A stretch of DNA of 64,000 nucleotides from an uncultured Alphaproteobacteria bacterium (GTDB taxonomy: Bacteria; Pseudomonadota; Alphaproteobacteria; HIMB59; GCA-002718135): the NCBI GenBank assembly GCA_902621725.1, contig CACNND010000005.1, positions 21,663-85,662 of the forward strand, read 5' to 3'. Below, piece after piece: positions 1 to 64,000 of this stretch (the first letter of the stretch is position 1; every line of letters starts with the position of its first letter). The notes under the pieces are model-generated. The model saw only the letters and a list, made by a program, of their open reading frames with translations. It was not told the origin of the DNA and did not search any database. Made by a program: the position numbers and the translations under genes.

Positions 1-437
1 TCCTCTTTAGACCAAACTTCTCTTATGAAATTTTTATTTCTTTGAATGATATCGTGCATCTTCTTTTCAATTTTTGGAAGATCTGCAACAGTAAAAGGTT
101 CATCTCTTGCAAAATCATAATAAAAACCATTTTCAATTGCTGGACCAATTGTAACTTGTGTTCCAGGGAATAATTCCTGGACAGCTTCTGCCATTACATG
201 AGCACAATCATGTCGTATTAATTCAAGTGCTTCCTCGCTATCTCTTTTTAAAATCGCTACAGATGCATCACCATTAATAGGTAAACTAATATCTTTTATC
301 TCATTATTAATTTTTATAGCAACTGATTCTTTGGCAAGAGATTTAGAAATTTGCGATGCCAACTCAAGACCATTGATGCCCTTATCAACTTCTTTTTTAT
401 TTCCATCTGGAAATGTAATTATTATCTTTTCACTCAT
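1..437 (-). CDS. thrS: Threonyl-tRNA synthetase, N-terminal part (TGS domain), truncated by window edge
   Basis: Reverse-strand reading from ATG at 437: [51 protein letters not shown]...[39 protein letters not shown] overlap with the cysS stop. Not in the ORF track because it runs off the edge. Confidence 0.95.
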
Positions 438-1819
438 CTAGATTTCCGCCAAATCGTTCCTTTATCAGTATCTTCTATTTCTATGCCTTTATCTTTTAAT
501 GTGTCCCTAATAGTATCTGCCAAATTAAAATTTTTACTGCGTCTAGCTTCATTACGTTCATTTATCAACCTTTCAATTTCTTCAGTATTTTCAGTATCTT
601 TTTGATTATAACCTAACCAATTTCCTGGATCATCTTCAAGAATACCTAATATTTTACCGGCAGAAAGAAGATTTTTTTTGATTTCTTTTTTTCTTTCATC
701 AGATGCAGATGCAGCATCATTTGCTTCTTCATTAAGTTTTGCAATGACTTTAGGTGTATTCAAATCATCCAAAAATGATTCCATTATAGAATCAGAAGGT
801 AAGTTAAAATCTATTTCAACTTCTGACAGCTCTAATAGAACTCTATAAAGTCGATCTATCATTTTGCTATTTTGTTCAATGATTTCTTCTGTCCAGTTCA
901 ATGGCTGTTTGTAATGAGCTGACAACAATGTTAATCGCAAAACCTCTCCCTTGTATTTTTTATTGAGATCATGAACGAGTCTAATATTGCCAATTGACTT
1001 TGACATTTTTTCTCCCTCAACATTAACAAATCCATTATGAAACCAATAAGTTGCAAAATCTTTAGGATCTTTATTTTCAGATATGGAACAAGTTTGTGCT
1101 ATTTCATTTTCATGATGCGGAAACACCAAGTCAATACCACCGCTATGGATATCAAAAGGAAGACCCAATGATTTTTCTGACATAACGGAGCACTCTAAAT
1201 GCCATCCTGGTCTTCCAAATCCCCAAGGTGAATCCCAACCAGGTAAGGGTGAAGGAGATGGTTTCCATAAAATAAAATCTGCTGGATCTTTTTTGAACGG
1301 CGCTACTTCAACACGGCTTCCAGCTATTTGTTCATCTCTATTTCTTTTTGAAAGAATTCCATAATTATCAAAACTTGGCACATGAAATAAAACATGACCC
1401 TCTTTTTCATAAGCTTTATTTTCATCAATTAATTTTTTTATCAACTCGATCATTTCTTTAATATGATCAGTTGCCCTTGGTTGAATATCGGGAAGATTAA
1501 CGCCAAGTGCACTCATGTCATTATTGTAAATCTCTGTATATTTATTTGTGATAACACTAATGTCCTCACCTGTTTCTTTAGAAGCTTCTATAATCTTGTC
1601 ATCAATATCAGTGATATTAGATACATAGGTCACTTGTTTAAATTGTGTTTTTAATACACGGACTAATAAATCATTTACAACTGCCATACGCGCATTACCT
1701 ATGTGTGCAAAATTGTAAACAGTTGGACCGCAAGCATATATTCTTACATGATCTGGATTAACTGGTTTAAAAAATTCTTTTTTACCACTTAATGTGTTTT
1801 GTAACTGTAATGACATCAA
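434..1819 (-). CDS. cysS: Cysteinyl-tRNA synthetase
   Basis: [40 protein letters not shown] motifs. Confidence 0.97.
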
Positions 1820-1827
1820 TATAATTT

Positions 1828-2250
1828 TTAATAATTAAGTTCTATTACCACGGGTTCGCCATGAACTAAAATGATTGCGGCTTTTTCAAATGATGGAGGA
1901 CCTTTTGGTTGATAATTATTACTAAAGGCAAAACCTTCTTTTGGTCTCCAGAATAATCCAGTCTTTAATTTTCCATCCGAATCTTCATCGTGATAGGCAA
2001 CAATTGCTATTTTTCCTTCGTGTATCTTACTCAAAGGAACTACAACCTCACCCTTTTGCACTCTTTTTCTAACGCTCTCAATTGCTAATTCTTCATCCAA
2101 AAAGCTCTCTTTTGAGTCATATATCTTAACATCAATGTAACCATCACCATGTTCTACATTTGGAAAAATGATAGTTCCATGTGCAAAAAGACCAAAAGAC
2201 CATGTGACTGTTAAGCTAAAAAAGAATATTTTAGTAAAAAAACTTTTCAT
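1828..2250 (-). CDS. DUF2141-type secreted protein
   Basis: N-terminal signal peptide; pattern VVPLSKIHEGKIAIVAYHDEDSDGKLKTGLFWRPKEGFAFSNN typical of DUF2141. Confidence 0.8.
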   Translation of the reverse strand: MKSFFTKIFFFSLTVTWSFGLFAHGTIIFPNVEHGDGYIDVKIYDSKESFLDEELAIESVRKRVQKGEVVVPLSKIHEGKIAIVAYHDEDSDGKLKTGLFWRPKEGFAFSNNYQPKGPPSFEKAAIILVHGEPVVIELNY

Positions 2251-2278
2251 ATAAGTATCCTAATTATAATAGAATCAA

Positions 2279-3484
2279 GTGCTGAACAATAAAGAATATC
2301 TAAATAGACTATATCAATCAGATAAACCTCTTATAATTTATAAAACTGATAAGGGTTATGATATCTATACTGATTTTTCTAGAAGAATTATTATTAATAA
2401 AAAAAATCTAAAATATTTTCTTAATATCCAATCAAAATCAAAAAAATCTAAGATTGAAGAATTGAATTGTTATGTTGGTTTCTTTGGTTATAAGCTTCTT
2501 TGTGAAAATATAGGAATAAAGTTTCCAAAACAGCAATCTAAAAATTTTCATAGTGGCGTATTTTACAAGCCACAAACTAAAATTAGTATTGGTAAAAAAA
2601 TAGTAATCAAAAGCATTAAAACCAATTTTAGAAATATAAGTATCAATACAAAAAAATATTTACAGTTAAATAAAAAGTTTAATCTTAATTTATCTTTAAA
2701 GCAGTACTCTAAGATATTTAATGATTTCTCTAAAAATATTAAACAGGGCAAAACTTATCAAATTAAAATAGCTCAAACATATTCGAAAAAAGGTAATATC
2801 AATTCTATTGATCTTTTTTGGAAGCTAATGAAAATGAATGAATCACCTGAAAGTTTTCTTATCAGGGAAAAAGACTATAATATTGTAAGTTGTTCACCAG
2901 AGACACTCATATTGAAAAAAGATAACACAATTAGAACTAAACCTATTGCTGGAACATTAAGAAAAACAAAGCAGTTAAATAAAAATAAAGCTCTAACATT
3001 CTTTAGAAGAAATGAAAAAGAAACTAAAGAACATAATATGATTGTTGATATGGAAAGAAATGATCTGTCTAAAATTTGTAAAACTGGATCTGTAAAAATA
3101 GATAAACTAAAAAAGGTTGAGGAATATCGTGATCTTTTTCATTACGTTACAACAATCAAGGGAGTTATAAAAAATAAAATGAGTAACCATGATATAATTT
3201 CTTCTTTAATGCCAGGAGGTTCAGTCATTGGTTGTCCAAAAATTAGTACTATTCAACTTCTAAATAGAAAAGAAAAATTTGACAGAAATATTTATACAGG
3301 CAGTTTTGGAATTATACATTCAAATGGTGATATGCGATTTAACATAATGATTAGAACACTACTTAATTTTAAAAATGATATTGAATTATCAGTTGCTAGT
3401 GGTGTGATCTTAGGTAGTACTGCAAAAAAAGAATATAATGAAAATTATATTAAAGCTAAATCACTTTTAGATCTATTTAACTAA
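2279..3484 (+). CDS. pabB: Aminodeoxychorismate synthase component I
   Basis: Chorismate-binding fold: RTKPIAGTLRKTK, DMERNDLSKIC, PGGSVIGCPK. GTG start. Followed by pabA. Confidence 0.9.
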   Translation: MLNNKEYLNRLYQSDKPLIIYKTDKGYDIYTDFSRRIIINKKNLKYFLNIQSKSKKSKIEELNCYVGFFGYKLLCENIGIKFPKQQSKNFHSGVFYKPQTKISIGKKIVIKSIKTNFRNISINTKKYLQLNKKFNLNLSLKQYSKIFNDFSKNIKQGKTYQIKIAQTYSKKGNINSIDLFWKLMKMNESPESFLIREKDYNIVSCSPETLILKKDNTIRTKPIAGTLRKTKQLNKNKALTFFRRNEKETKEHNMIVDMERNDLSKICKTGSVKIDKLKKVEEYRDLFHYVTTIKGVIKNKMSNHDIISSLMPGGSVIGCPKISTIQLLNRKEKFDRNIYTGSFGIIHSNGDMRFNIMIRTLLNFKNDIELSVASGVILGSTAKKEYNENYIKAKSLLDLFN

Positions 3485-4041
3485 TGATTTATCTCATTGA
3501 TCACGAAGATTCATTCACATACAATTTAGCTCATCTACTAGATAGTATTGAGCCAACATTTGTTTCAAATTATTATGAAATAAATCAAACAAAACTAGAA
3601 AAATCTTCGACCATCGTTCTTTCACCAGGCCCTGGTGAACCAAAAGATTATCCATTAACAACTAAGATTTACAATAAATATAAAGGGAAGAAAAAAATAT
3701 TAGGAATATGTTTAGGTTTCCAACAAATAGTTTTTTGTGAAGGAGCTAAAATAGTTCAACAAAAAAATATTCTTCATGGTTATCAGAGTCATATTAAAGT
3801 TACTAACGATAAATCAATTTTTAAAAAAAATTTTAATTTTCTTGGAGGTCGATATCATTCCTTAAAAATGGCTGAACCATTTGTTTCTCAATCAATGATA
3901 GTTACAATGCGTTGTGTAAAAACAAATGTAGCAATGGCGGTTGAAGATGATATTAATAAAGTCTATGGACTACAGTTTCACCCAGATTCATTTTTAACTC
4001 CACATGGAAAATATCTTATTAAAAAAATCCTTTCACGCTAA
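3484..4041 (+). CDS. pabA: Aminodeoxychorismate synthase glutamine amidotransferase
   Basis: Class I GATase: DHEDSFTYNL, LSPGPGEPKDYP, GICLGFQ, QFHPDSF. Confidence 0.9.
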   Translation: MIYLIDHEDSFTYNLAHLLDSIEPTFVSNYYEINQTKLEKSSTIVLSPGPGEPKDYPLTTKIYNKYKGKKKILGICLGFQQIVFCEGAKIVQQKNILHGYQSHIKVTNDKSIFKKNFNFLGGRYHSLKMAEPFVSQSMIVTMRCVKTNVAMAVEDDINKVYGLQFHPDSFLTPHGKYLIKKILSR

Positions 4042-4759
4042 GAATTTTAAATTACTTAAGTTCAATTCTCTTTGGGGATACAAGGGCATCTTTACAACCA
4101 TTAGACTATTTGGCAAAGAGCCAAATTTTATCTTAGTTGATCAGCATTTAAAAAAACTAAATAAAGATTTAAGATACTTTGGCATTGATGTTAAAATTTC
4201 AAAAAATTTTTTAACTAATTTTTTAAATAAATATTCTAAAATTAAAAATTACGATCACCTATTAAGAATTGCAGTAACAAAAAAAATAATCTCATTATCT
4301 GTGCGTAAACGAAACAAAGATCATAAGTATTTTACTGCAAAATTTTTTAGATTCCAACGGGCTTTACCTAACTTCAAAAACTTACAATACAAAAAAATAA
4401 TTTCTTTACAAAAAAAAATTAATTTACAAAAAGAAGAGATTCTTTTTTATTTTAACAACAAAATTTTAGAAGGCTCTACGACCAATTTAATTTTTGTAAA
4501 CGGTAATAAATTATTCACTCCAAAAAATTACTATTATCATGGAATTACTCTAGAATACTTAATTAAAAATCTACCTTATAAAATTCATAGAACAGATATT
4601 AATATTTCTAGTTTACATCAATTTAGTGAAATACTTCTAGTTGGCTCTGGTAAAGGTGTGGTTAGTATTTCTTTTATTAAACAATTTAATTGGTATAGGT
4701 CTTCAATGAAAATGTATAATTTATTATCAAAAAAATATGCAAAAATATTATTGAAATGA
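4004..4759 (+). CDS. pabC: Class IV aminotransferase, probable 4-amino-4-deoxychorismate lyase
   Basis: WGYKGIFTTIRLFG, LEGSTTNLIFVNGNKLFTP...GITLEYLI. Position after pabBA. 38 nt same-strand overlap with pabA and no alternative in-frame ATG/GTG/TTG nearby. Confidence 0.8.
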   Translation: MENILLKKSFHAKNFKLLKFNSLWGYKGIFTTIRLFGKEPNFILVDQHLKKLNKDLRYFGIDVKISKNFLTNFLNKYSKIKNYDHLLRIAVTKKIISLSVRKRNKDHKYFTAKFFRFQRALPNFKNLQYKKIISLQKKINLQKEEILFYFNNKILEGSTTNLIFVNGNKLFTPKNYYYHGITLEYLIKNLPYKIHRTDINISSLHQFSEILLVGSGKGVVSISFIKQFNWYRSSMKMYNLLSKKYAKILLK

Positions 4760-5574
4760 AATTAGGAAATTATAATTTTAAACTATCTAGTCCAACGGTA
4801 ATGGGAATATGTAATGTTACTCCCGACTCTTTTAGTGATGGTGGCAAGAGTTTTAAAAGTTCAGATGCACTAAAAAATATTAAAGAAATGGTAAAAAATG
4901 GAGCAAGTATTATTGATATTGGAGCAGAAAGTACAAGACCTGGTTCAGATCCATTAACACACAAAGAAGAAGTTAAAAGATTAGAGCCGATATTAAAAAA
5001 ATTGCCAAAAAATAAATTTGTCATATCGGTTGATACTAATAAAATTGAAACTCAAGAATATGCATTAAATATGGGAGCACATATTATAAATGATGTCTTC
5101 GGTGGCTCAGAAGATTTATTCTTTTTAACTAAAAAATTTAAAACAGGTTTAATTTTAATGCACACACCTGCGCCACCCAAAACTATGCAAAAGAAAATAC
5201 ACTCATATAATAATGTTGTACAAGATATTAAAAAAATATTTCTTCAGAAAATTAAACAATTAGAAAAAATAAATATTCCTTCATCCAAAGTTTGGTTTGA
5301 CCCAGGTATTGGTTTTGGTAAAAATTTAAAACAAAATATAGAAATCATGCAAAAAATTAATCAATTTAAGTTTAAGGGATATGGATTATTATTAGGATCA
5401 TCTAGAAAAAGCTGGATCAACTTCATAGATAAGAGTGAAACAAATCAAAGATTGGGAGGTTCAATCGCTTCTGCATTATATTGTTATCAAAAGGGAGTTG
5501 ATATATTTAGAGTTCACGACATAAAAGAAACGTCTCAATCATTAAAAATTTTTGAAAAACTATGTTCAAAGTAG
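4756..5574 (+). CDS. folP: Dihydropteroate synthase
   Basis: MGICNVTPDSFSDGG, DIGAESTRPGSDP, WFDPGIGFGK motifs. Confidence 0.96.
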   Translation: MKLGNYNFKLSSPTVMGICNVTPDSFSDGGKSFKSSDALKNIKEMVKNGASIIDIGAESTRPGSDPLTHKEEVKRLEPILKKLPKNKFVISVDTNKIETQEYALNMGAHIINDVFGGSEDLFFLTKKFKTGLILMHTPAPPKTMQKKIHSYNNVVQDIKKIFLQKIKQLEKINIPSSKVWFDPGIGFGKNLKQNIEIMQKINQFKFKGYGLLLGSSRKSWINFIDKSETNQRLGGSIASALYCYQKGVDIFRVHDIKETSQSLKIFEKLCSK

Positions 5575-5906
5575 AAATAAAAAACTTATCCATCAGTGCA
5601 AATATAGGTATCACTGCTCAAGAGAGAAAGAAAAAACAGTTGTTAAAGGTAACATTAGAATTTAGTTATCCTGTTAAAAACTTACTAGATTTAAACAATA
5701 TAAATAATGTGAAAGATTATTCATCTATTACAAAATATTTAAAAACTTTCATAAAGGAGTCTCAATCACATACTCTTGAGCATTTAATAATAAAAACATC
5801 CAATGTTCTTGAAAAAAAATTTAAAATAAAAAAAGTTAAAATTACAATTAATAAAACAGCTGTAGCAAAAAAATATGGAGCTGACTCACTAAGTGTATCA
5901 AACTGA
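5562..5906 (+). CDS. folB: Dihydroneopterin aldolase
   Basis: NIGITAQERKKKQLLKV...HTLEHLI; between folP and folK. Confidence 0.88.
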   Translation: MFKVEIKNLSISANIGITAQERKKKQLLKVTLEFSYPVKNLLDLNNINNVKDYSSITKYLKTFIKESQSHTLEHLIIKTSNVLEKKFKIKKVKITINKTAVAKKYGADSLSVSN

Positions 5907-6393
5907 AACAATAATCGCACTTGGCTCAAATCTAGGTAATGCTATATTTAATTTACGGTGTGCTGTTAGAGAGTTAAAAAATATTGGTAATATAAAAAAA
6001 TTTGCAAATATTTATGTTTCTTCTCCTTATGGATACAAATCGCAAAGTAATTTTTTTAACACCGCAATAAAACTATTAACCAACCAGCAGCCATTAGAAT
6101 TAATAAATAATATTTATGAAATTGAAAAAAAATTAAAAAAAAATAAAAAAATTATCAATGGTCCAAGAAACATTGATTTGGATATTATTTTTTTTGGCAA
6201 ACAAATATTTAATAAAAAAAATTTAATAATTCCTCACCCAAGAGCAGCTGAAAGAGATTTTGTGTTATATCCAATACTTGATATTGATCCATTTTTTAGA
6301 CATCCGCTTGAAAAAAAATCAGTAAAAGTCTTATCGCAAGAGTTGCAAAATAAATATATTATTAAACGTTTATCCTACCGAAATTTGATTTAA
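5893..6393 (+). CDS. folK: 2-amino-4-hydroxy-6-hydroxymethyldihydropteridine pyrophosphokinase
   Basis: ALGSNLGN, YGYKSQSNFFNTAI, GPRNIDLDIIFFG, IPHPRAAERDFVLYP. GTG start. Confidence 0.95.
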   Translation: MYQTETIIALGSNLGNAIFNLRCAVRELKNIGNIKKFANIYVSSPYGYKSQSNFFNTAIKLLTNQQPLELINNIYEIEKKLKKNKKIINGPRNIDLDIIFFGKQIFNKKNLIIPHPRAAERDFVLYPILDIDPFFRHPLEKKSVKVLSQELQNKYIIKRLSYRNLI

Positions 6394-7020
6394 AAAATCT
6401 TTGAGTTTTGATTTAGAAATTAAATTTCTCTGATTTTTCAAGCTTCTAGAAATATCTAATCCAAAAGGTGTTATTTTTTTTAGAATGTTGGAAACATTTT
6501 TTTTGTCTATACCGCCACCAATATAAACTGGGATATTTTTACTTTTTATAAACTGTATTTGTTTAATACTTTTTCTCAATGAATACTTTTTAATACTCTT
6601 TTTCCTATAAACATTCATATCAAAATAAATAACATCAACAATTTTTCTAATTGATTCAATGTATTTTTTATCAAAATTTTCTGGATTAATTGCAATACCA
6701 ATTTTTAATCTTCTAAATATTTTTTTTATTTTTAATAAATCTTTTTTGGGAAAATGATATGAACATGAAATTGTTTTTGGTTTTGTAAAATCTATTTGCT
6801 CTATTAGCTTGTCTAAAGATACATACCTAGTCAGAAGCACTGATTCTATCTTATAATTTTTACATTCTTTAATTAATGATTGTATTTTTTTATCACTAAC
6901 TGTGTTTGGTCCATTTAAATTTTTACTTGCAAAACCCAATGATTTTATTTTATTTTTATGTGCCACTTCAACAGATTTCACATTTGTTATGCCACAAATT
7001 TTTAGAGGTATATTTTTCAT
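6370..7020 (-). CDS. Phosphoribosylanthranilate isomerase-like (TrpF family) protein, divergent
   Basis: N-terminal LKICGITNVKSVEVA and C-terminal YIGGGID...FGLDISRSLKN as in PRAI; the canonical D-x-VQLHG segment is replaced by KTISCSYHF. Confidence 0.65.
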   Translation of the reverse strand: MKNIPLKICGITNVKSVEVAHKNKIKSLGFASKNLNGPNTVSDKKIQSLIKECKNYKIESVLLTRYVSLDKLIEQIDFTKPKTISCSYHFPKKDLLKIKKIFRRLKIGIAINPENFDKKYIESIRKIVDVIYFDMNVYRKKSIKKYSLRKSIKQIQFIKSKNIPVYIGGGIDKKNVSNILKKITPFGLDISRSLKNQRNLISKSKLKDFLNQISVG

Positions 7021-7072
7021 TAAATTTTATTTTTAAAAATTATAAATATATGTAAACTATTTTTTTTTATAT

Positions 7073-8509
7073 ATGTCATTAAATTTTTATAGACGAGTAG
7101 CGTTTGGCCTGTCGCCAAATGAAAAACCAGATAAAGATCCTCTTAATTGGGCAATAAATCAATTAGATACCATACCTGATCTCTTGTGGCCTGGAACAAT
7201 CCCAACAGAAAAAGATTTAAGAAAAAAATATGGTGAATGGGTGTACGGAGATAGAGAAGTTTTAAGAAAAAAATTTAAAAATGATAAACATGCATATAGA
7301 AAAGCAAAAGATGAATTAAGAATAAAAACTGGTGAAAGATATTTTGAATTAAATGAACATGCTATTCGTCATTTTCAAACAAAGCATTCCAAACAACCTG
7401 TTTTCGAGCGTTTCTGGCTTTTTTGGGGAAATCATTTTGCAATAAGTGAAAAAGATTTTCTAGCAGAGTTTAGTACCGGACCCTATCAACGTGAAATTAT
7501 TAGACCTAACATGGTTAAAACTTTTGAAGAAATGGTTCAGTCAGTAACTACTTCATGGTGTATGATTCATCACCTTGATAATTCAGAATCTTTTGGTCCC
7601 AATTCTAAAAAAGGAATGGAGTGGGGAGAGACTATAAACGAAAATCATGCAAGAGAATTATTAGAGTTACATACAGTATCTCCAAATGCTGGATACACAC
7701 AGGAAGATGTGATTCAATTAGCCTATATCATGACAGGTTGGGCTCACAAATGGGATAGAAAAAACTTAGAAACCGGTGATATTTGGTTTGATCAAGAAAT
7801 GCATCAAAAAGGAGATAAAGTAGTTTTAGGAGTTAAATATAAAAATGATGCAAAAAGAGAACTTGCAAAGGTAATTCATGATTTGGCAACACACCCAATC
7901 TGTATCAAATTTGTTTCAACTAAATTATGCAGGCATTTTATTACAGATGAACCAACAGATGAAATGATAAACCCAGTTATAGAAGCATGGAACAAATCCG
8001 ATGGAAACTTAATTGAAATTCACAAAGCAGTTATAACGCAAGCTTATAAGTATAATGAGATTACACATAAATTTCATCCACCTGAAATATGGTTAATGCA
8101 ATTATCTAGAATGTTTGATTTAAATATTCCGCTTTCATTTGAAAAAATGAATTATACTTTTAAGTTAAAGCCAAATAATAGACAAAGACAGTTATCTTGG
8201 ATACTTAGAGAAATAGGTCATTCACCTTATCGTGCTAAACAACCTAATGGTTGGAGTGATTTGGAGGTAGATTGGGTATCGCCAGAATTATTATTACGCC
8301 GATTTTGGTTTGCTTCAGTTGAACTTCCAATGCTTGTTAAATCTGGAAACAGATCCCATGGTTTTATTTTATCTTGTCTTAAAAATAATTTTGAAGATCA
8401 TAAAAATATGGCATCGCTTATTGATAATTTTAGATTTGGCACATCAGATTATGATTTAGGTCAAAAGTATGGAGTCATTTGCAATTTGCCAGTAGTATTA
8501 AAAATATGA
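7073..8509 (+). CDS. DUF1800 family protein
   Basis: RRVAFGLSP, NHFAIS, NENHARELLELHTV, GYTQEDVIQLAYIMTGW. Confidence 0.88.
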   Translation: MSLNFYRRVAFGLSPNEKPDKDPLNWAINQLDTIPDLLWPGTIPTEKDLRKKYGEWVYGDREVLRKKFKNDKHAYRKAKDELRIKTGERYFELNEHAIRHFQTKHSKQPVFERFWLFWGNHFAISEKDFLAEFSTGPYQREIIRPNMVKTFEEMVQSVTTSWCMIHHLDNSESFGPNSKKGMEWGETINENHARELLELHTVSPNAGYTQEDVIQLAYIMTGWAHKWDRKNLETGDIWFDQEMHQKGDKVVLGVKYKNDAKRELAKVIHDLATHPICIKFVSTKLCRHFITDEPTDEMINPVIEAWNKSDGNLIEIHKAVITQAYKYNEITHKFHPPEIWLMQLSRMFDLNIPLSFEKMNYTFKLKPNNRQRQLSWILREIGHSPYRAKQPNGWSDLEVDWVSPELLLRRFWFASVELPMLVKSGNRSHGFILSCLKNNFEDHKNMASLIDNFRFGTSDYDLGQKYGVICNLPVVLKI

Positions 8510-9657
8510 ACTGCACAAGAAGAAATTTTTTAATTGGAGGATCAACAACATTGTTTCTTTCTGGATATTTTCCAAAAATAAGTTTTGCTTCAATGCAGAA
8601 AAAAAATCTAATTATTATATCACTTCGTGGAGGAATGGATGGTCTAACAGCTGTTCCTGTTATTGGAGATAAACGTCTCAAAAAATTAAGAAAAAAACTC
8701 ATTCTGGAAGACGTTCTTAATTTGAATAGCGACTTCGGCCTTCATCCTAAATTAGAAATTTTTCATAAACTCTGGCAAAAAAATCAAGCGGCATTTGTTC
8801 ATGCAACAAATATTCCTTACACAGGTAGATCACATTTTGATGGACAAAATTTAATGGAAACTGGAGCACACATTCCATACAAAGAAAAAACAGGATGGCT
8901 TGGTAGGGGGTTACTAGCTTCAAATATTATAGGAAAAGGTTTGGCAATATCTTTACCAATGCCACTTTTATTAAGAGGTGTGCCACAGAATAATAACTTC
9001 TTCCCATCACCAGATTTTGTTGAAACAAAGTTAATAGATCAAATTTATAATGAATTTAAGGGAGAGCATAACGAGCTAATTAAATCTACACTTGATACAA
9101 TTAGACAAAGACCATTGTCTATGCAAATAGCTACTGACTCTGATGATAGAAAAAAACTTGCTCTTGAAGCTGCTAAACAATTAAAAGATCAAAGTGGTCC
9201 TCGAGTTGCTGTATTTGATTTAGATGGTTTTGATACACATGCTGCTCAAGGAGGTGTTGATGGAGCACATGCTGATGAACTAGAAGAAGTAAATAAGATT
9301 GTTACTATTCTACATGAAAATCTTGGCCAAGCATTTGATAATACACTAATTCTTACTCTGACTGAATTTGGCCGAACTATAAAACAAAATGGAGGCTATG
9401 GAACTGAGCACGGATATGGAAGTGCAATACTAATGGCTGGAGGCTTGTTAAAAAAATCTCAAGTTTATACAGATTGGCCTGGACTAAAAAAGAAAGAATT
9501 GTTTGAGGGAAGAGATCTAAATTCGACTATTGATTCCAGGGTTGTTTATAATTCTGCAATGTCAATTTGTTTTAACCAAGATCCAGAATTTTTGCGTAAA
9601 AAAGTTTTTTGGGGAGACGAACTTCCTGATTTGTCACAAGAATTGTTTAAGATTTAG
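8506..9657 (+). CDS. DUF1501 family protein with Tat-like leader
   Basis: MNCTRRNFLIGGSTTLFLSGYFPKISFAS...LRGGMDGL, GRSHFDGQNLMETG, FDTHAAQ, TEFGRT. The track start at 8479 is upstream; ATG at 8506 overlaps the DUF1800 stop (ATGA). Confidence 0.9.
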   Translation: MNCTRRNFLIGGSTTLFLSGYFPKISFASMQKKNLIIISLRGGMDGLTAVPVIGDKRLKKLRKKLILEDVLNLNSDFGLHPKLEIFHKLWQKNQAAFVHATNIPYTGRSHFDGQNLMETGAHIPYKEKTGWLGRGLLASNIIGKGLAISLPMPLLLRGVPQNNNFFPSPDFVETKLIDQIYNEFKGEHNELIKSTLDTIRQRPLSMQIATDSDDRKKLALEAAKQLKDQSGPRVAVFDLDGFDTHAAQGGVDGAHADELEEVNKIVTILHENLGQAFDNTLILTLTEFGRTIKQNGGYGTEHGYGSAILMAGGLLKKSQVYTDWPGLKKKELFEGRDLNSTIDSRVVYNSAMSICFNQDPEFLRKKVFWGDELPDLSQELFKI

Positions 9658-9683
9658 AAATAAATAATTTTTTTAGTAATTTC

Positions 9684-10100
9684 ATGTTAAACAAGAATAT
9701 GGTTTCAGAAAATTTTGATAGTTTATTCAAGGCTGCAAAAAAAGTTAGAGAGCAAGCTCATGTGCCTTATTCAAATTTTAAAGTAGGAGCAGCTTTTCTA
9801 ACAGAAGATAGTAAAATTATTACTGGTTGTAATGTTGAAAATGCTGCCTATCCTCAATCCCAGTGTGCCGAAGCAACTGCAATTGGAAATATGATATCTA
9901 ATGGAAACAAAAAAATTTTAGAAGTTGTGGTTATAGGTTCAGGTGAATTATTATGCTCCCCCTGTGGTGGTTGTAGACAGAGGTTAAGAGAATTTGCTAC
10001 TTTAGATACTAAGATTCATATGTGTAATGAAAATGGTCATATGAAAACATCTACGCTCGAAGAATTACTTCCAGATTCTTTTGGCCCAGAGAATCTTTAA
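9684..10100 (+). CDS. cdd: Cytidine deaminase
   Basis: VPYSNFKVGAAF, GCNVENAAYPQSQCAEATAI, CSPCGGCRQ zinc motifs. Confidence 0.95.
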   Translation: MLNKNMVSENFDSLFKAAKKVREQAHVPYSNFKVGAAFLTEDSKIITGCNVENAAYPQSQCAEATAIGNMISNGNKKILEVVVIGSGELLCSPCGGCRQRLREFATLDTKIHMCNENGHMKTSTLEELLPDSFGPENL

Positions 10101-10930
10101 TGTTACCCTCGGCAAAAAAATTTTTAGAAATAACAAATAATACTTCACCCGATATTGCCGTAATTTTAGGAAGTGGACTAACTAATTTTTTTGAAAAAAA
10201 AGATATTCAAGAATCAATCTCATATGAACAGTTAGCTGATTTTCCACAGCCAACTGTCAAAGGTCACGCAGGTAAATTAGTTTTAGGAAAAATAAATAAT
10301 TTAAATATTGTTTGTATGTATGGAAGATCACATATTTATGAGGGGCATAATCCCCAAAGTTTAGCTTCACCCATAAGAGTATTGAAGGACATTGGGTCTA
10401 AGTTATTAGTTGTTACAAATGCAGCAGGTAGTTTAGATGAAGCTATGCCGGCTGGCAGTCTAATGGCAATTAAAGATCATATTAACTGGAGTGGTTTTAA
10501 TCCACTTATTGGACCCAATGCTGAAGAGTATGGCCCTCGTTTTCATGATATGAGTGATGGGTATCACAAGTTTTATAGAGATCAGTTAATACAAGTCGCT
10601 AAAAAAATAGATCAAAAAATTTATGAAGGTATCTATTGTATGTACTCAGGACCAAATTTTGAAACTCCTGCTGAAATCAATGCCTTAAAAGTAATAGGTG
10701 GAAATGCAGTTGGAATGTCTACAGTACCAGAAGTTTTAGTTGCTAATCATTGCGGACTTCCCGTTATTGGTATCAGCGTAATCACCAACTTAGCTGCTGG
10801 TATGAATAAAACAAAATTAAGTCATCAGGAAACTTTAGAGAATGCAAGTTTAGCAGAGAACAATGTTTTAAATTTAATTAAACAATTTATACAAGAAGTT
10901 CAATTCGATGATACCTCAAGAGATAATTAG
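10100..10930 (+). CDS. punA: Purine nucleoside phosphorylase (trimeric PNP family)
   Basis: VILGSGLTNF, GRSHIYEGHN, VTNAAGSL, GPNFETPAEI, VGMSTVPEVLVANHCGL. Confidence 0.92.
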   Translation: MLPSAKKFLEITNNTSPDIAVILGSGLTNFFEKKDIQESISYEQLADFPQPTVKGHAGKLVLGKINNLNIVCMYGRSHIYEGHNPQSLASPIRVLKDIGSKLLVVTNAAGSLDEAMPAGSLMAIKDHINWSGFNPLIGPNAEEYGPRFHDMSDGYHKFYRDQLIQVAKKIDQKIYEGIYCMYSGPNFETPAEINALKVIGGNAVGMSTVPEVLVANHCGLPVIGISVITNLAAGMNKTKLSHQETLENASLAENNVLNLIKQFIQEVQFDDTSRDN

Positions 10931-12218
10931 AAAAAAAAGAGACAACAAAGATCTATCAAAAGAAGATATCAACTTTTTTGTAGACGGTTTAACCAATGGA
11001 TCTTTTTCAGATGCACAAATTGCAGCAATGAGCATGGCAATATTTTCAAATGGAATGACTCCTGAAGAAACTGTTTGTTTAACTGAAGCGATGACGAACT
11101 CAGGCGATACACTGAATTGGTCTGAGATTGTAGATTCTGAGTTGGTTTGTGATAAGCACTCAACTGGTGGTGTTGGAGACAAGACGAGCATTATTTTAGC
11201 ACCAATTCTTGCAGCTTGTGGACTGTATGTACCTATGATTTCAGGTAGAGGTTTGGGTCATACCGGTGGTACTCTAGATAAATTTGATTCAATACCTGGG
11301 TACAATACAAAGCCTGATTTAGAAACTTTTAAAAAAGTTGTAAAAGACGTTGGTTGTGCAATTATTGGTCAAACCTCTAATTTAGCACCAGCTGATAAAA
11401 AATTATATTCTATAAGGGATATTGTAGGTACAGTAGAATCTTTACCTTTAATAACATCATCTATTCTTTCAAAAAAAATTGCAAGTGGTCTTTCATCTTT
11501 AGTACTTGATGTAAAAGTTGGTAATGGATCTTTTAATAGCACTATTGATATAGCAAGAGATTTATCCAACTCCTTAGTAAAAGTCGCTAAAGGAGCAGGT
11601 TTACATTGCGAAGCTATATTAACGGATATGAATCAGGTCCTAGGTAAAAGTGCTGGTCATACACTGGAGATATTAGAATGCATAAAATATATTAAAAATG
11701 ATTTTAAAGATCACCGATTAGAAAAGATCACTAATGAATTAATATCTTCGCTATTAGTAAACATTTATAAAATTTCGAAAGAAGAGGCTTATAATAAAAT
11801 TAATACGGTTATTAATAATGGACTAGCTGCAGAAAAATTTGAAATGATGGTTGCGGCCTTAGGTGGACCAAAAAATATTTTATCATCTTATGAAAAGGAT
11901 TTAATAAATACTTCAGTTCGAAAAGATGTATTTTCTAGTGAACAAGGCTGGATAGAAAAAATTCATACCAGAGAATTAGGCCTTATACTTATTGAACTAG
12001 GAGGTGGAAGAAAACAGGTTACCGATAAAATAGATTACGGAGTTGGATATGATAATGTACTCAATATTAGTGATGAAGTGAATTCATCAACTCCTTTATT
12101 AAGTTTATACTCAAATAAAAATATAGATGATAATTTAATAAATAAAATACAAAGTTGTTTCATCATTTCAGATAAAAAAACTCACAAACTATCTGAAATA
12201 TTTGAAACCATAAACTAA
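10908..12218 (+). CDS. deoA: Thymidine phosphorylase
   Basis: DKHSTGGVGDKTSIILAPI, SGRGLGHTGGTLDKFDSIPG, DVKVGNGSF. Confidence 0.93.
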   Translation: MIPQEIIRKKRDNKDLSKEDINFFVDGLTNGSFSDAQIAAMSMAIFSNGMTPEETVCLTEAMTNSGDTLNWSEIVDSELVCDKHSTGGVGDKTSIILAPILAACGLYVPMISGRGLGHTGGTLDKFDSIPGYNTKPDLETFKKVVKDVGCAIIGQTSNLAPADKKLYSIRDIVGTVESLPLITSSILSKKIASGLSSLVLDVKVGNGSFNSTIDIARDLSNSLVKVAKGAGLHCEAILTDMNQVLGKSAGHTLEILECIKYIKNDFKDHRLEKITNELISSLLVNIYKISKEEAYNKINTVINNGLAAEKFEMMVAALGGPKNILSSYEKDLINTSVRKDVFSSEQGWIEKIHTRELGLILIELGGGRKQVTDKIDYGVGYDNVLNISDEVNSSTPLLSLYSNKNIDDNLINKIQSCFIISDKKTHKLSEIFETIN

Positions 12219-12874
12219 TGAGCACCCAAACTGAAATTAATGAAGCACTTGTTCAATATTTACAAACCGTAGGTTACAGAGAAGATAAAATAATTAGTGA
12301 ACTAGAAAATGAAACTTTAAAACTTGGCAGTGTTTCCCAAATGCAGATTGCAAAAGAACAAGGTCAGTTTTTAGAAATGATAACTAAAATTTCTAATGCT
12401 AAAAATTGTTTAGAAATTGGAAGATTTACAGGGATGAGTACTTTGTTTTTGGCAAGAGGTCTACCTGAATCAGGAAAAATTGTAACTGTTGATAATTCAG
12501 ATGAATTTTTACCCTTAGCAAAAAAATATTGGGAATTAGATAATATAAGTTCAAAAATTGAATCGATTATTGGAGATGGTGTTGAGGTAATGCAAAGCAT
12601 GATAGATCGTCAACAAAGTTATGATTTAATTTTTATAGATGCTGATAAGAATAATTATCCAAATTATTACGAACTGTCGTTAAACCTATTAGTTTCTAAT
12701 GGAATAATAGTTATTGATAATATGCTTTGGCATGGTGATGTTGCTGACGAAACTATACAAGACTCTCAAACACAAACTATCCGTGATTTAAATTTAAAAA
12801 TTCAAAATGACACAAGAGTGGAATTCTCACTTCTCCCATTATCTGATGGATTATCGTTTATAAGAAAAAAATAA
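12218..12874 (+). CDS. Class I SAM-dependent O-methyltransferase (COG4122/caffeoyl-CoA OMT type)
   Basis: NCLEIGRFTGMSTLFLARGLP, DLIFIDADKNNYPNYYE, NMLWHGDV. Confidence 0.85.
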   Translation: MSTQTEINEALVQYLQTVGYREDKIISELENETLKLGSVSQMQIAKEQGQFLEMITKISNAKNCLEIGRFTGMSTLFLARGLPESGKIVTVDNSDEFLPLAKKYWELDNISSKIESIIGDGVEVMQSMIDRQQSYDLIFIDADKNNYPNYYELSLNLLVSNGIIVIDNMLWHGDVADETIQDSQTQTIRDLNLKIQNDTRVEFSLLPLSDGLSFIRKK

Positions 12875-12880
12875 TAAAGA

Positions 12881-12908
12881 CTTGAATTTAACACAATCAT
12901 CCCCACAT
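12881..12908 (+). promoter_or_regulatory. Sigma32 (RpoH)-type promoter of the Hsp20 gene
   Basis: CTTGAA (12881-12886), 14 nt spacer, CCCCACAT (12901-12908), close to RpoH consensus CTTGAA-N(13-15)-CCCCATNT. Confidence 0.75.
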
Positions 12909-12917
12909 CATAATTGT

Positions 12918-12974
12918 CTGTATGCCATTGTGGGTGCAGAAAAAATAAACTTGCTTAATAAAGGAGTTATTATG
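12918..12974 (+). ncRNA. Candidate ROSE-like RNA thermometer in Hsp20 5' UTR
   Basis: AACUUGCU(12948-12955)-UAAUAA-AGGAGUU(12962-12968) pairs UUGCU with the Shine-Dalgarno around a bulged G12953, just upstream of ATG 12972; 5' hairpin CUGUAU...GUGCAG at 12918-12939. Confidence 0.65.
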
Positions 12975-13409
12975 ACTAGAAACCTATCCGTTTGGAATTC
13001 TCTAAGACCATTCTCTGTTGGATTTGACTCAATTTTTGATGAATTTGATAGAATGTTGGAGTCTACGGAACGATACAATACAAATTATCCACCTTACAAT
13101 ATTCATAGAGTTGATGAGCATAACTATAAAATTGAAGTTGCTCTTGCTGGATATAGTAAAGAAGATATTGAGATTGAATTAAAAGAAAACAACCTAACTG
13201 TTAGAAATAAACCTAAAGAAAAAGTGGTTAATGAAAATGGCAATGGTGTAATCCATAAAGGAATCTCAACAAGACAGTTTGAAAGATCGTTCACAATTTC
13301 AGAAGACATCAAAGTCAAAGATGCTGAATTGAAGAATGGACTTTTAGCGATTGATTTGGAGAGAATTATTCCAGAAGAAAAAAAAGCTAGACTTATTTCA
13401 ATAAAATAG
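12972..13409 (+). CDS. Small heat shock protein, Hsp20/IbpA family
   Basis: NLSVWNSLRPFSVGFDSIFDEFDRML, YNIHRVDEHNYKIEVALAGYSKEDIEIEL. Start moved from 12882 to 12972 because AAGGAG lies directly upstream and the family starts with MxRxLS. Confidence 0.93.
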   Translation: MTRNLSVWNSLRPFSVGFDSIFDEFDRMLESTERYNTNYPPYNIHRVDEHNYKIEVALAGYSKEDIEIELKENNLTVRNKPKEKVVNENGNGVIHKGISTRQFERSFTISEDIKVKDAELKNGLLAIDLERIIPEEKKARLISIK

Positions 13410-13417
13410 TTTTGATA

Positions 13418-13445
13418 GGGGCCCAAAGTGGCCCCAACATTTTTA
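13418..13445 (+). terminator. Rho-independent terminator after hsp20
   Basis: GGGGCC-CAAAGT-GGCCCC followed by AACATTTTT. Confidence 0.8.
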
Positions 13446-13542
13446 ACTTTAAATTTAGAATAAATCTAATTTTATGAATTTTAACAACACTGATATTAAA
13501 AAAAAATTCATATAGATCTACATTCGTATTCTGATAATTTTT

Positions 13543-13557
13543 AATAAGATTCTTAAT
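13543..13557. promoter_or_regulatory. Candidate iron-responsive operator (7-1-7 inverted repeat) upstream of fbpA-like gene
   Basis: AATAAGA-T-TCTTAAT, one mismatch between arms; geometry resembles Fur-family sites. Regulator not identifiable here. Confidence 0.3.
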
Positions 13558-13605
13558 CATAGAACGTGGAGATATTTATTATCTCCACAAAAAAAAGAAG
13601 GTTAT

Positions 13606-14619
13606 ATGAAAATTATTTTTAGATTACTATTGATACTAATTGCATCTACGATTTCACTAAACTTGTTTGCCAAAGAGGTTAATGTTTATTCTTACAGGCA
13701 GCCAATTTTAATAGATCCTTTCTTTGAGGAATTTACAAAATTGACTGGCATAAAGGTAAATGTTTTACATGCAAAAAAAGGATTGCTAGAAAGAGTTTTA
13801 GCTGAAGGTGAAGATACACCTGCTGACTTGGTATTAACAGTTGATATAGCAAGATTAAACCAATTTGTTGAAAAGGATATTTTGCAACCAATTAATTCAG
13901 ATATTTTGAATATGAATATTCCAAATCATTTAAGAGACAGTAATAATAAATGGTTTGCACTTTCAAAGAGAGCTAGAATTGTTGCAATATCAAAAGAAAG
14001 AGTATCTACAGACTCAATTAAAAGAATAGAAGATTTATCTGATCCAAAATGGAAAGGTAAAATTTGTACAAGACCTGGCAGCCATGACTACAATAGATCA
14101 CTTTTAGCTTCAATAATTGCTGCAAATGGAGAAGCTATAGCTGAAGAATGGGCAGCAGGCATCGTTGCAAATTTAGCACGAAAACCTGAAGGTAATGATA
14201 GAGCTCAAGCAAAAGCAATTTATGAAGGTGTTTGTGATATTGCTGTAATGAATACCTATTATTTTGGAAAAATGAAATTTAATGAAAAGAATCCAGAACA
14301 AAAAGAATGGGCTAGCTCAATAGAGTTAGTTTTTACTAACCAAGAAGACAGAGGTAATCACATAAATGTTGCTGGTGGAGGTGTAATTAAGTACTCTAAA
14401 AATAAAGACAACGCGATTGCACTACTTGAATTTTTGACTCAACCAAAAGCCCAAGTCCTCTACAGTTCTATAAACTATGAATATCCGGTTAATCCAGATA
14501 TGAAATTAACTGATGAGTTAAAATCATGGGGTGAATTTAAAGAAGATAAACTGCCTGTTGAAAAACTAGCAGAACTTGCTCCTATAGCTCAGAAAATCAT
14601 TGATAGAGTAGGCTGGTAA
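13606..14619 (+). CDS. Fe(3+) ABC transporter substrate-binding protein (FbpA/FutA/AfuA type)
   Basis: Signal peptide; EVNVYSYRQPILIDPFFEEFTKLTGIKVNV, CTRPGSHDYNRSLLAS, NTYYFGKM, HINVAGGGVIKYSKN. Confidence 0.92.
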   Translation: MKIIFRLLLILIASTISLNLFAKEVNVYSYRQPILIDPFFEEFTKLTGIKVNVLHAKKGLLERVLAEGEDTPADLVLTVDIARLNQFVEKDILQPINSDILNMNIPNHLRDSNNKWFALSKRARIVAISKERVSTDSIKRIEDLSDPKWKGKICTRPGSHDYNRSLLASIIAANGEAIAEEWAAGIVANLARKPEGNDRAQAKAIYEGVCDIAVMNTYYFGKMKFNEKNPEQKEWASSIELVFTNQEDRGNHINVAGGGVIKYSKNKDNAIALLEFLTQPKAQVLYSSINYEYPVNPDMKLTDELKSWGEFKEDKLPVEKLAELAPIAQKIIDRVGW

Positions 14620-14636
14620 ATTATAGGTTAACTGTT

Positions 14637-16232
14637 TTGATAAATTTTAATTTATGGTCTAATTCTGTGGCGATAATTGCTTTAGTAATTATCGCCCCTA
14701 TTTTTTCAATATTTTATTACGCAATCTTAGGTGATACATCACTATGGCCACATCTTTTTTCTACTGTTTTGCCCAGATATCTTACCAATACAATAATTCT
14801 AATGTTTGGTGTTGGAGGATTAAGTTTAGTCTTTGGTTTGACTACTGCTTGGATAGTGACAAGATATAATTTTTTTGGGAAAAAATTTTTTGAATGGATG
14901 TTATTATTACCAGCTGCTGTCCCAGCTTATATTATTGCCTATACTTATACTGATTTTTTTGAATATGCTGGTCCTCTTCAATCATTGCTAAGAGACATAT
15001 TTGGTTGGACGAGCTCAAAAGATTACTGGTTTCCAAATGTGCGATCAATGGGAGGTGCAATTTTGGTAATGTCTTCTGTATTGTATCCATACGTATATTT
15101 AATGACTAGAGCATCATTTATAACGACACCTATATCTTTTTTTCAAACTAGTTCTATTTATGGAAGGAATTCCTTCTTCAATGTTGCTATTCCATTTGGT
15201 CGTCCTGGTATAATTGCTGGCTTGGCCTTAGTACTAATGGAAACAATTTCTGATTTTGGGACAGTTGATTATTTTGCAATTGAAACATTAACCTTAGGCG
15301 TATTTAATGTTTGGTTAGGAATGAATAGTCTATCTGGCGCATCACAGATTTCTAGTATTTTATTTATGATTGTTATAGTACTTTTAACTTTAGAGTATTT
15401 GGGTAGGCGTAGCAGAAAATTTCATGAAAAATATAGTGGTGCATCTTATACACCAACCCAAACAGTTTCTGGTATCAAAAATTCTTTATTGTTTTTAATT
15501 TGCTTAATACCTTTAAGTCTTGGTTTTATAATACCTGTTTCAATTTTATTGAATTTTGTAATTAAAGGTTATTCTGTAATAAATTTTTTTGAAATTTTTC
15601 AAATAACACTATCAAGTATATCTTTAGCATTTATTTCTTCATCATTCATAATGTTGCTATCCTTATTAATGATTATAGTTGGAGCATATAAATCAAATAA
15701 TTTCCAAAAAATTTTAATATTTTTTGCTTCTTCTGGTTATGCTTTTCCAGGAACAATTCTTGCTGTTGGAATAGTCGTATTTGTTGGGTGGCTTAATGAT
15801 TTAATTTATTTTCGTATGAGTTATGCCGTTGGCGGATTTATAATTTTATTATTTGCGTATAGTATAAGATTTTTAGCTGTTGGTAATGGAGCAATTACAT
15901 CAGGTATTTCAAGAATTCATCCAAACTTATTAGACGCATCAAGAACAATGGGTGTTAGCTTTTTCAAAAGTATAAGAAAAATTATATTACCCTTGCTGTA
16001 TACAAATTTATTAGTTGGAGGAATATTAGTTTTCGTAGACATCTTAAAAGAACTTCCAATAACACTTTTATTAAGACCATTTAATTTTGAGACACTAGCA
16101 ACCTATGTTTATCAATATGCCTCTGATGAAATGTTGGAGGAGTCAGCATTTGCAGCTCTAATTATAGTTATTGCTGGATTAGGACCGGTAATTTTTCTTA
16201 ACAGAACAATTACTAAATCAATAAAAAACTAA
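14637..16232 (+). CDS. Fe(3+) ABC transporter permease (FbpB/FutB type, two-domain)
   Basis: Polytopic; two EAA-type loops (IPFGRPGIIAGLALVLMETISDFGTVDYF; ILPLLYTNLLVGGILVFVDILKELPITLLLRPFNFETLATYVY). TTG start. Confidence 0.9.
   Translation: MINFNLWSNSVAIIALVIIAPIFSIFYYAILGDTSLWPHLFSTVLPRYLTNTIILMFGVGGLSLVFGLTTAWIVTRYNFFGKKFFEWMLLLPAAVPAYIIAYTYTDFFEYAGPLQSLLRDIFGWTSSKDYWFPNVRSMGGAILVMSSVLYPYVYLMTRASFITTPISFFQTSSIYGRNSFFNVAIPFGRPGIIAGLALVLMETISDFGTVDYFAIETLTLGVFNVWLGMNSLSGASQISSILFMIVIVLLTLEYLGRRSRKFHEKYSGASYTPTQTVSGIKNSLLFLICLIPLSLGFIIPVSILLNFVIKGYSVINFFEIFQITLSSISLAFISSSFIMLLSLLMIIVGAYKSNNFQKILIFFASSGYAFPGTILAVGIVVFVGWLNDLIYFRMSYAVGGFIILLFAYSIRFLAVGNGAITSGISRIHPNLLDASRTMGVSFFKSIRKIILPLLYTNLLVGGILVFVDILKELPITLLLRPFNFETLATYVYQYASDEMLEESAFAALIIVIAGLGPVIFLNRTITKSIKN
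14669..14706 (+). terminator. Terminator-like hairpin inside the 5' coding end of the iron permease gene
   Basis: GGCGATAATT-GCTTTAGT-AATTATCGCC (perfect 10 bp stem) followed by CCTATTTTTT. Confidence 0.45.
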
Positions 16233-16235
16233 AAC

Positions 16236-17282
16236 TTAATTCTTAAAAATATAAGCCTGATCATTATCAATTTCTATCTCGACTGCAGATGATTGTTTTG
16301 GATTAAAGTCAGCAGGCATGTGGCTATGAACATGAACAACTTCATTATTATTATCTAACACAGATAAATGGATAAAACTAAATGACCCCATTAATTTTGA
16401 CGCCATAACGGTTCCCTTAATTCCATTAACTGGTGTTGGTTGTTTGTTGAGTTTTATACCTTGAGGTCTTATGTGTACTACAACTTTCTCACCTTCTAAA
16501 TTTCCAGGTGTTTTAATTTTCCCAACCGGTGTGTAAATGTGAGATTCTTTAACAACACCTTCAAATTTATTTGTTTCACCAAAAAAACCTGTAACATATG
16601 AATTTTTTGGATTGTTATAGAGATCATTCGGAGTTCCTGACTGTACAATCGAACCTGATTTATCAAAAATATTTATATGATTTGAGATAAACATTGCTTC
16701 GAAAGGATCATGAGTGACTATAATTACAGACACATTTGATTTTTGTAATAGATGCAGCGTATCATCTCTCACCTCTTCTCGAAGGCTTAAATCTAAACTT
16801 GAAAAAGGCTCATCTAATAAAAGTAAATCGGGTTGTGAAATTATAGATCGTGCAAGTGCAACTCTTTGTTGTTCACCACCACTTAACTCGTGTGGGTATT
16901 TATCTAGTGAATTAGGTAATTTTATTAGTTCAATAATTTCATCAACATTATTAGTTGAATTCTTAGCATTAGTTGGAAATCTCAAATTTTCTTTTACTGT
17001 CAAATGTGGGAATAAAGCGTAATCTTGAAATAAAAAACCAATTTTTCTTTTTTCTGTAGGTAAGTGTTTTGCAGTACTACTTACTTCTTCACCATTAATA
17101 ATAATTTTACCTGACTGTACTTTTTCAAGACCTGCTATGAGCTTTAATAAAGTAGTTTTTCCACTACCTGACGGTCCCAAAATACAAGAGATACTATCTT
17201 TATTGAGATTAAAATTAATATTATTTAAAATTTTTTTATTATTAATCGAATGAGTAAGATCTTTAACTTCAACAGCAATCAT
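16236..17282 (-). CDS. ABC transporter ATP-binding protein (FbpC-like)
   Basis: Walker A GPSGSGKTTLL, signature LSGGEQQRVALARS, Walker B LLLLDEPFSSLD, C-terminal TOBE-like region; adjacent to and convergent with the Fe permease. Confidence 0.88.
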   Translation of the reverse strand: MIAVEVKDLTHSINNKKILNNINFNLNKDSISCILGPSGSGKTTLLKLIAGLEKVQSGKIIINGEEVSSTAKHLPTEKRKIGFLFQDYALFPHLTVKENLRFPTNAKNSTNNVDEIIELIKLPNSLDKYPHELSGGEQQRVALARSIISQPDLLLLDEPFSSLDLSLREEVRDDTLHLLQKSNVSVIIVTHDPFEAMFISNHINIFDKSGSIVQSGTPNDLYNNPKNSYVTGFFGETNKFEGVVKESHIYTPVGKIKTPGNLEGEKVVVHIRPQGIKLNKQPTPVNGIKGTVMASKLMGSFSFIHLSVLDNNNEVVHVHSHMPADFNPKQSSAVEIEIDNDQAYIFKN

Positions 17283-17303
17283 AAAATACCTATTACACTA
17301 AAA

Positions 17304-18215
17304 TTAAACTTGGGGAAATTTATCTAAAATTTCACTTTCCCATTCAAGAAACTTTTTTGATCTATTATCAGGACTTGGATGTGATCCCATAAATTCAGGC
17401 ACCCTTCCTTCTTGACCTGCCATCATTCTTTGCCATAATTTAGCAGGTTCTTTAATATTAAATCCAGCAAGATTCATAAATCCCATACCTAAATAATCAG
17501 CTTCACTTTCCATTTTTCTACTAAATGGAAGAAAAATACCATACTTAACCACTGAGTTGTAAACATTACCACCTACGTTACCAACTCTAAAAGATTTATT
17601 TAAAAGTTCAGCGTATTTACTTCGCGATATTCCAATTGTTGCCATTTGCATCATAGATGCTTGGGTTAATTTTTCAACAGTGTGTCTAGCAAATGCATGC
17701 GCAATTTCATGGCCCATCACTGCAGCAATCCCGTCATCATTTTTACAAACAGGAAGTATACCAGTGTAGAAAGCAATTTTTCCACCAGGCATACACCATG
17801 CATTTTTTGTTTCAGACTCAATTAAAGCAAATTGCCAATTAAAATTTTCTACAGGATTTTTTTCACGCTTATTAAGATAAAATGTATCTAGAGAGGTATA
17901 AATTTCTTTTCCAATTTCTTCAATTTTTTTAGATTCATCTGTGTTATCTAATAAAATTTTATCTTCTTTAGCTTTTGATAAAAATTTTGAATATGTTTTC
18001 TCAACTTCTTGATTTAAAGATCTTTCATTGGGATAAATTTTTGGAGTACCAAGAACACCACCTCCCATTAAAATTATAGGTAGATTGCTATCATATAAAT
18101 TTAACTGACTTCGATTTGTTAATGGTACTTGTGTACAAGAAGGTAAAATCATCGAACCACATAAAGAGCAACTTGCGCCAAAAACAAAGCTTCTTCTGTT
18201 TATTCTTGCTTCCAT
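17304..18215 (-). CDS. M48 family metallopeptidase (secreted or lipoprotein)
   Basis: HEIAHAFARH zinc motif, SEADYLGMGFM, GSHPSPDNR; N-terminal RRSFVFGASCSLCGS. Confidence 0.9.
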   Translation of the reverse strand: MEARINRRSFVFGASCSLCGSMILPSCTQVPLTNRSQLNLYDSNLPIILMGGGVLGTPKIYPNERSLNQEVEKTYSKFLSKAKEDKILLDNTDESKKIEEIGKEIYTSLDTFYLNKREKNPVENFNWQFALIESETKNAWCMPGGKIAFYTGILPVCKNDDGIAAVMGHEIAHAFARHTVEKLTQASMMQMATIGISRSKYAELLNKSFRVGNVGGNVYNSVVKYGIFLPFSRKMESEADYLGMGFMNLAGFNIKEPAKLWQRMMAGQEGRVPEFMGSHPSPDNRSKKFLEWESEILDKFPQV

Positions 18216-18244
18216 ATTATTATTATATAGGTAATTTTATTTAT

Positions 18245-19225
18245 ATGAATATTTTTAATTCAGTTAAAAAAGCAGAAATTCATGTTCATTTAGAAGCAAC
18301 CATTACGCCAGATTTATGTAAGAAATTTGCCAAACGTAATAATTATGAAATACCTGAAGAAACGTTTGGCTCAAAGTATGCATACCAATGGGATGATTTT
18401 TATGATTTTATAAAAAAATATGACATCGTTACTTCTGTCATACATACGCCAGAAGATTATTTTGAATTAACGTATGAATATTTAAAAGATTGTGCAGCTA
18501 ACAATGTTCTTTATGTCGAAGCGATGATTTCCTCAACTCATGCTAAAGAAAAAGGGATGACCTATCATTCTTTTATTGAAGGAGTCTATGAAGCTTCCAA
18601 AAAAGCTGAAGAAGATTTTGGTATTGTTTCACGTTATATAATGAATGGGATCAGACATTTAGGACCAGAGTCAGTACAAGTAACTGCAGAGGAAGTTTTA
18701 AATAATCCCCATCCTTGTTTAGTTGGTTTTGGTCTGGCTGGGGATGAATTGCATTTTCCTCCAAACTTATTTGTTGAAACATTTGATATGCTAAAAAAAG
18801 AAAATTTTCCAATTACGGTTCATGCAGGTGAATGGGATGGTCCTGTAAATATAAGAAATGCTATTAACCTTCTGCATCCAACAAGATTAGGCCATGGTGT
18901 TCGATCAATAGAGGATCCTGATTTAGTTAAAGAAATAATTGATAAAGATATTATTCTAGAAACTTGTCCAACAAGTAATATTGCAACTAAAATTTATAAA
19001 GATTATGTAGATCATCCTGTGAAAACATTATTTGATCAAGGGGTAAAAGTAACAGTGAATTCTGATGACCCTCCTTTTTTTAATGCAACGATAAACGGTG
19101 AATACAAAGTCATGGAAAATTTAGGCTTAAATGAAAAGGAACTAACCTCCCTTACTCATAACGCAGTTAAATATTCTTTTTGTGATGAAGAAAATAAAAC
19201 TAAATTATTAGCTAAATTAAACTAG
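18245..19225 (+). CDS. add: Adenosine deaminase
   Basis: KAEIHVHLEATI, TVHAGEWDGP, RLGHGVRS, ETCPTSN, VTVNSDDPPFF. Start moved from 18116 to ATG 18245, where the family homology begins. Confidence 0.92.
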   Translation: MNIFNSVKKAEIHVHLEATITPDLCKKFAKRNNYEIPEETFGSKYAYQWDDFYDFIKKYDIVTSVIHTPEDYFELTYEYLKDCAANNVLYVEAMISSTHAKEKGMTYHSFIEGVYEASKKAEEDFGIVSRYIMNGIRHLGPESVQVTAEEVLNNPHPCLVGFGLAGDELHFPPNLFVETFDMLKKENFPITVHAGEWDGPVNIRNAINLLHPTRLGHGVRSIEDPDLVKEIIDKDIILETCPTSNIATKIYKDYVDHPVKTLFDQGVKVTVNSDDPPFFNATINGEYKVMENLGLNEKELTSLTHNAVKYSFCDEENKTKLLAKLN

Positions 19226-20186
19226 ACAATTTTACTAAAGGTCTTGCACCATAATGCGAAATAATTTCCGCAGCAGCAATTGATGCATAATTACCGCATT
19301 CATCCATTGCTTTCCCTTTAGAATAACCAAATAAAAAACCAGCTGCAAATAAATCCCCAGCTCCAGTTGTATCTACAACTTTTTCTACTTTTTTTGCAGC
19401 AACTTCAGTGATGTCATTACCAGAAACAATAACTGATCCACTACTTCCTTTGGTAATAGCAGCAATTATATTTAATGATTTTGCATATTCTAGACCTTCT
19501 TCAAAACTTTCTGTTTGTGCCATTGCTTTGATTTCATCTTCATTAGCAAAAAGAATATCAACATTCTCAGTTATTAATTCTTTAAAAGAGTCTCTGTGTC
19601 TATCAACACAAAAAAGATCAGATAAAGTAAATGCAATTTTTTGATTATCGGATTTGCAAATATCCACCATTTTTTTCATAGCCTTTTTTGCATTTTCATT
19701 GTCCCACAAGTAACCTTCCAAATATGCAATCTTATGATTTATAATATCATCCTCTTTTATATCTTCAGGTCCTATTAATGTCCCAGCACCAAGAAAAGTA
19801 CACATTGTTCTTGTTCCATCTTCTTCAACAAAAATTGTACAACATCCAGTTGAAATATCAGGAGATGTAAATCCCAATGGAAATTTTAGTCCTTCCCGGA
19901 TCATATCTTTTTGAAGGTATACTCCAATTTCATCATTTTTAATTTTTCCAATAAAACTTCCATTACCGCCAAAAGAGGTGATACCAAACATGGAGTTACC
20001 AAGGGAACCTCCGCCTGCCATTTCTCTGATGGAATAACTTTCATGCAAATTATTTTTTAAGTTTTCATCAATAAGATTCATAGAATCTCTATTAATTTCA
20101 TGCTTTTCAATTTCACTTTGATTGGAAGGAATTATGGCATCTACCATAGCATTTCCAATTCCAACTACATCTAATTTATCACTCAT
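19212..20186 (-). CDS. PfkB family kinase, adenosine kinase-like
   Basis: GIGNAMVDAI, AGGGSLGNSMFGI, VDTTGAGDLFAAGFLFG. Confidence 0.88.
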   Translation of the reverse strand: MSDKLDVVGIGNAMVDAIIPSNQSEIEKHEINRDSMNLIDENLKNNLHESYSIREMAGGGSLGNSMFGITSFGGNGSFIGKIKNDEIGVYLQKDMIREGLKFPLGFTSPDISTGCCTIFVEEDGTRTMCTFLGAGTLIGPEDIKEDDIINHKIAYLEGYLWDNENAKKAMKKMVDICKSDNQKIAFTLSDLFCVDRHRDSFKELITENVDILFANEDEIKAMAQTESFEEGLEYAKSLNIIAAITKGSSGSVIVSGNDITEVAAKKVEKVVDTTGAGDLFAAGFLFGYSKGKAMDECGNYASIAAAEIISHYGARPLVKLSSLI

Positions 20187-21067
20187 TTTTGTTTAATTAT
20201 TATAGGTACTAATTGTACTATAATGACTCCAACAAATATTGCAAGGCATCCAAGTATTTTTTGTGTGTCTAAAATTTGATTTAAAAGTATCCAACCTGCT
20301 ATTGCAGCAAAGACTGACTCCATTGATAAAATAATAGCAGCAGGAGCAGGATTAGCTTTATGTTGAGCAATAATTTGAAGTGTATATCCAATGCCAGCAG
20401 AAAAAATACCTGTATATAAAATTTCAAACCATTCAATTTGCATATTTGACAGCTTTGGTTCCTCCCACATAAAAGCTAAGATCATAGATAAAATAAAAAC
20501 AATGAAGTACTGAATACTTCCAAATAAAAAAGGACTGTTAAGTTCTTTCATAAAAATATCGATACAAATAATATGTAAGGCAAAAAATAAAGCAGCAATA
20601 AACAAGAGTGAATCTGATTGTTGAATTTCAACTGATTGATTAGAGGACAAAAGATATGATCCATACAAACAAAGTAAAATGGCAATCCAGATAATCCAGT
20701 GTACCTGTTTTTTAATTATGAATCTTGAAATTATACCAACAAAGGGAACGTAAAGAGTGCTAAGAAAAGCAGCATTTGATATTAATGATTTTTGTAAAGC
20801 GTATTGTTGAAGACCCATACCACCAAAAAGAAAAAAACCTGTAGCTAAACAAAGATAAACTTTTTTTCTATCACTTAATATTTTAACAATATTTTGTTGT
20901 TCTAGATAAATCGCAAATGGAATTACTGTTAAAAAAGCAAAAAAGAATCTTCCAAAGCTAAAAGTAAAAGGACCTATGGCTCCCATTCCAGTAGTTTGAC
21001 TGACAAAAGCTGTTCCCCATATAAGTGAGGCAATTAACATGAGTATGTTAGCTCTTGTATGACTCAT
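20183..21067 (-). CDS. DMT superfamily (EamA) transporter
   Basis: Ten-TM pattern; LIWGTAFVSQTTGMGAIGPFTFSFGRFFFA...PAPAAIILSMESVFAAIAGWILLNQ. Confidence 0.88.
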   Translation of the reverse strand: MSHTRANILMLIASLIWGTAFVSQTTGMGAIGPFTFSFGRFFFAFLTVIPFAIYLEQQNIVKILSDRKKVYLCLATGFFLFGGMGLQQYALQKSLISNAAFLSTLYVPFVGIISRFIIKKQVHWIIWIAILLCLYGSYLLSSNQSVEIQQSDSLLFIAALFFALHIICIDIFMKELNSPFLFGSIQYFIVFILSMILAFMWEEPKLSNMQIEWFEILYTGIFSAGIGYTLQIIAQHKANPAPAAIILSMESVFAAIAGWILLNQILDTQKILGCLAIFVGVIIVQLVPIIIKQK

Positions 21068-21088
21068 AAAAATATTTGATTACTTATT

Positions 21089-22879
21089 TTATTGTTTATC
21101 TTTATTAATCCACCAAGACTCAATTACAATTCCGTAAAGTGGAATTTCATCTGGGTATTCAAAAAAATCCCAATAAGCAATTCTGTCTTTGTTGCTATGA
21201 TAAAGAGGAACAACATAGTGACCCCATAACAATACTCTATCAAGTGCGTGGATCGCCGTTGTCAATTCTTCTCTATTTGTTGCACTAATTAGTTTTTCAA
21301 TTAATGCATCAACTGCTGGACTATTGATACCAGGATAATTTCTGCTTCCATCTTTTTGACCAACTTCTGATCCCCAATAAAATTGTTGCTCATTTCCTGG
21401 GCTTAAACTGACTCCCCAATATCTTTTAATCATATCAAAATCATAACTTAACAAACGTTCTTGATACTGTGATGAATCAACAGTTCTTACATCCATTGTA
21501 ATGCCAAGTTTTTTTAAATTACTTTGATAGGCTAAGGCAATTTTCTCATCAGATGGACTGACAATCAAGAACTCAAATTTGAATTCTTTTCCATCTTTTA
21601 CCAGTTTTCCATTTTCAACAAACCATCCCTCTTTTTCAAGTATTTCTTTTGCTTTCAATAAATTTTTACGGTCATTACCACTTCCATCCGTAATAGGTGG
21701 CGTAAATGATTCGGTAAATACCTCTGCTGGAATTTCATCTTTCCATACATTCAGTAACTCTAACTCATTTTTTGACGGTAAGCCTGAAGAGGCTAATGGT
21801 GAATTATCAAAATAACTATCTGTTCTCACATAAGCATTTTGATATATTGTTTTATTAATCCATTCATGATCATAGGCATAACTTAAAGCAAGTCTTACAT
21901 TTCTATTATTAAATATGTCACGTCTTGTATTCATCACAAGACCATTCATTCCAACAGGTCTATCGTTATTCATTTCTGTCAGTATTACCTCTCCATTCTG
22001 AACAGCTTTGAAATCATATTCTGATAACCAACGTTTAACATTGTACTCTCTTCTAAAGTCGTATTCACCAACCTTAAATGCTTCAACTAAGACATTTGAG
22101 TCTTTGTAATAATCATAAATAATTGTATCAAAATTATAGAGACCTTTATTTACTGGTAAATCTTTTGCCCAATAATTTTCAACGCGTTTGTATTTTATTT
22201 GACGGCCTGGATCGAGACTATCAACTTGGTATGGACCACTGCCTAGAGGGATATCTAAAAATGTTTTTGTAACATCAAGATTTTCATAAAACTTTTTTGG
22301 AATGATAGGAAGAAAGCCCGCAATAATAAGAGGCAATTCTTTATCTTCATTATTTTCAAAAATCATTTTTATTCCATCATTTCCAATCAATTGAGTTTCA
22401 ACAACTTTGCCATATGTTTTTTTCTGATTTGGAGTACCTTTTGTTTGAAATGTTTCTAGACTAAACAATACATCATCGCGTGTTATTGGTGAGCCATCAT
22501 GAAAGGTTGCATTTGCATTTAAATAAAAAGTTATAGATGATCTATCTTCAGGCAGTTCTACTTTTTCAGCTATTAAACCATAGAGAGAGAATGCTTCATC
22601 CCATACTCTTCTCATTAACGTATCATTAACATACCCAAGTCCAGCAGCTTTAGAACCTTTAAATGCTACTCTATTAAGATTATCAAAAGAACCATATGAT
22701 CCAAATTTTACCGTTCCACCTTTAGGTGCATTTGGGTTTACATAATCTAGATTTTCAAAATCACTGGCATACTTTGGTGTTCCATGCATTGCAATTCCGT
22801 GAACTTTTTCACTGTAAGCATGTTTGTTAAGTGCAATTATTGAAGTTAAAATGGCAAATGCGATTAGAAATTTTTTCAT
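21089..22879 (-). CDS. Extracellular solute-binding protein family 5 (YejA-like)
   Basis: Signal peptide; HGIAMHGTPKYASDFENLDYVNPNAPKGGTVKFGSYGSFDNLN, DDVLFSLETF, typical SBP_bac_5 length. Confidence 0.9.
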   Translation of the reverse strand: MKKFLIAFAILTSIIALNKHAYSEKVHGIAMHGTPKYASDFENLDYVNPNAPKGGTVKFGSYGSFDNLNRVAFKGSKAAGLGYVNDTLMRRVWDEAFSLYGLIAEKVELPEDRSSITFYLNANATFHDGSPITRDDVLFSLETFQTKGTPNQKKTYGKVVETQLIGNDGIKMIFENNEDKELPLIIAGFLPIIPKKFYENLDVTKTFLDIPLGSGPYQVDSLDPGRQIKYKRVENYWAKDLPVNKGLYNFDTIIYDYYKDSNVLVEAFKVGEYDFRREYNVKRWLSEYDFKAVQNGEVILTEMNNDRPVGMNGLVMNTRRDIFNNRNVRLALSYAYDHEWINKTIYQNAYVRTDSYFDNSPLASSGLPSKNELELLNVWKDEIPAEVFTESFTPPITDGSGNDRKNLLKAKEILEKEGWFVENGKLVKDGKEFKFEFLIVSPSDEKIALAYQSNLKKLGITMDVRTVDSSQYQERLLSYDFDMIKRYWGVSLSPGNEQQFYWGSEVGQKDGSRNYPGINSPAVDALIEKLISATNREELTTAIHALDRVLLWGHYVVPLYHSNKDRIAYWDFFEYPDEIPLYGIVIESWWINKDKQ

Positions 22880-22948
22880 AGATATATCCTATCAAAAAAA
22901 AAGACAGATTTGTAATGAAATATAAATTTAAAAAATTATATTAATAGA

Positions 22949-23356
22949 ATGCAAACCCTTAAATTAATTTCGGTACTTATAATATTATGTATTGGACATA
23001 GTATTCATGCAGCAGAAGTTGATATTTTTAAAGGTATGAAACTATATGCTGAAAATTGTGCAGGGTGTCATATGGGTAATTTAGCAGGTCATGAAGAGTG
23101 GGATAAATCGTTAGATGAAGATGGCCATAGAAGAGCACCTCCTCTTAATGGCACTGGGCATACTTGGCACCACTCTCCTGCACAATTATTTCATGTCATT
23201 AAATATGGTTTTAAAAAATCAAATCCTGATTATGAAGGTAAAATGCTTGGTAATGATGCGTTATCAGATGACGATGTTTGGTCTATTCTTGAATTTATCA
23301 AAAGTACATGGCCAGAAAAAATACTAAATAAATATGACTCCCATTTTAAAAGCTAA
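22949..23356 (+). CDS. c-type cytochrome, mono-heme, secreted
   Basis: Signal peptide, CAGCH heme motif, distal Met region. Confidence 0.88.
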   Translation: MQTLKLISVLIILCIGHSIHAAEVDIFKGMKLYAENCAGCHMGNLAGHEEWDKSLDEDGHRRAPPLNGTGHTWHHSPAQLFHVIKYGFKKSNPDYEGKMLGNDALSDDDVWSILEFIKSTWPEKILNKYDSHFKS

Positions 23357-23360
23357 GATT

Positions 23361-23386
23361 ATTGAAGCAAATCTTCAATTTTAATA
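23361..23386 (+). terminator. Weak hairpin/terminator between cytochrome c and msrP
   Basis: ATTGAAG-CAAAT-CTTCAAT followed by TTTAATATTT. Confidence 0.35.
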
Positions 23387-23407
23387 TTTAAGATATATAT
23401 TATTATT

Positions 23408-24325
23408 ATGAAAATTTTAGGATCTGAAATCACACCCTATAAGACATATTTAAATAGACGTAAGTTTATAAAGGGATCTTTAGCTAGCACCATGCTAGCA
23501 ACGGTTACCTCATCAGCATTTGCAAACCACGATAGTGATCTTTCTATTTATACTAAAAATATAAATGAAAACGACAAACTTAATTCTTACGAAGAAATCA
23601 CAACGTACAATAATTTTTATGAGTTTGGGACTCATAAAAAACATCCCCATTTAAATTCTGGAAATTTTAAACCTAGGCCATGGACAATAAAAATAGATGG
23701 TCTTGTGAAAAAGCCTCAAACATTTGACTTAGAAAAAATTTTATCAAATGTAACAATAGAAGATAGGGTTTATAGATTAAGATGTGTTGAAGCATGGTCC
23801 ATGGTTATTCCTTGGCAAGGTTTTCAGTTATCTGAACTTATAAAAATGGCCGAACCTCTAAGTTCAGCAAAGTATGTTCAATTTGTAACTGTGTTCAGGC
23901 CGGAAGAAATGCCAGGTCAGCAAAAGAGAACAATTATTTGGCCATATAGAGAAGGACTTCGAATGGATGAAGCAATGAATCCTCTAACAATATTAGCAAC
24001 TGGATTGTATGGTCATGAAATGCCTAATCAAAATGGTGCACCCATCAGATTAGTAGTTCCATGGAAGTATGGTTTCAAATCAATTAAATCAATTGTGGAA
24101 ATTAGATTTTTAGATACTCAACCTGAAACATCTTGGGAAACTTTAGCTCCTTGGGAATATGGTTTTTATGCTAATGTTAATCCTAATGTTAATCATCCAA
24201 GATGGAGTCAAGGAACAGAGAGACGAATTGGAGAGTTTAAAAGAAGAGAAACACTTATGTTTAATGGCTATGAAGAAGAAGTAGCACATCTCTATAAAGA
24301 TTTAGATTTGACTAAATTTTATTAA
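23408..24325 (+). CDS. msrP: Protein-methionine-sulfoxide reductase catalytic subunit MsrP (YedY)
   Basis: NRRKFIKGSLAST Tat leader; RLRCVEAWSMVIPWQGFQL (Mo-pterin Cys), MNPLTILATGLYGHEMPNQNGAPIRLVVPWKYGFKSIKSI. Confidence 0.95.
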   Translation: MKILGSEITPYKTYLNRRKFIKGSLASTMLATVTSSAFANHDSDLSIYTKNINENDKLNSYEEITTYNNFYEFGTHKKHPHLNSGNFKPRPWTIKIDGLVKKPQTFDLEKILSNVTIEDRVYRLRCVEAWSMVIPWQGFQLSELIKMAEPLSSAKYVQFVTVFRPEEMPGQQKRTIIWPYREGLRMDEAMNPLTILATGLYGHEMPNQNGAPIRLVVPWKYGFKSIKSIVEIRFLDTQPETSWETLAPWEYGFYANVNPNVNHPRWSQGTERRIGEFKRRETLMFNGYEEEVAHLYKDLDLTKFY

Positions 24326-24328
24326 TGA

Positions 24329-24934
24329 ATGTTTTCAACAAGAAATTTTAATCGCAGTAAACCTGTCTTATTTATTTTAATTTTATTTCCTAGTCTACTC
24401 TGGGCTTACCAATTTGTTACTGGAAATCTTGGAGTAAATCCAATTGAAAAACTAATGGATGAGTTAGGTCTAATGGCACTTAGATTAATAATAATAACTC
24501 TTATGATTACTACTCTATCAAATATTAAACCTTTAAAATCGATAGTTGTATTACGAAGAATGATTGGACTTTTTGCGTTCTATTATGTCTGTTTGCATTT
24601 CTCCACTTACATAGTTTTAGATCATTTTTTAGATATGCAATTTATCATACAAGATATTATAAAAAGACCATTTATAACTTTTGGTTTTATAAGTTTTCTT
24701 TTTTTAATCCCACTTGCTAGCACTTCAACAAACAATATGATTAAACGATTAGGTTTTAAATTATGGAAGAAAATTCATTATTTAATTTACCCAGTAGCCA
24801 TTCTGGCTTGTATGCATTTTTATGTTTTAGTTCGCGCTGATAAAACCGAACCAGTCATTTATATGGGAATAATTATTCTCTTATTACTTCATAGAATATT
24901 TAAAAGACTTACTCGTCCTCAGTTGGCTCAGTAA
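24329..24934 (+). CDS. msrQ: Heme-binding membrane subunit MsrQ (YedZ)
   Basis: Ferric-reductase-like TM protein; RRMIGLFAFYYVCLHFSTY, WKKIHYLIYPVAILACMHFYVLVRAD; directly after msrP. Confidence 0.93.
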   Translation: MFSTRNFNRSKPVLFILILFPSLLWAYQFVTGNLGVNPIEKLMDELGLMALRLIIITLMITTLSNIKPLKSIVVLRRMIGLFAFYYVCLHFSTYIVLDHFLDMQFIIQDIIKRPFITFGFISFLFLIPLASTSTNNMIKRLGFKLWKKIHYLIYPVAILACMHFYVLVRADKTEPVIYMGIIILLLLHRIFKRLTRPQLAQ

Positions 24935-26147
24935 CGGGGTTCATTTCCATACCGGCAGGACTAATATTTCGTGGTAAAGGGTTGTATTGTGATTCAAGAT
25001 CACGTGGTTTAGTTCTTTGTGTCATTCTATACAAACCAAACAGTCCTAGCAGTCCATGTATTAAAAATAAATAGATGTAAAAACCTACCGCTCCTAAAAT
25101 TTCCATGAATCCAGAAACAAACAAAGGTCCGATAATTGACCCAATACCAATAAGTATACCAAAGGTTGCACTTGCTGATACTATCTCATTAGGTTGTAAG
25201 AAGTCATTTGTATGAGCAACTGTAAGTGAATACATTGGTAAACATGCAACTGAAAAAAGACCAGTAAAAATTAAGAATAATGTTAGCGGCATAAAGTTTG
25301 CAAAAACAAAAAATAAACTCAAACCTGAAGCCATAAAAGAAACACCAATAAGAATAACACGTCTATCAATTCTATCTGACAAATATCCAATAGGCCATTG
25401 AGATAGGGCGCCAGCTGAAGTTATAATCATCATATACAGAGAAATTTCAAATAAGCTTAAATTAATAGATGAAGCATAAATTGCACCGTATCCAAAAACC
25501 GCACTATGCGATAAACCAGTTGCTAAGGCACCAACAAAACCCAAAGGTGAAACAGTATAAAATTCTCTTAAAGAAAAAAATTTAGGACTTTCTGTATTAG
25601 GTTGTTCTGTTGAAGATAAAAGAATAGGAAGAAGTGCGAATGATAATAAGATTGATACTAAAATAAATAAATCAACCTTAGCTGGATCACCTAAATTTAA
25701 TAAAAATTGCCCTGCTCCAACAAACACAAAAGTAATAATCATGTAAACGGAAAGTAATTGACCACGAGTTTGATTAGTTGATTTTTCATTTAACCAGCTC
25801 TCCATGATCACATAAATTCCAGCAAGGCTTAAACCAGTTAATATTCGTATAAACATCCATGAATAGGGATGAACAAATACTGAGTGTAATAGTATAGCGA
25901 TAGAAGCAAGCGATGCTAAAGCGGCAAAAACTCTTATATGACCAACACGTTGTAAAAAACTTGGAATTGTTAACGCGCCAGTTAAGTATCCAACATAATA
26001 ACCAGCTATAATAAGTCCTGATGCAAAAAAACTAAAACCTTCTAAAACAGAACGAACACCGATAAGTGTTCCTTGCAAACCGTGACCAAGACTAATTAAA
26101 GCAAAGCCAAAAAAAAGGGCCCAAGTGTTTTGTAGTACCTTAAACAT
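24909..26147 (-). CDS. MFS transporter (YcaD-like)
   Basis: Twelve-TM pattern; RVGHIRVFAALASL, ESWLNEKSTNQTRGQLLSVYMI, QWPIGYLSDRIDRR. Confidence 0.88.
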   Translation of the reverse strand: MFKVLQNTWALFFGFALISLGHGLQGTLIGVRSVLEGFSFFASGLIIAGYYVGYLTGALTIPSFLQRVGHIRVFAALASLASIAILLHSVFVHPYSWMFIRILTGLSLAGIYVIMESWLNEKSTNQTRGQLLSVYMIITFVFVGAGQFLLNLGDPAKVDLFILVSILLSFALLPILLSSTEQPNTESPKFFSLREFYTVSPLGFVGALATGLSHSAVFGYGAIYASSINLSLFEISLYMMIITSAGALSQWPIGYLSDRIDRRVILIGVSFMASGLSLFFVFANFMPLTLFLIFTGLFSVACLPMYSLTVAHTNDFLQPNEIVSASATFGILIGIGSIIGPLFVSGFMEILGAVGFYIYLFLIHGLLGLFGLYRMTQRTKPRDLESQYNPLPRNISPAGMEMNPVTEPTEDE

Positions 26148-26169
26148 CTTCTAAATTTTTATTGAAATT

Positions 26170-26523
26170 TTAGTATTCTTCTTCGCCGTCTTCTTTAGGT
26201 TTAATACCTTCGGCTATTGGATCAATTTCTGTTTCATCTTCTAATAAAACAGTATCATCCTCAAGATTGTCTTCGTTGTTATCCAAATCCAAATTATCGA
26301 TATCAAGGTCATCATCTTTTTCTTTTGGTTTTGGAGGAATAGGATTAGTTAAAGGAGCAGCATTAGTACTACCAGGTTTTCTACCACGTCTTGGTCTGGT
26401 CATTGTAGTTACTTCAATTAGTTTACCACATTCTGGACATTCCAGTTCAGTTCTTCCCAAGTCGTAGTATTGCTTACTACACATTGGACAAATTCTTTTT
26501 TGACCCCAAGATTCTTTGTACAT
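26170..26523 (-). CDS. TIGR02300-type (FYDLN acid) protein
   Basis: WGQKRICPMCSKQYYDLGRTELECPECGK, basic PRRGRKPG segment and long acidic tail. Confidence 0.88.
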   Translation of the reverse strand: MYKESWGQKRICPMCSKQYYDLGRTELECPECGKLIEVTTMTRPRRGRKPGSTNAAPLTNPIPPKPKEKDDDLDIDNLDLDNNEDNLEDDTVLLEDETEIDPIAEGIKPKEDGEEEY

Positions 26524-26525
26524 TT

Positions 26526-26696
26526 CTACTTTTCTTTTTTTATAAATATTTTACCACAATAACCACAAACAATTTTATTCTCATTATTGAAGGTATAATA
26601 AACTGCGGGATGTCCTAAACCATCTTCACCACCATCGCAAGAGATAGTTTCGGTTTTTGGATCTACTTCCACAATATCTTCAGTCATAAAAGCCAT
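26526..26696 (-). CDS. Small zinc-finger protein (zf-CHCC-like), 56 aa
   Basis: My reverse-strand translation: MAFMTEDIVEVDPKTETISCDGGEDGLGHPAVYYTFNNENKIVCGYCGKIFIKKEK*. C..H..CxxC pattern. Below the ORF-track size cutoff. Confidence 0.85.
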   Translation of the reverse strand: MAFMTEDIVEVDPKTETISCDGGEDGLGHPAVYYTFNNENKIVCGYCGKIFIKKEK

Positions 26697-26731
26697 ATAA
26701 AATTTTCATGCAAAAAGTCTATATTTTTTCC

Positions 26732-27580
26732 TTATAGAATTTGAAAATAAACAACCGAAATACCACTCACTATTAAAATAGAAGGTATTATTCGAGATTT
26801 TGCATTCTTCTCAAATAAGAAAAGCATTCCAATAATTGCAGCAAACACAATGCTTATTTCTCTAATACTAGAGACATAAGCTATTTCTATAAATTGCATA
26901 CTCCAAACAACAATTGCGTAACTACTTGTTGCAAAGACACCAGCAGCAATGCCTGATCTAAAAGTGTATGTTTCTCTTTTTCGTAAACCATCTTTAGAGA
27001 TCAAACCAATAATTAGTAAAGGTATTCCATTAAGTGTGAAGAGCCAGTAAATATAGGAAAAACCATTTTCAGAAAGTCTAACCCCGACCCCGTCAACTAA
27101 AGTGTAAGCAGTAATTAGAATAGCCGTTGATATTGCGAGAGCAAAACCTCTGAAGTTAAAAGATAAATTTTTAGAATAAGAAATTAAAAATAACCCAATA
27201 CAAACAATTAATATTCCAACAAAACCAGCAACACTAATATTGGAACTTAAAAATAAAATACTAATGATCGCTACAAACAGACATGAACTTCCTCTAGAAA
27301 TTGGATATATGTAAGAGAGATCACCGTACCTATATGAGTAGATAACATTTAGTCTGTAGAAGACATGAATGATTACGGTTGCTATTAAAAAATACCAAAC
27401 CTCTAAAGTTGGAAATGGAACAGTAAATGTTAAAGGTAAAAAAATAGTAACTTCCAAGACAGACGTTATACCCATTAACGATAAAGGGTTCTTACTTGAT
27501 TTTATTATAGCACTCCAAACTGCATGACATAGAGCAGAAACAAGAATTAAGATAAAAATAAAATTTACTGACAATGTCAT
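26732..27580 (-). CDS. DMT/EamA-like transporter
   Basis: Ten-TM pattern; SYRYGDLSYIYPISRGSSCLFVAIISILFL. Confidence 0.82.
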   Translation of the reverse strand: MTLSVNFIFILILVSALCHAVWSAIIKSSKNPLSLMGITSVLEVTIFLPLTFTVPFPTLEVWYFLIATVIIHVFYRLNVIYSYRYGDLSYIYPISRGSSCLFVAIISILFLSSNISVAGFVGILIVCIGLFLISYSKNLSFNFRGFALAISTAILITAYTLVDGVGVRLSENGFSYIYWLFTLNGIPLLIIGLISKDGLRKRETYTFRSGIAAGVFATSSYAIVVWSMQFIEIAYVSSIREISIVFAAIIGMLFLFEKNAKSRIIPSILIVSGISVVYFQIL

Positions 27581-27594
27581 CAGTAGATAAGAAT

Positions 27595-28488
27595 TTACTT
27601 CATGCCTGTCAAAGTAATTCCTTCAATAAATCGTTTTTGCGCGATTATAAAAGCAACAATAAGGGGAACTGTTACAGTAACTATTGAAGCCATCATAGGA
27701 CCAAATTCGTCACTATCTATTCCACCTCTGAATTCTCTTATACCAAGTGGTGGAGTAAAGAGATCTCTATTTCCTGTTATTACCATACGAGGCCAGAAAT
27801 AATCATTCCAGTGTGCAACAACTGAGAATATTGCAAAAGCAAGTAACGCTGGTATTGCAGTTGGAAGCATTACTTTCCATACAATTGCGTACTCTCCCAT
27901 GCCATCCATCCTGGCGGCATCAATTAATTCATCTGGCACAGTCATAAAGAATTGCCGCATTAAAAAGATTCCAAACACCGATATGGTCCAGGGGAGTATT
28001 AAGGCGGAATAGGTGTCAACTAATCCTGCCTGGGCTAACATAACATATAATGGAAGTGCAATTCCGTGAACTGGAATGAGCAAACAAAATAAAACCATCG
28101 AGAAAACAAATTCTCGTCCGTAAAACCGTAACTTGGCAAGTGCATATGCGCACGGTAAGGCGACTAAAACCTGAATGATAAAGATTGATAAAGTAACAAT
28201 GACACCATTCATTAAGTATCTAGGAATAGGAGCTTTTTCAAAAGCAAACCAATAGTTGTATTGATATGGCTTCATTGTACATGTTTCTTCTGAATAACCA
28301 GTTTTAACACATACAGGAAACGTTTGAGTTTCTTGTGCACCAATAAGACCACCAGAAATTGATTGGATTTCTTGCTGAGATTTTAATGACATTGAAACCA
28401 TCATATAAAAAGGGAGCATTACTACGATTGCACCAATAATTAAGATTGCATGCTTCCAACCTTCCCCAATATATTGTTTAGCTTCCAT
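27595..28488 (-). CDS. ABC transporter permease, MalG/UgpE family
   Basis: EAA loop ELIDAARMDGMGEYAIVWKVMLPTAIPALLAFAIF; YFWPRMV; C-terminal QKRFIEGITLTGMK. Confidence 0.92.
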   Translation of the reverse strand: MEAKQYIGEGWKHAILIIGAIVVMLPFYMMVSMSLKSQQEIQSISGGLIGAQETQTFPVCVKTGYSEETCTMKPYQYNYWFAFEKAPIPRYLMNGVIVTLSIFIIQVLVALPCAYALAKLRFYGREFVFSMVLFCLLIPVHGIALPLYVMLAQAGLVDTYSALILPWTISVFGIFLMRQFFMTVPDELIDAARMDGMGEYAIVWKVMLPTAIPALLAFAIFSVVAHWNDYFWPRMVITGNRDLFTPPLGIREFRGGIDSDEFGPMMASIVTVTVPLIVAFIIAQKRFIEGITLTGMK

Positions 28489-29444
28489 TAATAATGAACC
28501 CTCTTCTCAATGACATATCTTTGGAAAAACGTTAACACAAGAATAAATCCAATAAAGACAACAGTGATTGCTGCACCGATACTTGTTAAGTTTTGTTGAA
28601 TAGCTTTTTCAAAGATTGCATACATCATGACATACGTTGTTTTTGATGGACCACCTTTAGTAAGTATTTCGATAGTATCAAATACCTGAAATGTTCTAAT
28701 GGTAGTAATAGTCACAACAAACAACGTTGTTGGACCAAGCATTGGCCATGTAACAAGTTTAAATTGCTCCCATGTAGATTTAGCACCATCCATTTCTGCA
28801 GCTTGGTATAACTCTCTTGGTATACTTGTTAAGCCAGCTAAATATAAAACCATGTTAAAACCAAAAGCCTGCCAAATTCCTATGAAACATACTGTCCAAA
28901 TCGCAGTATTTTTTTGCTTTAACCAATATGGAAAATCCATGTTGTTTGCACATGCTACAGCATACCAGCTTTCTTGTGAGTCTACCCATGGCAACAAATG
29001 AAAACCAAGAATGAATTCTCTAACTCCTCCACACCCATTTGCTAAAAAACTATTTACAATTCCTAATGTTGGATGAAGAGTAAATTCCCATGCAATTGCC
29101 ATTGCAAGAAGAGTTGCCATAACTGGAAGAAAAAAAATTGTTTTATATATATCAGCGCCAAACCTTAGTGAGTTTAAGAGCATAGCAGCACATAATCCCA
29201 GTACAACAGAAATTGGAACGACAACAATAACATACGTCGCTGTGGCCCAAATCATTTTGACATATGTTTTTCGATTGAACATCTTGTCATAATTTTCTAG
29301 TCCAACCCACTCGAATGTTTTGTTTCCTAAATTGTAGTCAGTAAAAGAAATTCCTCCTGCAAGAAAAAGAGGAAAGATTAAAATAATTATCATCAGTATG
29401 ATTGCTGGTGCAATAAACCATATGTGAGCTTTTGAATTATGCAT
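28488..29444 (-). CDS. ABC transporter permease, MalF/UgpA family
   Basis: PLFLAGGISFTDYNL, ELYQAAEMDGAKSTWEQFKLVTWPMLGPTTLFV. Confidence 0.92.
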   Translation of the reverse strand: MHNSKAHIWFIAPAIILMIIILIFPLFLAGGISFTDYNLGNKTFEWVGLENYDKMFNRKTYVKMIWATATYVIVVVPISVVLGLCAAMLLNSLRFGADIYKTIFFLPVMATLLAMAIAWEFTLHPTLGIVNSFLANGCGGVREFILGFHLLPWVDSQESWYAVACANNMDFPYWLKQKNTAIWTVCFIGIWQAFGFNMVLYLAGLTSIPRELYQAAEMDGAKSTWEQFKLVTWPMLGPTTLFVVTITTIRTFQVFDTIEILTKGGPSKTTYVMMYAIFEKAIQQNLTSIGAAITVVFIGFILVLTFFQRYVIEKRVHY

Positions 29445-30570
29445 TAGTAAATTGAACTCTCATTCCTACTTGATTAAATAGTAATGCTTTATCTGAAACT
29501 CTTTTAATATTCACACTAGAACCGTTTGAAATTTGGTGTGTAAATTGTGGCAAGCCCCTTACAATTATTTTATTTGAACCGTCTTCAATATTTACATGAA
29601 AGAAAATATCTGAACCTAAATTTTCTCTATATGCAACTGTTCCACTAAATGTATTTTCATTACTTTCATTTGTAATTTCTAAATGTTCTGGTCGAATACC
29701 AATATGTAAATCTGTATTACTTTCAGAACTTTTTCTTTTTAAATTAACGTTGAGAAAACTTACTGTCCCACTTGAGTCCGAAGTTCCTTTAAATATATTT
29801 ATTTTTGGACTTCCAACAAACTGAGCCACACTTAATGAGGAAGGATTGTCATATACTTCTTGAGGTGTATCAAGTTGTAATAAATTTCCATCAATCATAA
29901 CAGCCATTCTAGAAGACATAGTTAATGCTTCTGCTTGATCATGTGTAACGTACACAAAAGTAGTTTTAAGTGAATTATGAAGTTCAGATAGTTCAGAACG
30001 CATGTGAACTCTCAAAGCCGCATCTAAATTTGAAAGAGGTTCATCCATTAAAAAGGCAACAGGCTCTCTAACCATAGCACGACCAAGAGCAACTCTTTGT
30101 CTTTGACCACCTGACAATTGTCCAGGTTTTCTATCTAATAGTTCTGAAATTTTTAGAGTTTCAGAAGTTTTATTTACTAATTGATTTATAGATTCTGTTT
30201 TCTCTTTTTTGCTTGGTGAAAAATTACCAATTAAGGGAAGTCTTTCAAATGCATTATAATCTCTAAGTCTTAATGGAGTTTCCAAATTTCTTCTTACTGT
30301 AAGATGAGGATAAAGAGCATATGACTGGAATACCATTGCCAAATCTCTTTCACTGGCTCTAACTCTATTTACATTTTTATTATCTATTAATACATCACCT
30401 GAAGTCTGCTGTTCCAATCCTGCAATTATTCTAAGTAATGTAGATTTACCACAACCAGATGGACCAACTAACGTTAAGAATTCTCCATCGTTTATATCAA
30501 CATTCAAATTATTAAGTACTTGTGTAGAACCAAATGACTTTGAAATATTTTTAAGTGATATTGTCCCCAC
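29437..30570 (-). CDS. ABC transporter ATP-binding protein, MalK/UgpC family
   Basis: [53 protein letters not shown]-terminal TOBE domain. Confidence 0.93.
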   Translation of the reverse strand: MGTISLKNISKSFGSTQVLNNLNVDINDGEFLTLVGPSGCGKSTLLRIIAGLEQQTSGDVLIDNKNVNRVRASERDLAMVFQSYALYPHLTVRRNLETPLRLRDYNAFERLPLIGNFSPSKKEKTESINQLVNKTSETLKISELLDRKPGQLSGGQRQRVALGRAMVREPVAFLMDEPLSNLDAALRVHMRSELSELHNSLKTTFVYVTHDQAEALTMSSRMAVMIDGNLLQLDTPQEVYDNPSSLSVAQFVGSPKINIFKGTSDSSGTVSFLNVNLKRKSSESNTDLHIGIRPEHLEITNESNENTFSGTVAYRENLGSDIFFHVNIEDGSNKIIVRGLPQFTHQISNGSSVNIKRVSDKALLFNQVGMRVQFTNA

Positions 30571-30639
30571 TCATTCCCCCTGTATCTTAACTTTAATCTA
30601 CAAAATTTTATTAAATTTGAGAATATTTTAAATCTATTT

Positions 30640-30668
30640 ATTTCAGTTTTATTTCAATTTTATTAACA
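30640..30668 (-). promoter_or_regulatory. Candidate degenerate Pho box (three 11-bp-spaced half sites) upstream of the Ugp-like ABC operon and phnA
   Basis: Minus strand: TGTTAAT-AAAA-TTGAAAT-AAAA-CTGAAAT in the 30571-30746 divergent region. Confidence 0.45.
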
Positions 30669-30746
30669 AATATTCAAATTATGATTGAGTTTAACTAGCA
30701 GATAACTATAAATTCGTATTTTTAATAATATATATTAGTTGAATTC

Positions 30747-31988
30747 GTGTCCGATAATTTAGAAATTAATAAAAGAGAATATCCAAGCTCTTTCTCAAAA
30801 ACTGCTATTGTTATATGCCTTGATGGTAGTCAAAAAGAGTATCTCGAAGAAGCATCAAAATCTAATCTTACACCAAATCTTGATAAATTAATTGCAAGTG
30901 GTGAAAACCTACTTGTTCACAGCGCTATTCCAAGTTTTACAAATCCAAATAACATTTCGATTGTAACAGGCCAACCAAGTTCTGTACACGGTATATGCGG
31001 AAACTTCTTTTATACACCTGAGACGGGTGAAGAAGTAATGATGAATGACCCAAAATATATGCGAGCACCAACTATTTTTGAAAAATTTTACAATTCTGGT
31101 TCTAAAATTGCTCTTGTTACTGCAAAAGACAAGTTGAGAACACTTTTAGGAAACGGATTAAGTTTTGATGATGAGAGAGCTATTTGTTTTTCTGCTGAAA
31201 AATCTGATCAAGCAACAAAAGATCTCAATGGTATAGATAATGTAAACGATTGGTTGGGGATGCCAGTGCCAGAAGTATATTCTGAAGGACTTTCTGAATT
31301 TGTAATGGCTGCAGGTGTAAAACTTCTTGAGGAGTTTAAACCAAATATTATGTATTTATCGACTACGGATTATATTCAACACAAATATGCACCAGGAAAT
31401 GAAACAGCAAATAAATTTTATGCAATGTTTGATAAATATATTGGACTTTTAAATAAGGAGGATGTTTCTATAATCATCACAGCAGATCACGGAATGAAAC
31501 CAAAATCAAAAGAAGATGGTTCACCAAATGCAATATTTTTACAAGATTATTTAGATAAAAAATTTGAACCAAACATGGCTAAAGTCATCCTACCAATTAC
31601 AGATCCATATGTCGTTCATCATGGTTCACTTGGTTCTTTTGCAACAATTTATTTAGAAGACAAGAGCAGGGTAGATTCAGTTGTAAATGCTATTAAAGAA
31701 ATAAAAGATATAGAAGTTGTTTTAACAAAAGATGAAGGATGCTCTACTTATAATTTACCTCCTGATAGAATGGGGGATATTATATGTATGTCTTCAGAAT
31801 TTATGACTATTGGTTCATCGGAAGATAAACACAATCTTTCTGGATTAAATGAACCTTTACGCTCTCATGGAGGACTCCATGAAAGAGAAGTGCCATTCAT
31901 ATCAAATTTAAAATTACAAAACTTAGATACTAGCAAACAATTATATAACTATGATGCATTTTATTATGCAATAAATGGAGCCCTATGA
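30747..31988 (+). CDS. phnA: Phosphonoacetate hydrolase
   Basis: Alkaline phosphatase superfamily: [63 protein letters not shown] start. Confidence 0.92.
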
Positions 31989-33427
31989 TGCACAAAAAAA
32001 TGATTAATGAAGCAATGCGTATTGCTGGAGAAAAAGTTACTTCAGATAAAACAATAAATGTTGAGTACCCTTTTACAGGTGAAGTAATCGGAACGGTTCC
32101 AGCCGGTACCGCAGAGCATGCAAGAAAGGCTTTAGATATAGCTGCAAATTATCAGCCTAAACTTACAAGATATGAGAGACAAAAAATTCTTCAAACTGCT
32201 GCAGAAGTACTTGTTAAAAGAAAAGAAGAAATTTCTGATATTATTACTTTAGAACTTGGTATCTCAAAACAAGATTCTCTATACGAAGTAGGAAGAGCTT
32301 TTGATGTCTTTTCTTTAACAGCTCAACTTTGTATTCTTGATGATGGAGAAATATTTTCTTGTGATTTAACTCCACATGGAAAAGCGAGAAAAATATTTAC
32401 CATAAGAGAACCTTTAACGGCAATCTCAGCAATCACTCCATTTAATCATCCTTTGAATATGGTAGCGCATAAAATTGCACCTTCAATTGCAACTAATAAT
32501 TGTACAGTATGTAAGCAGACAGAATTAACACCTTTAACAGCAATGGTACTCGCTGATGTTTTATATGAAGCAGGTCTGCCACCAGAAATGTTTTCAGTTG
32601 TAACTGGATGGCCTCAAGATATCGGATCAGAAATGATCAAGAATCCAAATATTGACCTAATTACTTTTACAGGTAGTGTAGGTGTAGGAAAATTAATTGC
32701 TGAACAAGCTGGATACAAAAGAACAGTTCTAGAGCTTGGTGGTAATGATCCATTAATTGTTTTAAATGACTTAGATGGTGATGATCTTAAAAAAGCTGTT
32801 GAACTAGCTGTTACTGGAGCAACGAAAAACTCTGGTCAACGTTGTACAGCTGTTAAAAGAATACTGGTTCAAGAATCTATTGCAGATCAATTTGTTGAAA
32901 TGGCTCTTGAGCGTGCCAAGAAAATTAAATTTGGTGATCCTATGAATATGGAAACAGACTTGGGTACTGTTGTTAATGCTCAGGCTGCAGAACTTTTTGA
33001 TAAAAGAGTTTCTATGGCTGAAGAAGATGGTGCAAAAATTTTATATCACCCTGGAAGAAAGGGTGCTTTGTTACCTCCAATAGTTGTAGATCATGTTGAT
33101 CCTAAAAGTGAATTAGTTTTAGAAGAAACTTTTGGTCCAGTTATCCCAATCATTCGTGTGCCTAATGACGATGAAGCTGTAATGAAAATATCTAATTCAA
33201 CTGCATTCGGATTATCATCTGGTGTATGCACAAATAACTTCATGAGAGCAAAAAAATATATTCAAGGCTTAAATGTTGGCACTGTAAATATTTGGGAAGT
33301 TCCAGGCTATAGAATTGAAATGTCTCCTTTTGGAGGAATTAAAGATTCAGGTCTTGGTTATAAAGAAGGTGTAATTGAAGCAATGAAAAGCTTTACTAAT
33401 GTTAAAACCTTCTCACTACCCTGGTAA
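31985..33427 (+). CDS. phnY: Aldehyde dehydrogenase, probable phosphonoacetaldehyde dehydrogenase
   Basis: [59 protein letters not shown] overlap with phnA. Confidence 0.88.
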
Positions 33428-33493
33428 AAATCATTTTTTCTCTAATTTTTCTTTATTGCTGTGGAAAAATAAGCTTATTTTTTAGTAATATTT

Positions 33494-33511
33494 TCGTAAT
33501 AAAATTGTAAC
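33494..33511 (+). promoter_or_regulatory. Candidate Pho box upstream of the ABC substrate-binding protein
   Basis: TCGTAAT-AAAA-TTGTAAC, 7-4-7 direct repeat matching the one upstream of phoB. Confidence 0.65.
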
Positions 33512-33563
33512 CCTTTGGGGCTACATGTTAAATTAAATTATTATATTCAATCGGGAGGATTAA

Positions 33564-34817
33564 ATGAAAAAATTAATTACAGGATTGGCAGCCGTATTAG
33601 CTTTCGGTTTTTATGGTTCTGTTAATTCAGCTAAGTCTATTGAAATAGAAGTAGCTTATCCTTATTCAGGATTATTCGATGTTACGTTTCAAGCTATTAT
33701 GCCAGAGTTTGAAAAAGCACATCCAGATATTCAAGTTAAATTTAGAGCAACTTATGAAAACTATGAGGATGCAACTGCAACAATCTTCAGAGAGTCTACT
33801 TCAGGTAATTTACCAGATGTAACAATGCAAGGTCTTAACAGACAGGCACCTCTAGTTGACAAAGGTATTGCTAAGTCTTTAGAGCCATTTATCGCAAAAG
33901 AAGCAGCTTTTGAAAAAGATGGTTACCATTCTGCTATGTTAAGTCTTTCAACATTCGGTGGTGAAGTTTATGGATTACCATTTTCTGTATCAACACCAGT
34001 TGGATATTATAACATGGATTTATTAGCTGAAGCAGGTGTAGATAGTATTCCAACTAACTGGGACGAAGTTATTGCAGCATGTAATAAATTAGAAGCAGCA
34101 GGTAAAGGAACTCTATACTTTGGTTGGAACATTACAGGTAACTGGTTTCACCAAGCATTAATGCATACTCAGAATGTTCCAATGGTTAAAGATGGAGCTG
34201 TAAATATGGGTGGAGATGCAGGACTTGCAACGTTAGAGCAAATGAAATCAATCATGAGCGGATGTAATATGCCAAACTATTCAATTGCTGATGGTCAAGC
34301 TGCGTTTAACGCAGGTACTATTGGTATGATGTTCTGGTCTACTTCAAGCTTGGGTTCAGTTAATGCTGCAAAGGCAGACTTTGTTTTAAAAACTGCACCA
34401 TTCCCTGGAATGGCTGGAGTAAACAATGGAACACCAGCAAGATTACCAGCAGGTGGAAATGCTGCAATGTTAGTGTCTACATCTGATGACCCAGCAAGAG
34501 TTGATGCTGCATGGACTTTCTTAAAGTTCATAACATCAGGTATTGGTGCTGCATTAGTTGCTGAAACAACTGGATATGTTCCACCAAACAAAGCAGCGAA
34601 TGATTTATTAGGTGACTTCTATAGTCAAAACCCTAATAAACTTACTGCTGTTGAACAACTTCCACTTCTTGCTGATTGGTTTGCGTATCCTGGTGAAAAT
34701 GGATTAGCTGTTACACAGGTAATCTATGATTACACGGAAGAAATTGCTACAGGCGACGCTGATGATATGGCAGATCTTCAAGAAGAAATGATGGAAGAAA
34801 TAAACGATCTTATGTAA
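33564..34817 (+). CDS. Extracellular solute-binding protein family 1 (UgpB/MalE type)
   Basis: Signal peptide; IEVAYPYSGLFDVTFQAIMPEFEKAHPDIQVKF; partner of the permeases/ATPase at 27.6-30.6 kb. Confidence 0.9.
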   Translation: MKKLITGLAAVLAFGFYGSVNSAKSIEIEVAYPYSGLFDVTFQAIMPEFEKAHPDIQVKFRATYENYEDATATIFRESTSGNLPDVTMQGLNRQAPLVDKGIAKSLEPFIAKEAAFEKDGYHSAMLSLSTFGGEVYGLPFSVSTPVGYYNMDLLAEAGVDSIPTNWDEVIAACNKLEAAGKGTLYFGWNITGNWFHQALMHTQNVPMVKDGAVNMGGDAGLATLEQMKSIMSGCNMPNYSIADGQAAFNAGTIGMMFWSTSSLGSVNAAKADFVLKTAPFPGMAGVNNGTPARLPAGGNAAMLVSTSDDPARVDAAWTFLKFITSGIGAALVAETTGYVPPNKAANDLLGDFYSQNPNKLTAVEQLPLLADWFAYPGENGLAVTQVIYDYTEEIATGDADDMADLQEEMMEEINDLM

Positions 34818-34847
34818 TTTGAGATTATTTATTATTAACTTTTTATT

Positions 34848-34880
34848 ACAGCGGCTTTATAAAAGCCGCTGTTTTATTTT
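34848..34880 (+). terminator. Rho-independent terminator after the SBP gene
   Basis: ACAGCGGCTTT-ATA-AAAGCCGCTGT followed by TTTATTTT (11 bp perfect stem). Confidence 0.85.
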
Positions 34881-34904
34881 AAATTTTAATGGGAGTAAAA
34901 ATAG

Positions 34905-35984
34905 ATGCCTCTTACAACAACTACAATAGGTGCTTATCCAAAACCTAAACAAACACCCATTCAAGATTGGTTTTTAGGGACAAAATCAGAAGAAGAGAGA
35001 AAAGCATCAAAAGGATTATTATCAAATTGGTCACCTGGCGCATATGAAAAAGCATTAGAGTCTGCAGGTGCGGATGCTGAAAAATTATTTTTAGCAGCAA
35101 TTAAAGAAGTTATAACTGATCAAGTAAATGCGGGTATTGATGTTCCAACAGATGGGGAAGTTAGGCGCGAGAGTTATGTATTATATCAATGTCGATTTTT
35201 AAATGGTGTAAGTTTTCAGGAAGTTACACATAAGTCAGTAAGACAGGGTGCGTTTGAGGCTGACCTTCCAACTATTGTTGCACCAATTTCAAGTAAAGAA
35301 ATACGTATGCATTTAGATTGGAAGAGTGCACAACAATTTACAAAAAACCCAGTTAAAATTACGCTACCTGGACCAATGACAATTACAGATTCAATTGCCA
35401 ACAATTACTATGATGACATGAAAAAACTTGGTTTTGATTTAGCATTAGCCCTCAATAAAGAAATCAAGGCACTTGTAGATGCAGGTTGTCAGTATATTCA
35501 AATTGATGAACCAGTATTTGCTAGAAAGCCCGATGAAGCTCATTCTTACGGTATGGAAAATTTAGAAAGAATGATGCATGGTATACCTAAAGAAGTGCAA
35601 CGCGTTTGCCATATTTGTTGTGGTTATCCTAACTCATTAGATTCAGAAGGGTATAAAAAGGCTGATCTAGATGCTTATGATAGAATTGCATCACTTGTGG
35701 ATGATTCAACTATTGATGAAGTATCTTTAGAAGATTCACATAGGCATAATGATTTAAATCTTTTAGAAAAATTTACTAAAACAAAAGTAATTTTTGGATT
35801 TATTGATATTGCAAAAAGTAGAATGGAGTCTGTTGAAGAAGTAAGAGTTCGTATCAAAGATTCACTTGAACATATTGATGAACACCGTTTAATAGCTGCC
35901 CCAGATTGTGGTTTAGGTTTCTTTACACGAGAACAAGCAATTGAGAAAATGACAATTTTAACTAAAGCGGCAAAATCAATTTAA
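34905..35984 (+). CDS. MetE C-terminal-domain-like (stand-alone cobalamin-independent) methyltransferase
   Basis: TTTIGAYPKP, QIDEPVFARKP, VCHICCGYPN (HxC), EVSLEDSHRH, APDCGLGFFTRE: zinc-ligand set of MetE-type enzymes, lacking the N-terminal half. Confidence 0.88.
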   Translation: MPLTTTTIGAYPKPKQTPIQDWFLGTKSEEERKASKGLLSNWSPGAYEKALESAGADAEKLFLAAIKEVITDQVNAGIDVPTDGEVRRESYVLYQCRFLNGVSFQEVTHKSVRQGAFEADLPTIVAPISSKEIRMHLDWKSAQQFTKNPVKITLPGPMTITDSIANNYYDDMKKLGFDLALALNKEIKALVDAGCQYIQIDEPVFARKPDEAHSYGMENLERMMHGIPKEVQRVCHICCGYPNSLDSEGYKKADLDAYDRIASLVDDSTIDEVSLEDSHRHNDLNLLEKFTKTKVIFGFIDIAKSRMESVEEVRVRIKDSLEHIDEHRLIAAPDCGLGFFTREQAIEKMTILTKAAKSI

Positions 35985-35988
35985 GGTA

Positions 35989-37101
35989 ATGTGGAATTAT
36001 TTTAACCCTGTTGAAATTATCTTTGGAGAAAATAGATTTACAGAAGTGCATGATGCTCTTAAAAATAAGAACTACATCATAATCACTCATCCAGAAGAAA
36101 TTTTTAAAAAATATAGCGATGAATTAAAATCTTCTTCAAATCCACCTTTATCCATTATGACGGATGTTCAGCCTAATCCAGATTATAAGGATATTTTAGA
36201 GCTGCAAAATAAATTTTCTTCAATCAATGAATCGGTAGATTATATTTTAGCTATAGGTGGTGGCTCTGTTACAGATACAGCTAAAGCAATTGCTGCATTT
36301 AAAGATAAACAAGAATATCTAACAGATTTTGTTCGCAATAAAAAAAGTCCAAGAGTCGAAAATCCAATCAAGATTATTGCAATACCTACAACTTCAGGAA
36401 CATCAAGTGAGCTTACGTGTTGGGCCACAATATGGGATAAAGAAAAAAATAATAAATTATCTTTGACGCACAAATCTCTTTATGCAGAAAAAACAATTAT
36501 CGATCCATCTATTATGGTTGATAAGCCTTTAGGCTTGACCATTTCAACTGGTTTAGATGCTCTCTCCCATTCAATGGAAAGTATTTGGAATATTAATGCA
36601 AATCCAGTTTCTGCTTCTCATGCAATACAAGCATCAAAATTAGTATTAGAAAATTTACCACTTCTCACTAAAGATTTAAGAAATGTTGAATTACGCTCAA
36701 ACATTGCATTGGCGTGTGTTCATGCTGGTTTAGCGTTTTCCAATACGAAAACTGCTATTGCGCACAATCTATCATACCCTGTGACACTCAATTACGGTAT
36801 TCAGCATGGTATTGCTTGTTCATTTACTTTACCCATGATTACTAAAAGTATGGTTGGAATTGATAGTGTAGCTGAGGACAGACTAAAATTAATTTTTAAT
36901 AATAATCTTGAGAATGCTGCAGATCATCTGAGTGAATTTATGCGTTCTTTAGAGGTTCCTCTTAACTTAAATGAAATAAAAGTTCCTGTTCAAGAATGGA
37001 ATAATATAGTAGATGATGCGTTTTTAGGAGAAAGAGGTAAAAACTTTATTGGTAATAAAGAAGCCTTCATCTCTTCTGCTAAATCAATGGGACTTTATTA
37101 G
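35989..37101 (+). CDS. Iron-containing alcohol dehydrogenase, phosphonoacetaldehyde reductase-like (PhpC family)
   Basis: ILAIGGGSVTDTAKAIA, IAIPTTSGTSSELTCWATIWD, GLDALSHSMESIWNINANPVS, HNLSYPVTLNYGIQHGIACS. Confidence 0.8.
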   Translation: MWNYFNPVEIIFGENRFTEVHDALKNKNYIIITHPEEIFKKYSDELKSSSNPPLSIMTDVQPNPDYKDILELQNKFSSINESVDYILAIGGGSVTDTAKAIAAFKDKQEYLTDFVRNKKSPRVENPIKIIAIPTTSGTSSELTCWATIWDKEKNNKLSLTHKSLYAEKTIIDPSIMVDKPLGLTISTGLDALSHSMESIWNINANPVSASHAIQASKLVLENLPLLTKDLRNVELRSNIALACVHAGLAFSNTKTAIAHNLSYPVTLNYGIQHGIACSFTLPMITKSMVGIDSVAEDRLKLIFNNNLENAADHLSEFMRSLEVPLNLNEIKVPVQEWNNIVDDAFLGERGKNFIGNKEAFISSAKSMGLY

Positions 37102-37103
37102 TA

Positions 37104-38210
37104 ATGAAAAAAAATTTCAGGTTTTATGATAACAGACAAAAATACTTATTATTTGTCACAACAACAAATGAAAAAAATCAAATTGCTGATGCGATACGTC
37201 CTCACGTAAATAAAATTAAACCTCAAAAACCTGGCATAAAAATATTTGATGCTGGTATGGGTGATGGTTCCTTACTTATGAATGTTATGCGTCAGTGCCA
37301 TGAGGCTAAGCCTAACGTACCTTTATTAGTTTGCACAAAAGAAATAAGCATAGAAGATGTAAGATTAGGTTTAGAAAAGTTACCCGATAGGTTTGTTGAG
37401 CATAAGAATACTGTTTTTGTCATTTCAAATCTACACTACGCCGAAGCCGCAAACTTAAAATCAAAAAATGAAGTTAAGCAGAAAAAAATTAATTGGAATA
37501 TTATTAAATTAAAAGGTGACACTTCTCTTGAATTTGCTCAACAATTAAGAAAACAAAATGAATTTTTAGAAAAAAAATGGAATATAGAAATTAATAAAAA
37601 GTCAGGTAACCATACTTATAAAGAGCCTTCAGTCATGGTTATCTACCGCGAAGATCAAGAATTTAATGTTAATGAATTAATACCTACCAAAAAAAAATCA
37701 GATAATAAATTTGATCTTATTATTGCTTCACAGCCTTATCGTTCAAGAATTTCAGCAGAAAAGAAATCAAAATATGTCATCGAACCAATGATTCGAGCGT
37801 TAAAATCAAAAGGGAAATTATTAACTATTCATGCTTCAGGAAAAGATCCTGCTAATGAAATAATTCGTAAAATTTGGCCAAAAGAGGACCCATTTCCTTC
37901 TCTTGGAAATAGTATCTTTTCTTATCTTAAGAAAAATTTAGATAAAGATTTATTAAGAAGATTATCTTTTGGAGAAAAAAGAATTATTAAATGTAAATTG
38001 AGAGCTCTACCAACAGAAATCAGTGGAGGTATAGCTACATCATTAGTTTTTTCTGCTTGGAATGCCTCCATATATGTCAATCAAATGGATGACGACAAAG
38101 TAATGAAAGTAGAAAAAACTAAAAACTATGAAAAAATTGTTCAAAAAATAGTTTCAAAAAATAAAGGCCTTTATTTCAACAATGAAATATTTGTAATCGA
38201 AAAAAAATAA
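37104..38210 (+). CDS. Putative class I SAM-dependent methyltransferase of unknown substrate
   Basis: IKIFDAGMGDGSLLMNVM (motif I), FDLIIASQPYRSRIS (motif IV-like), MIRALKSKGKLLTIHASG. Confidence 0.65.
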   Translation: MKKNFRFYDNRQKYLLFVTTTNEKNQIADAIRPHVNKIKPQKPGIKIFDAGMGDGSLLMNVMRQCHEAKPNVPLLVCTKEISIEDVRLGLEKLPDRFVEHKNTVFVISNLHYAEAANLKSKNEVKQKKINWNIIKLKGDTSLEFAQQLRKQNEFLEKKWNIEINKKSGNHTYKEPSVMVIYREDQEFNVNELIPTKKKSDNKFDLIIASQPYRSRISAEKKSKYVIEPMIRALKSKGKLLTIHASGKDPANEIIRKIWPKEDPFPSLGNSIFSYLKKNLDKDLLRRLSFGEKRIIKCKLRALPTEISGGIATSLVFSAWNASIYVNQMDDDKVMKVEKTKNYEKIVQKIVSKNKGLYFNNEIFVIEKK

Positions 38211-38214
38211 TTTT

Positions 38215-39003
38215 TTATTTAAACCAATTAACTTCTGTTTTTAAAAAATCCTCTGTATGAATAATTAAGGCGTCAGATCGAATTATTGCAACATTATAAT
38301 TTGTATCTGTATTAGCCGTTCCTAAACGATATTCATTTGAAAAGTTAGGTATTAGAGGAGACCAAGTACTTCTTGGGGAGGAAAAAGTAATACCACAATA
38401 AGAACCAGAACTTGTAATGTGTTGATGACCAAAAAAAATATGTTTTATTATCTTATTATTTTTCGTTAAAATTTTTTGAAACTCTTTTTTTTGTTGTAAT
38501 CCTATTCCATCACTTTCCTCTTTTACTAATGCCAGTGGATTATGATGCATAAAGATGTACGTATCCGTATTAGTTTTACCTAAAATATTATTTAACCATT
38601 CTTGCCTCTCTTCACAGTAATGTCCTTGGTGAGTATTAATTAGATTAGTATCTATAAAAATTAAACGTTTATTATCTATATCCTTAAAGTATTGAATAAA
38701 TCCATTTGGATCGGTTTCAATATTAGGAAAGTTTATTTTAAACTCATCTCTGTTATCATGATTACCTATAATGAGTTGAGGATTTAAATTCTTTGGCAGG
38801 CCTGCTTCATCAATGATTTTTATAAATAACTGATAAGAATCTTTATCTCCTAAGTCTGTAATATCACCAGTGATGGCAAATAAATCTGCATCACCATGAT
38901 TATTTTTTATATGACTTAATGCTTTTTTAAATTTACTGACAGGATCTATGCCATGAATCTTATCTATGTAAATATGAGGGTCTGAAAGGTGAATAATTTT
39001 CAT
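38215..39003 (-). CDS. Class III metallophosphodiesterase (CpdA/GpdQ-like)
   Basis: LSDPHI, TGDITDLGD, IGNHDNR, MHHNPL, FFGHQH motifs. Confidence 0.87.
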   Translation of the reverse strand: MKIIHLSDPHIYIDKIHGIDPVSKFKKALSHIKNNHGDADLFAITGDITDLGDKDSYQLFIKIIDEAGLPKNLNPQLIIGNHDNRDEFKINFPNIETDPNGFIQYFKDIDNKRLIFIDTNLINTHQGHYCEERQEWLNNILGKTNTDTYIFMHHNPLALVKEESDGIGLQQKKEFQKILTKNNKIIKHIFFGHQHITSSGSYCGITFSSPRSTWSPLIPNFSNEYRLGTANTDTNYNVAIIRSDALIIHTEDFLKTEVNWFK

Positions 39004-39023
39004 TATTAAATATAAATTTATGA

Positions 39024-39656
39024 TTAGATCGCAGTTTTAAAATAAATATATTTATTAAATTCCTCTTTTAAGTCGATGCTAACTCTTGCATGTACTTTAC
39101 CTTGTTTTCCTTGAAATGATTGTTTTTCTGTAACTGGAAACACACCTTCATGCCAAATATTTGGATGAATATATAAACCTTTTGATCCGTCACAATAAAA
39201 TGCTTTGAAATGTTCTGGTTCAATGTCGTCTGTTGGTAAGGCTAAAGGACAAATAAATGGTTTATTTTCTTCAGGAAAGAAAAGCTGACCTCCATCAGGA
39301 TGATAATTTGCATGCCATAAAAAAATTTTTGTTGGATCTGAATATTTATCTTTTTGTAATTCTTGATCAGGATTATTGGCATAGCCCAGTATATATTTTC
39401 CATCTACTTCATAATCGCTTTTATGTTGAACAGCATTATTTTGCCCATACAGCACGTCACCTTGCCACCAGGTATCAAAAGAACCTTCGGTAGTTCCACC
39501 TTCATTACCAGTTCCCTCTTCTATGTCGCGCCATCCTTGTTTTGGCCAAGTAACAATTTCAATATCACTATTTTCAAAACTATCGATTAAATACCCATAT
39601 CCTTTAAGATTTTCATTTGTTGCTTTAACTAAAGGTATTTCAATTTCTTTTGTCAT
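39024..39656 (-). CDS. Ureidoglycolate lyase (AllA)-superfamily-like protein of unknown function
   Basis: NYHPDGGQLFFPEENKPFICPLALPTDDIEPEHFKAFYCDGSKGLYIHPNIWHEG aligns by eye with the AllA core (ERHPLGTQAFIP...[21 protein letters not shown]). Confidence 0.65.
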   Translation of the reverse strand: MTKEIEIPLVKATNENLKGYGYLIDSFENSDIEIVTWPKQGWRDIEEGTGNEGGTTEGSFDTWWQGDVLYGQNNAVQHKSDYEVDGKYILGYANNPDQELQKDKYSDPTKIFLWHANYHPDGGQLFFPEENKPFICPLALPTDDIEPEHFKAFYCDGSKGLYIHPNIWHEGVFPVTEKQSFQGKQGKVHARVSIDLKEEFNKYIYFKTAI

Positions 39657-39663
39657 TATTTTG

Positions 39664-40761
39664 TTAGTTTAATGTTAATCCCAATTCAGTAACAACTTCT
39701 TTTACTGCTTTTATAGTATCCATCATGTCTTGTTCATCTAAATTACCAATACACCCAATTCTAAAAGTTTCTGCTACTGTTAGTTTTCCCGGATAAATTA
39801 AAAAATTTTTTTCACTAAGAGCATTATAAAACTTCTCAAAATTAAATTTAGGATCATCAGGTTGTTTAAAAGTAATAATAATTGGTGCTTGCAAATTATC
39901 AGGAAGTAATTGCTCAAATCCCAACTCTTTCATTCCATTACAAATAATTTCACAATTTTTTTTATATCTTTTACCTCTTCCTTTTACACCGCCTTGTTCT
40001 TTATGTTCTTCAATCGCTTGATTGAATGCAGCTAATACGTGTGTAGGAGGTGTAAATCGCCATTGTTTATTTTTTTCCATTGCTTGCCATTGATCATACA
40101 AGTCTAGACTTAATGAGTGACTATTGCCTTTTGCATTTTGAATAACTTCATTTTTAACAAGAATGAAACCAACACCTGGCACACCTTCTAAGCATTTGTT
40201 TGATGAAGCGGCTACAGCATCAAAAGTAATTGTTTTAGAACTTAAGGGTAATGCACCAAAGGCACTCATTGCATCGATGAACAGCGATAAATTTTTCATT
40301 TCAACTAATTTTGCAATGTCTTCAATAGGATTTAAAATACCCGATGTTGTTTCACAATATACAGCAAAGACGTGTGTTAAGTTGTTGCTATCAATTAACT
40401 CTTCAATTTTGTTGATGTCATGTACTTCATGTTCAGCAACTTCATATTCAATAAAATCTCTTCCTAAATAAGTGCACATTTTTTTCATTCTTTGTCCGTA
40501 AGCACCATTGATCAGAATTAGAATTTTAGAATCTTTTTGAGTAAGAGAGCTCACCATTGACTCTACAGCAAAAGTTCCACTTCCCTGCATTGGAACACAT
40601 TGATATTTATCTTCACCGTCTATTAATTTAACAAGAGAATCTCTAATTGATGCATTGAGATCAATAAATTTTGTATCTCTTGAACCCCAATCATGAAGCA
40701 TAGCCTCTTTTGTTGACATTGATGTCGTGAGAGGACCAGGGGTTAATAATTTTTTATCCAT
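39664..40761 (-). CDS. phnW: 2-aminoethylphosphonate--pyruvate transaminase
   Basis: LLTPGPLTTSMSTKEAMLHDWGSRD, PMQGSGTFAVESM, DAMSAFGALPL, SSNKCLEGVPGVGFIL. Confidence 0.95.
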   Translation of the reverse strand: MDKKLLTPGPLTTSMSTKEAMLHDWGSRDTKFIDLNASIRDSLVKLIDGEDKYQCVPMQGSGTFAVESMVSSLTQKDSKILILINGAYGQRMKKMCTYLGRDFIEYEVAEHEVHDINKIEELIDSNNLTHVFAVYCETTSGILNPIEDIAKLVEMKNLSLFIDAMSAFGALPLSSKTITFDAVAASSNKCLEGVPGVGFILVKNEVIQNAKGNSHSLSLDLYDQWQAMEKNKQWRFTPPTHVLAAFNQAIEEHKEQGGVKGRGKRYKKNCEIICNGMKELGFEQLLPDNLQAPIIITFKQPDDPKFNFEKFYNALSEKNFLIYPGKLTVAETFRIGCIGNLDEQDMMDTIKAVKEVVTELGLTLN

Positions 40762-40849
40762 TAAATATTTACTTAATAAATATTATTATAAATTTGATCA
40801 ATCTTATTAAAGTTGGAATTGAATTTATTTTCTAATAAGTTAATTATAA

Positions 40850-41425
40850 ATGAGAATGGAAGAAAATATCGTAGATTACCTCTTAGATCTTTTGAAAACA
40901 AAAGGCGCTGATATTCAATATGGTAATGAGGATGTGACCCAGCTTGAGCATGCACTCCAATGTGCTGAGCTTGCTGAAAAACATAAATTACCAGGACCAA
41001 CAATTGCTGCAGCATTACTGCATGATGTTGGCCACCTTATCTATGAGGACGGCGATCCCATTCATGAAGGCAAAGATGGTCATCATGAAAATTTAGGTGC
41101 TGATTTTTTAAAAAAATATTTTGGTGAGGATGTTATTTTACCAATTAGAGCACATGTTGATTCAAAAAGATATTTATCAAGTGTTGAAGAAGGTTATTAT
41201 GATAGTCTATCAGAAGCATCAAAACTTTCGTTAAAAGTTCAAGGTGGACCTTTCTCAAAAGAAGAAGCAGAAGCGTTTATCAGCAAACCTTTTATGGATG
41301 AAGCAGTAGAGCTTAGAAGATTTGATGACTTAGCAAAAGTTCTAGATAAAAAAACTCCCGATGTTGAACATTTCCGCCCCTATTTAGAAGAAGCAAGACA
41401 GTCTTTTTTAGCTAAACAAGCGTAA
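40850..41425 (+). CDS. HD-domain protein, TIGR03276/PhnZ-TmpB-like (phosphonate-operon HDIG family)
   Basis: YGNEDVTQLEHALQCAELAEK, AALLHDVGHL, GKDGHHENLGADFL, PIRAHVDSKRYL. Confidence 0.85.
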   Translation: MRMEENIVDYLLDLLKTKGADIQYGNEDVTQLEHALQCAELAEKHKLPGPTIAAALLHDVGHLIYEDGDPIHEGKDGHHENLGADFLKKYFGEDVILPIRAHVDSKRYLSSVEEGYYDSLSEASKLSLKVQGGPFSKEEAEAFISKPFMDEAVELRRFDDLAKVLDKKTPDVEHFRPYLEEARQSFLAKQA

Positions 41426-41950
41426 ATGCAATTTAGCAATTATGATTTTATTGACTCTAAGTCATTTGCAGGAAAAATTATATTAACTTCCTTTCCAGGT
41501 CTTAATTCTAATGGCTTATTTGATGAAAAAATTTTAGCAAACGAATTAGATATATTCAAAAATAACAATTGTAGTTCTGTTACTTCTTTTGTTGAAGATA
41601 GCGAATTTGAAAAATTGTGTGATAAAACTTTGTTTGTCAAAAATATTTATGAACATAAATTACATTGGTACCATTTACCCATTTATGACATGGGAGCACC
41701 AGACAAAGATTTTAAATATAAATGGGAAACAACAAAAGTTTTATTAAAGAACGAATTGATAGATGGAAAAAATATAGTTTTGCATTGCCGTGGAGGAAAA
41801 GGAAGAGCGGGAACTATCGCTGCTATTTTACTTATAGAATTTAATTATCCTAAACAAGAAGCAATCGATTTAGTTCGATCAAGACGAAAAGGTGCAATTG
41901 AATCTAAAATTCAAGAAGAATTTATTTTTGCTTATAGAGCCGTAAATTAA
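41426..41950 (+). CDS. Dual-specificity/CDKN3-like protein phosphatase
   Basis: P-loop HCRGGKGRAGTIAA (HCxxGxxRxG), upstream general-acid loop LPIYDMGAPD. Confidence 0.85.
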   Translation: MQFSNYDFIDSKSFAGKIILTSFPGLNSNGLFDEKILANELDIFKNNNCSSVTSFVEDSEFEKLCDKTLFVKNIYEHKLHWYHLPIYDMGAPDKDFKYKWETTKVLLKNELIDGKNIVLHCRGGKGRAGTIAAILLIEFNYPKQEAIDLVRSRRKGAIESKIQEEFIFAYRAVN

Positions 41951-42999
41951 AAAGAAACTGTCAAATTAAAAATATTCTCTAGAATAAATAAAACTATCAA
42001 AGAAATTAATGCCGCTATTATAGGTAATGTCATCCAACCCAAAGAAATTCTACCAGCAATAGACCATTGTACTTCTTTACCACCTTTCAAAAGGCCTATT
42101 CCAATAACACCTCCAACAACAGCTTGCGAACTAGAAACAGGAACAAGTGGAATAGAAGGAAGATTAATAGATTGTAAAAAAGCACTTATACCCTGGGATG
42201 CAAATAAAAATAAAACTATAGAATGTGAAACAACAACAATAAAAGCTGCCACAGGCGACATCTTCAATAGATCGTTTCCTACTGTATACATTACTCTTTT
42301 AGAGTACGTAAAGACACCAACAGCAATTGCTAAACCACCCAGTAAAAATAATTGTTCTTTTGATGAAAAAATAAATAAGTTACCCATATTCACATCTGTG
42401 AAAGGAGAAATAGGTACAAACACTCCCATTACATTGGCAATATTATTTGCACCTAAACTATAAGCACCAAAAGCACCTGCTAAAAGTAAGGCTGTTCTTG
42501 TATAAGCATCCAGTCTTAAGATATGTAATTTTCTATTTAAAATAACTCTTTTTGTAAAAGTAAATAATCCCATTGCAATAATGCCAGCTATTATTGGACA
42601 CAGAATCCATGTGCTCAATATAGTTAATAAAACTTGAATATTAGTCGAAGATCCCGTGTATAAATTCCAACCAACAATTGCTCCTACAATTGCTTGTGTT
42701 GTAGAAACTGGCAAACCAACCTTTGTCATTAAGTAAACTGATATCCCTGCAGCTACACAGGCAGCGAATGCTCCAGGCAAAGCATTAATTGCACCAAGCT
42801 TTCCTAACGTTTCAGTTGTTCCTGCCCCACTTATAATCGCACCAAGAATTACAAAGACACTACAAATAATTGCTGCAGTTGTAAAACTAACCATTCGTGT
42901 TCCAACAGCAGTTCCGAAAACATTTGCAGCATCATTGGCACCAAGCGACCAACCTAAAAATAAACCACCAAGTAAAAAAATTAGAATTGTAATTTCCAT
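41947..42999 (-). CDS. pit: Inorganic phosphate transporter, Pit family
   Basis: GANDAANVFGTAVGTR, SLGANNIANVMG, VSSSQAVVGGVIGIG. Confidence 0.95.
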   Translation of the reverse strand: MEITILIFLLGGLFLGWSLGANDAANVFGTAVGTRMVSFTTAAIICSVFVILGAIISGAGTTETLGKLGAINALPGAFAACVAAGISVYLMTKVGLPVSTTQAIVGAIVGWNLYTGSSTNIQVLLTILSTWILCPIIAGIIAMGLFTFTKRVILNRKLHILRLDAYTRTALLLAGAFGAYSLGANNIANVMGVFVPISPFTDVNMGNLFIFSSKEQLFLLGGLAIAVGVFTYSKRVMYTVGNDLLKMSPVAAFIVVVSHSIVLFLFASQGISAFLQSINLPSIPLVPVSSSQAVVGGVIGIGLLKGGKEVQWSIAGRISLGWMTLPIIAALISLIVLFILENIFNLTVSF

Positions 43000-43005
43000 T
43001 GAAAA

Positions 43006-43668
43006 TTAAACGGAACGTTTAATAGCGTAAATTTGAACCTCGTCAGCTATGTCTTCTGCTTGATCACAAATACGATCAATCTTCTCTACAAAATAACGAA
43101 GATGCATTTTTTGATCTAGAGCTAATTCAGAATCAAAAATTCTTCTTGCAAGTGCACTAAATTTTATATCTGATTCTTTTTCATAAAAAGTTACTTTATG
43201 AGCATTATCTCTAACAGATTTAATATCTCTAAAAAATGATCGGACAGTCAAACAAAGTGACTCAACACAGTTTACAACTGTCTCTGTTAACTCAATTAGA
43301 TCTTCATGAAATTCTTTTGGAAAATTAGGTTTTTGAATAGAGAAGTGATAACAATTTCCTTGGTACATTCCAATTAATTCGTCGATGTGTTCTAGAAGTC
43401 GTAACACATCACTTCTTGCATCTGGGATTAGTGTTTCTTCATAAAGAGTATGCTCAACATCTTTCGTAATTTTGTCGGCCTTACTTTCCATTTCTTTAAC
43501 TTTTTTAACCATTTCCTCAAATTTACCATTGGCGGAATGATTGAGATAAGTTGGAACTATCGATTTAAATACTAAGCCCACTTCAGAGACAATATCAACA
43601 AACTCATCAATTTCTCTTTCAAGCTTTTTGGTATCACCAAATAATGATGCACTTTTTAATCCAAACAT
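43006..43668 (-). CDS. DUF47/PhoU-like protein (OrfA, Pit accessory)
   Basis: FGLKSASLFGDTKKLEREIDEFVDIV, helical PhoU-like; upstream of and co-directional with pit. Confidence 0.9.
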   Translation of the reverse strand: MFGLKSASLFGDTKKLEREIDEFVDIVSEVGLVFKSIVPTYLNHSANGKFEEMVKKVKEMESKADKITKDVEHTLYEETLIPDARSDVLRLLEHIDELIGMYQGNCYHFSIQKPNFPKEFHEDLIELTETVVNCVESLCLTVRSFFRDIKSVRDNAHKVTFYEKESDIKFSALARRIFDSELALDQKMHLRYFVEKIDRICDQAEDIADEVQIYAIKRSV

Positions 43669-43707
43669 GGAGTGCTTATAGAACTTTTCAAAAAAAAAGA
43701 AAGAAAT

Positions 43708-43725
43708 GTTAAATTTTTGTTACAA
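43708..43725 (-). promoter_or_regulatory. Candidate Pho box upstream of orfA-pit
   Basis: Minus strand TTGTAAC-AAAA-ATTTAAC; the 17-mer TTGTAACAAAAATTTAA is identical to the sequence upstream of phoB. Confidence 0.65.
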
Positions 43726-43791
43726 TTTGATTAATATCTTTATCTTTAAGTAAAGTGTAATATTCGCAATCTATAGAATTTAGGAGAAGAT

Positions 43792-44019
43792 ATGACAGAT
43801 TTATCAATTAATAGAATTAAGTGGTTTAGCACCGCGTTAATATTATCAGGAATATTATTAACCAATTTAAATGCCTATCCGATTAATATAATTATTCACG
43901 GCACAGGGGCTGTTGGTTGGTCAATTGTTGGTTATATGACAAAAGATCGAGCTCTTCTTACAAACTTTGGTTTACAGCTTCCACTATTTATTTTTGGTTA
44001 TATTTATTTGCTTTCATGA
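43792..44019 (+). CDS. Small two- to three-TM membrane protein (possibly DUF6552-like)
   Basis: 75 aa hydrophobic ORF; ATGA overlap with the next gene; AGGAGA Shine-Dalgarno. Confidence 0.7.
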   Translation: MTDLSINRIKWFSTALILSGILLTNLNAYPINIIIHGTGAVGWSIVGYMTKDRALLTNFGLQLPLFIFGYIYLLS

Positions 44020-44435
44020 AAAATAAAAATATTCTTTTTATGTGTGTTGCTAATTCAGCAAGAAGTCAAATGGCTGAAGGAATTGCAAAAAAATTATATC
44101 CTAATTGTATTATTCAAAGTGCAGGATCAGTGCCAAAAGAGGTTAATCCCAATGCTATACTGGTTATGGGTGAAATCGATATTGACATATCAAAACATTA
44201 TTCAAAAGATTTTGAAAGTTTAGACAACAAATTCAGAGATGAACTAAATACCGTTTTTACGCTTTGTAAGGAAGAGGTATGTCCAGTTTTAAATTCTAAA
44301 GCTCAGATACTTTCAATTCCATTTGATGATCCTGCATCAGATCGTTTTAGTTCAAACCAATTAGATAAGTTTAGAGAAGTAAGAGATTCAATTTTTGATA
44401 AATTGAAAGAACTTAAAAATTTATTTGAGAATTAA
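44016..44435 (+). CDS. Arsenate reductase/low-MW phosphotyrosine phosphatase family (ArsC, thioredoxin-coupled type)
   Basis: ILFMCVANSARSQMAEGIAKK (CX5R), TLCKEEVCP, FDDPASD. Start moved from 43917 to ATG 44016, where the homology begins. Confidence 0.85.
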   Translation: MKNKNILFMCVANSARSQMAEGIAKKLYPNCIIQSAGSVPKEVNPNAILVMGEIDIDISKHYSKDFESLDNKFRDELNTVFTLCKEEVCPVLNSKAQILSIPFDDPASDRFSSNQLDKFREVRDSIFDKLKELKNLFEN

Positions 44436-44517
44436 TGAAGTTAAAAATTAATTAAATTTATAAAAACTTAATATTCTATTAACACATCTGTAAAAAATAA
44501 AATTTAAATACTCTTTA

Positions 44518-44565
44518 CCACTCACAATATTATTTCTTCCTGCTATGTCCAATTGTTGTGAGTGG
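44518..44565. other. Perfect 10-bp inverted repeat with 28-nt loop between convergent arsC and ppk
   Basis: CCACTCACAA (44518-44527) / TTGTGAGTGG (44556-44565). Confidence 0.6.
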
Positions 44566-44580
44566 GATTAAATTCTATTT

Positions 44581-46680
44581 TCAAATTTTTAAATTAGACT
44601 TAGCTCTAGATTTGAGTTTTGCTGAACCCCTCCCAGACAAGCTTGGATTTTTGATAAAAAAATTGTGAGAGGAAAATTTTTTCTCTTTGCTTGATATTTC
44701 TTTTTTCTGATAATTGCCATTACTTAACATTTGCCAAGAATTTGTATTATCTGTCATACTGGCAATTAAGATCTGATTTAATATTTGTTCATGTACAGTT
44801 TCATTTTCAATAGGAATAAATGTTTCAACCCGCCTATCTAGATTTCTTTGCATTAAATCGGCAGAAGAAATAAACAAGATATTTTTTCTATGAGGGAATT
44901 TATGACCATTATAAAAACAATATATTCTCGTATGTTCTAAAAAACGACCAATTATGCTTTTAACAACTATATTTTCTGATAGATTTTCTTTACCAGGTAT
45001 TAGAGAGCAAATTCCTCTTATCAACAATTCAATTTTTACATTTTTTTGAGATGCTTTATAAAATTCATCAATAATTTGTTTATCAACAAGAGCATTACAC
45101 TTACATACTATTCCAGATGGTTTATTTTTTCCAGCATTTGTAATTTCATTTCTAATTAGTTCATTTAATTTGTTTCTTGCAGTTATTGGAGAATATACTA
45201 TTTTTTTTATTGTTGTTGGTTCAGAATAACTAGTTAAATAATTAAACATTTTTGCAGCATCATTTGTTAATGTTTTGTCACAGGTGAAGTAAGATAAATC
45301 CATATAAACTCTTGCATTTCTCGGGTGATAATTACCTGTTCCATAATGTGCGTAATTTACAACAGAATTCATTTGCTTCCTTGTTACAAGTGTAATTTTT
45401 GCATGAGTTTTCATATCAATATTGCCAAAAACAACTTGCGCTCCAGCTAATTCTAATTCTTTTGCCCATTTTAAGTTACGCTCTTCATCAAAACGTGCTT
45501 GCAACTCTATAATGACAGTTACTAATTTTCCTTTTTGTGCTGCTCTAACTAAACTTGCTTCTATTGGTGAGTCATCAGTAGTTCGATATAAAGTATGTTT
45601 TATTGATAAGACTTTTGGATCATCTGCAGCTTGATCAATAAACTGCGTCACTACTTCAAAAGATTCAAAAGGGTGATGAATAACAATATCTTTATTTGCT
45701 ATAGCTTTAAAATAATCATTTTTAAAATCTTTAATTCTTTCAGGAAATCGTACCTTAAATTTTGGAAAAAATAATTTTTTAAAATCTTTCAAAAAAATTG
45801 ACTCTATACTCGAAAGATTAACGGGTATTGGCAGTTTATATGTATTTACATCCTTATAGTTAAGTTTTTTATTTATGAATTTAATTAAGTGACTAGATAT
45901 ACTTTCATCAAAATCAATTCTTATTACCTCTTGTCTTCTTCTCTCAAAAATAGCTTTTTGAAATACTAAAAATAAATCTTCTCCTTCACCCCCTAATTCT
46001 AATTCACTATTCCTAATTGGTCTAAAAACACCTTTATCCAAAACCCTATCACACTGGAAAATTTCTTTTAAAGAAATAAGTAGGGCTGTCTCCATAGATA
46101 CAAAACGTGTTTTTTTACCAGGTAATTTAATAAATTTTTCTAATCCCTCTGGCACTCTTAGTATTCCATAAAAAGTTTTTTTATTATTCATTAAACGACA
46201 TACTAAGGTTGTTTCTTTATTTGGTATAAAAGGAAATGGGTGAGATGGATCAATAATAATTGGCGTTAAAACCCCCCAATTATTTTCTTCTAAATAATTT
46301 TTAATAAATGTTTTATCTTTTGTTTTCAGTGTTTTTTCTACATCTATATGGATTTTGTTTTCTGAAAGCTCTCTTAGTAAATCTATCCATATTGATTTTA
46401 TATTTGAAATCATCTTCGATGTTTCTTTATCTATCAGCTTGAGTTGTTGTTGTGGTGTTAATCCATCAAAACTTTTATTTCGTGAAAATTTTTGAACATT
46501 CAATCCTGCTACTCTAACCATAAAAAATTCATCTAAATTAGAGAATGCTATTGATAAAAATCTAACCCTTTCTAAAAGTGGAATTTTACTATCAGATGTC
46601 TGACTTAAGACTCTTTCATTGAATTTTAGCCAAGACAATTCCCTGTTTGCATAGTTATAAGCTGTATTTTTTTTTAACAT
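44581..46680 (-). CDS. ppk1: Polyphosphate kinase 1
   Basis: NRELSWLKFNERVL, FSNLDEFFMVRVAGL, HHPFESFEVVTQFIDQAADDPKVLSIKHTLYRT, THAKITLVTR, YAHYGTGNYHPRNARVYMDLSYFTCD. Confidence 0.97.
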   Translation of the reverse strand: MLKKNTAYNYANRELSWLKFNERVLSQTSDSKIPLLERVRFLSIAFSNLDEFFMVRVAGLNVQKFSRNKSFDGLTPQQQLKLIDKETSKMISNIKSIWIDLLRELSENKIHIDVEKTLKTKDKTFIKNYLEENNWGVLTPIIIDPSHPFPFIPNKETTLVCRLMNNKKTFYGILRVPEGLEKFIKLPGKKTRFVSMETALLISLKEIFQCDRVLDKGVFRPIRNSELELGGEGEDLFLVFQKAIFERRRQEVIRIDFDESISSHLIKFINKKLNYKDVNTYKLPIPVNLSSIESIFLKDFKKLFFPKFKVRFPERIKDFKNDYFKAIANKDIVIHHPFESFEVVTQFIDQAADDPKVLSIKHTLYRTTDDSPIEASLVRAAQKGKLVTVIIELQARFDEERNLKWAKELELAGAQVVFGNIDMKTHAKITLVTRKQMNSVVNYAHYGTGNYHPRNARVYMDLSYFTCDKTLTNDAAKMFNYLTSYSEPTTIKKIVYSPITARNKLNELIRNEITNAGKNKPSGIVCKCNALVDKQIIDEFYKASQKNVKIELLIRGICSLIPGKENLSENIVVKSIIGRFLEHTRIYCFYNGHKFPHRKNILFISSADLMQRNLDRRVETFIPIENETVHEQILNQILIASMTDNTNSWQMLSNGNYQKKEISSKEKKFSSHNFFIKNPSLSGRGSAKLKSRAKSNLKI

Positions 46681-46740
46681 AATTTTTTTTTATATTTTTT
46701 AGGTATAAAAAAAACATGTTCATAAAAAATTCATATTTCT

Positions 46741-47199
46741 TTAATAATTTTTATTTTTTGGTTTTAAAATTTTATCAATAGTCCAGCTATTTTTAAAGGA
46801 TATTATAGCAAAAGCACAGGTTGGAAAATGTTCAATATTTGAATTACATAAAATATTAATTGACTCTATCAAACTAGGGTTGTGTCCAATGATAAGAGTA
46901 TTTTTTTTTAATTTTTTAATTTTGCTTACAAGTATATTTGGTGGGCATTCGTAAATATCGTTATCAATTGTAAATTTTACTGAGCGATCAAATGAATTAG
47001 AAATTATATTATATGTGCTAGTTGTTCTTTTAGAAGGAGAACATATTATCTGACCAATTTGAAATTTTCTTTTATCTAATATTTTAGAAAATTGTTTTGC
47101 GTTTCTCATACCTCTTTTATTTAGCGGCCTATCAATGTCATCAAGTTCTAAATTATCCCAACTAGATTTGGCGTGACGTAATAAATAGACTTGTAGCAT
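46741..47199 (-). CDS. Histidine phosphatase family protein, SixA-like
   Basis: LRHAKSSWDNLELDDIDRPLNKRG, IIGHNPSL. Confidence 0.9.
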   Translation of the reverse strand: MLQVYLLRHAKSSWDNLELDDIDRPLNKRGMRNAKQFSKILDKRKFQIGQIICSPSKRTTSTYNIISNSFDRSVKFTIDNDIYECPPNILVSKIKKLKKNTLIIGHNPSLIESINILCNSNIEHFPTCAFAIISFKNSWTIDKILKPKNKNY

Positions 47200-47231
47200 T
47201 CGAGTTTAATACTTTAGATGTATACATTTCC

Positions 47232-48137
47232 ATGGCTAAAAAGAAAAATAAAAATCCCATAACAGTGATTGATCTAGGCTCTAATACATTTAGACTAGTT
47301 ATATATGCGCAAGCTATTCATCCTTTTCCAATACTTTATCAAAAAAGAGAATTCTTAAAATTAGGTGAAAGTATTAAAATAGGTAAACTCCCATCGATAA
47401 AAATAAAAGAAGCTATAAAATGCTTAGAAGAATATATTAAGATTGCAAAAGATTATGAGTCCTTAGATATTCATATAATTGCAACGGCCGCAATTCGTGA
47501 AACAATAAATGGAAAAGAAATTATTGAACCCTTCAAGAAAAGAAAGTCAGTTAGAGTAAAAGTGCTCTCACCAAAAAATGAGGCTAAATGCGGATCCCTA
47601 GGTGTAATTAGTTCAATAAAAAATCCAATCGGTTTAGTTGCTGACTTGGGAGGTGGAAGTTTAGAACTTAGTACTATAAAAAATGAAAACATACTTGAAA
47701 CTAAAAGTTTAAAAATTGGCATCTTAAGAAGTGAAACTGATATGTACAAAACTACTAAAATAAAATTTGATAATTTTTTATTTTCTAAATTTAAAAACCA
47801 ATGTCTTAAATTTTCTAAAAACGTAGGAAATATTTATGTTATTGGAGGCATGTGGCGCAATCTTGCAAAACTTCATTTGCACCTAAATGGAATCAAGAAA
47901 AATAAATTACATGGGTACATGATATCATTTTCAGAGTTAGAAATATTTTATCACAAATTATACTCTATGGAAATAAAACAAATTCAAAAATTGAATGTTG
48001 TCCAACCAAATCGATTAGATAAATTAAAATTATCTACATATATTTTATTTAGCCTTGCTTCATTTTATAACATTAAAAATATTATTTTTGTAAGATATGG
48101 AATCCGTGAAGGCTACTTGTACGATATGTTGAACTAA
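47232..48137 (+). CDS. ppx: Exopolyphosphatase/GppA family (short, single-region form)
   Basis: VIDLGSNTFRLVIY, ATAAIRETING, VADLGGGSLELS, RYGIREGYLYD. Confidence 0.9.
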   Translation: MAKKKNKNPITVIDLGSNTFRLVIYAQAIHPFPILYQKREFLKLGESIKIGKLPSIKIKEAIKCLEEYIKIAKDYESLDIHIIATAAIRETINGKEIIEPFKKRKSVRVKVLSPKNEAKCGSLGVISSIKNPIGLVADLGGGSLELSTIKNENILETKSLKIGILRSETDMYKTTKIKFDNFLFSKFKNQCLKFSKNVGNIYVIGGMWRNLAKLHLHLNGIKKNKLHGYMISFSELEIFYHKLYSMEIKQIQKLNVVQPNRLDKLKLSTYILFSLASFYNIKNIIFVRYGIREGYLYDMLN

Positions 48138-48790
48138 TTTTTAAAAAACAATCTAACAATAATTGTAGCAATAAGAGCACCAATAATCTGAGCTAAAATA
48201 AAACCTAGAACACTTGATGGACTTATTCCACTAAAACTATCTGTAAACATTCTTCCTATAGTTACTGCTGGATTTGCAAAACTTGTTGATGAAGTAAACC
48301 AATATCCTGCGGTAATAAATAGAGCTACACCAATAGCTATTCTTTCCTTGTTTACCTCTTTTAATATAAAAATAGTTAATAATAATCCAACAGTTGCAAT
48401 TATTTCTGAAAAGAATTTAAATACACCAACTCTTTCATTGAGTGACCATTCAATTATAGGATATTCAAAATACCAATTTGCTGTTAAACAACCAAATATA
48501 CCAGCAATAATCTGAGTAAAAATAAAAATTATTCCGTTATTAATAGGAATATTTTTTTGGATAATATCACTTAATATAACAGCAGGATTAAAGTACGCTC
48601 CTGAGATATTAATAAACATAGAAATAATTACATATAAAATGGCACCTGTTGCGATAGTGTTTCCTAGTAATATTATACCAAGGTCATTTGACATTAATTC
48701 TCCCATAATTCCACTACCTACAACTGTTAGTACAAGAAAATATGTCCCAATAAATTCTGCTAGTATTTTTTGTCTTAAAGAAAATGTCAC
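48134..48790 (-). CDS. MIP-family channel, AqpS-like aquaglyceroporin
   Basis: YFNPAVILSD and FTSSTSFANPAVTIGRMFTDSFSGI NPA loops. Confidence 0.9.
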   Translation of the reverse strand: MTFSLRQKILAEFIGTYFLVLTVVGSGIMGELMSNDLGIILLGNTIATGAILYVIISMFINISGAYFNPAVILSDIIQKNIPINNGIIFIFTQIIAGIFGCLTANWYFEYPIIEWSLNERVGVFKFFSEIIATVGLLLTIFILKEVNKERIAIGVALFITAGYWFTSSTSFANPAVTIGRMFTDSFSGISPSSVLGFILAQIIGALIATIIVRLFFKN

Positions 48791-48810
48791 TATAAAATTA
48801 CCTTAAATAA

Positions 48811-49812
48811 CTAAACTTTTACCATGAATTCTAAAAATTCATTCACACATTTGTCCCAAGTTAATTTAAGAGTAAAATTTCTACAATCAACTCTTTTTAC
48901 TTTAAGTGCCTTCTTAACTGATTTTAACAAGTCATTATCTAAAGTGTTAATCTTTTCATCTGTTAATACATCTATGGGCCCGGTTACTGGATATGCAGCA
49001 ATTGGTGTTCCACTAGCCAATGCTTCAAGTATTACATTTCCTAAAGTGTCTGTTTTAGAAGGAAAGACAAATACATCTGCGTTTGCATAATATTTTGCTA
49101 GTTCATCTCCAGTTTTTACACCGACAAAATTTATTTCAGGATATTTATTAATATATTTTTGTAATTCGGGACCATCACCCACAACAGTTTTATTATAATT
49201 TCCTTTAAGTTTTAAAAATTCTTCAATATTTTTTTCAATTGCTACTCTACCAACATAAGTCAGTTGTCTATCTTTACTGTTTGTGTCTCTTTTATTTGGA
49301 TTAAATAATTCTGTATCAACACCTCTATTCCAAACTACTAAATTTTTAAAATTATATTTTTTTAACTCATTTAGCATTGAAACTGATGGAACAAGAACTC
49401 TTTCTGAATCACTATGTAGTCTTCTTAATATGGAGTATGTAAATCTCTTTGGGATAAAAGCTCTTTGCTTAATGTAGTCAGGAAAACGGGTGTGAAAGGA
49501 AGAAGTGTATTGTAGTTTATTTTTAAGACAGTACTTACGACCAGCAAAACCTACCGGACCTTCAGTCATTATATGAACAATATCTGGATTAAATTCTTTA
49601 AAAAATTTTTCAGTAACTTTTTTAGTATTGTAAGAAATTTTTATTTCTTTGTACCAAGGATAACTAAAATTATTAAACATCTCAGGATGTAATATTTTAA
49701 TTTCAAAACCTTTTTTTTCTAGAATAGGTATAACGCTTTGAAATGTCGTAACTACGCCATTTACCTGAGGAACCCACGCATCACTAATTAACGCGATTTT
49801 TTTAGGCTGCAT
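48811..49812 (-). CDS. Family GT4 glycosyltransferase (Agt-like, lipid remodelling)
   Basis: LISDAWVPQVNGVVTTFQSVIPILEKKGFE, ADVFVFPSKTDTLGNVILEALASGTP; coupled to PlcP-like gene. Confidence 0.87.
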   Translation of the reverse strand: MQPKKIALISDAWVPQVNGVVTTFQSVIPILEKKGFEIKILHPEMFNNFSYPWYKEIKISYNTKKVTEKFFKEFNPDIVHIMTEGPVGFAGRKYCLKNKLQYTSSFHTRFPDYIKQRAFIPKRFTYSILRRLHSDSERVLVPSVSMLNELKKYNFKNLVVWNRGVDTELFNPNKRDTNSKDRQLTYVGRVAIEKNIEEFLKLKGNYNKTVVGDGPELQKYINKYPEINFVGVKTGDELAKYYANADVFVFPSKTDTLGNVILEALASGTPIAAYPVTGPIDVLTDEKINTLDNDLLKSVKKALKVKRVDCRNFTLKLTWDKCVNEFLEFMVKV

Positions 49813-50614
49813 CCTCTTTTATTTTTCGTCTTTCTTCAAAAGAAATTAATTTTAATTTTTCTCTTTCTTCGGGCCAATTAAGAATAGATAAATTTCCAAT
49901 TTCATCTTCAACGAGTGCTGTGCAACTTTCAATCCAGTCACCATCATTACAATAGAGAACACCATTTAATTCTTTTATTTCAGGTCTATGTATATGCCCG
50001 CATACAACAACATCGGCATTTTCTCTTCTTGCCCTATCAGATACAGCAAACTCAAAATTACTAATAAAGTTCGTTGCATGCTTTGTTTTCTTTTTTAAAT
50101 ATTGAGACAGTGACCAGTAAGATAAGCCCATCTTTCTTCGAATAAAATTAAATACATTATTTAACTTTAGTAAATATTCATAAAGTGCTGATCCCACTTT
50201 GGCTAACCATCTTGCATTAATGATCACAGCATCAAACTCATCTCCGTGTGTAATCAGTACTTTCCTTCCATCAGCTAATTGATGCGTATCTTCATTTTTG
50301 ATTGAAATTTCTCCAAAGGAAAAATTTGTAAAATCTTTTAATACTTCATCATGATTTCCTGGGATAAGCACTACCTTAGTTCCATTTTTCGCTTTTTTTA
50401 AAACTTTTTGAACCACGTCGTTATGTTCTTGAGGCCAATACATTTTCTTACGCATGCGCCATCCATCAACAATGTCGCCTACTAAAAATAAATATTCTGA
50501 ATCTGTTTCTTCTAAGAATTCTAAAAGCATTTTGCTTTTACAACCACTGGTTCCTAGATGGGTATCCGAAATCCAAATTGTGCGGTAAAATTTTTTATTA
50601 CTTTCAAATTTCAT
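49802..50614 (-). CDS. Metallophosphoesterase, PlcP-type phospholipase C/LpxH-like
   Basis: IWISDTHLGTSGCKSKMLLEFLE, VGDIVDGWRMRKKMYWPQEHNDVVQKVL, PGNHDE, THGDEFD, CGHIHRPEI; 11 nt overlap with Agt-like gene. Confidence 0.88.
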   Translation of the reverse strand: MKFESNKKFYRTIWISDTHLGTSGCKSKMLLEFLEETDSEYLFLVGDIVDGWRMRKKMYWPQEHNDVVQKVLKKAKNGTKVVLIPGNHDEVLKDFTNFSFGEISIKNEDTHQLADGRKVLITHGDEFDAVIINARWLAKVGSALYEYLLKLNNVFNFIRRKMGLSYWSLSQYLKKKTKHATNFISNFEFAVSDRARRENADVVVCGHIHRPEIKELNGVLYCNDGDWIESCTALVEDEIGNLSILNWPEEREKLKLISFEERRKIKEDAA

Positions 50615-50700
50615 TAATTAAAGATTTGTTCTTATACATAAAAGTATCATTTTATAATACAATTTATTATTATATGTGTGTATTGTATAAAAATAACAGT

Positions 50701-51201
50701 ATGACGCAGAAAATTTGGTTTAAAAAAAAATCACCCCTTCACGGTTCTGGATTATTTGCAAAAACTAATATTAAAAAAGGCCAGAAAGTAATCCAATATA
50801 TTGGTGATAAAGTTACTAAAAGAGAGGGTGACAAAAGAGCAGATAAACAAATCCGTAAAGCAAAAAAAGATAAAAATAATGGCATGGTCTATGTTTTTGA
50901 ACTAAACAAGCGATACGACATTGACGGTGATGTTGATTATAATTTTGCAAAATTTATTAATCACTCATGTAATCCTAATTGTGAAGTAGACATCATAGAT
51001 AATGAAATTTGGATTTCTTCTATTAAACGAATAAAAAAAGGTGCCGAACTTTTTTATAACTATGGTTATCCTTTTGATACAGATTTTGAGGATCACATTT
51101 GTAAGTGTGGTTCTAGAAATTGTGTTGGTTATATTTTAAGTGATAATGATTGGCCTAAACTAAAAAAATATGAAAAAAAAACTAAGACTAAGTCTAAGTA
51201 A
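50701..51201 (+). CDS. SET-domain protein-lysine methyltransferase-like with post-SET Cys motif
   Basis: SPLHGSGLFAKTNIKKGQKVIQYIG, FINHSCNPNCEVD, ELFYNYGY, CKCGSRNCVGYI. Start moved from 50578 to ATG 50701. Confidence 0.9.
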   Translation: MTQKIWFKKKSPLHGSGLFAKTNIKKGQKVIQYIGDKVTKREGDKRADKQIRKAKKDKNNGMVYVFELNKRYDIDGDVDYNFAKFINHSCNPNCEVDIIDNEIWISSIKRIKKGAELFYNYGYPFDTDFEDHICKCGSRNCVGYILSDNDWPKLKKYEKKTKTKSK

Positions 51202-52222
51202 GATACCTTCGATTATTATTGCAATTGATACAAATAAGGAAATAATTTTTTACAATAATGCAGCTAAACAAAAATTTTTATTTATCGATGAAGGAAGAGA
51301 TCTCAATAATATTATTAGATCAACAGAGTTAAATACTTTTATTGATAAAGCCTTTAGGGAGAAAGAAGATTTTAAGTTTGAATTCACCCCATCTAATTTT
51401 AGTGATATGTATTTTATTGCTGACTTAATATTTGTTGAAAAAGATTATGAAGAATTATTAATATCACTTAATGATCAAAGTCTTCTTAAAAACTACGAAC
51501 AAATGCGAACAGATTTTGTGGCTAATGTAAGCCATGAATTGAGAACTCCTCTTTCCTCAATTCTAGGCTATGTTGAAACAATTAAAAATTCACTCAATGA
51601 AGATAAGACCAATGACAAAACGGTTGGTAAATTTTTAGACACAATGGAAGATCAGGCTTGGCGTATGACTAGACTAGTCGAAGATTTATTATTACTAAGT
51701 AAATATGAGACTGAAGATAAACCTATAGAATTTCAAGAAGCGAATATAAGGCAATTAATTGAAGGCGTAGTAGATAATTTACAAAACAAGTTAATGGCCA
51801 AAAAAATTGAAGTTCAAATCAAGGATGATTTTGATAAGTCTACAATATCAGCAAACAAAGATGCTTTGATCCAAGTTTTTTTAAATCTAACTGATAATGC
51901 AATTAAATATAGCAGAGAAAATTCTACTATTGAAATTGAGCTTGAAAGTGTAATTGATGACAATACTACCTTTTGCCAAATAAGTTTTATAGATAAGGGA
52001 GAAGGCATATCGAAAGAGCATTTAACTAGACTTACTGAAAGATTTTATAGAGTAGATAAAAATAGATCTCGAAATCAAGGTGGTACGGGTTTGGGTTTAT
52101 CTATTGTTAAACATATAACTAATAGGCATAATGGTAAATTATCGATAAAAAGCAAGGTAGATAAGGGTTCAACATTTACTATTTCTTTACCAGTATTTCA
52201 GCAAACTGTAATAAATACTTAA
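51170..52222 (+). CDS. phoR: Phosphate-regulon-type sensor histidine kinase, apparently without TM segments
   Basis: PAS-like N-terminus; FVANVSHELRTPLSSILGYVETI, NLTDNAIKYS, GEGISKEHL, GTGLGLSIVKHI; next to pstSCAB-phoU-phoB. Confidence 0.9.
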   Translation: MKKKLRLSLSKIPSIIIAIDTNKEIIFYNNAAKQKFLFIDEGRDLNNIIRSTELNTFIDKAFREKEDFKFEFTPSNFSDMYFIADLIFVEKDYEELLISLNDQSLLKNYEQMRTDFVANVSHELRTPLSSILGYVETIKNSLNEDKTNDKTVGKFLDTMEDQAWRMTRLVEDLLLLSKYETEDKPIEFQEANIRQLIEGVVDNLQNKLMAKKIEVQIKDDFDKSTISANKDALIQVFLNLTDNAIKYSRENSTIEIELESVIDDNTTFCQISFIDKGEGISKEHLTRLTERFYRVDKNRSRNQGGTGLGLSIVKHITNRHNGKLSIKSKVDKGSTFTISLPVFQQTVINT

Positions 52223-52223
52223 T
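52206..52223 (+). promoter_or_regulatory. Candidate Pho box upstream of pstS
   Basis: CTGTAAT-AAAT-ACTTAAT, second half degenerate; overlaps the 3' end of phoR. Confidence 0.45.
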
Positions 52224-52265
52224 ATATATTCTGTAAGGACAACCTTATTTTAAATGAGGCTTAAT

Positions 52266-53261
52266 ATGAAAAATGTAATCAAATTAATTGCTGTCCTTGC
52301 TTTACTTGGAACTACTTCAGTTTCAGCAAGAGACTATATTTCAATTGTAGGATCTTCTACAGTTTATCCTTTCGCTACTTTAGTTGCTGAAAAAATGGCA
52401 TCAGAAGGAATGAAAGCACCCGTAATTGAATCAACTGGTTCTGGTGGAGGACACAAATTATTTTGTGCAGGTGTTGGAGTTGAACATCCAGATATCACTA
52501 ATTCTTCAAGAGCACAAAAAGATAAAGAATTCAAACTTTGCCAAGATGGCGGTGTAACTGATATCATCGAAGTTAGAGTTGGTAATGATGGTATAGCTTT
52601 TGCATACGCTGCAGATTATGAATGGAAATATACTAACGGTGCTACAATGAAAGGTGGCATTGATTTAACTAAAGAAGAAATCTGGCAGGCAATGGCTAGA
52701 GATAATGCAAATGCTCCAACAACTTGGTATGAAATAGATAAAAGATTACCAAAAGTTGAAATTTCTATCATGGCACCTCCTCCAACTTCTGGAACAAGAG
52801 ATGCATTTGACTCACTTGTAATGAAAAAGGGTTGTGTTAAAGATATGTTAGTTGCTGACGGTGATTGTCAAGCGTATCGTGAAGATGGCCACGTTATTGA
52901 AGGTGGTGAAAATGATGAACTGTATGTTGAGCATATAACTAAAGAACAAGGTGCATTCGGTATCTTTGGTTATAGTTTTGTATCTAATAATTCTGATAAA
53001 GTTAAAGCGTCAATGATTAACGGTGTTGAAATCTCTATGGAAGGTATCCAAGATTATTCATATCCAATAGCAAGACCTTTATTCTTCTACATTAAAAAAG
53101 CACACATTGGTGTTATTCCTGGTTTAATGGATTATGTTAATGAGTTTGTAAGTGAAGAAGCAACAGAAGGTTACTTACTAGATGCTGGACTTGTTCAACT
53201 AAGTCCTGAGGATAGAGCAACTGTTCTTGATGCTATTTCTAATCAAACAAATTATAAATAA
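52266..53261 (+). CDS. pstS: Phosphate ABC transporter substrate-binding protein
   Basis: Signal peptide; ISIVGSSTVYPFATLVAEKM, ESTGSGGGHKLFCAGVG, PPPTSGTRDAFDSLV. ATG 52266 preferred over 52254. Confidence 0.95.
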   Translation: MKNVIKLIAVLALLGTTSVSARDYISIVGSSTVYPFATLVAEKMASEGMKAPVIESTGSGGGHKLFCAGVGVEHPDITNSSRAQKDKEFKLCQDGGVTDIIEVRVGNDGIAFAYAADYEWKYTNGATMKGGIDLTKEEIWQAMARDNANAPTTWYEIDKRLPKVEISIMAPPPTSGTRDAFDSLVMKKGCVKDMLVADGDCQAYREDGHVIEGGENDELYVEHITKEQGAFGIFGYSFVSNNSDKVKASMINGVEISMEGIQDYSYPIARPLFFYIKKAHIGVIPGLMDYVNEFVSEEATEGYLLDAGLVQLSPEDRATVLDAISNQTNYK

Positions 53262-53283
53262 AAATCTTAAATTTTTATAAAAT

Positions 53284-53310
53284 GGGGGCATACAAGCCCC
53301 CTTTTTTTTT
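53284..53310 (+). terminator. Rho-independent terminator between pstS and pstC
   Basis: GGGGGC-ATACAA-GCCCCC-TTTTTTTTT. Confidence 0.92.
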
Positions 53311-53324
53311 ATACTAAGTTATAA

Positions 53325-54698
53325 ATGTTTTTTTGGTCTTTAGTTTTAATTGCAGTCGGAATTTTCTCATCCTTTATATACGGAAGATCAAGAATTAAAT
53401 TAAATTCTAAAAAACAAGGTACGAAAAGCAAATCTCTTCCCAATTATTACGCACAATACGTTTTAATGTGGTGTTTGTTTCCTGCACTAATTGTTTATTT
53501 TTCATGGGCTATTTTTCAAGAACAGATTATTCAAAACATAGTTATTAGTAACTTTGAATTTATTGAGGGCGCAGTTTACAACGAAGGATTATTGTTAGCA
53601 GAGATTAGAAATGTTGCTAATAACCCTTCTTTTGCTGATGGTAAATCTATAGAAATAATTAATGCTGCATCTCATTATTCTTCCTTAAGACAAATAAGTC
53701 AAATATCTTTTTATACCTCAATAATCATTATAATGTTACTTGGAGCCTTATACGCTTCACAAAAATTAAAACCAGAATTTCATGCTCAACATACAATTGA
53801 AAAATATATTCAATATATACTTATATTTTGTTCATCTGTTGCTATTTTCACTACAATAGGAATAGTTTTTTCACTAATATTTGAAAGCCTTCGCTTTTTT
53901 GCAGAAGTATCAATATTTGAATTTTTATTTAGTACTGAGTGGTATCCTTTTATTCCAATTAGAGAAGGTCAAACAGCTGCAGAGGGATCCTTTGGTGCAG
54001 TACCAATATTTGCTGGAACATTTTTAGTAATGGTAGTAGCCATGTGTGTTGCGGTACCTCTTGGATTATTAACAGCAATTTATTTAGCAGAATACGCAAG
54101 TCAAAGAGTTAGAAAAATAGTTAAACCTCTTCTCGAAATTTTGGCAGGAATACCAACAATAGTCTACGGGTTCTTTGCTTTTGTTAGTGTTGCACCTTTC
54201 GTTAAAGCATTTGGACAATCAATTGGAATTGATGCTTCACCAACAAGCGCCCTTGCAGCCGGCATGGTAATGGGGGTTATGATTATTCCTTTTATTTCTT
54301 CTTTATCTGATGATGTAATAAACTCTGTCCCACAAAGTCTAAGGGAAGCATCTCTTGGTATTGGCGCTAATAAAGCAGAAACTATTAAAAAAGTAATTTT
54401 ACCAGCAGCTTTACCTGGAATTGTTGGAGCATTTTTATTAGCAATATCCAGAGCGATAGGGGAGACTATGATTGTTGTAGTCGCAGCAGGCACAGCCCCC
54501 AATCTTACGGGCAATCCTTTTGAAAATGTAACAACAGTTACAGTTCAAATTGTTGTGGCCTTAATAGGTGATCAAGAATTTGATAACCCAAGAACATTAT
54601 CAGCATTTGCTTTAGGATTAGTTTTATTTGTTATTACATTATTTCTTAACATTATAGCTCTACAAATAGTAAAGAGATACAGGGAGCGTTATGAATAA
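53325..54698 (+). CDS. pstC: Phosphate ABC transporter permease PstC (with N-terminal extension)
   Basis: GSFGAVPIFAGTFLVMVVAMCVAVPLGLLTAIYLAEYAS, GIPTIVYGFFA, SLREASLGIGANKAETIKKVILPAALPGIV. Confidence 0.95.
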   Translation: MFFWSLVLIAVGIFSSFIYGRSRIKLNSKKQGTKSKSLPNYYAQYVLMWCLFPALIVYFSWAIFQEQIIQNIVISNFEFIEGAVYNEGLLLAEIRNVANNPSFADGKSIEIINAASHYSSLRQISQISFYTSIIIIMLLGALYASQKLKPEFHAQHTIEKYIQYILIFCSSVAIFTTIGIVFSLIFESLRFFAEVSIFEFLFSTEWYPFIPIREGQTAAEGSFGAVPIFAGTFLVMVVAMCVAVPLGLLTAIYLAEYASQRVRKIVKPLLEILAGIPTIVYGFFAFVSVAPFVKAFGQSIGIDASPTSALAAGMVMGVMIIPFISSLSDDVINSVPQSLREASLGIGANKAETIKKVILPAALPGIVGAFLLAISRAIGETMIVVVAAGTAPNLTGNPFENVTTVTVQIVVALIGDQEFDNPRTLSAFALGLVLFVITLFLNIIALQIVKRYRERYE

Positions 54699-55971
54699 TT
54701 CTATTGCTAAAGAAAAAATTATTTCTTTGAGAAAAAAGAGAAGTTTAGAAGATATGCGATTTAAGTATTACGGCTTCACAGCTATGTGTTTATCTTTAGC
54801 AGTTTTAGTTTTTCTTTTGTATACAATATTTTCTAAAGGATACACTGCTTTTCAAAAAACAATTGTTCTCCTAGAAGTTGATTATAATCAAGAGGTTTTA
54901 AAACTAACACCTGACTCTTCAGATGAAGATATGGAAAAAGGAAAATTTTTTAGAGTTAAAAAACAGGCTATTGAAAATTTTTTCCCTGATCTCTCAAAAT
55001 CAGATATTAAATTAGTAAAAAAATTATTTTCTATAAATGTAGATAAGGAAATTAAAGACTACTTCTTAGATAATCCTGAAGTTATTAATACTAAGCAACA
55101 AATTTGGGTAACTGCCCATAGTGATGTGGATCAACTATTAAAAGGTAATTCAAGAAGGGATGTGCCAGAAGATAGAAGAAAATTAAATGATATTCAATTA
55201 AGTTATGTTGATCAATTAGTTGAAGAAAATAGAGTTAAACAAGTTTTTAATAATTTCTTTTTTACTAAAGCAGATTCAAGGCATCCTGAAATTGCTGGTG
55301 TAGCTGGTTCATTTATGGGATCATTATTTACTCTTTTTACTGTTTTTATTTTATCTTTTCCAATTGCTATAGGAGCGTCTGTTTATCTTGAGGAATTTGC
55401 TCCAAAAAATAGAATAACTGAATTAATAGAAGTAAATATTTCAAATCTAGCAGCAGTCCCATCAATAGTTTTTGGACTACTTGGGTTGGGGGTATTGCTT
55501 AATGTTTTTGGTCTTCCAAGGAGTACACCGTTAGTTGGAGGGTCCGTATTAGCCTTAATGACGTTACCAACCATTATCATTGCCTGCCGAGCTTCATTGA
55601 AAGCTGTTCCTCCTTCAATTAAAGAAGGAGCACTTGCAGTTGGAGCAACAAAAACACAAGCGGTATTTCATCATGTCGTACCCCTTGCACTACCAGGGAC
55701 TTTAACAGGGACTATTATTGGATTAGCACAAGCATTAGGAGAAACAGCACCACTAATAATGATTGGCATGATTGCATTTATTCCTAATATTCCAACTGGT
55801 TTAACAGAACCTTCAGCAGCACTACCTGTTCAAATATATCTTTGGGTGGAAAGTGCAGAAAGAGGTTTTCAAGAAAAATCAGCTGCAGCCATAATGGTAA
55901 TTTTAATATTTTTGTTTATGATGAATGCCATTGCAGTGTTCTTAAGAAATAGATTTGAAAGGAAGTGGTAA
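54691..55971 (+). CDS. pstA: Phosphate ABC transporter permease PstA (with N-terminal extension)
   Basis: GSFMGSLFTLFTVFILSFPIAIGASVYLEEFAPKN, VPSIVFGLLGLG, KEGALAVGATKTQAVFHHVVPLALPG. Confidence 0.95.
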   Translation: MNNSIAKEKIISLRKKRSLEDMRFKYYGFTAMCLSLAVLVFLLYTIFSKGYTAFQKTIVLLEVDYNQEVLKLTPDSSDEDMEKGKFFRVKKQAIENFFPDLSKSDIKLVKKLFSINVDKEIKDYFLDNPEVINTKQQIWVTAHSDVDQLLKGNSRRDVPEDRRKLNDIQLSYVDQLVEENRVKQVFNNFFFTKADSRHPEIAGVAGSFMGSLFTLFTVFILSFPIAIGASVYLEEFAPKNRITELIEVNISNLAAVPSIVFGLLGLGVLLNVFGLPRSTPLVGGSVLALMTLPTIIIACRASLKAVPPSIKEGALAVGATKTQAVFHHVVPLALPGTLTGTIIGLAQALGETAPLIMIGMIAFIPNIPTGLTEPSAALPVQIYLWVESAERGFQEKSAAAIMVILIFLFMMNAIAVFLRNRFERKW

Positions 55972-55974
55972 AAC

Positions 55975-56736
55975 ATGAGTAACTCTAAAATATTGGCAAA
56001 TGGTGTAGATGTATATTATGGATCCAAACAAGCCCTTTTTGGAATCTCAATGGATATCAAGGAGAAAGAAGTTACGGCATTAATCGGTCCTTCAGGATGT
56101 GGTAAATCAACTTTCTTAAGATGTATAAACAGAATGAATGATTTAATTGAAATATGTAAAGTATCGGGATCAATAAAAGTAGATAACGAAGAAATTATTA
56201 GTGAAAAAACCGATGTTGTAAGTCTAAGATCTAAAATTGGAATGGTATTTCAAAAACCAAATCCTTTTCCTAAATCTATTTTTGATAATGTTGCTTATGG
56301 CCCAACTATACATGGTTTAGTTGACTCAAAAAATGAATTAGAAGAAATTGTACATTCATCATTAAAAAAGGCAGGTCTATTTGATGAAGTAAAAGATCGA
56401 TTAAATGAACCTGGAACAAGTTTATCAGGCGGTCAACAACAACGATTATGTATTGCAAGAGCAATTGCTGTTAATCCTGAAATAATCCTAATGGATGAAC
56501 CTTGCTCTGCTTTAGATCCAATAGCAACTGCTATTATAGAAGAATTAATTGATGAGTTAAGATTAAACTATACAATTATTATAGTAACTCATTCTATGCA
56601 ACAGGCAGCCAGGGTTTCGCAGAAAACATGTTTCTTCCATTTAGGAGAATTAATAGAAACGGGTGAGACAAACAAAATTTTTACAAATCCTGATAATACA
56701 AAAACACAGGATTACATTACAGGGAGATTTGGATAA
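55975..56736 (+). CDS. pstB: Phosphate ABC transporter ATP-binding protein
   Basis: [69 protein letters not shown]. Confidence 0.97.
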
Positions 56737-57446
56737 TGAAACAAGAAGGACACATTGTAAAATCATATGATGAAGAAATTAGAGACATTAAAAATAATAT
56801 TGTTGATATGGGCAGTTTAGTTGAAAATCAACTAAAAGACTCACTTCAATGTTTAAAGGATAAAGATACAGAATTTGCCGAAAAAATTATAGAAAACGAT
56901 AATGTAATTGATAAAGCATATAATACTCTTGATCAAAGCTTAGTTGAAATACTTGGCAAAAGACAACCGATGGCTGCAGACTTACGAACAATTTTTTCAG
57001 CAATTAAAATCAATAAAGATCTAGAAAGAATAGGAGATCATGCAACAAATATTGCCAAAAGAGTAGCAGTAGCAGAAATAATTTTGCCAGAAAAACCTTC
57101 GAGAGATATTATTAATATGGGTGTACAAGTAAATATAATGATTAGTGAAGTAATAAAAGCTTTTTTAGAATTTTCAGATCAAGCCGCAAAAAAAGTTTGG
57201 TTAATGGATAGACAAATTGATGAAGAATATCTTGGAATATTAAGACAACTATTAACCTACATGATGGAAGAACCAAAAAGAATCACAGCATGTACAAGTC
57301 TTTTATATATGGTTAAAGATCTAGAGCGAATTGGTGATTATGTACAAAATATAGCTGAAGATATTTATTATGCAGTTTCTGGTGAGCCCCTATTTGATGG
57401 TAATCCAGACCCAACCTGGGAAGCAATTCTTCCAAAGAAAAAATAA
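56736..57446 (+). CDS. phoU: Phosphate signalling complex protein PhoU
   Basis: KSYDEEIRDIKNNIVDMGSLVENQL, DLERIGDHATNIAKRV, DLERIGDYVQNIAEDIYY. Confidence 0.96.
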   Translation: MKQEGHIVKSYDEEIRDIKNNIVDMGSLVENQLKDSLQCLKDKDTEFAEKIIENDNVIDKAYNTLDQSLVEILGKRQPMAADLRTIFSAIKINKDLERIGDHATNIAKRVAVAEIILPEKPSRDIINMGVQVNIMISEVIKAFLEFSDQAAKKVWLMDRQIDEEYLGILRQLLTYMMEEPKRITACTSLLYMVKDLERIGDYVQNIAEDIYYAVSGEPLFDGNPDPTWEAILPKKK

Positions 57447-57448
57447 AT

Positions 57449-57466
57449 TGTAATAGAATTGTAACA
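57449..57466 (+). promoter_or_regulatory. Candidate Pho box upstream of phoB
   Basis: TTGTAAT-AGAA-TTGTAAC, continued by AAAA-ATTTAAT; ATG of phoB only 21 nt downstream of the box. Confidence 0.7.
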
Positions 57467-57487
57467 AAAATTTAATAGTAAAGATCC

Positions 57488-58171
57488 ATGAAACTAAAAA
57501 TGCTTATCGTGGAAGATGAAGAAGCATTACTAGATCTTCTTAAATTTAATTTTAATAAAGAAGGATATAAAATAGATACTGCAACGGACGGTGAAACTGC
57601 TTTAGAAAAAATATTATATAAACCACCTGACATAATTATTCTTGATTGGATGTTACCAGAGTTATCAGGAATTGAACTTTGTCGTAGAATTAGAAAACAT
57701 AAAGAACATAAGAATATTCCTATCATAATGTTAACAGCAAAAGGTGAAGAAGAAGATAAACTGCGCGGCTTAGAAACTGGAGCAGATGATTACATAACAA
57801 AACCCTTTTCGGTTAACGAATTAGTGGCAAGAGTAAAAGCTGTTCTTCGACGAATAAGACCAATGTTTGTAGATGAAGTTTTAACTTATAAAGGAATAGT
57901 AATTGATCTTGTATCTCACTCGGCATCACGAGATGGCGAAACTCTTCATCTTGGTCCAACAGAATTTAATTTATTAGCTTTTTTTATGGAAAATATTGGT
58001 CGTGTCTTTAGCCGTGAACAATTACTTAATCATGTTTGGAAAAATGAGGCCCATGTAGAACCTCGAACAGTTGATGTTCATATAAGAAGACTACGAAAGG
58101 CCATTAATAATGACGTAAAAGAAGATTTTATAAGAACCGTGAGATCAGCAGGATATTGTTTTGGCTCGTAA
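57488..58171 (+). CDS. phoB: Phosphate regulon response regulator
   Basis: MLIVEDEEALLDLLKFNF, PDIIILDWMLPELSGIELCRRIR, MLTAKGEEEDKLRGLETGADDYITKPFS, VDVHIRRLRKAI. Confidence 0.95.
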   Translation: MKLKMLIVEDEEALLDLLKFNFNKEGYKIDTATDGETALEKILYKPPDIIILDWMLPELSGIELCRRIRKHKEHKNIPIIMLTAKGEEEDKLRGLETGADDYITKPFSVNELVARVKAVLRRIRPMFVDEVLTYKGIVIDLVSHSASRDGETLHLGPTEFNLLAFFMENIGRVFSREQLLNHVWKNEAHVEPRTVDVHIRRLRKAINNDVKEDFIRTVRSAGYCFGS

Positions 58172-58225
58172 TTAAGCCATAAATTTCACTTATACAAATC
58201 ACTTACCAAACTATAAAACCACCAT

Positions 58226-59773
58226 ATGAAGAGTCTTTTTAGATCATTCTTTACTGTCAGCTTCTATACATTTTTAAGTCGAGTATTAGGTTTTATTCGT
58301 GACATATTAATAGCAAGATATCTTGGATCGACAGTAATTGCTGACGCATTCTTCGTAGCATTTCGTATTCCTAATTTCTTTCGTCGTGTCCTAGCAGAAG
58401 GAGCATACAGTGCTGCATTAATCCCGGTTTTCTCTGGTGTTGTTCTCAATCCAAAAGATGAACGCGAGGCTTCTGATTTTGTTGAAAACACAACCTCAAT
58501 GTTACTATTTGCTACGGTCGTTTTAACGATCATTTTCTTCTTTGGGATGCCTTATATCATTCAAGTTTTAGCACCTGGTTTTACTGATAATAAAGAGGCC
58601 TATGAACTTGCCGTGCATTTTGGAAAAATAATTTTTCCCTATATTATTTTTATTTCTTTAGCTGCTCACTTTGCTTCAATTAATAATGTTCATGAACGCT
58701 TTGCAGCTGGTGCATTTGCTCCTGCAATTCTAAATATAAGTTTTATTCTGTCATTATTCTTTTTAACACCTTTTGTAACTACTGCAGGTCACGCATTATC
58801 GTATGGTGTATTGATTGGTGGCATATTACAATTTCTATATTTATACAGAGCAGTTTTAAATTTTTACCGACCACGTATTCGTATCCCAGTTTTAAATGAA
58901 AAGTTAAAAAAGTTTTTCAAATTATTTTTTCCAGGTGTTGTTGGTTCAGGAGTCATTCAATTAAATATTGTCATCGGAACTATCATCGCTTCCTTTTTAC
59001 CGGTTGGTGCTATTAGTCATATTTATTACGCGGATCGTCTTAACCAATTACCACTTGCTATTTTTGGAATAGCACTTGGTATTGTTCTTTTACCAAGTTT
59101 ATCAAAGGCTATTAAACAATCAGATCAAGAAACAACAAACAATATTCAAAATAGATCTATTGAATTTTCGTTATTAATTTCTTTACCATCAGCGATAGGA
59201 TTATTTATTTTAGCTGAACCCATTATTCATATTTTATTTGAACGAGGTGCATTTGTAAAAGAAGATACTTTTTATACTGCTAAAGTATTAAGTTACTTTG
59301 CCTTAGGTTTACCTGCTTACATTATAATTAAAGTTTTAGTTTCTTGTTTCTTTGCAAGAGAAGATACCAAAACACCTCTTTATATATCTATTGTCAGTGT
59401 AATTACTAATGTTGTGTTATCTCTACTTTTAATTGGATCAATGAGAGAAATGGGCATTGCTGTTGCAACAGCAATTAGTGCATGGGTAAATGCATTATTG
59501 CTCTATTTCTTTTTAGCTATTAGGAATCATATGAAATTTGATGATCTTTTAGTAAAGAATTCCATTAAAATTTTAGTAAGCTCATCCCTATTATTTGTAG
59601 GTATATACGTATTAAACAGACTATTCTTTACGAATATTAGTGGTAACACTGTGTTATTAAATTCAGCACTTTTACTTCTGATGATCTTTTTAGCTATAAT
59701 TATTTATTTTGGATTAGTAATTATGTTAAAAGTCCTATCAGTAAATCAGTTAAGAGAATATTTAAAAAGATAA
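58226..59773 (+). CDS. murJ: Lipid II flippase MurJ
   Basis: [78 protein letters not shown]. Confidence 0.96.
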
Positions 59774-59774
59774 A

Positions 59775-60782
59775 ATGAAAAAAATAACAAAAAGAATTCT
59801 ATCCGGCGTTCAACCATCTGGTGATCTTCATTTAGGAAATTATCTTGGAGCCATAAAAAATTTTGTTACTCTTCAAAAAGAATATGAATGTTTTTTTTGT
59901 GTTGTTGATTTACATGCGATTACCGTTTGGCAAGATCCTAAAGTTTTAGCAAATAAAACAAGAGAAGTAACAGCTGCCTTTATTGCTTCTGGTATTGACC
60001 CAAAGAAAAATAATATTTTTGTTCAATCACAAGTTCCTCAACATGCACAGCTTGGATGGTTGTTCAATTGTGTTGCGAGGATGGGATGGTTAAACCGTAT
60101 GACGCAATTTAAAGATAAGGCAGGAAAGAATAGTGAAAATGTTTCAGTTGGTTTATTTTCTTATCCAACATTAATGGCTGCAGATATATTAATTTATTTA
60201 GCAACGCACGTTCCTGTAGGCGATGATCAAAAACAACATTTGGAGCTCACTAGAGATATAGCCCAAAAATTTAATAATGATTTTAAGACAGATTTTTTTC
60301 CTATTCCTGAACCATTAATTTTAGGAGAGGCTACAAGAGTGATGAGTCTTCGTGATGGATCAAAAAAAATGAGTAAATCAGATCCATCTGATTATTCGAG
60401 AATAATGTTAACTGATACTGCAGAAAATATTACACAAAAAATTAAAAAGGCAAAAACAGATCCTGAACCATTACCACAAGATAAAAATGGTTTAGAAAAA
60501 AGACCAGAAGCAGAAAATTTAATCTCTATATTTGCTTCTTTACAAAATACATCAATTGAAAGTGTTATTAAGGATTATGCAGGGAAAGAATTCTCCACCT
60601 TTAAAAAAGATTTGGCAGATTTATCCGTATCTAAATTAGAGCCAATTACGAGTGAAATGAATAAACTCATGAGTGATGTTTCTTACATCGATTCTATTTT
60701 AAATAAGGGTAAAGAGAATGCTATAGCAGTAGCAGAACCTGTTTTGCAAAAAACTAAAGAAATTATTGGTTTTTTATCCTAA
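59775..60782 (+). CDS. trpS: Tryptophanyl-tRNA synthetase
   Basis: [55 protein letters not shown]. Confidence 0.97.
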
Positions 60783-60839
60783 TAAATTCCCCAAATTATG
60801 AAATTTTTTTTAGAAAATTCATACTAAAGACATATTAAT

Positions 60840-60853
60840 CACTATATATAGTG
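60840..60853. promoter_or_regulatory. 14-bp perfect palindrome abutting the nfu start
   Basis: CACTATATATAGTG, ATG at 60857. Confidence 0.35.
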
Positions 60854-60856
60854 CAT

Positions 60857-61420
60857 ATGTTTATACAAACTGAACAAACACCCAATCCACAAACATTAAA
60901 ATTTCTTCCTGGAAAGGTTGTAATGGATGATGGAACTGCCTTTTTCCAAAATATTAATGAAGCTGCTGACTCACCATTTGCAAAACGCTTATTTGAAGTC
61001 GAGGGAGTTGAAGGAGTTTTTTTCGGTAGTGATTTTGTTACTATTACAAAAAATCAATCTTTAGATTGGCAAGTTATGAAACCACTGATCTTAGGGTCAA
61101 TAATGGATCATTACAATTCGGGAGATACAACAATTAATAAAAGCAAAAATAGTGAAGATAAATCTTTAGAAATTGATGAAAACGATACTGATATTGTAAA
61201 ACAAATTAAAGAATTACTGGATACACGTGTAAGACCTGCTGTGGCTATGGATGGTGGCGATATTGTTTATGATAGTTTTAAGGATGGTGTTGTATATCTT
61301 CACATGCAAGGTGCCTGTTCTGGTTGTCCAAGTTCAACTGCTACATTAAAAATGGGTATTGAAAATATGTTAAAGCATTATGTTCCAGAAGTACAAGAAG
61401 TAAGGCCTATTGATGGATAG
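60857..61420 (+). CDS. NifU family Fe-S cluster carrier (Nfu)
   Basis: FIQTEQTPNPQTLKFLPGKVV (Nfu N-domain), VRPAVAMDGGDIVY...MQGACSGCPSSTATLKMGIE (CxxC). ATG 60857 preferred over GTG 60851. Confidence 0.95.
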   Translation: MFIQTEQTPNPQTLKFLPGKVVMDDGTAFFQNINEAADSPFAKRLFEVEGVEGVFFGSDFVTITKNQSLDWQVMKPLILGSIMDHYNSGDTTINKSKNSEDKSLEIDENDTDIVKQIKELLDTRVRPAVAMDGGDIVYDSFKDGVVYLHMQGACSGCPSSTATLKMGIENMLKHYVPEVQEVRPIDG

Positions 61421-62393
61421 ACTGTATAATTTTTTTTGCTTCCCTTTATTGCTACTCGGATTAATATTCATAAGTAATGGCTTTGTTGGATTTGTAGAAA
61501 ATAACACTATTGATACCAAGAATAATATCCAAACCGCAAATCAAATAAACAAATTATATTCTGAAAAAGAAATTACTCCATCTGAAAAAGAAATTTCATT
61601 TAAGGGCCCTCCTATTACTGAAATAGTGAATGAAAAATTAATTGTTAAAATAAGAATAAAGCCTATTAACCCTGTAATCACCGCTAAAATTAAAGCGCAA
61701 ATAAATCCTACTATGCAGGTAACATTATCAGATAATGATTTTGATTTCCTTGATTCAAATAAAAAAGAATTTGTAAAAACGGTTTTACCAATAATTATTA
61801 ACGAAAATCAAAATATCTTAATGATTAGAAGCTTCGTTAGTGAACTCAAAGGTAAATTAGAAACCTTTAGAACTCTTAACAATAAAGAAATAAGAAAACT
61901 TAATGATATTGCTAAAAAGTATAATATTAAATATCATAACAAGCACAAATTAGATTTAGTTGATGAAATACTTTCAAATGTCGATGTAATACCTAATTCA
62001 ATAGTATTAGCTCAAGCAGCAATTGAAAGTGGATGGGGTAAATCCAGATTCGCAAAAGAATACAACGCACTTTTTGGGGAATACACATATGATGATTCGG
62101 AAGGTGTTATTCCACTTGAAAGAGAAAATGGTGATACCCATTTAATCAAAGCATTTAGTTCATATAGTAATAGCGTTGAATCATATTTTGATAATATAAA
62201 CTCTCATTATGCCTATGAAGATTTTCGTGACATCAGAAACATCATGAGAAAACGAAATAATTTTTCTAATGTTAACTTACTTGTTAATAAATTAAGTACT
62301 TATGCAGAAGATGAAAATTATATTAAGACAATTAAACAGGTTATTAAAACTAATAACTTTGGTGTATTTGATCAAAAAACGATTTCTTACTAA
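61413..62393 (+). CDS. Glucosaminidase-domain (Bax-like) secreted protein
   Basis: N-terminal TM; PNSIVLAQAAIESGWGKSRFAKEYNALFGEYTY, FSSYSNSVESYFDNINSHYAYEDFR. Confidence 0.87.
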   Translation: MDRLYNFFCFPLLLLGLIFISNGFVGFVENNTIDTKNNIQTANQINKLYSEKEITPSEKEISFKGPPITEIVNEKLIVKIRIKPINPVITAKIKAQINPTMQVTLSDNDFDFLDSNKKEFVKTVLPIIINENQNILMIRSFVSELKGKLETFRTLNNKEIRKLNDIAKKYNIKYHNKHKLDLVDEILSNVDVIPNSIVLAQAAIESGWGKSRFAKEYNALFGEYTYDDSEGVIPLERENGDTHLIKAFSSYSNSVESYFDNINSHYAYEDFRDIRNIMRKRNNFSNVNLLVNKLSTYAEDENYIKTIKQVIKTNNFGVFDQKTISY

Positions 62394-63422
62394 TTAAAAA
62401 TAGAATTGGTGACCAAACCATCTCCAATTTCCTTCACTATCTTTAACAGTACAATTCATTCTAGATCTACCAGATGATAATTCTCTTGAAAGTCTAATTT
62501 CAATTCTTTCATTAAATTTATAAACTTCTCTATCAACTTGACCTTTACTATCGAATATAAAACAATCTAGAGATTGAGCCTTCTTATCATCTAGAAGAGA
62601 AAAACCTATGAATGGTGGGTTTTGTGTAATTGTTGGATTTTTAGGTATAAAATCATAAACTCCTAAACCTTTAGAGGAAGCAGCAAACTTAACTCTATCT
62701 ATTTCACCATATCTTTCATTTAATGAAAATCTTGGTAGATAATACATATTAGATGTTTCATTTATTATTCCGGAATGTTGCCCAAAAGCAACTTTAAATT
62801 TAAATTCTTTTACTAATTCAATTATTTCATCTGTTGTTTCACCATAAGGAAATGCAAATAAAGTAGGAATCTCACCAAGTTCTTTTAAGAATATTTTATT
62901 AGATGTTTCTATTTCACTTCTTACTTCTTCAATACTGATATCTGGCATGTGAGCATGCGTATGTGAGTGCGCTCCAATTACTACTCCCTCTTCTTTAAGT
63001 TTTCTTATTTGGTCCCAATTAATATACTTTTTATTATTTGAAATTGTGCCAGTTGTTACAAATAAGGTTACAGGAATATTATTTTTTTTAAATAAAGGCC
63101 ACCCGACTTCTAAAAAAGACTTATCAGCATCATCTACACTTATACCAATGGTGTTATCGGGAAGATCACCATCATTAATAATTGTATCAACAATAAAATC
63201 TAAAGACATAATTGTATATTTTTCTTTAGTTAATTCTGCAATATGACTATTAAGTTGATCAATAGTAACGCTCGTTGAAGGATATTTTGAAACTCCAAAT
63301 TTATGATACATAAATACTGTTGCAGAATTTTTTACCTCACTTGCAAAGGTACTACTTACCAATAAAAAAGTTAAAGAAATACTTTTTAAAAACAGTAATA
63401 GAATGTAGTTATGTAATTTCAT
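62394..63422 (-). CDS. Polysaccharide deacetylase family protein
   Basis: Signal peptide; FMYHKFGVSKYPSTSVT, ISVDDADKSFLEVGWPLFKKNNIPVTLFVTTG, VIGAHSHTHAHM, FAFPYGE. Confidence 0.9.
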   Translation of the reverse strand: MKLHNYILLLFLKSISLTFLLVSSTFASEVKNSATVFMYHKFGVSKYPSTSVTIDQLNSHIAELTKEKYTIMSLDFIVDTIINDGDLPDNTIGISVDDADKSFLEVGWPLFKKNNIPVTLFVTTGTISNNKKYINWDQIRKLKEEGVVIGAHSHTHAHMPDISIEEVRSEIETSNKIFLKELGEIPTLFAFPYGETTDEIIELVKEFKFKVAFGQHSGIINETSNMYYLPRFSLNERYGEIDRVKFAASSKGLGVYDFIPKNPTITQNPPFIGFSLLDDKKAQSLDCFIFDSKGQVDREVYKFNERIEIRLSRELSSGRSRMNCTVKDSEGNWRWFGHQFYF

Positions 63423-64000
63423 ATGTTATTATTTCTTGATATTATATCATCAATACCAGAATTTTCTGTAATTGATGACAACAAAGTAATATTACAAGAG
63501 AAAATCATTCAATCTGAAACAGAAAAATTAAGTGATAACATAATACAATCTTATACAGAAATAGATAAGTGTTTAAATCTGACTAAGTATTTAAGAGGAA
63601 TTTCTTCAACTATTGGACCTGGATCTTATACTAGCTTGAGAGTTGGTTCAGCATTTATATCCGGTCTTATGATTTCTCGTAAAATTCCATATTATCCATT
63701 ATCTATAGAAGATATTTTAAAATTTAATACAAAAAAACATTCCAAAAAAAGTTTAGGTGTTTTTATATCCTCATCTAATAATCAAGAATTTTTATGTTAT
63801 ATAAATAAAAATAATTTTATGGAATACAAAAAAATTGAAAACAATAAATATTTAATTCCAAAATATATAGATCTAATTCTGTTTAATAAAATTAAAATTA
63901 ATGAGAATAATAAATTTGAACAAATACAATTTTCTTTTTTTGAAGAATTTTTCAGAAATTATAAAAATTTAAAGTTTACGAATGATACTATTATTAAACC
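63423..64000 (+). CDS. tsaB: tRNA threonylcarbamoyladenosine biosynthesis protein TsaB (partial, runs off window)
   Basis: My translation: MLLFLDIISSIPEFSVIDDNKVILQ...GISSTIGPGSYTSLRVGSAFISGLMISRKIPYYPLS. Not in ORF track (no stop in window). Confidence 0.88.
   Translation, partial: MLLFLDIISSIPEFSVIDDNKVILQEKIIQSETEKLSDNIIQSYTEIDKCLNLTKYLRGISSTIGPGSYTSLRVGSAFISGLMISRKIPYYPLSIEDILKFNTKKHSKKSLGVFISSSNNQEFLCYINKNNFMEYKKIENNKYLIPKYIDLILFNKIKINENNKFEQIQFSFFEEFFRNYKNLKFTNDTIIK

Follow-up and report, generated by a model that had tools for sequence, protein, structure and literature searches.

AEGEAN-169/HIMB59 bacteria are prominent in the phosphorus-starved surface ocean, and the annotations of their transporters lean to sugars. 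For the AEGEAN-169 clade, its sugar importers have been emphasised (PMC10308909). The locus described here raises the question of whether one such importer, assigned to carbohydrates by homology, in fact serves the uptake of a phosphorus source under the control of PhoB, as the first-pass annotation proposed from a Pho-box-like repeat in front of its binding protein gene. The 64-kb stretch of contig C5 analysed here (the window) has a GC content of 31 % and belongs to a 1.38-Mb genome in 65 contigs of approximately 82 % completeness. Its genes agree with an origin in AEGEAN-169/HIMB59, the clade to which it probably belongs, judged from this content and from its relatives. No description of this importer was found in the searched literature.

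PHO boxes of the importer genes

The repeat TCGTAATAAAATTGTAAC was confirmed at 33494-33511 (plus strand), 52 bp upstream of the start codon (33564) of the gene for the substrate-binding protein (SBP), with the 7-4-7 layout ascribed to it. The sequence had been read correctly but the actual unit is longer: an extra half-site, TAGTAAT, lies in register at 33483-33489 with the 11-bp spacing, and the two half-sites noticed at first are the second and third of a 29-bp triple repeat (33483-33511, Table 1). The claimed match with the layout of the phoB repeat held as well and extends to the triple form. The phoB copy begins at 57448 and reads TTGTAAT-AGAA-TTGTAAC-AAAA-ATTTAAT. The DUF47/Pit promoter has the same form (TATTAAT-CAAA-TTGTAAC-AAAA-ATTTAAC). 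A further box, not mentioned in the first-pass annotation, was located at 30640-30668.

A PHO box is defined by at least two direct repeats of 7 nt that recur with an 11-bp period, and three half-sites were found at both importer promoters. PhoB is encoded in the same genome (57488-58171, above the TIGR02154 cut-off), and the same motif occurs at its other phosphate genes, i.e. phoB, DUF47/Pit and pstS. The arrangement is like that of the E. coli PHO boxes and PhoB operators, in which 7-nt direct repeats with the same 11-bp spacing precede the genes for phosphorus uptake; E. coli ugp, too, has more than one box (PMC4415409). It differs in the half-site, which is CTGTCAT in E. coli and TTGTAAY-like, with three copies in register, in this AT-rich genome. 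In contrast to the E. coli PhoB operators and the ugpB promoter, the importer is here split over two divergent promoters, each provided with a box.

Table 1. Positions of the importer, phn and phosphate-related features in the window
Feature	Position	Strand	Basis
ABC permease, UgpE-like	27595..28488	-	Profile match, below cut-off
ABC permease, UgpA-like	28488..29444	-	Profile match, below cut-off
ABC ATPase, UgpC-like	29437..30570	-	Profile match, below cut-off
PHO box of the ATPase-permease operon (second importer box), TGTTAAT-AAAA-TTGAAAT-AAAA-CTGAAAT	30640..30668	-	Matrix rank 4 (untrained); top rank in most of the f2 loci checked
phnA, phosphonoacetate hydrolase	30747..31988	+	TIGR02335, 467 bits (cut-off 408)
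phnY, phosphonoacetaldehyde dehydrogenase	31985..33427	+	TIGR03250, 797 bits (cut-off 636)
PHO box of SBP, TAGTAAT-ATTT-TCGTAAT-AAAA-TTGTAAC, three half-sites	33483..33511	+	Sequence; matrix rank 3 (untrained); conservation
TACATG, putative -10-like element	33522..33527	+	Sequence, partly conserved; begins 10 bp past the box
SBP, CUT1/UgpB-like, 417 aa	33564..34817	+	PF01547/PF13416; best NCBIfam match UgpB, below cut-off; phosphate tetrad
MetE-like (Meth_synt_2) protein	34905..35984	+	Profile matches; present or absent together with the importer
PsrA-like iron alcohol dehydrogenase, phosphonate-associated	35989..37101	+	TIGR03405, 364 bits (below cut-off 424)
Calcineurin-like phosphodiesterase (SpdA-like)	38215..39003	-	Profile matches
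phnW, 2-AEP-pyruvate transaminase	39664..40761	-	Above cut-off
Phn-HD (PhnZ-like) oxygenase	40850..41425	+	TIGR03276, 201 bits (cut-off 215)
PHO box of the DUF47-Pit operon (41947-43668)	43708..43736	-	Sequence; matrix training site
Weaker PHO box upstream of pstS (52254-53261)	52195..52223	+	Matrix rank 5 (untrained)
PHO box of phoB	57448..57476	+	Sequence; matrix training site
phoB	57488..58171	+	TIGR02154, 330 bits (cut-off 296)

Motif scans

The first-pass annotation had staked its proposal in part on a genome-wide scan rising above the background. This depended on the stringency used. The strict pattern TNGTAAYNNNNTTGTAAC matched exactly only twice in the 1.38-Mb genome, at the SBP site and at phoB, with approximately 0.35 matches expected by our composition estimate. 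When two mismatches were allowed, 70 matches were obtained versus 59 in the reversed control, and since this is the background level the loose scan is uninformative. Further genomic matches to the first pattern, with one mismatch, were discarded, as they lie within genes or between convergent gene ends, except for the DUF47/Pit site. The pattern TTGTAAYN5TTTAAY was not enriched by itself (3 exact matches versus 2.5 expected by our estimate); it is informative solely through its occurrence in three promoters.

A 29-bp matrix was trained solely on the phoB and DUF47/Pit promoters, with the SBP site left out. On both strands of the window the SBP box came third of approximately 128,000 positions, behind both training sites. 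Its score was 17.1 bits, followed by the ATPase-operon box (15.1), pstS (12.8) and the next string (11.5), and 0.025 matches at the level of the SBP box are expected per 64 kb of first-order Markov sequence (1 match in 40 replicates). In a genome scan with a five-site model DUF47/Pit, SBP, pstS and phoB stood on top before a fall to 11.9 bits, and the ATPase site reached 18.0 bits in the unfiltered window scan only; as it was built from these very sites, all that the model can indicate is that no other sites of equal strength exist, as far as the first-look filter allows. A few intragenic strings scored as high as real sites. A high-scoring string at C13:13544 was rejected as a PHO box because it is placed inside a hydrolase gene.

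Conservation of the boxes and coupling to phoB

In 45 distinct upstream sequences from the same genus the 29-bp box was quieter than its surroundings, and the third half-site varied least (mean column entropy 0.04 bit versus 0.87 in the next 10 bp). In the phoB and DUF47/Pit boxes of relatives the spacers vary and the half-sites are mostly kept. The two importer boxes are found again in another family of the order (f2), in which the SBP promoters have a different appearance; in most of the 17-kb f2 loci checked, the matrix gave its highest rank to the ATPase promoter and the next to the SBP promoter. The triple box could be used as a PhoB motif for the clade.

The phoB gene was present in 26 of 29 strong-box genomes and in 4 of 12 weak-box ones (Fisher p = 6e-4, a value that ignores shared ancestry and comes from incomplete genomes, 53-90 % complete). 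The phnA-phnY loci devoid of the importer had no high-scoring box at the phn genes, so the box goes with the importer; the DUF47/Pit box was kept in four of them, at 32-34 bits. Regulation of phnA by the box was also considered and found no support, again because importer-less phnA loci have no box there. In four loci of the same order (L117, L118, L122 and L145) the SBP box was lost and the importer kept; L145 also has a PhnS2-like importer downstream.

A flexible phosphate island (fGIp) has been described for the HIMB59 order (PMC10734472); it corresponds to the right-hand part of the window with ppk, ppx, phoR, pst and phoB. The fGIp passage of that paper describes island versions without PhoR-PhoB and reports no other P-metabolism genes outside fGIp for the HIMB59 family; the importer-phn cluster and its boxes, which adjoin the island in the window, are absent from the description given there.

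The binding protein and its pocket

The SBP scored 119.7 bits with PF01547 and 119.3 bits with PF13416, above the gathering score, as expected of a CUT1 binding protein. With the UgpB equivalog NF008211 it reached 65.9 bits, the cut-off being 411. Judged from these matches, it is a diverged UgpB-like CUT1 protein. An AlphaFold model of the SBP (eight sequences) had a mean pLDDT of 46.

In UgpB structures with G1P/G3P the phosphate is contacted by Tyr64, Ser143, Ser266 and Tyr342, and the glycerol by Glu88, Arg393 and Gly303 with Trp188/Trp191 (PMC12718374). The SBP was aligned to UgpB (PDB 9lff), for which 20 was added to the residue numbers of the paper to obtain those of the chain, a shift consistent with all the residues named. 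In this alignment, which carries the tetrad argument at 25-28 % identity, all four phosphate contacts are kept as Y67, S143, S259 and Y338, together with the equivalents of Gly303 (G298) and Trp188 (W188). Two of the glycerol contacts are missing: the position of Glu88 has no acidic residue and T384 stands at that of Arg393. Plain G3P would be disfavoured as the ligand because of the loss of these two. All orthologs tested have the full tetrad, those of approximately 35-45 % identity among them, as does E. coli UgpB. It was found in one of the 13 other SBP_bac_8 proteins of the genome, several of the rest having been aligned only in part.

The importer is like the UgpBAEC glycerol-phosphate importer (CUT1) in its family, gene types, phosphate tetrad and the Gly303 and Trp188 equivalents. 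It differs in that all its subunits fall below the UgpB/A/E/C cut-offs, the Glu88 and Arg393 equivalents are lost and the second Trp is displaced, and in its linkage to phnA-phnY and the MetE-like gene. The AepXVW and PhnS2T2 importers of 2-AEP are likewise associated with phnA-phnY in the same order (L353). However, the AepX and AepS binding proteins are of pfam13343 (PMC8316502), whereas the SBP belongs to another family and gave no TIGR03261 or family match to AepX/PhnS-type 2-AEP binding proteins; moreover, no PHO box was found at the phn genes of PhnS2T2-type loci.

The single other tetrad-bearing protein of the genome (C10:23185-24525, minus strand; L279, G000:C10:20500-25900) is also UgpB-like. 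A PHO-like triple, CAGTAAA-TTTT-TTGTAAC-AAAA-CTTTAAT, lies near C10:24557-24585 (minus strand), upstream of this second UgpB-like SBP, and makes it an unplanned second case of a tetrad with a box.

Gene context in the order and beyond

The phnA-phnY genes are situated between the two halves of the importer. All SBP-bearing loci of the order with a long enough flank contained the ATPase, the permeases, phnA and phnY (ATPase and phnA in 56/56 f1 and 17/17 f2 loci), and the MetE-like gene was present in 59/59 f1 and 16/16 f2 loci. In total 77 of 78 SBP-bearing genomes had phnA, the exception being due to a contig edge. In the 12 phnA loci of SBP-less genomes phnA-phnY were kept, and the ATPase, both permeases, the SBP and the MetE-like gene were jointly missing; the importer and the MetE-like gene therefore appear to be a unit that comes and goes. 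psrA was variable among these importer-less phnA loci. The phosphodiesterase gene was rejected as part of the importer cassette in the order, since importer-less loci have it too. G091, a genome that consists of a single contig and lacks the SBP, carries a phnS2/phnT2 importer of 2-AEP near phnA-phnY, together with an oxidoreductase of TIGR03364. The f2 loci have phnA, phnY and psrA, with no phnW nearby. This fits a study reporting AEP hydrolytic genes for AEGEAN-169, of which part of one clade has phnY and phnA alone (PMC11366302). As a guess, a methylated substrate might be the clue to the role of the MetE-like gene. A URO-D-superfamily protein is also encoded near the importer in Roseovarius (L144).

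Orthologs of 34-70 % identity in other alphaproteobacterial families are encoded in ATPase-permease-permease-SBP operons, with a calcineurin-like phosphodiesterase gene commonly next and a LysR gene sometimes before. Roughly half of these ortholog-bearing genomes outside HIMB59 have no phnA, and phnX was present in 2 of the 13 tested. The importer neighbours in Roseovarius and one other genome are catabolic, without a clear phosphorus link. The operon structure and the distribution of phnA and phnX among these outside orthologs favour a phosphorus ester as ligand in general; for the HIMB59 order itself, phosphonate esters or phosphonates are possible. The orthologous importer of Filomicrobium (L146, 2975-3751) has phnX and an additional CUT1-type ABC set as immediate neighbours.

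Predicted regulation and candidate ligands

The cassette is quite probably a PhoB-controlled importer of an organic phosphorus compound, acting through three-half-site PhoB operators. The step taken in the first-pass annotation from a PHO box to a phosphorus-source importer was supported by the second box, the recurrence in f2, the coupling of box and phoB, the tetrad and the adjoining phnA/phnY. Under low phosphate, phosphorylated PhoB would bind head-to-tail to the 7-nt half-sites at 33483-33511 and recruit RNA polymerase to the -10 element 10 bp downstream, by which the SBP would be switched on. The matching operator at 30640-30668 would switch on the divergent ATPase-permease operon, and the two transcription units would give a single CUT1/UgpB-type ABC importer taking up an organic phosphorus compound. 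That the repeats are chance AT-rich strings is highly improbable: the two-mismatch motif is indeed at background and some intragenic strings score equally, but the leave-one-out rank and location of the box, its conservation as a promoter footprint, the recurrence in f2 and the coupling to phoB and to importer presence speak against chance. A true carbohydrate importer that came under Pho control by happenstance would agree with the CUT1 family membership and the many sugar importers of AEGEAN-169 (PMC10308909), and is nevertheless unlikely in view of the complete phosphate tetrad, the phnA-phnY linkage and the two PHO boxes.

As to the ligand of the PhoB-controlled importer, a phosphate or phosphonate ester with a tail other than free glycerol is ranked first and seems about evenly balanced between right and wrong. 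Second, as a possibility of clearly lower standing, comes a small phosphonate in free form that would enter PhnY-PhnA (2-hydroxyethylphosphonate, phosphonoacetate or 2-AEP); any other compound comes third, as a rather improbable one. One plausible, if minority, explanation is a glycerophosphodiester or other phosphodiester importer, a counterpart of ugpBAECQ, for which the position around phnA-phnY would be mere clustering of phosphorus genes. The best family matches are UgpB/A/E/C, a calcineurin-like phosphodiesterase gene ends many orthologous operons, and the tetrad is common to glycerophosphocholine- and dinucleotide-binding CUT1 proteins (PMC12718374). However, the glycerol-reading Glu88 and Arg393 are missing, the phosphodiesterase gene of the order is absent near f2 importers and occurs in importer-less loci, and the perfect phnA-phnY linkage would be left without explanation. 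This linkage, seen in every long-enough locus of the order, would be accounted for by a CUT1-type stand-in for the AepX/PhnS2-type 2-AEP importer, feeding free phosphonate into PsrA-PhnY-PhnA (2-hydroxyethylphosphonate) or PhnW-PhnY-PhnA (2-AEP). The presence of phnS2/phnT2 instead of the SBP in the complete genome G091 and of psrA without a nearby phnW in f2 are in line with it; it is held only tentatively, as orthologs of 60-66 % identity occur in phnA/phnX-less genomes in operons with the phosphodiesterase, phnA-phnY persist without the importer, and psrA only loosely tracks it. It is also conceivable, as a speculative proposal, that a CUT1 'sugar' importer for phosphonates or phosphonate esters (e.g. 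2-hydroxyethylphosphonate, free or esterified) was captured around phnA-phnY under PhoB and replaced the AepX-type route, in a lineage that is uncultured and abundant in the ocean.

If uptake of organic phosphorus by this importer is true, part of the 'sugar' signal of the clade would be phosphorus scavenging, and the cassette would supply PhnY-PhnA by a phosphate-responsive route that a single purified protein would suffice to test.

Other genes around the cluster

In most f1 loci a gene for a ureidoglycolate-lyase-like protein (39024-39656 in the window) adjoins phnW. To our knowledge, this protein has no role in phosphonate breakdown. Another ABC set, at 13606-17282, has a binding protein resembling FbpA and an ATPase that matches PhnT2 below the cut-off, and could be an iron or a 2-AEP importer. 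The DMT-family protein encoded at 26732-27580 matches 'phosphonate utilization associated putative membrane protein' below the cut-off, and its gene is found beside phnA in most importer-less loci too.
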